Source of the DNA: a virus
Length of the DNA stretch: 26,530 bases
Reading direction: 5' to 3' (one strand)
Virus record (IMG/VR): IMGVR_UViG_3300012920_000218
Location: 1 to 26,530 of that record
Under the pieces are notes generated by a model that worked only from the letters and a program-made list of their open reading frames with translations, was not told where the DNA came from and made no database searches. This document shows positions 1 to 26,530 of the stretch, piece by piece; within the stretch, counting starts at the first letter, position 1; each line of letters begins with the position of its first letter. Made by a program: the position numbers and the translations under genes.

Positions 1-90
1 ATTCCACTAACGAAATTCGTCGCATTTAAAACTCTTATCTGGTCGGTGATGACTGCTGGCATTATTTTTGCAAACTATTTTAGTTCGTAA
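1..90 (+). CDS. C-terminal end of a small membrane-like protein (partial)
   Basis: An open frame enters from the left edge and stops with TAA at 88-90, giving 29 visible residues. They contain a hydrophobic run (FKTLIWSVMTAGIIFANYF) long enough to be one membrane span close to the C-terminus, followed by two serines. The gene runs toward the 1044-aa structural gene, whose stop is only 8 bases away, so the two are convergent with no visible hairpin terminator between them. I do not recognise the family. The reading is short and its start lies outside the window, so a chance open frame cannot be excluded, although the tight spacing fits a real gene. Confidence 0.45.
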   Translation: MPLTKFVAFKTLIWSVMTAGIIFANYFSS

Positions 91-97
91 TTGTTAT

Positions 98-3000
98 TTA
101 TGTGTAATCCAGTGACAATTTTGTTGTTCTTTGGATTTGGGGAGCTGTTGATAATCCTGTAAGTCCATTCAATGTATTCACAGTGTATGCTAAACCCACA
201 GCTCCTGTTGTAAATTTAGCGTAAGAATACGCACCATAGTAATTACCTGCACCTGAACTAAGTCCTGTTACGCTGAGTCCATGATTTGCTGAAATCTCAG
301 TGTGCACCCTGATAGTTTGACCTGAACCCACTCTTGTGATATGACTTACTTGATATACACCATCAAGACAAATTGTGCTCACACCAAGGACTGCTGATCC
401 GTTTGATGTTCTTGCTGTCACACCACTACCAACATTTGATCTACTAACCACAAAATAATCACCAGTCCCTATTCCAGTTTCTGTAAAACCACCAAAATCA
501 TTATCTCTCAACACAGAATTAGATGGAATGGAAAACTCAAATTGTATTCCTTTTGTGGTAGATCCAATACCAACGATCACTCCTTGGTCACCCTCCATGG
601 TCACACCAGAGATTGATTTGTATGGGTTAGTAAAACCAGTTGTACCAAATCCAGTGTTATCTTTATCCGTATCAACAATCTTGACACCAAAACTCGAAGT
701 ATTAGGATCCTCAGTTTTTGTAAATCCTATTATACCTGATTGACCATATACCACCGTATCTGTAACTTCTACATCTTTGATAATACGGGTGGCAGGGAAT
801 ATCTGCCCTGCATATAGTCCTCTCGCTTTACTTATTTTAGAACCATCTACAATTTTATCATGTGCTTGCTTTCTCCATGTTACTGGTCTTAGGGGTGTTT
901 TAGCAGCAGTGATACCTTGACCTTTGTATATTGTGGTTTGCAATGTATCTCTTGAAACTGTTTCTCTTATTGTTCTTGAGTTTTGTGTGAGAATAGATCT
1001 GTCTGATGGTGGACTATTGATGGTAATTATGTCACCTTTAGTAATTGTTTCTACTGCCTCTGCAGTTCCTATGTCAGCGTCAGTTCCACGATAGAATAGC
1101 ACTTGTAGAGAGGAACCTGTTGGTGGTGCTTCAGTAAATTTGATTTGTGTGCCACCAGTAAACTGATATGCCACACCAGGTTTCTGCAAAACATCATTTA
1201 TGAATATCAGTAGTACATCATCAAGACTTATCGGACTACCTGCTTGTGTTTCTATACTTATTGGTGAATTGTTTTCAGTGATTGTAAATTGTGTTTTACT
1301 ACCATTGAACTCGTCAGAGAAATCATCTAATATCTGAAACTTACCTAACACCCAACCAGAGAATTTATCATCACTGGTCTCAGTCACAGTGAAGGTGGCA
1401 GGTTGGAAATTAGTACCAGCACTAAAGTTTGTTGGTATACCTGCTATGGTGAGTTGTTCACCCACAGTAAAACCATATCCTGTATTTGTTATTTCAGTTT
1501 CAGATATACTATCACCTATTCCAATCTTTATTGATACAGATGCACCTATACCAGTATTAGCACTTATGAGTTTTATATCATCATAACCATATGGAGAATC
1601 AAATTCTAATAGAGGCACGTTGGTATGAGTGTAACCAACACCAGGTGTGCCATCCATGAATACTTTCTTGATTCTACCATCTTGCACAGAAAATGTACCT
1701 GCTGCTGCAGTTGTTGGATTACCACCTATGACCCTGACTTTGAATTGTGTTTGAGCACTTCTATAACCTGAACCTGTGTATCCCATTGCGACAGTTATAG
1801 TACCAAAACCAGAGACCACAGCAGTTCCAAAACCTGCCTTTATCTGTTGATATCCAAATCCTTCTGAATTACCAAGACCAGATATAATACCTTTCCTAGG
1901 CAATCTATTAGCATTTACATCAGAGGTGCTATAAGTCTCTGTCAAACCTGATATATTATTGCCAGTAAATGTAATCGATGTAGCACCACCAACTTCATTG
2001 TAATTATAATCAATTTCAGGTTTTTGAAATGTGTTATTAATAAGTATCACACCAAAATCGGTATTGATTCCAGTTATATTTGATCCACTACTTGTCATGG
2101 TGAATGTTTTACCAACACCTGTGAACCCTGAAGAAAGATCATCTAGTAGGAAATTACCTGTATAATCAGATCTTATAAATGATCTTCCTTGGAATTCAGA
2201 TCCCTCAACCACATCAGCAACGAGTAAGTTATGTGTACCAATACCTGATGAGGTGAGAGTGATTGCTACCCCTGTAACTGCATCACCTTTTGTTTCAGCA
2301 AAAGAAAAATTATTAGTTGCATTTTTTATGATAAAATAATCTCTATTTCCTGTCAGGGGGGCAGGTGGTGTAATTGACCTTAATTTTACTTGTGTGCCAG
2401 TATCAAATATTTCAGTTAGAGCAGTGAATACATTTGCTCCTACATCAACAGACGCTGATGACACTCCTATTTTTTGCCTTGTTCCACCAAAAGGAACATC
2501 AGCAAAATGTATTTTATTTTGTCTTATATTGTAATCACCTTTCAATAATGTTACCGTCGAATTGCCCGTATGTGACTCTTCAAACGTGCCCATCCACGCT
2601 CTGTCTAACAAAACATTGTTTGACATAGTTCCAAAACCAATGACTTGTATTCTTAGTATTTCATTTCCTATTTGAACCAAATCATATTGATTGAAACCCC
2701 TTATATCTGCAAATCTTACCTCACGATTCAACATCGTGTTTTCTGTTGTTGTTGCTGTACCAGTATTACTTAAAAGTGGTGACTGTATAACATTGTCTAT
2801 TGTGATGATGCACTTTGTATCAAGTTTCTGTGCAGTGAATCTATGTGTAGAACCAACACCCACAGTTGTCAATCCAATAGGATCGTTCGCTAAAGCTAGT
2901 GCTTTAGAAGCAGCAACTTTAAATCTATCTTCATCTACTTTGATTACGAATACTGATGATGGTAGTGTTGTATCAGCACCTATACCACTACTGGTGTGAT

Positions 3001-3232
3001 CAATACCAATAGCAGTGTTTCCTGTTGCATCATATGTCAATTCTTCACCAGTGACATAAAAATGATTTTTGATGACAAAAGTATTTGATCCAAGTAAAAC
3101 ATTTGTACTAGATGCACCATCAAACTCATGAGAGAAAATAGGATCACCCTTATGTGTAAGGTTGAATGACCTTTGAAAACTCTCACTTTCAGTATTGAAT
3201 TGTTTGTTGAGTGACCCTAATTGAAATGACAT
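98..3232 (-). CDS. Large virion structural protein (tail/baseplate-associated), 1044 aa
   Basis: Last gene of the late baseplate operon; its ATG overlaps the stop of the giant upstream gene by one base (TAATG at 3230-3234). The protein is rich in Gly, Thr, Ser and Ile with many SGIGT-type turns, as in beta-rich phage fibre and baseplate proteins. A near-N-terminal module (about residues 57-115) has YDATG followed by VFVIKVDEDRFKVAASKALA and resembles modules in the upstream giant protein. Three copies of a short I-x-N/D-x-x-Q-x-P module occur near residues 139, 395 and 673 (for example FINDVLQKPGVAYQFTGG); this type is common in phage tail-fibre proteins. No enzyme motif is seen. The operon position after the gp7-like gene fits a baseplate-periphery or fibre-attachment role, but I cannot match it confidently to T4 gp8, gp10 or another named protein. 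Confidence 0.8.
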   Translation of the reverse strand: MSFQLGSLNKQFNTESESFQRSFNLTHKGDPIFSHEFDGASSTNVLLGSNTFVIKNHFYVTGEELTYDATGNTAIGIDHTSSGIGADTTLPSSVFVIKVDEDRFKVAASKALALANDPIGLTTVGVGSTHRFTAQKLDTKCIITIDNVIQSPLLSNTGTATTTENTMLNREVRFADIRGFNQYDLVQIGNEILRIQVIGFGTMSNNVLLDRAWMGTFEESHTGNSTVTLLKGDYNIRQNKIHFADVPFGGTRQKIGVSSASVDVGANVFTALTEIFDTGTQVKLRSITPPAPLTGNRDYFIIKNATNNFSFAETKGDAVTGVAITLTSSGIGTHNLLVADVVEGSEFQGRSFIRSDYTGNFLLDDLSSGFTGVGKTFTMTSSGSNITGINTDFGVILINNTFQKPEIDYNYNEVGGATSITFTGNNISGLTETYSTSDVNANRLPRKGIISGLGNSEGFGYQQIKAGFGTAVVSGFGTITVAMGYTGSGYRSAQTQFKVRVIGGNPTTAAAGTFSVQDGRIKKVFMDGTPGVGYTHTNVPLLEFDSPYGYDDIKLISANTGIGASVSIKIGIGDSISETEITNTGYGFTVGEQLTIAGIPTNFSAGTNFQPATFTVTETSDDKFSGWVLGKFQILDDFSDEFNGSKTQFTITENNSPISIETQAGSPISLDDVLLIFINDVLQKPGVAYQFTGGTQIKFTEAPPTGSSLQVLFYRGTDADIGTAEAVETITKGDIITINSPPSDRSILTQNSRTIRETVSRDTLQTTIYKGQGITAAKTPLRPVTWRKQAHDKIVDGSKISKARGLYAGQIFPATRIIKDVEVTDTVVYGQSGIIGFTKTEDPNTSSFGVKIVDTDKDNTGFGTTGFTNPYKSISGVTMEGDQGVIVGIGSTTKGIQFEFSIPSNSVLRDNDFGGFTETGIGTGDYFVVSRSNVGSGVTARTSNGSAVLGVSTICLDGVYQVSHITRVGSGQTIRVHTEISANHGLSVTGLSSGAGNYYGAYSYAKFTTGAVGLAYTVNTLNGLTGLSTAPQIQRTTKLSLDYT

Positions 3233-6200
3233 TATAGGTTATATGTTTGATTACTTGATACTGAATCTGGTTTATCAATCTTGAGTTCAGCTACTCTTAC
3301 TGTATAAGCCTTGTTTGCCACTGGTAAGAATCGTAACTGAGTATTACTACCAGTAATATGTATGTCAGTATTATCAATGTTACGTTTTTCAGCGTCTGCT
3401 GTGTACAGGTTATTATATTTGTTGTATGATGCATTACCACCATAGGAATTAGCACCGACCACGAATGCAGAGTATGTGCCATCAGTGGTATTATTAATCT
3501 CAACGTGGAATCTACAAGTTGTGTAGTTGCTGTATGATTTTACTGATATAACTTGTAATGACGGTGATCCGTTTGCAACGATTGTTGTGAATGTACCGTC
3601 AAGTTCAGTATCTCCTATCACATAAGATCCAGTGATACCAGTATTACCATGTGTTTGTGCGACCCCCACTGATCTTGATAATGCTGATACTGTTACTGCC
3701 ATACCCACAGGTGCGGTGTGTCTAAGTTTTAATACATTACTCAACATGTTGACTTGGAATGTACCTATGTCTGTATCAGCGTCCATATTACCAAAGTTGG
3801 TGAATAAAACTTTGTTCGCTCCATCTGCTAACCAAGTAAACTCATCTATTTCTTTTTCACCTAAAGGTCCTCTCGCTGATACAAGGATACTACCAGATTT
3901 GTACATGGTGCCATCAATTGCATCTACTTCCTGAACCACTAAAGATCCAAACACGTTGAGTTGTTTTGTCATACCCTTGTATTCTTGGAATCCAAATGAT
4001 GTTGAAGCGACTCCCACTCCATTAGTGATAACTTCTTTGTGGAATGTAATATCATAACTAAATGATGAATTATTAGGTACAAATAATACACTCGCTAGAG
4101 GTCCGTTCACATCAGTTGTAAATTCTCCAAGATCATCAGAATCACTTAGTTCTGAGTATGTATTGAGATATGCGTTTGTGCCATCATGGAACACCACGAA
4201 CTCAGAATACTGAGTTGCATTGAATGATATGCCAAGAGATGCATCAAGCACCACCTGTGCATAATATTTGATTGCACTGATACCATCACCACCAGGTCCT
4301 CCTGTCAACATATCAAATGTATCAAGTTCTACAGACCTAATAAGATTAGGGTCAGAATAGAATTGAGGACTTAGATCATCAATTTCTAAAACTCTATTTG
4401 ATTTACATATGATTGCATCACCAAATCTTCCAGAGGTAAATGTTACTTCATCACTTATATTTTCATCAAGGTTTGTATTTTCACTTACAAGATCAAAATT
4501 ATGATTGTCAAGTAGTGATGCTTCTGCATCAATAAGCACAACCCCACCTGCTCCTGAAGATATACCTATCGGTGGTGGTGAATTGTCATTATATCTAAAA
4601 CTTCCTATTCCAGTTGGAACAGAATTGATAAGAAGATCTGAGTGTTTTTTGAACCCTGCTATGTGTGCGAGAGAATCAACTGGTTCACTCCAACTATTGA
4701 TGCCAACAAAACTTTTAAGTGAGTATGCAAAACTTTGATAATAATCATTGTCTTGTACCCTTTGATAGAAGTCAGATAGTTTACCTGTGTCTCTTTCCCA
4801 CCCAAACGGTTTCTCAGTTGATGTATCAAGGGTAAAATGACCTGTGTATTCTTGAGTAGAATCAATAGCACCACCTGCTTTAGAAAACTTACCTGTGACT
4901 ACATCACCAGTATTGAACCCAACAAGAGTGTCAATACGTAAAACATTTCTTGTTTTTCCTTCACCTATTATGACTTTTGCCTCTTTACCTGATGATGACA
5001 CCACTGGTTCACCATTTAGGAAGGTTGATTCTATAAGATTTACTTTGAATTTAGCAAGGTCTTGATCCCTTGTTACTGTACCATACTTTGCAAAATCATG
5101 TGTGCCAGGATCTTTGTCAACTTCATATGTTATTGTTGCTCCATTTACATTTCCAAAAGCAGTATCAATCCCAGTGAGTGTGAATGTTTGATATCCAAAA
5201 TCAGAGGAGTTGTAACCATTACCTGTTGAAACACCGATATTCTCAACAAATACTTTGTCACCGACGCTGAATGGCATAGGTATGGCTGTGTTGAATCCTG
5301 TAAGAGGAGTTTGAAGTCTGAGTGTTACGTTAGGATCATTGTATGTGGCACTTATAATACCAACACCATTACTATTGTTTACAGCGAGTAATTCAACATC
5401 ACCTGAACTAAGATTACCGCCAGGTGTAACGATCTTGACATTAGACACTGCTCCACCTTCTATCTCTGCCTCAAACTTAGCATTTTCATTTACTGTATTT
5501 GTTTTGCTATTGTAAACTACAAACTCAGGTGGTGTTAGATAATTCTTTCCTGTCGATGTTATAGCAACACTATCTACAGCAAAGTTATCCTTCAAAAATA
5601 GAACCTGTGGCACAGCTGCCTGTGGTTGAAGTGTCAAATCAGATGGATAGTCGTATCCAGTGTCAACCATTTGCACCTTATCAATAGCACCTATAACTTT
5701 ACTAAATGCTTTGAGATTTGCTGATGACCCTGTTGTAGATGCCACGGATACTTGTGGTAAATCTTTGTAGAATAGACCCCCACCTTGTAATAAGACTCTT
5801 GCCACACCACCAGTGACGTTGGTGGAGTTAGTAATATAAGAAATTTGAGATGCACTTGAGTATCCAACTCTTTCTGGCACTCTTGTCAAATTGAAACCAA
5901 ATGTATTTGTAGTGGTTGTTGATATTGTATGACCACCTGTGAACTCACTTGGGGTTACGAAAATTTTGGAGAAATCTTTTATGTCTTTGTCAGTCTCAAT
6001 TATTTTTGTATTTTGAAGTGGTAAAAACTTATAGTACAATACATCTGGCACACGATTGGTGAAGTGAATGGATGTTTTCGATCCAGCGTTACCAGGTATA
6101 CCTGAATTGACTACTTCTATTGCAGATTTTCCTGTACCTACAAAAGGTTTGTTGAAGGTTTCATCTAAGAAGAATGACAATTTTGTATTTTCAAGCGATA

Positions 6201-9200
6201 TGTCTGATGTATCAACTTCAAGAGTATCCCCTATTGTAAGTGATATAGGTGGGTTGATAGAACTACCGATACTTACAAATCTTGTGCCAGGATCATAGAC
6301 TGCTGTGACAGAACTGGTTGCAGATGATACAACTGTAAGATCAATTTTATCATCAGGTCTAAATGTATGATTATTAGATGTAGCAGTTACATTTATTATT
6401 CTTACTGTGCCTGTTACAACATCTCTCTTTGTTTTGAAGAAGTGAGTATTACCAATACCTACATTAGCACTCAACATCACTCTTTCCAAGTCAGACCCTA
6501 TGCCAGTTCTTGTGGTAACAATACCAATGAGATTTTTGTCAATTTTTTGAACAAATACCTCAGGTGGCATGGGTCTGGTGAAAGTAACATTGACACGCTT
6601 CATAGCGTCAGTTTGATACTTGATTGATGTACCAGCACCAGGATTGTACTCTACTTTATCACCTGTTTTGAATGGGTGATCTGGTAAGTAAAAAGATCTT
6701 GTTGGTATGAATATGTTTTTTGTATCGTTATTATGGAATGATGTGATTTGATTACCACCTCTTCCAGCTACTGTAACTGTGGTACCGATTCCTACACCAA
6801 ATGTATTACCTGTACCTACAGAACTCTCTGCGTTGAAGTAGTAACTTACATCCTCAGGTGTATCTAATATAATTGATTTTTCTAATTCATAAGTAAATTC
6901 ATTTTCAAGTCTTGTTACTTTAGAACCAAATGTATGAGCAGCACCAGTTGTACCATTCTGTGCTCGCAATAATTCTAATCTATTATTCTTGACATCAAAG
7001 TTGACTATTTTGAGTTGCTCACTATCAATCTGCACTATGTCATTGATCTTAAATTTATTTCTTGCAGTGATGTCAGGCATCCATTCAGTTATTATTACAC
7101 TGGTTGTAAGTCCTGTATTTGTTACACTCGCCATTGATATACCTAGACCAGTGCTTACATTTTTAAGACTTATTCTTTTATTTGCTGTAAGATTGGAGTG
7201 AGTGTCAGTAGATATACCTATAATTTCTACAAATGAATTATTTGAAAGACCATGAGGTTCTGTGTTTATAGCAGTTACCACATTACCATTTGATACTAAC
7301 ACTACATTTGGTATTGAAGTTATAGTTGATGTAATCGTTGTTATGCCAGGTCCTTCTACATGACTAACTTTTCCTATAGCACCCTTGCCCTGAGTTTTTT
7401 CATTGTCAAATACTAGACTATCTCCGACATTATAATTTTTACCTGCTGTAACAATATCAATTCTCTCTATACCACCACTTTTGGTATTTGATATTTGAGC
7501 ATTTAAGTTGGTATTCTTATTTGCATTTGGTACAAACTCATACTCACCTATATTGTATGGTTTGGTATTTCGCACAAGATTCAATGCAATTGGATCAAGA
7601 TCTTGTATAGACTCAAACGCTATGTTAAATTTTTGTAGTTTTGAGTGATAAGTATCACCAATTATGTAAGGGAATGTTGGAGTTCTAACACCATTGAAAG
7701 GACTATTAGCGTTTTGTACTTCTATAGGATTGACTGTGGTGTAATATGCATACACTCCATTCGGAAATTCAGGTGTAGCTGCAAATCTACCGTTGTGCTC
7801 ATCAAGATCACCAGTGCCTTCAACATAGGTGAAATCTTCCACAAAGAAACCAGCTGGATATAGGCTGATGTTAGGTCCATCAACTCTTTGACCTGCTAAC
7901 TTACGATAACTCGATTCAAGATACTTCTTACTACCATCCACCACTGCGTAAGGTCCGTAAATTGGGTTTCCATCATAAGCCCAACCTATTATTGGTGAAT
8001 GATCTTGACCCACATCACCCAAGAAGTTTCTAAGATTCCTAGGCACATAGTAATTGACATATGGATTACCTAATTCTGCAACTCTCGGTGTCTCTAAGAA
8101 TCCATCATCCTCCTTTACATCACCAAACTTAGCATATCTTTCTACTTGGTTTATTCTCCACTCTTTCACAGATCCAGAGAATATAGCACCCTCACCAGGT
8201 GTTTTGGCTGAAGCGGTGGTATTTGCTTGCGAATAACCAGCACCTTTTGTAATAATATCAATGCTTACAATTGTTCCATTAGAAACATTTGCTTTCGCTT
8301 TACACCCTACACCATCACCCGTTATAATGATGTCAGGTGTGCTAAAGAAATTTTCTCCACCATGTTTGATGATTATTTGGTCAACTCTACCATTTACAAT
8401 AAAGGGTTGTAAGAATGCGTTCTTACCAACTGTCGCCTCTATAGTAGGTTTGTAATTGTCATTTATGACTGTGGATCCATAATCACTCCCTTTTTCATTT
8501 ACATGAACAGAAATAATATTACCACGTATGATGGGTGTAGCAGTGGCATTGGTTGTGGTTATACCTTGTCTACCACTTATGTCTATTGATATAGGTGGAT
8601 CTTGAAATACATGAGTTCCTAGTCCGTTGTCCTTGAGTTCTACGTGAGTAGCAAGACCAACTACCTCACATAACCTAAAGTTATTGTCATCAATCTTATC
8701 AACAAAATATTCAGCATTGTTTGTTAGACCGCCAACAACACTAAGATTTGATGAGTACTTGACTTTCTCAGAATCTAAAAATCCATGTGCAGGTATGTTT
8801 ACAGTATTTGTAAATGTGTTTATACCTGTGATTGTTTGTATCTCTCTGTTTTTGAATAAACCAGTATCCTCTACAAGAACTTTATCAACTTTCTGTCTTC
8901 TCGCTGTTGTTTTGAGTCTTTGTAATCCACCACCATTCGATGTAAAAGGTATTGTGCCTATGCCAGCAAGTGCCTTGGTTTTTGATTCTGATAGATGAAT
9001 TTGGAAATCATCTATTTTTACAACGAAATATGGAGCAGTATCTACAAGTGTGCCAGGTGTTACTCCTATACCTATGGTACTACTTCCATTTGCATCATAT
9101 ATTACTTCCTCTGCATCCTTGAATCCATGAGGGGCAGGGAAAACGAGTCTATCAGTTGCAGTATTGACTATTCCACCAGTCGAAGTAGAATCAAACTCTA

Positions 9201-11535
9201 CAGTCTGATTGACAAACTTCATTTTTGCTCTCGCTATGGCTGTTGTATTATTCCCTCCAAGAATTTTTACTGTAGGTGTTTCTTCATAGTCAAAACCCTC
9301 AGTGTCTACAAGTATTTCTTCTAATGTTCCCTCTACTTGTGCAATAACAGACGCTGCAGTGCCCGTATGTCCGTCTTGTGTGACTGTCAACTTAGGTGGG
9401 TTGACAATATCAAACCCAGAACCAATGTTTAGCACCTCTACACCTTGCAAAGGTCCAAAATACACAATGTCAGATGACTTATATGAGTATGCTTCTACAC
9501 CATTTGCAAATAAACCTACACCACCCTGCACAGTTTTATCTTTTGTATCACCAAATTCAGGGTCGCTAAATTTTCTCAATATTTTTTGAGCACCTAATTC
9601 ATATCCAAATATTGAAAATGGAGTTAGAGTATGAGATGTGCTTCCTTGAATGTCATTCCCAATAAAAGCAGTCAGGAATTGACCCCTTCTCACGTTTTCA
9701 CCTGTGTACGCAAGTTTTACAGTATTGTCATCTACCTTTTTGATATAATATGCTTCACCCTCATTCAAATTTGTAAGTGTGCCAATACCAGATGATGAAT
9801 ATACTACAAGATCACCGTCATGAAGCTTGTGATCTGGTAAATTTATTTCTACTTGTGTTGTGGATATACCAGAATTAGTAAATGATCTAATTCTCTTTTG
9901 TGGATCAATAGTCCAATGAGGTAAACTATTAGATGCAACATATGCAGAAGTATCATCTGTATATGTGTTCTGTATATCAGCTGTAATATTTTTTTGTAGT
10001 TTTAATCTTCTTCTTATCTTATATTTTTTATTGAAATCTAAAGCTGGAACGTTCACAGACACTGATCCAGATGGGTTATTCTTATCAAATACAAATGTTA
10101 TACTACCAAGCAAAACGCTGGTGGGATCATTTTGATCGATAACTTCTATTTGATCACCAACATATAAAGTATGTTCGGCTGCAAGTTTCAGAACGTAATT
10201 ATTTGTGCTTTGTAAGAAGAATGTTTCTACAGTGTAACATGATGCGGTATTGTATATCCATGTTGTATACAATAGATCTAATTTTTGTTTTCCTAATTGT
10301 GATATGTTGATTACAGCGTCTTCTTGTTGATTTATTGCCGACCCTACAAATTCATTGAGAACCCCTAGCACGTTGAATTTTACAGGAGAATTTAGATTGC
10401 CATTTTCGTAAGAAGTAGCTATTATACCTGATCTTACAGTTGACCCAATACCACATGGTGATGTAAGAGCATCAATACCAGTGAATTGAGTATAGTTTTT
10501 ACCTGTATACTCTAAAATTCTATTCTCAAATGATATTGTTCCCGTAGCACCAAAACCAATAGTTGAATCAACGTTTAGTACAGTTGCACCAATACCTGAG
10601 GTATTTGTAATAAATGTCTTACCAATCTGTTGAAACTTACCTATTGTGGTTCCTTTTGATATAGCAATCTTAAAATATGATTTACCACCTATTACTGCTC
10701 TTTCAACACTATTGATTGATCCACTGGTTTGAAGAGGTGTTGTCTCTTGTATCAAACTTTGACCTGATATTTTGAGTGGATTACCAGATACTAATTCACA
10801 TACTAAGACATCATTTACAACATAATCAGCATCAGATGGTTTTATAACAAATTTTGATGGTTGAATCATATCAACCTTTTCACCATACAGTGCACCAAAT
10901 AATATCTTGAATGCTTCTTCAGTTCCCTTAGACTTGTAGAAATCTTTTGATTGTCTTATAAAATTACTTTGATCTAATTTATTAAATAAATTTCTTTCTG
11001 AAAAACCTGGTAAAATTTGTTTCTTGAGTTTTTTGAGAAACTCATTTAGAAATACATTGCTTAGATTAGTTACCCTATCATCCACACCATGTGTTCCAAT
11101 ACCTGTTTGTGTGAATGTAAGGTATTCAGGACTATTTGTTTTTCTATTATTTTCTATACCACTAAAACCCCTTACGCATCCAGTAAATGATGTGCTACCT
11201 ATGCCAGTGTATGTGATTATCTCATTATTGATTTTGAGAAGACCCCATTGACTCGGCCACCCCTGAGTGGAGTCAACAAATATAGTGGTATCTCTAGCAT
11301 TTGCATATTGTGAAACTGACGTAAACCCAGTTAGGGTTTCAGTGTTCAAAAAATCAAGACTCTTATACTCTACAAGATTATCAGCTATGTCAATTGACCC
11401 ACCCTGAAATTCTTGAGAGAGATAGTATTGTTTCATAAACTCGCCAAAGCGAGGATTCTCTGAGTCAATTACCTCTGGTATCTGACTCTGAATTATTTCA
11501 TGTACTTTTACTTTTGTAAGCGATGTCTGGATCAT
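3232..11535 (-). CDS. Giant baseplate protein with gp7-type N-terminal segment and YHYH domain, 2767 aa
   Basis: Starts at ATG 11533-11535, overlapping the gp6 stop by one base. About residues 1-220 form a folded-looking, non-repetitive head with PRFGEFMKQYYLSQE and, near 190-222, SKDFYKSKGTEEAFKILFGA. From memory, this resembles the C-terminal part of T4 gp7 (wedge initiator), which has a similar DFYSTKG...FLFKVLYNEE stretch. The rest is beta-rich. Modules of the form HGF.D.E.V.Y followed by YFV.KIDDN.F.L occur near residues 565-610, 800-860, 910-960 and 1615-1680. A YHYH-type domain is centred near 1185 (HSPIIGWAYDGNPIYGPY). The C-terminal about 500 residues are Gly/Asn/Ser-rich and tailspike-like. 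T4 gp7 is about 1030 aa, so this protein is much larger and may combine wedge-initiator and peripheral fibre roles. Structural role is confident; the gp7 link is inference. Confidence 0.85.
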   Translation of the reverse strand: MIQTSLTKVKVHEIIQSQIPEVIDSENPRFGEFMKQYYLSQEFQGGSIDIADNLVEYKSLDFLNTETLTGFTSVSQYANARDTTIFVDSTQGWPSQWGLLKINNEIITYTGIGSTSFTGCVRGFSGIENNRKTNSPEYLTFTQTGIGTHGVDDRVTNLSNVFLNEFLKKLKKQILPGFSERNLFNKLDQSNFIRQSKDFYKSKGTEEAFKILFGALYGEKVDMIQPSKFVIKPSDADYVVNDVLVCELVSGNPLKISGQSLIQETTPLQTSGSINSVERAVIGGKSYFKIAISKGTTIGKFQQIGKTFITNTSGIGATVLNVDSTIGFGATGTISFENRILEYTGKNYTQFTGIDALTSPCGIGSTVRSGIIATSYENGNLNSPVKFNVLGVLNEFVGSAINQQEDAVINISQLGKQKLDLLYTTWIYNTASCYTVETFFLQSTNNYVLKLAAEHTLYVGDQIEVIDQNDPTSVLLGSITFVFDKNNPSGSVSVNVPALDFNKKYKIRRRLKLQKNITADIQNTYTDDTSAYVASNSLPHWTIDPQKRIRSFTNSGISTTQVEINLPDHKLHDGDLVVYSSSGIGTLTNLNEGEAYYIKKVDDNTVKLAYTGENVRRGQFLTAFIGNDIQGSTSHTLTPFSIFGYELGAQKILRKFSDPEFGDTKDKTVQGGVGLFANGVEAYSYKSSDIVYFGPLQGVEVLNIGSGFDIVNPPKLTVTQDGHTGTAASVIAQVEGTLEEILVDTEGFDYEETPTVKILGGNNTTAIARAKMKFVNQTVEFDSTSTGGIVNTATDRLVFPAPHGFKDAEEVIYDANGSSTIGIGVTPGTLVDTAPYFVVKIDDFQIHLSESKTKALAGIGTIPFTSNGGGLQRLKTTARRQKVDKVLVEDTGLFKNREIQTITGINTFTNTVNIPAHGFLDSEKVKYSSNLSVVGGLTNNAEYFVDKIDDNNFRLCEVVGLATHVELKDNGLGTHVFQDPPISIDISGRQGITTTNATATPIIRGNIISVHVNEKGSDYGSTVINDNYKPTIEATVGKNAFLQPFIVNGRVDQIIIKHGGENFFSTPDIIITGDGVGCKAKANVSNGTIVSIDIITKGAGYSQANTTASAKTPGEGAIFSGSVKEWRINQVERYAKFGDVKEDDGFLETPRVAELGNPYVNYYVPRNLRNFLGDVGQDHSPIIGWAYDGNPIYGPYAVVDGSKKYLESSYRKLAGQRVDGPNISLYPAGFFVEDFTYVEGTGDLDEHNGRFAATPEFPNGVYAYYTTVNPIEVQNANSPFNGVRTPTFPYIIGDTYHSKLQKFNIAFESIQDLDPIALNLVRNTKPYNIGEYEFVPNANKNTNLNAQISNTKSGGIERIDIVTAGKNYNVGDSLVFDNEKTQGKGAIGKVSHVEGPGITTITSTITSIPNVVLVSNGNVVTAINTEPHGLSNNSFVEIIGISTDTHSNLTANKRISLKNVSTGLGISMASVTNTGLTTSVIITEWMPDITARNKFKINDIVQIDSEQLKIVNFDVKNNRLELLRAQNGTTGAAHTFGSKVTRLENEFTYELEKSIILDTPEDVSYYFNAESSVGTGNTFGVGIGTTVTVAGRGGNQITSFHNNDTKNIFIPTRSFYLPDHPFKTGDKVEYNPGAGTSIKYQTDAMKRVNVTFTRPMPPEVFVQKIDKNLIGIVTTRTGIGSDLERVMLSANVGIGNTHFFKTKRDVVTGTVRIINVTATSNNHTFRPDDKIDLTVVSSATSSVTAVYDPGTRFVSIGSSINPPISLTIGDTLEVDTSDISLENTKLSFFLDETFNKPFVGTGKSAIEVVNSGIPGNAGSKTSIHFTNRVPDVLYYKFLPLQNTKIIETDKDIKDFSKIFVTPSEFTGGHTISTTTTNTFGFNLTRVPERVGYSSASQISYITNSTNVTGGVARVLLQGGGLFYKDLPQVSVASTTGSSANLKAFSKVIGAIDKVQMVDTGYDYPSDLTLQPQAAVPQVLFLKDNFAVDSVAITSTGKNYLTPPEFVVYNSKTNTVNENAKFEAEIEGGAVSNVKIVTPGGNLSSGDVELLAVNNSNGVGIISATYNDPNVTLRLQTPLTGFNTAIPMPFSVGDKVFVENIGVSTGNGYNSSDFGYQTFTLTGIDTAFGNVNGATITYEVDKDPGTHDFAKYGTVTRDQDLAKFKVNLIESTFLNGEPVVSSSGKEAKVIIGEGKTRNVLRIDTLVGFNTGDVVTGKFSKAGGAIDSTQEYTGHFTLDTSTEKPFGWERDTGKLSDFYQRVQDNDYYQSFAYSLKSFVGINSWSEPVDSLAHIAGFKKHSDLLINSVPTGIGSFRYNDNSPPPIGISSGAGGVVLIDAEASLLDNHNFDLVSENTNLDENISDEVTFTSGRFGDAIICKSNRVLEIDDLSPQFYSDPNLIRSVELDTFDMLTGGPGGDGISAIKYYAQVVLDASLGISFNATQYSEFVVFHDGTNAYLNTYSELSDSDDLGEFTTDVNGPLASVLFVPNNSSFSYDITFHKEVITNGVGVASTSFGFQEYKGMTKQLNVFGSLVVQEVDAIDGTMYKSGSILVSARGPLGEKEIDEFTWLADGANKVLFTNFGNMDADTDIGTFQVNMLSNVLKLRHTAPVGMAVTVSALSRSVGVAQTHGNTGITGSYVIGDTELDGTFTTIVANGSPSLQVISVKSYSNYTTCRFHVEINNTTDGTYSAFVVGANSYGGNASYNKYNNLYTADAEKRNIDNTDIHITGSNTQLRFLPVANKAYTVRVAELKIDKPDSVSSNQTYNL

Positions 11536-13667
11536 TAGTATCCGTATCCACTACTGGATGATGTTGTTGTGGTTGTTGTTGTTGATGATGTAGTTGATGT
11601 CGAAGAAATAGGTGTAGATGAAGTATCTATCGAACTTGTGGGGGTGCTTGTTATAGGTAAACTATCTGGTGAGTGCGATGAACCTGTCATCTTATTACCA
11701 TTAGGCATGGTGTGGAATGCACCATAGTAGGGTTGCCCATTCACATATCCAACTAACGTGGTGCCAGATGATGTGCTTGTGATCATCGCTCCTCTTACCT
11801 TTGCACCATTTGTATAACTTGATTGAGGATTGTATCTTGTTCCAGATGTATTCGCACCAGAAGATATTGGATCTTCTCTCATAAAGAAATTACTATTCGA
11901 TACATCAAACTGTAGATATAGTTCTTTTCTTGCTAATACATCGTTTGATTGTGGTATTGCTTGAATTTCAACAATGTTGTCAGCTAACAGAGTTGAGGTA
12001 ATATTCACCGTATCTAAAATTACCTCACCCTTCGCATAATCAACAGATCCAAATGATGTGCTCAATATCTTGACAGACGAGTCTGAATCAATTTGGAATA
12101 AGAATAATGATCCTTTGTCACCTGACACATGTTGATCAGAGAAATAAACTGTTCCCGATACTCCTGATACATTGAATCCAGTTGATTTGATATTATAACT
12201 TGACTCATTTCTATGGAATGTATTATCAAAACATATTTCATATTGTGCAAACTTGTCGATCTGAGCAACTAAGTTTCTTCTCATTCTAATCGTAGTAATA
12301 TTTGAAGTGATAGAGTCATCTACTCTATCAATTAGTGACAACACCTTACTATACTTGAATCTACCACCAAACTTATTCAATTCAGTCCCACTTGCAAAAG
12401 TTGTCAACGATGAAATAACATCAGTCTTGAGTTTATCTGGGTCACCCACAAAATTAGAGTTATAGTAAACATAACTGTCTATTTCAACATATAAAAACTT
12501 TAAATCAATCAACTCAGGCACGATACCTGCTACAGAGTAACTTTTTAGGGAAGATAATATTTGTTTCTTTGTAAATTCAGATAAGAAAGAACCATTTTTA
12601 GGTTTTGCTGCTATGAAAACTCTTCCGTATTTTGGAGGTGTCAATTCTTCACCACCAAAGGCACTCACAGACTCTATATTCGCATACACAGATGGTATGA
12701 TTGCTTCATAATCACTTGCAGTAACTGCCCTGTGTTGAGAGGAGTATAATCTAGGAGCATAGTATCTAACACTACGTAAATCTTCAATATCATCACCATT
12801 TTCTGAGGGATACTGAGGTACCAGAGTTGTTGTGATGTTAGTTTCTGTCGCACCGTCTTGATCCTCTACAATACCTGCAAAACCCACTCTGGCAACACCA
12901 TTACCATTCTTACCCTCTGTTTTGATGTATGATATGTCAATTACATTACCATTTTCTAATTTTGAACCAAAAATACCATCACCAAACAACACTTCATACT
13001 TCTCATCAGTTGTTTCCTGTATCAGATATATGTTTGAAGTTGACGTAACACCTATGATATTATCTACAAGTTTATACTCAGTTGCAGTAGTGCTTGCATT
13101 ATTTTCCTTTACATTCACTCGTATCGTAGACGTATCTACACCATTATTAGGTATGATGAATCTTTGATTAGGTTGAGAATCATTTATAACGAATCTTGAT
13201 TCAAGATATTGACCTTGACAAATTTCTATAGTACCTGTTGCCTCTCCATCTAAAGCAGTTCCAGTAACTTTTTCTGGTATCGAGAATAAGTAATTTACAT
13301 TCGATACTGTGCCATTTGCAATAATACCTGGTTGAAATGTGACAGTTGTGGTTGTCGTTGATATGCCTGACATATTATAATCAACGAGCATTTTTGCTGC
13401 TCTTTTTGATCTAGGCACATATCCTATGTTTCTCGCAAGTGATACAACATTTTCTCTAAGCGTTGCACTGTCAATGAATGTCTCATTGACTATCATATTG
13501 CTATTATATGCAGTTGTATATGAATTATATGCTAACAGATTTATTATTACTGATAAATTAGATCCCTCAAAATCCATATCCGAGAAATTAGAATTTTCTC
13601 TGAGATAATCTTTGATAGAAGACTTTATGTCCTCAAAATTTAGGTTTGTGAATTGTTGCAGTGCCAT
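11535..13667 (-). CDS. 6: Baseplate wedge protein gp6
   Basis: The first about 100 residues (MALQQFTNLNFEDIKSSIKD, then DFEGSNLSVIINLLAYNSY and ETFIDSATLRENVVSLARNI) are the hallmark of the T4 gp6/phage P2 gpJ-like baseplate wedge family, which forms the inner ring of the baseplate and joins wedges around the hub. At 710 aa it is somewhat longer than T4 gp6 (about 660). The extra length is a C-terminal extension: a short GQPYYGAFHTMPNG...MTGSSHS module near residues 640-664, then a tail from about 672 that is 29 Ser/Thr out of 38 residues and ends SGYGY. Its ATG overlaps the gp25 stop by one base (TAATG at 13665-13669), and its own stop overlaps the next start in the same way, so translational coupling is likely. 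Confidence 0.95.
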   Translation of the reverse strand: MALQQFTNLNFEDIKSSIKDYLRENSNFSDMDFEGSNLSVIINLLAYNSYTTAYNSNMIVNETFIDSATLRENVVSLARNIGYVPRSKRAAKMLVDYNMSGISTTTTTVTFQPGIIANGTVSNVNYLFSIPEKVTGTALDGEATGTIEICQGQYLESRFVINDSQPNQRFIIPNNGVDTSTIRVNVKENNASTTATEYKLVDNIIGVTSTSNIYLIQETTDEKYEVLFGDGIFGSKLENGNVIDISYIKTEGKNGNGVARVGFAGIVEDQDGATETNITTTLVPQYPSENGDDIEDLRSVRYYAPRLYSSQHRAVTASDYEAIIPSVYANIESVSAFGGEELTPPKYGRVFIAAKPKNGSFLSEFTKKQILSSLKSYSVAGIVPELIDLKFLYVEIDSYVYYNSNFVGDPDKLKTDVISSLTTFASGTELNKFGGRFKYSKVLSLIDRVDDSITSNITTIRMRRNLVAQIDKFAQYEICFDNTFHRNESSYNIKSTGFNVSGVSGTVYFSDQHVSGDKGSLFLFQIDSDSSVKILSTSFGSVDYAKGEVILDTVNITSTLLADNIVEIQAIPQSNDVLARKELYLQFDVSNSNFFMREDPISSGANTSGTRYNPQSSYTNGAKVRGAMITSTSSGTTLVGYVNGQPYYGAFHTMPNGNKMTGSSHSPDSLPITSTPTSSIDTSSTPISSTSTTSSTTTTTTTSSSSGYGY

Positions 13668-14071
13668 TATAACCTAGTTGGTTCGAGAATAAAATTGACT
13701 GATTGATTTGGTGCGTTGAGACCAACAATATCATAAAATATGGTTACATCAACTGAGTTTTGATCTGGGACTGAATTAACATTCACATCTGTCAACCTTA
13801 CTCTTGGTTCAAAGTTTTTGATAACTGATTCAATCTCTGATTGAATTGGATCAACATAATCAGCATTTGCAAGTTCAAATAATGAACCGCTTATTCTAGT
13901 GCCTAATAATCTATTGAAAAAAATCTCTCCTAGATTAATGCGAACCAAATTCTGTACAGACCGCTTTATCGCATCTTCATTTTTTAGCACAAGAAGATCA
14001 TCCGTTACAGGATGTTTCTTAAAAGACAGAGAAATATCTTTGAATCCTTTTGAAAAAGTCTGTGCTGGCAC
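13667..14071 (-). CDS. 25: Baseplate wedge protein gp25 (gp25/IraD-like)
   Basis: At 134 aa it matches T4 gp25 (132 aa). The family core is clear: VQNLVRINLGEIFFNRLLGT, a SLFEL stretch, then a FEPRVRLTDV strand corresponding to the EPR motif of gp25-like wedge proteins, which contact the sheath-initiating part of the baseplate. It directly precedes gp6, the usual T4-like order in marine myophages. The start is GTG (14069-14071): an in-frame TAA at 14078-14080 leaves no other upstream choice, and the first ATG-type alternative would delete the conserved N-terminus. A T4-late-type promoter element sits about 20 bases upstream, so this is the first gene of the late operon. No strong Shine-Dalgarno sequence is visible. 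Confidence 0.95.
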   Translation of the reverse strand: MPAQTFSKGFKDISLSFKKHPVTDDLLVLKNEDAIKRSVQNLVRINLGEIFFNRLLGTRISGSLFELANADYVDPIQSEIESVIKNFEPRVRLTDVNVNSVPDQNSVDVTIFYDIVGLNAPNQSVNFILEPTRL

Positions 14072-14091
14072 TAATTCTTATAGTCTGGGTA

Positions 14092-14108
14092 TATTTATCA
14101 TTATTTAG
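14092..14108 (-). promoter_or_regulatory. T4-type late promoter element(s) for the gp25 operon
   Basis: Read on the minus strand this is CTAAATAATGATAAATA. The downstream GATAAATA (14092-14099) matches the T4 late -10 element TATAAATA at 7 of 8 bases; CTAAATAA (14101-14108) is a weaker second copy. Initiation 6-7 bases downstream would leave a leader of about 15 bases before the gp25 GTG. No sigma70-type -35 is required or seen. It lies just beyond the terminator of the preceding unit. Confidence 0.6.
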
Positions 14109-14111
14109 AGC

Positions 14112-14137
14112 AAAAAAAAGACCCTCTATTGAGGGTC
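14112..14137 (-). terminator. Rho-independent terminator overlapping the end of the 62-aa gene
   Basis: On the minus strand the sequence is GACCCTC-AATA-GAGGGTC followed by eight T. This is a perfect 7-bp stem (14131-14137 with 14120-14126), a 4-base loop and a U-tract (14112-14119). The stem contains the codons for the last residues and the TAG stop of the small gene, so hairpin and coding end are one piece of sequence. Confidence 0.9.
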
Positions 14138-14314
14138 ATCTTCATGTCCAAGGTATCTGACCTCTATTTCGTCAGGGTGTGGGAACCCTTCATTGTAATA
14201 ATCCTCTGCTAACTCCTGTACTTTATCCTCCATTTCTTCTTCTGTAATTGACTTGAACTCTAGTGATCCTTTGATGTATATGTCATACAATTCCATGGTC
14301 GTTATATTGATCAT
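14126..14314 (-). CDS. Small acidic protein of unknown function, 62 aa
   Basis: The family is not recognised. The protein is strongly acidic (ITEEEMEDKVQELAEDYY, then HPDEIEVRYLGHEDDPQ), with no signal peptide, membrane span or cysteine. The central stretch is probably helical and is followed by a short strand. It lies 9 bases downstream of the glycosyltransferase-like gene, so the two share the sigma70-type promoter at 15098-15126, and transcription ends at the hairpin that contains its stop codon. A second ATG six codons in (MELYDIYIKG, at 14294-14296) is an equally possible start; neither has an obvious Shine-Dalgarno sequence. Its pairing with a transferase and early-type promoter suggests a non-structural role. 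Confidence 0.75.
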   Translation of the reverse strand: MINITTMELYDIYIKGSLEFKSITEEEMEDKVQELAEDYYNEGFPHPDEIEVRYLGHEDDPQ

Positions 14315-14323
14315 CGAAAGTAT

Positions 14324-15076
14324 CTATATGATTCTAGTTTTCTCGTGACCGACTCTGCACTGTGGATCTATCCATATTTCATAACCTGCTTTTATCGCAT
14401 CAAGACAGAATGATACGTCTTCACCACACATATCTTGTACCTCACCTGAGTCAAAAACTTGCATTTGAGGAGCAAACCAAGGATACTTCATCTCTGCATT
14501 TTCAAATACACCTTTTTTGATAAGTAACCAACCAAATCCAGAATAGTCAACAGTGAATGGTTTACGTCTCTTGACAATACCATCAACCATCTCATGATTC
14601 ATCACACCACCATTTTCTTTGAAATCATCCTCTTCTAACCAATGTGCACATGATGTAGTCTTACCATCCTCTGTTGCATACCACCCACCTGCAATATCTT
14701 TATCCATCGCAAGAACACGATAGAAACTTTCATTGGTGAATACTATGTCACTATCAATCCATAATTGGTAATCATAGTTGAGTTTGCCATCCCAAGGTAA
14801 TTGATCAGGTCCTCGTAACACATTTGCACCTAGAACCTTACATCTAGCAAAGTTCACCATAGAACTATAGTCTTGTGCTATTTGTATATTTGCTCCGTTC
14901 TGCACCAACTCAAAGCAGAGTGATACGAAATTCTTTAGAAAGATATATGATACACCTCGACCAGGTAAACAAAATACAATACTTTTACCTTTGAGAAGTT
15001 CTTTTGCTTTTTCGATATCAAAAGCACCTTCTTTCGCAGTTGGTGATTTAGATACCACCTTGAATCCTTTAGCCAT
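14324..15076 (-). CDS. Glycosyltransferase-like protein (GT-A type), 250 aa
   Basis: Probably transfers a sugar from a nucleotide-sugar donor. A conserved segment reads YDYQLWIDSDIVFTNESFYR, giving a DSD (108-110) in the position of the metal-binding DxD of GT-A enzymes. A second block, CGEDVSFCLDAIKAGYEIW (218-235), has the GED expected for the acceptor/catalytic side, and a late His (VGHEKT, H244) could be a further metal ligand. No membrane span or signal peptide is seen, so it is likely cytosolic. It is led by a sigma70-like promoter whose start point leaves about 15 bases of leader, and followed by the 62-aa gene and a terminator, suggesting early expression separate from the late operon. 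Donor and acceptor are unknown. Confidence 0.8.
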   Translation of the reverse strand: MAKGFKVVSKSPTAKEGAFDIEKAKELLKGKSIVFCLPGRGVSYIFLKNFVSLCFELVQNGANIQIAQDYSSMVNFARCKVLGANVLRGPDQLPWDGKLNYDYQLWIDSDIVFTNESFYRVLAMDKDIAGGWYATEDGKTTSCAHWLEEDDFKENGGVMNHEMVDGIVKRRKPFTVDYSGFGWLLIKKGVFENAEMKYPWFAPQMQVFDSGEVQDMCGEDVSFCLDAIKAGYEIWIDPQCRVGHEKTRII

Positions 15077-15097
15077 AATTACAGTTCAGTCATAATC

Positions 15098-15126
15098 ATT
15101 ATAACAGATTATATAGCGTCTATCAA
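15098..15126 (-). promoter_or_regulatory. Sigma70-type promoter for the glycosyltransferase unit
   Basis: On the minus strand: TTGATA (15121-15126), a 17-base spacer, and TATAAT (15098-15103). That is 5/6 and 6/6 matches to the bacterial housekeeping consensus at optimal spacing. The -35 and most of the spacer lie inside the last codons of the SGNH gene at 15109-15777. Expected start is near 15091, about 15 bases before the ATG at 15076. Confidence 0.8.
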
Positions 15127-15777
15127 CTCAATGATTTTATCTGCAATTATTTTGTGTGCTTTTGCGGTTGGATGTCCACCTTTGTGTCGCATACTGTAAT
15201 GATCTGGGTTTACTTCTTGTACTCCAAGAATATGTCTGTGCATTAGAATTGGATTATAATCACCCATCAGACTTCTCCAATATCCTTTCTTACGCACCTC
15301 TGCCCCTTCAGTGGAGTTTTGATAATATTGGAATGGTTTTGCTATAATAGGTTCATAATGATCTGCGATTATAGAAACATATTTCTGTCCTACACTTTTA
15401 CAAAATGAGTCAAACAAAAATATATTTTTCCATAGATTTTCACATCCCCATACATCGTTGTACATATTCAAGTAATATTGCTTTGCTAAAACATAATCTC
15501 TTCTCTGTGGTGTCCACAATTCCAGTTGTGCAAGACGAGTTATATACTCTATTCTTTGATGCACAGTGAATTGCATGACAACAATATCAGGTTTATTTTT
15601 TTGTAAGTAAGTTATTGTTCTTCTTACAATAGCATCATTACTAATACCTTTCTCTGATAAGTTGACATGTCTTACACCATAGTGATCAGACACAACTGTG
15701 CTAAAACGCTCGGTTTGTCTATGTACAAGTTCATCACCCCATGTGATGCTGCAACCACTAAAACACAGTGACATCAT
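15109..15777 (-). CDS. SGNH/GDSL-hydrolase-like protein, copy 1 (222 aa)
   Basis: The N-terminus SLCFSGCSITWGDEL fits SGNH block I, with Ser in a G-C-S context instead of G-D-S. GISND supplies the Gly/Asn of block III, and GGHPTAKAHKIIAD near the C-terminus is the catalytic-His block. The usual Asp three residues before that His is missing (K-G-G-H), so the active site may be a Ser-His dyad. SGNH proteins act as esterases or acyltransferases, for example on acetylated sugars; substrate here unknown. It is one of three paralogues in the window (others near 21738 and 24691) sharing GCS.TWG.EL, an M/AQFTV..R.EY segment and LWKN. Two adjacent ATGs are possible starts, overlapping the carbamoyltransferase stop by 17-20 bases. 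Confidence 0.75.
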   Translation of the reverse strand: MMSLCFSGCSITWGDELVHRQTERFSTVVSDHYGVRHVNLSEKGISNDAIVRRTITYLQKNKPDIVVMQFTVHQRIEYITRLAQLELWTPQRRDYVLAKQYYLNMYNDVWGCENLWKNIFLFDSFCKSVGQKYVSIIADHYEPIIAKPFQYYQNSTEGAEVRKKGYWRSLMGDYNPILMHRHILGVQEVNPDHYSMRHKGGHPTAKAHKIIADKIIELIDAI

Positions 15778-17134
15778 ATTTCATCTCAAATAATTTTGCA
15801 TCTCCGATTGTATTTACCATGGGTTTTCCCTTGATATTCAAAGATGTGTTCAACAATACAGGACAACCAGTGCGTTCATACCAACACTCTAGAATAGGTC
15901 TTAGAATGCTCTCTGAGTCCTCTGGAACTGTTTGTACCCTAGCAGATCCATCGACGTGTATACAGGCAGGTATCGCCCTCTGCTGCTTACATTTATAAAC
16001 ATATGACATATACCTTGAATGTTTAGGCATATCAAAAAAATCCTGTGCATGTTCTTCTAACACAGCAGGTGCAAAGGGTCTGAACTTGTCCCTTTTCTTG
16101 ATTTCGTTTACTAGGTCTTTGGTCTCTGCTTGTCTCGGATCCGCCAATAGACTTCTATTACCGAGAGCACGAGGACCATACTCAGCACGACCATTTGCAA
16201 CACCCACGACTCTTTTTTCGAGGAGTGCATCCACTACTCTCCTTGGATCACATAACTTTTGTATATTATATCCTAAGTATGGACTAAAGGCAACCTTGCC
16301 ACCATAGGCAAGACACGCTGCTCCTAGAGCACCCCCTGCGTCACCAGGACAAGGCATAATCCACAGGTTATACATTTCCCTCAATCCAGTGTTTACCACA
16401 CAGTTGAGAGCGACTCCTCCACCATAGCATATGTTCTTACTATATCGTGATGCTATATGAAATATCTCGTTTAGTTCTAATTGCAATATTCTCTCTGCAC
16501 TCTTTGCAACATCACATTTATCGTAATTACCTAGTCTGATACCTTTGTGATTATTTCTGCGTAATGCTCTCTCAACCACATTCAAGTTGACAGGGTGACC
16601 GTATGCTGCCATACCCATAAAGATGTATTCTTCATCAAGTGGACGCAAACCTGCCCACTTTGTCAACGCAGAATACCATAATCCGATAGATTGCGGATAC
16701 CAGCGTGACCACACCTTTTTGTAACACGCATGCCCTTTGATATACTTCGCTGTCCATATTGATGTGCAATCCCATTCACCTATACTATCAACCACCACAC
16801 ACACTGCTTCATCAAAAGGTGATGTCTGAAACGCTGCTGCAGCGTGTGACTTATGATGACTATGATATTCAGTAGGTTTCAGCGATAGGTGTCTTTCTCT
16901 ATACCACGCCTTCTGACCTGCAAAGAACTGTCTAGTCCTTTTCAACCATGGTCTTTCATAAAACGCTATCTTACTATCTGTAGATAGAAGTTTCGCTGTA
17001 GACGCTGCTGTGACATCAAGATGTTTGTCATGCTTTATTTTTGAGTATCTCTCTGAGTGTGCTGCATAACAAATCCTACCATTGTTGATAACTGCTACTG
17101 CAGCATCGTGAAACCCTTCACTAAATCCAATCAC
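15758..17134 (-). CDS. Carbamoyltransferase, NodU/CmcH family (458 aa)
   Basis: Transfers a carbamoyl group from carbamoyl phosphate through carbamoyl-AMP to a hydroxyl, often on a sugar. N-terminal Kae1-like domain: FHDAAVAV (H9), HSHHKSHAAAAF (91-102, metal-binding His), VVVDSIGEWDCTSIW, MGMAAYGHP, YGGGVALNC (237-245) and CPGDAGGALGAA. C-terminal YrdC-like/NodU domain: GRAEYGPRALGNRSLLADPR (315-334), KFRPFAPAVLEE and PVLLNTSLNIKGKPMVNT (425-442). All characteristic motifs are intact. It is shorter than many bacterial members (about 550-600 aa), mainly through compact linkers. The start is GTG (17132-17134), 14 bases inside the end of the preceding gene; no nearby ATG would keep the FHDAA motif. 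It lies in a chain with SGNH and sulfotransferase-like genes, suggesting tailoring of the same molecule. Confidence 0.92.
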   Translation of the reverse strand: MIGFSEGFHDAAVAVINNGRICYAAHSERYSKIKHDKHLDVTAASTAKLLSTDSKIAFYERPWLKRTRQFFAGQKAWYRERHLSLKPTEYHSHHKSHAAAAFQTSPFDEAVCVVVDSIGEWDCTSIWTAKYIKGHACYKKVWSRWYPQSIGLWYSALTKWAGLRPLDEEYIFMGMAAYGHPVNLNVVERALRRNNHKGIRLGNYDKCDVAKSAERILQLELNEIFHIASRYSKNICYGGGVALNCVVNTGLREMYNLWIMPCPGDAGGALGAACLAYGGKVAFSPYLGYNIQKLCDPRRVVDALLEKRVVGVANGRAEYGPRALGNRSLLADPRQAETKDLVNEIKKRDKFRPFAPAVLEEHAQDFFDMPKHSRYMSYVYKCKQQRAIPACIHVDGSARVQTVPEDSESILRPILECWYERTGCPVLLNTSLNIKGKPMVNTIGDAKLFEMKYDVTVF

Positions 17135-18167
17135 GTAATCTGTTTCGCCTCCTCATATCTCTCATATCTCTAATCATAACATATTCTTTCGCTATTTTCT
17201 CAAATTCTTCTCGTTCGGGATAATCGCCTGGATGTGTGGCATTTCGTGGTATTTCATTCTTTTCAAAACCAAAGACCTCTTTATAGTCATCTCTATCCAT
17301 ATTGAAGTATACAGGTTCTATTCCATTGTGTTGTAGATACTTTTCAATTCTTCTTATATTTCTTACAATACCATCAAGATGACTCCATATGAGTCTTTTA
17401 TCTTTCTTATATGTCTTTATAACGTCACGCTTTTTATATCTCTTGAGTTTGCTTGCAAAACAGTCAACTAAGTTCTCTTTGTATGGAATTACATTTTTTC
17501 TTGATCGATATAATTCCAGAACATATATTTCTAATGGTTCTACTGTTTCTACTTTAGGATAACCAAGCATATACTTACCCATGAGTGAAAAAGGATTGAA
17601 CAATATATCAACATCTATTAGTTCATCTACAAGAGGTCTAACAAGTTGAGTATTTGTTGCAAGATACTTTTCTAAAAATGTCGAAAGATAATTTGCACCT
17701 GGTGATACTGGAAAATGTTTTTGCCTTTCTCTTATATACTTGTCAGTAAAGAATACTTCCACAGGATCTTTACCTTTCATGAATTCATCAGGTGGTCTTC
17801 TATCACTCACGCTTCCAAAATAATCTACCATCAGGTCACCACCCACTTCACTCGTATTAGAAAAGAGTTTAGTATTATCGATAGGACTCTTTTCTACATC
17901 TCGCAAGAATGGATGGACATCATCGTATACAACGTCAGATATTTGTCCAAATGTTGTTTTAGTTTTTATTGGTGTCTCTACCACTGATTGCCCAGTTCTA
18001 ACCAAATATGACTTTTCGATTCTTCGTTTATAATTGTCAGGGTCGTGCCACTGCTTATAGAAGTAAAATCTACCTCCAGTCTTTGTATATGTCTTTCTGT
18101 TGATCTCAATAAGTTGCATCAAGTGCATCTTACCCATGTTGGGTATTGCCCAATAATTAATCTTCAT
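17121..18167 (-). CDS. Unassigned protein in the tailoring cluster (348 aa)
   Basis: No confident family match. It is a soluble, basic protein with no signal peptide or membrane segment. Visible landmarks are an N-terminal strand then WAIPNMGKMHLMQL (a G-K turn at a position where sulfotransferases have their 5' phosphosulfate loop), a middle helix-rich region with NPFSLMGKYMLGYP, a very basic stretch (KLKRYKKRDVIKTYKKDKR), and a C-terminal YFNMDRDDYKEVFGFEKN followed by HPGDYPEREEFEKIA. It overlaps the carbamoyltransferase start by 14 bases and follows the sulfotransferase-like genes, so it is likely co-transcribed. A remote sulfotransferase or other nucleotide-dependent transferase is possible, but the RDP..R..S 3'-phosphate motif of its neighbours is absent. 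The C-terminus ends RRRNRLRDWI. Confidence 0.75.
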   Translation of the reverse strand: MKINYWAIPNMGKMHLMQLIEINRKTYTKTGGRFYFYKQWHDPDNYKRRIEKSYLVRTGQSVVETPIKTKTTFGQISDVVYDDVHPFLRDVEKSPIDNTKLFSNTSEVGGDLMVDYFGSVSDRRPPDEFMKGKDPVEVFFTDKYIRERQKHFPVSPGANYLSTFLEKYLATNTQLVRPLVDELIDVDILFNPFSLMGKYMLGYPKVETVEPLEIYVLELYRSRKNVIPYKENLVDCFASKLKRYKKRDVIKTYKKDKRLIWSHLDGIVRNIRRIEKYLQHNGIEPVYFNMDRDDYKEVFGFEKNEIPRNATHPGDYPEREEFEKIAKEYVMIRDMRDMRRRNRLRDWI

Positions 18168-18246
18168 CTTCGTAGATGTATGGGTCTTGGCGACGCAACT
18201 TCCAGAGTTTATACTCGCCTTTTATCCACTGCCATAGTCTCTTCAT
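18157..18246 (-). CDS. Possible 29-aa basic/aromatic small protein overlapping two genes
   Basis: An ATG at 18244-18246 opens a 29-codon frame ending TAA at 18157-18159. It reads MKRLWQWIKGEYKLWKLRRQ then DPYIYEDED, with four Trp/Tyr-type aromatic positions, a basic amphipathic first half and an acidic tail; this looks more like a selected protein end than random sequence. It overlaps the sulfotransferase-like gene 3' end by 38 bases in another frame and the start of the 348-aa gene by 11 bases, and it fills the otherwise unexplained gap 18168-18208. It could be a separate small gene, or the alternative C-terminus produced by a frameshift at the end of the sulfotransferase-like gene. Function unknown. 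Confidence 0.4.
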   Translation of the reverse strand: MKRLWQWIKGEYKLWKLRRQDPYIYEDED

Positions 18247-19159
18247 ACTTACCCCATTCGTTAGGTATATATCCAAAAGTTTTTTGGAATTCAATGTATA
18301 TATCTCGTCTTTTCTGCACACAATAATCATACATGATTTTATCTATATCTTTTGTATCTGAGTATTGGTCTTGAAGGTATTTGTGTTTTGGATAATTTGA
18401 TCCCATATTCGGATAGTAAACGTTTTCGTGGACTTTCACAATATCATAATCTAAAAAATCTGACAAATAAGATAATTCTTGTTTTTGTGTAACGGGGTTA
18501 TCTAACTCCTCCATTACAACTAATCTAACATTGTCCTTGCCCCAAACGCTGCTGTGATTCTTATATATCCGTGAGTAATCGATATATTGATCCCATTCGT
18601 GAAATTCTATAGATTCTCTTGGGTTTTTGTTTACATGTCTGTTATATGCAGAGAAAGCACGACGAACTGGATCACGGGCGATAATAGTAACTTTGACATC
18701 AAAATACTCCAATATACTATCTTTTATGCTAAGTAGAAACTCTTTGCTCAAATCTGCATTGTGATTTGAGAAATCAGCAACTGCTTGATAATCGTGCTTG
18801 ATATTGTTCCAATGTTTGCGATAATACCTGATATATTTTTCAATACTCATTTTTGAGTGAAAAAAATCATTTTCTTCCTCTTTTGTCCACAATCCTTTGA
18901 TATACTTGGAATCTACTGTCAATACAGTTGGTTTATTAGTATATCCCGATTGCAATCTGTTTATTCTCTTTTCGTTCGTTGCTCCGCTTTTATCAAGATT
19001 GTTTATACACATATCTGCGTCTTTCTCCAATCTGTAGAGATATTGGTGTTCTTTGCAGTGTCCAGAGTGTGCATACATGTTATCCCAACATAATGTGTAA
19101 TGAAAGGGAGAACTTGCAGAAAATGCTGTGCCAGCACTAAGAAGTAATTTTATTGCCAT
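18209..19159 (-). CDS. Sulfotransferase-like protein A (316 aa)
   Basis: Sulfotransferases move a sulfuryl group from PAPS to a hydroxyl or amine. The 3'-phosphate motif is clear: ARDPVRRAFS (161-170), with Arg and Ser in register with classical enzymes. The N-terminal 5'-phosphosulfate loop aligns as SAGTAFSASSP (8-18), but the usual basic residue of this loop is Phe13. Family-specific blocks shared with its four paralogues are YAHSGHCKE (29-37), VADFSNHNADL, VVMEEL, NVYYPNMGS (246-254) and YLQDQYSD. The C-terminus of the shared region, FGYIPNEW, is followed here by a 14-residue tail not seen in the others, overlapping the possible 29-aa gene. The ATG overlaps the end of gene B by 10 bases. 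Acceptor unknown; cytosolic by absence of a signal. Confidence 0.75.
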   Translation of the reverse strand: MAIKLLLSAGTAFSASSPFHYTLCWDNMYAHSGHCKEHQYLYRLEKDADMCINNLDKSGATNEKRINRLQSGYTNKPTVLTVDSKYIKGLWTKEEENDFFHSKMSIEKYIRYYRKHWNNIKHDYQAVADFSNHNADLSKEFLLSIKDSILEYFDVKVTIIARDPVRRAFSAYNRHVNKNPRESIEFHEWDQYIDYSRIYKNHSSVWGKDNVRLVVMEELDNPVTQKQELSYLSDFLDYDIVKVHENVYYPNMGSNYPKHKYLQDQYSDTKDIDKIMYDYCVQKRRDIYIEFQKTFGYIPNEWGKYEETMAVDKRRV

Positions 19160-20037
19160 TGTCTAGGAATTTCTCCAAATTTTGATTTGTATTTTTCATA
19201 TAACCAGAATAATTTGTTTCTACCGTACGTAAGATCATCATCTGACAAGTCTTGTAGGTCAGCACTCCACTGATCTCTCAATCCCTGTATCTCAGGTCTT
19301 TTAGTTCCTCTTTCTGGATAATATACGTTATCATGCATCTTTTCTATCTTATGACCAATAAAATCAGATAGTGAGGATGGATCTGCCCATACTTCTTCCA
19401 TAATTACAGGATACACCTTACTAAACGCTTTTGACCAAGTATTATATACATCTACGTAATCAGGGACATTATATGAGGGAGTATCCAGTTGTGACTTCCA
19501 AAATGAGATGCTATCTGGATATATTGCCTTTATATTACGCCATTTGAGTTTTTTTGCTGAATCTCGTATTTTCCATTGCGATGGTGCGTCCACATTGTTT
19601 GTATAGTGTCTATAAAAGGTTGAGAGTTCAGAATATGACCTTCTTACAGGATGTCTCCATATTGTTGTTACTCTTACGTCAAATTCTTCTTCTAATCTTG
19701 GTGCAATCTCTAATAGAAACTTGAGAGGTAAATGTGTGTTGCTATTTGAGAAATCACAGACACCTTTGTACCCGTCTTTCAAATGACTCTTGATATATTG
19801 AATATACCAACCAAGTGTTGTGTTTTTACGAACAAAGTCATGTCCTCGGTGTTTATGTTCTGTATGCCAGTAATAATTTGCATGAACTGGTTTATATTTC
19901 TTCTCATACAAGAAATACAGCACATTGCACTCCGTTGAGGATCCCTTCAGACAATATCCATTCTGTTCAAAGGTATAACAGAGTGGTTTCGTAGCAGACC
20001 ACCCTACACCTGCGTTTATGTGCAATACAGGTTTCAT
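19150..20037 (-). CDS. Sulfotransferase-like protein B (295 aa)
   Basis: Second of three tandem minus-strand paralogues. I start it at the ATG at 20035-20037 (MKPVLHINAGVGWSATKP), because this aligns residue for residue with the MKPTLLLNSG start of protein C and gives the compact ATGA overlap with the stop of C; an ATG three codons upstream is the alternative. The 5' loop is NAGVGWSATKP with Trp13 where a Lys/Arg is usual, though a Lys follows at 17. The 3'-phosphate motif is WRHPVRRSYS (127-136), where His replaces the usual Asp. CDFSNSNTHL, MEEVWAD, NVYYPERGTKRP and LRDQWSAD match the paralogues, and the protein ends FGEIPRQWQ. It lacks the HSG..K block of A and C. Likely function: sulfuryl transfer to an unknown acceptor. 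Confidence 0.75.
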   Translation of the reverse strand: MKPVLHINAGVGWSATKPLCYTFEQNGYCLKGSSTECNVLYFLYEKKYKPVHANYYWHTEHKHRGHDFVRKNTTLGWYIQYIKSHLKDGYKGVCDFSNSNTHLPLKFLLEIAPRLEEEFDVRVTTIWRHPVRRSYSELSTFYRHYTNNVDAPSQWKIRDSAKKLKWRNIKAIYPDSISFWKSQLDTPSYNVPDYVDVYNTWSKAFSKVYPVIMEEVWADPSSLSDFIGHKIEKMHDNVYYPERGTKRPEIQGLRDQWSADLQDLSDDDLTYGRNKLFWLYEKYKSKFGEIPRQWQ

Positions 20038-20861
20038 TTCATCCATGCCTCAGGTATTCGACCAAAAGTCTTGGCAAAATTTGAATATACGTGATCCATA
20101 TGCTCTAAACAAAACATTTGAGTGTCAGAATCAAGATCCTCAACATCTGATGACCACTGATCCTTCAAGTATGGGTAATGTGGTGCCCTGCTGCCCATAT
20201 CAGGGTAATACACGTTTGGATGTATCTTAGAAAACGGAAAATCAAGAAACTCTGCTAATGGTTGTGTGTCACCTGCCCAAAACTCTTCCATAATGATAGG
20301 ATGCACCTTTTCCTCACCCCAAACGTTACAATGTCTTGTATAGATGTCAGAGTAGTAAGCGTTTGGTTCTAGTCTTCCTACACATACTCTTTTTATATAA
20401 TCTTTTGGACTTGCAGGTTCATTTTTGTTTGCAACAGAGAACAATCTACGTATAGGGTCTCTAAAAACCATGATTACCTTTATATCAAACACATCAAGCA
20501 ATTTGTCTTTGATACTCATCATAAAGTCCTCAGTCAGACAAGCATTTTGATTTGAGAAGTCAGCAACTGCTTTATATTCAGTCAAATGCTCAGATAACGA
20601 CTTATAATAAGAAATATACTTTTCTATTGACCTTTCACCATCTAAAATCTCTTTACCATGATAAATTGTTAGTTCTGGTGGTTTTTTTCCTGTAGTATCT
20701 GGTTTGAACGGAATCTTTATACCTTCTTGTAGAGAATATAGGTAAAAATCCTCTTTACATAGTCCTGTGTGTGCATATTTGTTTGTCATGCACAATGTGA
20801 AGTGTAAAGGTGACGTTGCAGAGAACGCAGTGCCAGAATTTAGTAATAAAGTTGGTTTCAT
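20034..20861 (-). CDS. Sulfotransferase-like protein C (275 aa)
   Basis: First of the tandem trio. N-terminal loop NSGTAFSATSPLHFTL (8-23) has Phe13 in place of the loop Lys/Arg. The next block YAHTGLCKED (29-38) is shared with A. The 3'-phosphate motif is FRDPIRRLFS (133-142). Other family blocks are VADFSNQNACL, IIMEEFWAGD, NVYYPDMGSRAP and LKDQWSSDVEDL, with the usual end FGRIPEAWMK. A and C are the closest pair by eye and probably arose by tandem duplication. Its ATG (20859-20861) is only 10 bases from the start of the oppositely oriented gene D, so any promoter for it must lie inside D. The trio is likely translated as a coupled unit with the 348-aa and carbamoyltransferase genes downstream. 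Confidence 0.78.
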   Translation of the reverse strand: MKPTLLLNSGTAFSATSPLHFTLCMTNKYAHTGLCKEDFYLYSLQEGIKIPFKPDTTGKKPPELTIYHGKEILDGERSIEKYISYYKSLSEHLTEYKAVADFSNQNACLTEDFMMSIKDKLLDVFDIKVIMVFRDPIRRLFSVANKNEPASPKDYIKRVCVGRLEPNAYYSDIYTRHCNVWGEEKVHPIIMEEFWAGDTQPLAEFLDFPFSKIHPNVYYPDMGSRAPHYPYLKDQWSSDVEDLDSDTQMFCLEHMDHVYSNFAKTFGRIPEAWMK

Positions 20862-20873
20862 AGATAAATTTAT
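20862..20873. promoter_or_regulatory. 10-base divergent gap with palindrome ATAAATTTAT
   Basis: The gap between the start codons of sulfotransferase-like genes C (minus) and D (plus) is 20862-20871. It holds a perfect palindrome, ATAAATTTAT (20864-20873), that reaches into the D start codon. Both strands therefore read (G/C)ATAAATT, 6/8 to the T4 late element, but initiation from it would fall inside the coding regions. It could be an operator or simply AT-rich sequence. Confidence 0.25.
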
Positions 20874-21780
20874 GCGAGTTCCCTTGATTATTGGTGCAGG
20901 TACAGGATGGAGTGCGACAAGTCCACTACATTTGACATTACAGTGTGCAAATAAGTGTAGTCATGCTGGAATTTTAAAAGAAGACCATTTGTTATCACAT
21001 ATTCACTCAAAAAATGCATGGAAGTGGAGAAAACAATGGTATGAAAAACTTATTACAGATTCTATGGTTCCCGTCTGGGATAAACCATATGGAATGAAGA
21101 ACAAATATGCTTTTCATCAAAATATTGACGAAATTCATGAATTATTCCAAAAACCAACGTTAGAAACCTATATCAAATATTATACTCGACATTATCACAG
21201 AGTCAAACACGAATATTCCTATGTTCACGACTTTTCTAATAGTAATGCTTCTCTTCCTTTGGATTTTTTACAAAAAATTGCTCCAGAACTAAGAAAATAC
21301 TTTAAAATCAAGGTTTTGATAATTTTTAGAGATCCAGTTCGCAGATTATACTCAGAATTGTCACATCATTACCAAAATGACGAAAATTTACGTCAAAAAT
21401 ACCCAACTTCCAAGGATTATTTCTGGAGTTATCTTAAGATGGGGAATTATAGCATAAATTGTGAGTTTGTCAAGCGAATAAAGTATTATAAGTCAATTTT
21501 TAGTACCACAACTATCGTTTCAGAGGATCTTTGGGGTGGTAAGAACGATGCTTTAGCAAAACTTAGCAATTTTTTACAGTTCGACATCAAAAACCTATGG
21601 CCGAACTGCTATTATCCTGAAATGGGAACAAAAGCACCCAAGCATGAATACCTTCAAGACCAATGGCACTCAGATATGGAGGACTTGACCCATGATGACA
21701 TGGTTTATGGTCGAAAATTCCTTGCAAAATACTATGATCAGTGGTATAATGAGTTCGGAACAACGCCTTGGAGGTGTTGA
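20872..21780 (+). CDS. Sulfotransferase-like protein D (302 aa)
   Basis: Plus-strand paralogue, divergent from C. The frame is open upstream to 20767, but I start at ATG 20872-20874: MRVPLIIGAGTGWSATSPLH aligns exactly with the starts of B and C, and the upstream part is merely antisense to the conserved N-terminus of C. The 5' loop has Trp13 for Lys/Arg; the 3'-phosphate motif FRDPVRRLYS is at 152-161. CSHAGILKED, HDFSNSNASLPLDFL, SEDLWGG, NCYYPEMGTKAP and LQDQWHSDMEDL follow the family pattern, and it ends FGTTPWRC. By motif it sits between B (DFSNSN) and C. The 3' end overlaps the second SGNH gene on the other strand by 43 bases. Role: probable sulfuryl transfer, acceptor unknown. Confidence 0.78.
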   Translation: MRVPLIIGAGTGWSATSPLHLTLQCANKCSHAGILKEDHLLSHIHSKNAWKWRKQWYEKLITDSMVPVWDKPYGMKNKYAFHQNIDEIHELFQKPTLETYIKYYTRHYHRVKHEYSYVHDFSNSNASLPLDFLQKIAPELRKYFKIKVLIIFRDPVRRLYSELSHHYQNDENLRQKYPTSKDYFWSYLKMGNYSINCEFVKRIKYYKSIFSTTTIVSEDLWGGKNDALAKLSNFLQFDIKNLWPNCYYPEMGTKAPKHEYLQDQWHSDMEDLTHDDMVYGRKFLAKYYDQWYNEFGTTPWRC

Positions 21781-22313
21781 GCGATCAAATCGTGACCTTG
21801 TTTGTTGGGGTGACCTGTTACGTAGTTCTCTGGACTGCCATCAGGGGTGCCGATCAGGTCATATAAGGTCACCATATCACTCCAAGGTGACAATTTTCTA
21901 AAAATGCAGTCATTTTTCACGTTTTTTTCGGAGTCTTCACCCGATCTCCAAAAATAGTGTGGTATGTCTTGCAAATATTGATCTAAAATATACACATTCT
22001 TCCATAAATTCATCATTCTCATCTCTTGAGAGTCCAAATATTTGTAAAATACTCGTGCCTCAGTGTTTTTTGTCCATGGAGTGAGGTTTTTCCAGTCATC
22101 TTTGTAGTACATAACACGTCTAGGAACCGTAAATTGTGCTACAATGAAGTCAATCTTTGGAGTTTTGTTCACAAACTCAATAGTTTTCATCACCATCATG
22201 TCATTTGATATACCACACTCAGCAATATTGGGATGAGACTTGGAAAATCTGTCTTGAAGACGGTTTTCTAATTCATCTCCCCACGTCATACTACAACCAG
22301 TAAACAAAATCAT
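21738..22313 (-). CDS. SGNH/GDSL-hydrolase-like protein, copy 2 (191 aa)
   Basis: Starts best at ATG 22311-22313 (MILFTGCSMTWGDELENR); a TTG two codons upstream is less likely. Nucleophile Ser8 is in G-C-S-x-T-W-G; GISND gives block III; TGHPNKQGHDLIA near the end gives the His block, again without the Asp three residues before His (V-T-G-H). It shares AQFTVPRRVMYY and LWKNVYILD with copy 1, and is the shortest of the three. Likely an esterase or acyltransferase on a small or glycan-linked ester; unproven. Its start codon overlaps the start codon of the divergent aldolase gene by two bases (CATG at 22311-22314), and its 3' end runs 43 bases under gene D, so it has no intergenic DNA of its own. 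Confidence 0.72.
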   Translation of the reverse strand: MILFTGCSMTWGDELENRLQDRFSKSHPNIAECGISNDMMVMKTIEFVNKTPKIDFIVAQFTVPRRVMYYKDDWKNLTPWTKNTEARVFYKYLDSQEMRMMNLWKNVYILDQYLQDIPHYFWRSGEDSEKNVKNDCIFRKLSPWSDMVTLYDLIGTPDGSPENYVTGHPNKQGHDLIAQHLQGVVPNSLYH

Positions 22314-23079
22314 GAACAAAAAATTAAAAACTTACTGTATAAGAGCATATCTATCTAGTGGTCGTGCGTCAATAGGTGGTTGGATGCAAATTCCTTCACC
22401 AGAAATTGCTGAAATTGTAGGAAACTCGGATTTTCATTGGGTTGCAGCAGATTTAGAACATGGATCTATAGGAATAGACCATCTACCAAATATATTTCGA
22501 GCACTTGAACTCAATAATACTCTTCCATTTGCCAGAGTGACCAATGAATTGCAAGCAGTTCGTGCAATGGAGGCAGGGGCAGGTGGTATTATAATCTCTA
22601 ATGTAGAATCTAGAGACGATGTAGAGAAAATATACTCAAGTATTCAATATCCATCTAGAGGGAAGAGAGGGGTTGGTTACAATCGAGGAAACTGTTACGG
22701 TAAAAAATTCAATAATGATCTTGACGATGATCCAATTCTAGTTGGTATGATAGAATCTCAGAATGCTGTCAACAACATTGATGAGATACTAGACTGTAAT
22801 AAACTTGATGCAGTTCTCATAGGTCCTTATGACCTATCAGCGTCATTCAAAGTGACTGGGCAGTTCGAGAGTCACTTTTTGAGAGGGATTATCAAACAAA
22901 TAAAAGACACATGTATACGTAAGAATATCGCAGTTGGTATTCATGTCGTGCAACCAGACAGAAATAAACTCAAAGAAGCAATTGAAGAAGGATACACGTT
23001 TATACCATACGCTACTGATGGAACACTTCTTTCACATGGTCTTGATAATATTTCCAACAATGACGAAACGCTCCTCTAG
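22312..23079 (+). CDS. HpcH/HpaI-type class II pyruvate aldolase (255 aa)
   Basis: Members reversibly cleave 2-keto-3-deoxy-type acids to pyruvate (or similar keto acid) plus an aldehyde, using a divalent metal. The (beta/alpha)8 signature is clear: IGGWMQIPSPEIAEI, then WVAADLEHGSIG with His50 as the likely base, FARVTN with Arg75, EAGAGGIIISNVES, RGVGYNRG, MIESQNAV with metal ligand Glu148, and IGPYDLSAS with metal ligand Asp174. These positions correspond almost exactly to His45, Arg70, Glu149 and Asp175 of E. coli HpaI, so the active site looks intact. A Phe-His pair replaces the usual Phe-Asp before the strand ending DLEHG. Context suggests it makes or trims an unusual keto-sugar acid for the tailoring pathway, but the substrate is unknown. 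It overlaps the convergent 2OG-like gene by its last 40-plus bases. Confidence 0.88.
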   Translation: MNKKLKTYCIRAYLSSGRASIGGWMQIPSPEIAEIVGNSDFHWVAADLEHGSIGIDHLPNIFRALELNNTLPFARVTNELQAVRAMEAGAGGIIISNVESRDDVEKIYSSIQYPSRGKRGVGYNRGNCYGKKFNNDLDDDPILVGMIESQNAVNNIDEILDCNKLDAVLIGPYDLSASFKVTGQFESHFLRGIIKQIKDTCIRKNIAVGIHVVQPDRNKLKEAIEEGYTFIPYATDGTLLSHGLDNISNNDETLL

Positions 23080-23637
23080 ATTTTTACGTTCATCGACCCC
23101 ATGATACAGATAAGATGGGAAGACCATAAGATCTCCTGACTTCTGATGAACTGGGTATAATTTTTTATCACCACTTGTAAAGTAAAAACACTTCTGTTCA
23201 GGAACCTTCACAAAGTGCACCCATGAAAGCATTTGTTTTGGATGACTGAAATGATTGTGCTCCTTGATATAACAAGGTACACCTTCTTTTGCTAACTGCC
23301 CCCAGATACTACTATAAGAGAATATACCGTTTCCATAAAGACGTATTTTCTTCAAGATCTCTGTCAACTTTGGTGTATATGTTTTGAGTAACTCTGTATC
23401 CTGATATATTCCTTCGTCAGTCTTATAATAACCTGTCCAGTGTTTACCATACATGGTATCTTTGACCTGCTTGTGTTTTTCGATACCTTTGATAATATCT
23501 TGCTTTGAGATATTCTTACGACGATCTGGCATGATGTCTTCACTATCATATAAACCACGAAAGAAGAAGTCATCACAATACTTCTTGAGAAAGTAGTCTT
23601 CTTGACCATGCACCCAGTTCTCTATGTGGATATACAT
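23032..23637 (-). CDS. 2OG-Fe(II) oxygenase/cupin-like protein (201 aa)
   Basis: A start at ATG 23635-23637 gives the one-base TAATG overlap with the upstream oxygenase stop; a TTG five codons earlier is the alternative. The C-terminal half has the double-stranded beta-helix pattern of 2OG-Fe(II) oxygenases: KEHNHFSH (metal pair H127-x-H129), WVHFVKVP, GDLMVFPSYLYHGVD with distal H179, and ERFVIVGNI with Arg190 at the 2-oxoglutarate position. The canonical H-x-D is H-x-H here, so a three-His site or different chemistry is possible. The N-terminal half is acidic/basic helical with no recognised domain. It is the last of three consecutive oxygenase-like genes and ends 48 bases inside the convergent aldolase gene. 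Likely hydroxylates a sugar, protein side chain or metabolite; unknown. Confidence 0.65.
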   Translation of the reverse strand: MYIHIENWVHGQEDYFLKKYCDDFFFRGLYDSEDIMPDRRKNISKQDIIKGIEKHKQVKDTMYGKHWTGYYKTDEGIYQDTELLKTYTPKLTEILKKIRLYGNGIFSYSSIWGQLAKEGVPCYIKEHNHFSHPKQMLSWVHFVKVPEQKCFYFTSGDKKLYPVHQKSGDLMVFPSYLYHGVDERKNLEERFVIVGNIIKTM

Positions 23638-24134
23638 TACTTGTGTCCCCAAATTTGAACTGCACGTCTTGGTGGTGCATTATACATCAAAGGAGTGACA
23701 CTATGCATTTCTTTTTGTACGATCACTAACTTCCCTGCTTCTGGAATCTCTGCACGTATCTCTCCTTGATCATTTTGCCAGAGAAACAACCCACCCCACC
23801 TTTTGTCGAAGTTATTAAGATAGAGAGTCGCTCCGAATACGTAGTCCTCGTCACCGTGCCACTGAACACCTGAGTGTGGCAACCAGTAGTGATAGTTGAG
23901 AGTGTACTTGTCCTGTTTCACCAGTGGAAGGTGTTTACGAATCGCCCCAAGTATCTTGAGTTTCATATTGTCTTGGACTTTCGCTGCAAGACAAGTGCCA
24001 GCGTATCCGTCATACAGATGAGGATTCCAATTGTTATTGGAGAATGTCCACTTCTCCTGTGATCGAATTGAATCGACTTCTCCATTCAAAGAGTCGATCA
24101 AATCCTTTGAGATGGCATTCTGTATGATCTTCAA
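23637..24134 (-). CDS. 2OG-Fe(II) oxygenase, prolyl-hydroxylase-like (165 aa)
   Basis: The compact beta-helix domain has all key residues: QWHGDEDYVFGATLYLN gives H93-x-D95, MHSVTPL gives the distal H144, and RRAVQIWG gives Arg157 for 2-oxoglutarate. WGGLFLW fits the strand after the first metal pair. These enzymes use Fe(II), O2 and 2-oxoglutarate to hydroxylate an unactivated C-H, and are common in marine T4-like phages. The start is TTG at 24132-24134, making a 4-base TTGA overlap with the upstream stop; the next in-frame ATG would remove a third of the protein. The tight chain with two related genes and an SGNH gene suggests co-expression and a shared substrate. Confidence 0.85.
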   Translation of the reverse strand: MKIIQNAISKDLIDSLNGEVDSIRSQEKWTFSNNNWNPHLYDGYAGTCLAAKVQDNMKLKILGAIRKHLPLVKQDKYTLNYHYWLPHSGVQWHGDEDYVFGATLYLNNFDKRWGGLFLWQNDQGEIRAEIPEAGKLVIVQKEMHSVTPLMYNAPPRRAVQIWGHK

Positions 24135-24694
24135 CGGTAATCCACAAATCGATTGTCAATTGGACCTGTGCTATCCCATGCCTTGATATTGATTGATCTT
24201 CTGACACCACTGGTCACAGGTGCAACCGCATGCAATTCGTTTTGATCGATAATTCCCATCATACCAATGTGAGGTTTGGAGAAATGTTGAGGTAAGGAAT
24301 GATCTCTCGTCTCGCTATGGTATTCATGATAACTATTCTCCTCTTTATAATAATACTCACCACCTTCATAGTCATCATTCAGATAAATGTTGACAGTGTA
24401 TAACCATGGATGATCATGTAAGTGATCATTATATCCTTTTGAGTATAACTGATATCGAACTTCAAAGAGAACAGCACCGACATCTGGAAGATGAGGTCGA
24501 ATTGTTTCTACGATCTCTTTTCCATGTTCAATTGACAGTCTTTGAAACAACTTACTATGATGAGCACTTCCGTTCATCTTATCCATGATCTCTTTGCTGT
24601 ATCTCTTGAATTTCTTTTCTTTGATCCAGAGATCGATCTCCTCATTACATCTCTGTATTTGATTTGAAGAGAGTGGGTTGTCTACGAATATCAT
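24131..24694 (-). CDS. 2OG-Fe(II) oxygenase-like protein (187 aa)
   Basis: The fold pattern is recognisable: FEVRYQLYSKGYNDHLHDHP, then LYTVNIYLNDDYEGGEYYY, then NELHAVAPVTSGVRRSINI. The distal His is H155 and the 2-oxoglutarate Arg is R165/R166. The first metal pair is unusual: the segment D90-H-L-H-D-H95 contains no strict H-x-D, only H-x-H (H91/H93 or H93/H95) plus an adjacent Asp94. Either ligand spacing has shifted or the site is three-His. GMMGIIDQNELHAV places the distal His as in prolyl-4-hydroxylase-like enzymes. Its ATG overlaps the SGNH copy 3 stop by 4 bases (ATGA), and its own stop overlaps the next start by 4. Confidence 0.72.
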   Translation of the reverse strand: MIFVDNPLSSNQIQRCNEEIDLWIKEKKFKRYSKEIMDKMNGSAHHSKLFQRLSIEHGKEIVETIRPHLPDVGAVLFEVRYQLYSKGYNDHLHDHPWLYTVNIYLNDDYEGGEYYYKEENSYHEYHSETRDHSLPQHFSKPHIGMMGIIDQNELHAVAPVTSGVRRSINIKAWDSTGPIDNRFVDYR

Positions 24695-25365
24695 TTTGCC
24701 ATCCTCACAATTCTGTCTGCGATCATACGATGACCCTCTTTCGTCGGATGACCATAATGATGATAAGGTAATAACAAATCTGCTATCTTACGATGACCTT
24801 CTTTCGTCGGATGATAATGACCCTGTATCTTAAGAGACTTGTCTAATAACAAATCAAATGTTTGGTTTGTCCACTTGTTGATTGAAGTCAAAATCAAAGG
24901 CACATTGTTGACCTGACAGTGATTCCGAATTGTCTGCACTTGTATACACTCCTTTGTATCAAAGTATTCTTCACTCATGACACTCTTATAGTAAGTAGTC
25001 CAGAATTCAGCATGTTCTTCAAATTTTTCATTGAGTCTCTTTATCGACCCATTCAGCGAAACCAGTTTTCCCTTAAATAACCACTTATGATAATTTGACT
25101 TTGGATTGACTCTTATCCAGTCTGGTTCATGATAGTATTCTGTTCTAGTCGGAAAGGTCATCTGTATCACCGCTAAGTCATATTCTTGAATATCATTCTC
25201 AACCATTAGATTTCTGACGATTCGATCATTTGACCCACCACATCTTGCAAGGTTAGTTTCTTCTGCCCCCAGTTCATCACACACTAACTTAGAATATCTC
25301 TCTTCCTCTTTATTTTCTAACTCTTCACCTTTTGTCCATGAACAACCATCAAAGTAAATTTTCAT
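24691..25365 (-). CDS. SGNH/GDSL-hydrolase-like protein, copy 3, with duplicated His block (224 aa)
   Basis: The start MKIYFDGCSWTKGEELENKE has the G-C-S nucleophile context (Ser9) shared by the other two copies; GGSND is block III; AVIQMTFPTRTEYYH matches their QFTV..R.EY segment. The C-terminus is odd: the catalytic-His block HPTKEGHRKIAD is present twice, 21 residues apart, from an in-frame 63-bp tandem duplication. Either copy could supply the active-site His. As in the paralogues, no Asp stands three residues before the block His. The protein is the longest of the three partly because of the duplication. First gene of the minus-strand oxygenase chain, 26 bases from the divergent sulfotransferase-like gene E. 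Confidence 0.75.
   Translation of the reverse strand: MKIYFDGCSWTKGEELENKEEERYSKLVCDELGAEETNLARCGGSNDRIVRNLMVENDIQEYDLAVIQMTFPTRTEYYHEPDWIRVNPKSNYHKWLFKGKLVSLNGSIKRLNEKFEEHAEFWTTYYKSVMSEEYFDTKECIQVQTIRNHCQVNNVPLILTSINKWTNQTFDLLLDKSLKIQGHYHPTKEGHRKIADLLLPYHHYGHPTKEGHRMIADRIVRMAK
24716..24814. repeat. 63-bp-period in-frame tandem duplication in SGNH copy 3
   Basis: Segment 24716-24751 and segment 24779-24814 are 36 bases long each and differ at three positions (24721, 24725 and 24736 in the first copy). The offset is 63 bases, exactly 21 codons, so the frame is kept. The shared core includes TTTCGTCGGATGA on the plus strand, encoding the HPTKEGHR block. Confidence 0.92.
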
Positions 25366-25391
25366 AACTATATGTGTTTGTAACTATATGT
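25365..25391. repeat. Direct repeat TAACTATATGT x2 between divergent genes
   Basis: TAACTATATGT occurs at 25365-25375 and again at 25381-25391, 16 bases apart, filling almost the whole gap between SGNH copy 3 and sulfotransferase-like gene E. On the minus strand each copy gives TATAGT, a plausible -10-like hexamer, but no good -35 is seen. It may be a regulatory repeat or a small slippage duplication. Confidence 0.5.
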
Positions 25392-26381
25392 ATGAGTAAA
25401 CCAAAAATGATACTCTTTTGTGGGTGGGGTTGGGCAGCAACTTCTCCTCTCATTTACACTCTTCAGCGTAATTTGAAGTATGCTCATTTTGGTTACACTA
25501 AAACTTTCAAAATCCTGTCATCACCGAAGTGGAAAAATAATGAACTGACTTATAAACGATCTGATTCTAACAACGCTGTCAGGATTTATGAAAAACACTC
25601 TCAAGGAATTTGGGAGAACTGGGAGAAGGGAAAACCAGGCACTCATCATATGAATCATACGATTGATCTTGAACCATTGAGAGACTTTCCGATGAGTCAC
25701 CTCGCTTCACTTGTCACTGGTGACCCGTCAATCTCAAAGTACATGGATTTTTTTCATGCACTTCATGATCATGTGATTCTCAAAGGTTATAAGTCTGTAG
25801 GTGATTCTCACATGGGTCGAAGACATGAAAATAGAGCACACCACAAACAAGTCAGATTCACAAAAGGTTCTCAAAGTAAAATTGAGTCAAACAAACAATA
25901 TATTGAGACACTCAAGTCTGAATTTGATGTCAAGGTTCTTCTCATTGCAAGAGATCCGATTCGTCGTGCTTTCTCAAATTATTGTAATTGGTTGACCAAG
26001 AATCAAAAACAACCTCTTCCGTTACCCATTCATGACTATGTGTATGACCTCGATAGTATTCGTAGATTTTTCAAAGATAATGTCTATGTCACTGTCATGG
26101 AAGAATTATGGGAGGGAGACGGTGTAAAGGGTCTATCTGAATTTTTAGAACATCCCGTTCATAAATCAGACCTATGGGAAAACTTGTATGCACCAGACAG
26201 AGGTCACCTGATTGAACATGATAAAGATGTCCCCTGTCAAGCGGTTGGACAAGGCATACTCGAACTGACTCCAGAAATATATTGGCACTACAGAGAAAAA
26301 TATGATTTTGTTTACGAAAAATGGAAGAGAACTTTTGGAAGTCTACCATTGTACTGGGGAGAACCAATTGAATATAGTTGA
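25392..26381 (+). CDS. Sulfotransferase-like protein E (329 aa)
   Basis: I start it at ATG 25392-25394 (MSKPKMILFCGWGWAATSP); a GTG six codons upstream is the alternative. It is the most divergent paralogue. The 5' loop reads CGWGWAATSPLIYTL with Trp14 at the Lys/Arg position; YAHFGYTKTF (30-39) matches the YAH.G..K block of A and C; the 3'-phosphate motif ARDPIRRAFS (186-195) is standard. The middle is expanded by about 50 residues (LVTGDPSISKYMDF, then GDSHMGRRHENRAHHK), and the DFSN.NA.L block is absent. TVMEELWEGDG is kept, YYP.MG appears only as LYAPDRG, and the end is FGSLPLYWGE. It may act on a different acceptor from A-D. The -35 of a strong promoter overlaps its stop codon. Confidence 0.75.
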   Translation: MSKPKMILFCGWGWAATSPLIYTLQRNLKYAHFGYTKTFKILSSPKWKNNELTYKRSDSNNAVRIYEKHSQGIWENWEKGKPGTHHMNHTIDLEPLRDFPMSHLASLVTGDPSISKYMDFFHALHDHVILKGYKSVGDSHMGRRHENRAHHKQVRFTKGSQSKIESNKQYIETLKSEFDVKVLLIARDPIRRAFSNYCNWLTKNQKQPLPLPIHDYVYDLDSIRRFFKDNVYVTVMEELWEGDGVKGLSEFLEHPVHKSDLWENLYAPDRGHLIEHDKDVPCQAVGQGILELTPEIYWHYREKYDFVYEKWKRTFGSLPLYWGEPIEYS

Positions 26382-26406
26382 CAAGTATATGAGAAGGTGT
26401 TATACT
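26378..26406 (+). promoter_or_regulatory. Near-perfect sigma70-type promoter at the right edge
   Basis: TTGACA (26378-26383, 6/6), a 17-base spacer, and TATACT (26401-26406, 5/6). The -35 overlaps the TGA stop of gene E (26379-26381). Expected start is near 26413, reading into the GC-richer edge sequence. This is one of the two strongest host-type promoters visible in the window. Confidence 0.75.
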
Positions 26407-26530
26407 TTATTTGTTGGACGCAACATGGGAGTGACTGAATAAACTTACTGGCAACTGCTGGTTAAGGTGATGAGACACAGGTGGTGCTGCTTCGAGAGAA
26501 GAACCGATCAACCAATCGGGTCTCAGGCAA
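26407..26530. other. GC-richer edge segment, possible structured RNA or partial gene
   Basis: About half G+C, against roughly 35-40% around it, and directly downstream of the strong promoter. On the plus strand it can form CTTC-GAGA-GAAG (26490-26501, GNRA-type loop), CCGAT-CAACCA-ATCGG (26504-26519), and an enclosing GAGAC/GTCTC pairing (26472-26476 with 26520-26524), which together make a three-way junction. On the minus strand a frame is open from the edge to a TAA at 26407-26409 (about 40 residues, containing LEAAPPVSHHLNQQLPVS). A plus-strand frame from ATG 26470-26472 is also open to the edge. I cannot choose between an RNA and a partial protein; the promoter and pairing favour an RNA. 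Confidence 0.3.

Follow-up and report, generated by a model that had tools for sequence, protein, structure and literature searches.

A putative glycan-tailoring gene cassette beside the baseplate genes of an uncultured cyanomyovirus clade

Introduction

Why does a cyanophage hold a crowd of sugar-finishing enzymes next to its baseplate genes, and what might they act on? The question is raised by a T4-like cyanophage fragment of 26,530 nt (IMGVR_UViG_3300012920_000218; the window, the whole stretch of DNA analysed here), in which the initial annotation had described a dense island of tailoring enzymes as a candidate system for decorating a glycan or virion surface. The same chemistries are brought together in Nod factor decoration, where soluble enzymes, among them the sulfotransferase NodH and the carbamoyltransferase NodU, place sulfate, carbamoyl and acyl groups on one sugar. 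The island would share these three chemistries with the Nod factor system; unlike that system, it has no chitin-oligosaccharide synthase, and its sulfotransferases belong to a different family.

Results

Gene content of the island

The open reading frames were confirmed at the positions first assigned to them (Table 1), with strands alternating among the genes, and the dense island stood, with good support for a carbamoyltransferase, an aldolase and five sulfotransferase-fold paralogues. The list of families held for these and for the SGNH blocks; of the three 2-oxoglutarate (2OG) oxygenase-like proteins, two scored above the Pfam cut-off and the third below it. The aldolase and carbamoyltransferase assignments are clear, and the SGNH and 2OG assignments are based on motifs and weak to moderate profile matches. 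All of the genes tested from GT to ST5 were under purifying selection. Comparison with orthologues gave dN/dS values of 0.04-0.19 in the 11 genes, out of 15, that have a close orthologue (all but OG2, OG3, SGNH3 and ST5), which indicates that these are not chance ORFs. Profile searches identified no polymerase, flippase or export gene among the window ORFs, as had been claimed. Similarly, no transmembrane segments were predicted in the window proteins, and all of the enzymes are soluble.

Table 1. Coordinates of the genes and signals of the island and its surroundings.
Feature	Position	Strand	Basis or remark
gp25 and gp6, baseplate wedge genes	11535..14071	-	PHROGs; late unit adjoining the island
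T4-type late promoter motifs before gp25	14092..14108	-	CTAAATA, ATAAATA; sequence motifs
Intrinsic terminator	14120..14137	-	hairpin + T6; closes island/GT/orf62 transcript
orf62, small conserved gene following GT	14126..14314	-	phrog_3252
GT, glycosyltransferase-like	14324..15076	-	phrog_1574, E 5.7e-114
GT promoter, sigma70-type	15098..15126	-	TTGATA-17-TATAAT, extended -10; ~50 nt upstream of GT
SGNH1, SGNH/GDSL-type esterase or acyltransferase	15109..15777	-	blocks I, II/III, V; adjoins CarbT
CarbT, NodU/CmcH-type O-carbamoyltransferase	15758..17134	-	Pfam; overlaps SGNH1 and orf348
orf348, conserved island protein	17121..18167	-	present in 12/27 loci
ST1, sulfotransferase paralogue	18209..19159	-	own-contig similarity, family profile
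ST2, sulfotransferase paralogue	19150..20046	-	own-contig similarity, family profile
ST3, sulfotransferase paralogue, modelled	20034..20861	-	AlphaFold; Foldseek
ST4, sulfotransferase paralogue	20767..21780	+	own-contig similarity
Perfect sigma70 consensus promoter	21446..21473	-	TTGACA-16-TATAAT; antisense inside ST4
SGNH2	21738..22319	-	SGNH blocks
ALD, HpcH/HpaI aldolase, accessory	22312..23079	+	HpcH_HpaI E 1e-23, full-length
OG1, 2OG-Fe(II) oxygenase-like, accessory	23032..23652	-	PF13759 30.5 bits (cut-off 27); phrog_81 E 3e-22
OG2, 2OG-Fe(II) oxygenase-like, accessory	23637..24134	-	PF13640 29.9 bits (cut-off 27)
OG3, 2OG-Fe(II) oxygenase-like, accessory	24131..24694	-	PF13640 23.8 bits (cut-off 27)
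SGNH3	24691..25365	-	SGNH blocks; C-terminal GHxHPTKEGHRxIAD block duplicated
ST5, sulfotransferase paralogue, most divergent	25374..26381	+	own-contig similarity
manA RNA (RF01745)	26412..26530	+	112.3 bits (gathering 55.2); cut by window end

The NodU/CmcH call was borne out by both Pfam domains at scores far over the cut-off (PF16861, E 4e-54; PF02543, E 8e-32), CarbT being comprised of an N-terminal kinase-like and a C-terminal carbamoyltransferase domain. Against the PDB it matched novobiocin carbamoyltransferase (E 4e-47) and TobZ (E 7.5e-35), and the substrates of these nearest relatives are sugar or polyketide hydroxyls. The HHKSH, VDSIGE and PGDAGG motifs align with decarbamoylnovobiocin carbamoyltransferase, the HHxxH histidines and the aspartates among them presumably being metal ligands. 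A scan for carbamoyltransferases returned one MAG contig, with neither gp25 nor GT.

A search of the contig with one sulfotransferase paralogue recovered all five, at 30-45% identity to the first. While single-sequence Pfam matches were sub-threshold when taken alone, the family profile matched a sulfotransferase in the PDB at E 2e-7. Furthermore, the top Foldseek matches of the ST3 AlphaFold model (pLDDT 92.5) were all sulfotransferases (3rnl, the best, E 1.3e-8; 3-OST; NDST; TPST), and its nearest relatives act on glycans (heparan type), proteins (tyrosyl) and small molecules. Mutual similarity, profile match and fold together uphold the five sulfotransferase-like paralogues first proposed. 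The 3'-phosphate-binding Arg...Ser motif is kept, with R134 and S142 each in 59 of 60 family members. Hand alignment showed no P-loop Lys/Arg of the PKSGT/PRSGT type; the paralogues have GxGWSATxPL, with Trp/Phe there. E37 is kept in the family, and the conserved K36-E37 pair might stand in for the Lys/Arg of the 5'-phosphosulfate loop. As that residue is missing, ST1-ST5 are filed by fold rather than by activity, as sulfotransferase-fold paralogues with putative catalysis. ST4 likely begins at the ATG at 20872; it runs divergently from ST3, and ~10 bp separate the two starts. A cellular origin of the paralogues found no backing, since 84,980 species genomes, scanned with a pattern that reaches close motifs only, returned no homologues.

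The three SGNH-like proteins share invariant GCSxTxG, GxSND and HPxxxGH blocks. Across the family, G8, S10, N47 and H208 are invariant, H202 is present in 50 of 51 members, and Pfam Lipase_GDSL was matched in 8 of the 51. In the family alignment, the position three residues ahead of H202, where the catalytic Asp of DxxH would lie, has no conserved Asp; the proteins are therefore read as putative esterases or acyltransferases.

ALD matched HpcH/HpaI aldolases in the PDB at E 4e-24, and OG2 carries an HGD...H...R motif; the 2OG metal and cofactor residues were read by eye. The initial annotation had passed over, or described too sparsely, two features. One is orf348, an additional conserved island gene; it is possibly another (Stf0-like) sulfotransferase, a candidate that was not accepted given its model pLDDT of only 72.6, an indecisive Foldseek match (Stf0, weak; E 1.0, probability 0.21) and a profile that shows no resemblance to that of the ST family. 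The other is a manA RNA at the island edge, with a promoter-like sequence before it (26378-26406); this RNA has been reported close to mannose and fructose metabolism genes (PMC2864571).

Neighbouring genes and transcription signals

GT carries a DxD motif (WIDSDIV) and weakly matched annotated glycosyltransferase PHROGs; no PDB match was found for its fold. Its identity is 79-94% across relatives and 76-79% for three cultured phages; it is a core cyanomyovirus gene, and cultured phages have it without the island. On the other flank, a scan for Ser and Thr identified a Ser/Thr-rich tail in gp6 (residues 652-710; 11538-11714). This tail is common, but it was discarded as a required glycan target, because 14 of the 47 contigs listed have island genes and no such tail.

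The GT promoter matched at 11-12 of 12 positions in 51 of 67 distinct loci. The perfect consensus promoter heads ST3-ST2-ST1-orf348-CarbT-SGNH1 and is found at the same position in several relatives. The terminator hairpin with T6 was present in 36 of 45 loci, and the late promoter motifs before gp25 in all 45 distinct loci. Terminator and late promoter thus lie between the island and gp25, and the island genes would share neither transcription unit nor timing with the virion genes. A single operon of island and baseplate genes was rejected in view of the terminator and promoters. The adjacency to the baseplate operon, noted originally, carries less weight accordingly, the island and GT having conserved sigma70-type promoters of their own.

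Co-occurrence among relatives

Co-occurrence was counted inside one gp25 clade, in 27 contigs picked by gp25 alone and having at least 5.5 kb upstream of it. Carbamoyltransferase and SGNH genes were each present in all 27 and a sulfotransferase in 26; an aldolase was found in 3 and a detected 2OG relative in 2. The expected co-occurrence therefore holds for the carbamoyltransferase, SGNH and sulfotransferase core, while the aldolase and 2OG genes are scattered, so the full list is not one system. Gene order is near-fixed (CarbT-SGNH-GT-orf62-gp25-gp6-gp7), with 0 to 6 sulfotransferase copies within 10 kb. The same layout is present in AG-345-D19, a sorted extracellular particle genome (PMC6122165). 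In cultured cyanophages, the slot upstream of GT is variable, holding unrelated small genes or 2OG oxygenases.

A second carbamoyltransferase subfamily, 35% identical to that of the window and ~77% to the one in locus L058, occupies the same baseplate slot beside sulfotransferases in two loci (L042, L066). It is also found in a sugar-nucleotide cassette, in L071, where a sulfotransferase-carbamoyltransferase pair has genes for radical SAM, NDP-sugar epimerase and DegT aminotransferase proteins as neighbours; the pairing thus recurs. Extra sulfotransferase copies were observed beside tail-fibre genes (L015, where one overlaps a tail-cluster gene; L031; L068), and some occur singly within the replication module (L049, L052).

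Discussion

We consider it probable that the island serves an uncultured cyanomyovirus clade as a glycan-tailoring cassette, encoding early-made cytosolic enzymes. The analysis establishes the gene families (orf348 excepted), their purifying selection and clade-wide co-occurrence, as well as the recurrent sulfotransferase-carbamoyltransferase pairing, the separate transcription signals and the lack of membrane segments; we infer a sugar acceptor, common to the enzymes, as well as enzyme activity and early timing. Soluble enzymes expressed from the sigma70-type (early-type) promoters would transfer sulfate from host PAPS, and carbamoyl from carbamoyl phosphate, onto hydroxyls of one sugar acceptor, on which the SGNH enzymes would add or remove acyl groups. 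Assembly or attachment of that sugar probably falls to the neighbouring core GT. With their multiple copies, the sulfotransferases and SGNH proteins may serve several positions or acceptors, with the aldolase and 2OG proteins as putative accessories. Points that speak against this reading are the Trp/Phe in the sulfotransferase loop, the SGNH Asp that is not conserved, the lone sulfotransferases of the replication module and the variable slot of cultured phages, which may gather unrelated cargo; the co-occurrence, moreover, was counted within a single gp25 clade.

The signals concerning the target conflict, early-type promoters being set against tail-gene neighbours. Our slight lean is towards glycans on tail or fibre proteins, a tentative choice held at less than even confidence, over precursors of host envelope glycans, themselves a somewhat doubtful target. 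It would be a bolder and rather unlikely step to propose a phage-lineage-specific sulfation and carbamoylation code, in which each lineage has a set of its own, of up to six or more sulfotransferases together with CarbT and the SGNH proteins, that decorates a glycan of its tail or fibre proteins and so tunes how the phage adsorbs to cyanobacterial surfaces or escapes from them. That early enzymes instead decorate cytosolic precursors of host LPS or exopolysaccharide, and so hide receptors from superinfecting phages or alter the surface of the infected cell, is a possibility we rate as doubtful but far from negligible; its chemistry is that of the preferred reading, its target another. It fits the terminator and sigma70-type promoters that set the island apart from the late baseplate genes, the L071 pair among sugar-nucleotide genes, the LPS gene clusters known in cyanophages (PMC3037559) and the manA RNA with its reported gene neighbourhood (PMC2864571); however, no membrane acyltransferase, flippase or polymerase lies nearby, sulfotransferases recur in tail-fibre clusters, and early expression is compatible with action on late virion proteins.

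A further explanation takes the stretch upstream of GT for a hypervariable insertion site, whose cargo of separately useful enzymes acts on different substrates. The variable content of this slot in cultured cyanophages, the patchy aldolase, 2OG and orf348 genes, the alternating strands and the range of sulfotransferase number would suit such cargo; we nevertheless judge it improbable, since the core trio is found in 26 of 27 gp25-chosen contigs in near-fixed order at the GT end, and sulfotransferases pair repeatedly with two divergent carbamoyltransferase subfamilies. NodU/CmcH-type carbamoyltransferases also occur in phage DNA modification, and the island enzymes could in principle act on hydroxymethylated bases. 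Against this very improbable reading, no member of the thymidylate synthase/dCMP hydroxymethylase family was found in seven records (including ones of 192 and 172 kb, maybe incomplete) in searches whose positive controls worked, and the nearest sulfotransferases work on glycans, proteins and small molecules.

Comparable genes are known from other phages. At a distance of a few kb from its own fibre gene, the T4-like cyanophage S-SSM5 encodes a carbamoyltransferase of the same NodU/CmcH family (T4-GC 303/721/1350; PHROG 1601), accompanied by 2OG oxygenases; carbamoyltransferases of this type are, in contrast to CarbT, longer, placed elsewhere in the genome and without this sulfotransferase family, at about 30-38% identity, and the gene has been found in few cyanophage genomes (PMC3037559). 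Sulfotransferases of the same fold occur in marine phages, namely OM43 phages, the Synechococcus phages S-SRM01 and S-SCSM1, and P-SSM7, but are distant from those of the island (12-17% identity in fold matches); multi-paralogue arrays with a carbamoyltransferase and SGNH genes were not reported for them, and phage sulfotransferase function was called unclear (PMC10580990). The LPS clusters of P-SSM2, S-SM2 and S-SSM7 are also cyanophage-borne glycan genes (PMC3037559); they are biosynthetic and lie near hli03 or phoH, whereas the island has mostly decorating enzymes and lies by gp25. Virion glycosylation has a precedent in different phages, mycobacteriophages, whose capsid and tail tube carry glycans at their C-termini (Freeman 2023, cited in PMC12619734, in a passage that does not mention sulfation or carbamoylation).

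Phage sulfotransferases and carbamoyltransferases are thus known singly, and we found their clade-wide fixed combination undescribed. A sulfotransferase, carbamoyltransferase and SGNH partnership kept clade-wide under selection provides a concrete substrate-class hypothesis and a defined gene set for testing it. We know of no sulfated phage glycoproteins, which would be novel should the virion prove to be the target. With a host-surface target, the island would represent a defined way of masking receptors in ocean cyanobacteria.

Gene content of the island and phage identity

All genes listed in the initial annotation for the ~11-kb island upstream of the baseplate gene gp25 were present in the window: a NodU/CmcH-type carbamoyltransferase (CarbT), five sulfotransferase paralogues (ST1-ST5), three SGNH/GDSL-type esterase/acyltransferase-like proteins, three 2OG-Fe(II) oxygenase-like proteins (OG1-OG3), an HpcH/HpaI aldolase (ALD) and a glycosyltransferase-like core gene (GT). 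A further conserved gene, orf348, was identified. The sequence identifies the window, an IMG/VR virus record of 26,530 bases, as a T4-like cyanomyovirus fragment. psbA was present in relatives carrying the sulfotransferase family, the one copy tested being closest to Synechococcus phage genes, and two relatives carried two consecutive Photo_RC genes, as would be expected for psbA-psbD.

Features of the window and related loci
Record	Feature	Position	Strand	Remarks
Window	gp25, gp6 and gp7-like baseplate genes	3232-14071		PHROG matches; gp7-like, 2,767 aa
Window	gp6 C-terminus	11538-11714		Ser/Thr-rich, mucin-like tail (TSTTSSTTTTTTTSSSSGYGY); frequent, not universal, among relatives
Window	Late-promoter motifs	14108-14092		Between orf62 and gp25
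Window	Intrinsic terminator	14137-14120		Between orf62 and gp25
Window	Alternating-strand gene junctions	20861-20872, 21738-21780, 22312-22319, 23032-23079		Head to head/tail to tail
Window	Perfect sigma70 consensus	21473-21446		Antisense in ST4; same place in several relatives
Window	SGNH3	24691-25365		C-terminal active-site block duplicated (GHYHPTKEGHRKIAD ... YGHPTKEGHRMIAD)
Window	Sigma70-like promoter	26378-26406		Directly before manA RNA
Window	manA RNA (RF01745), cyanophage type	26412-26530	+	Right window edge
L017	Full manA RNA	2005-2189		orf348-like paralogues nearby
L037	Full manA RNA	17410-17596		orf348-like paralogues nearby
L068	P-loop family (GPQGSGNHLWSKIFSLH)	7149-7784, 12199-12879		Adjoins sulfotransferases in fibre locus
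L031	P-loop family (GPQGSGNHLWSKIFSLH)	9036-9734, 10553-11194		Adjoins sulfotransferases in fibre locus
L068	DctP-type solute-binding protein gene	8967-9923		Amid sulfotransferase and fibre genes; 192-kb psbA-carrying phage record

Enzyme families

A search of the window with one ST recovered all five paralogues. Single-sequence Pfam matches were weak; the alignment of 60 family members matched the PDB sulfotransferase 3rnl (E 2e-7) and heparan sulfate 3-O-sulfotransferases, and the top Foldseek matches of an AlphaFold model (pLDDT 92.5) were exclusively sulfotransferases. R134, S142, E37 and E192 were near-invariant; by hand alignment, the 5'-phosphosulfate loop carries Trp/Phe in place of the usual Lys/Arg. 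The P-loop family of L068 and L031, with neither a Pfam nor a PHROG match, is possibly a second sulfotransferase family.

CarbT contained both Pfam domains and was alignable with novobiocin and tobramycin carbamoyltransferases. In the SGNH family, blocks I, III and V are conserved, but DxxH has lost its Asp. OG1 and OG2 scored above the Pfam cut-off and OG3 below it, and ALD is clearly assigned to the aldolases. dN/dS against orthologues was 0.04-0.19 for the 11 island genes open to testing, and a hydropathy scan found no membrane segments in any island protein.

Conservation among relatives

Eighty loci were collected by gp25 alone, without selection for tailoring genes. Among the 27 with at least 5.5 kb upstream, the co-occurrence expected of a joint decorating system held for CarbT (27/27), SGNH (27/27) and sulfotransferase (26/27), but not for ALD (3/27) or OG2 (2/27); orf348 was present in 12. 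The independence of these counts is limited, as the loci form one clade (gp25 69-89% identical to that of the window) and include near-duplicates. The order CarbT-SGNH-GT-orf62-gp25-gp6-gp7 was near-constant, and contigs with the baseplate slot yielded 21 distinct main-subfamily CarbT sequences, including that of the window. In L042 and L066 the CarbT found in the slot belongs to a different subfamily, with 35% identity to the CarbT of the window and ~77% to the L058 copy, which likewise has a sulfotransferase next to it; the association thus does not come from descent alone. L071 is a similar locus, with genes for radical SAM, NDP-sugar epimerase and DegT aminotransferase proteins as neighbours.

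In a collection of 50,697 phage records, Marine virus AG-345-D19, from an extracellular sort gate plate (PMC6122165), was the sole carrier of the sulfotransferase family, and its contigs show the same island layout divided in two; orf348 had no match in this collection. Cultured P-SSM2, S-SSM7 and S-CAM9 retain GT-gp25-gp6-gp7, but 2OG oxygenases or small hypothetical genes occupy their slot, and their gp6 is shorter than the window's. In the loci L049, L052, L078 and L080, lone sulfotransferases of the same family are part of the replication module and are not close to tail genes. Cyanophage carbamoyltransferases and LPS clusters (PMC3037559) and marine phage sulfotransferases of unclear function (PMC10580990) have been described; no description of the sulfotransferase, CarbT and SGNH combination was found in the literature searched, coverage of which is incomplete.

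Transcription signals

The late motif preceded gp25 in 45/45 distinct loci, and a terminator hairpin with T-run in 36/45. A sigma70-type promoter matching 11-12/12 positions preceded GT in 51 of 67 distinct loci (11/12 in P-SSM2), compared with 1/39 for CarbT and 0/51 for gp6. The recurrence of the antisense consensus in ST4 could be partly due to the coding sequence. Alternating-strand island genes overlap or start ~10 bp apart, leaving no space for intergenic promoters. Read by the transcription logic of T4-like phages, the terminator, late motif and sigma70-type promoters would make the island an early-type unit apart from the late baseplate genes. In contrast, the L015 sulfotransferase overlaps a tail-cluster gene and has no promoter of its own, and sulfotransferases adjoin fibre and neck genes in L068 and L031.

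Proposed function

The early-type promoters, and sugar-nucleotide gene neighbours at other loci (as in L071), would suit host envelope glycans as the target, a reading of low probability. Tail or fibre glycans are only slightly more probable, being favoured by the tail-gene neighbours and the solubility of the enzymes. DNA modification is unlikely. The likeliest function is decoration of a presumed glycan acceptor in the cytosol. The island enzymes would add sulfate, carbamoyl and acyl groups to it, drawing on the host for PAPS and carbamoyl phosphate.
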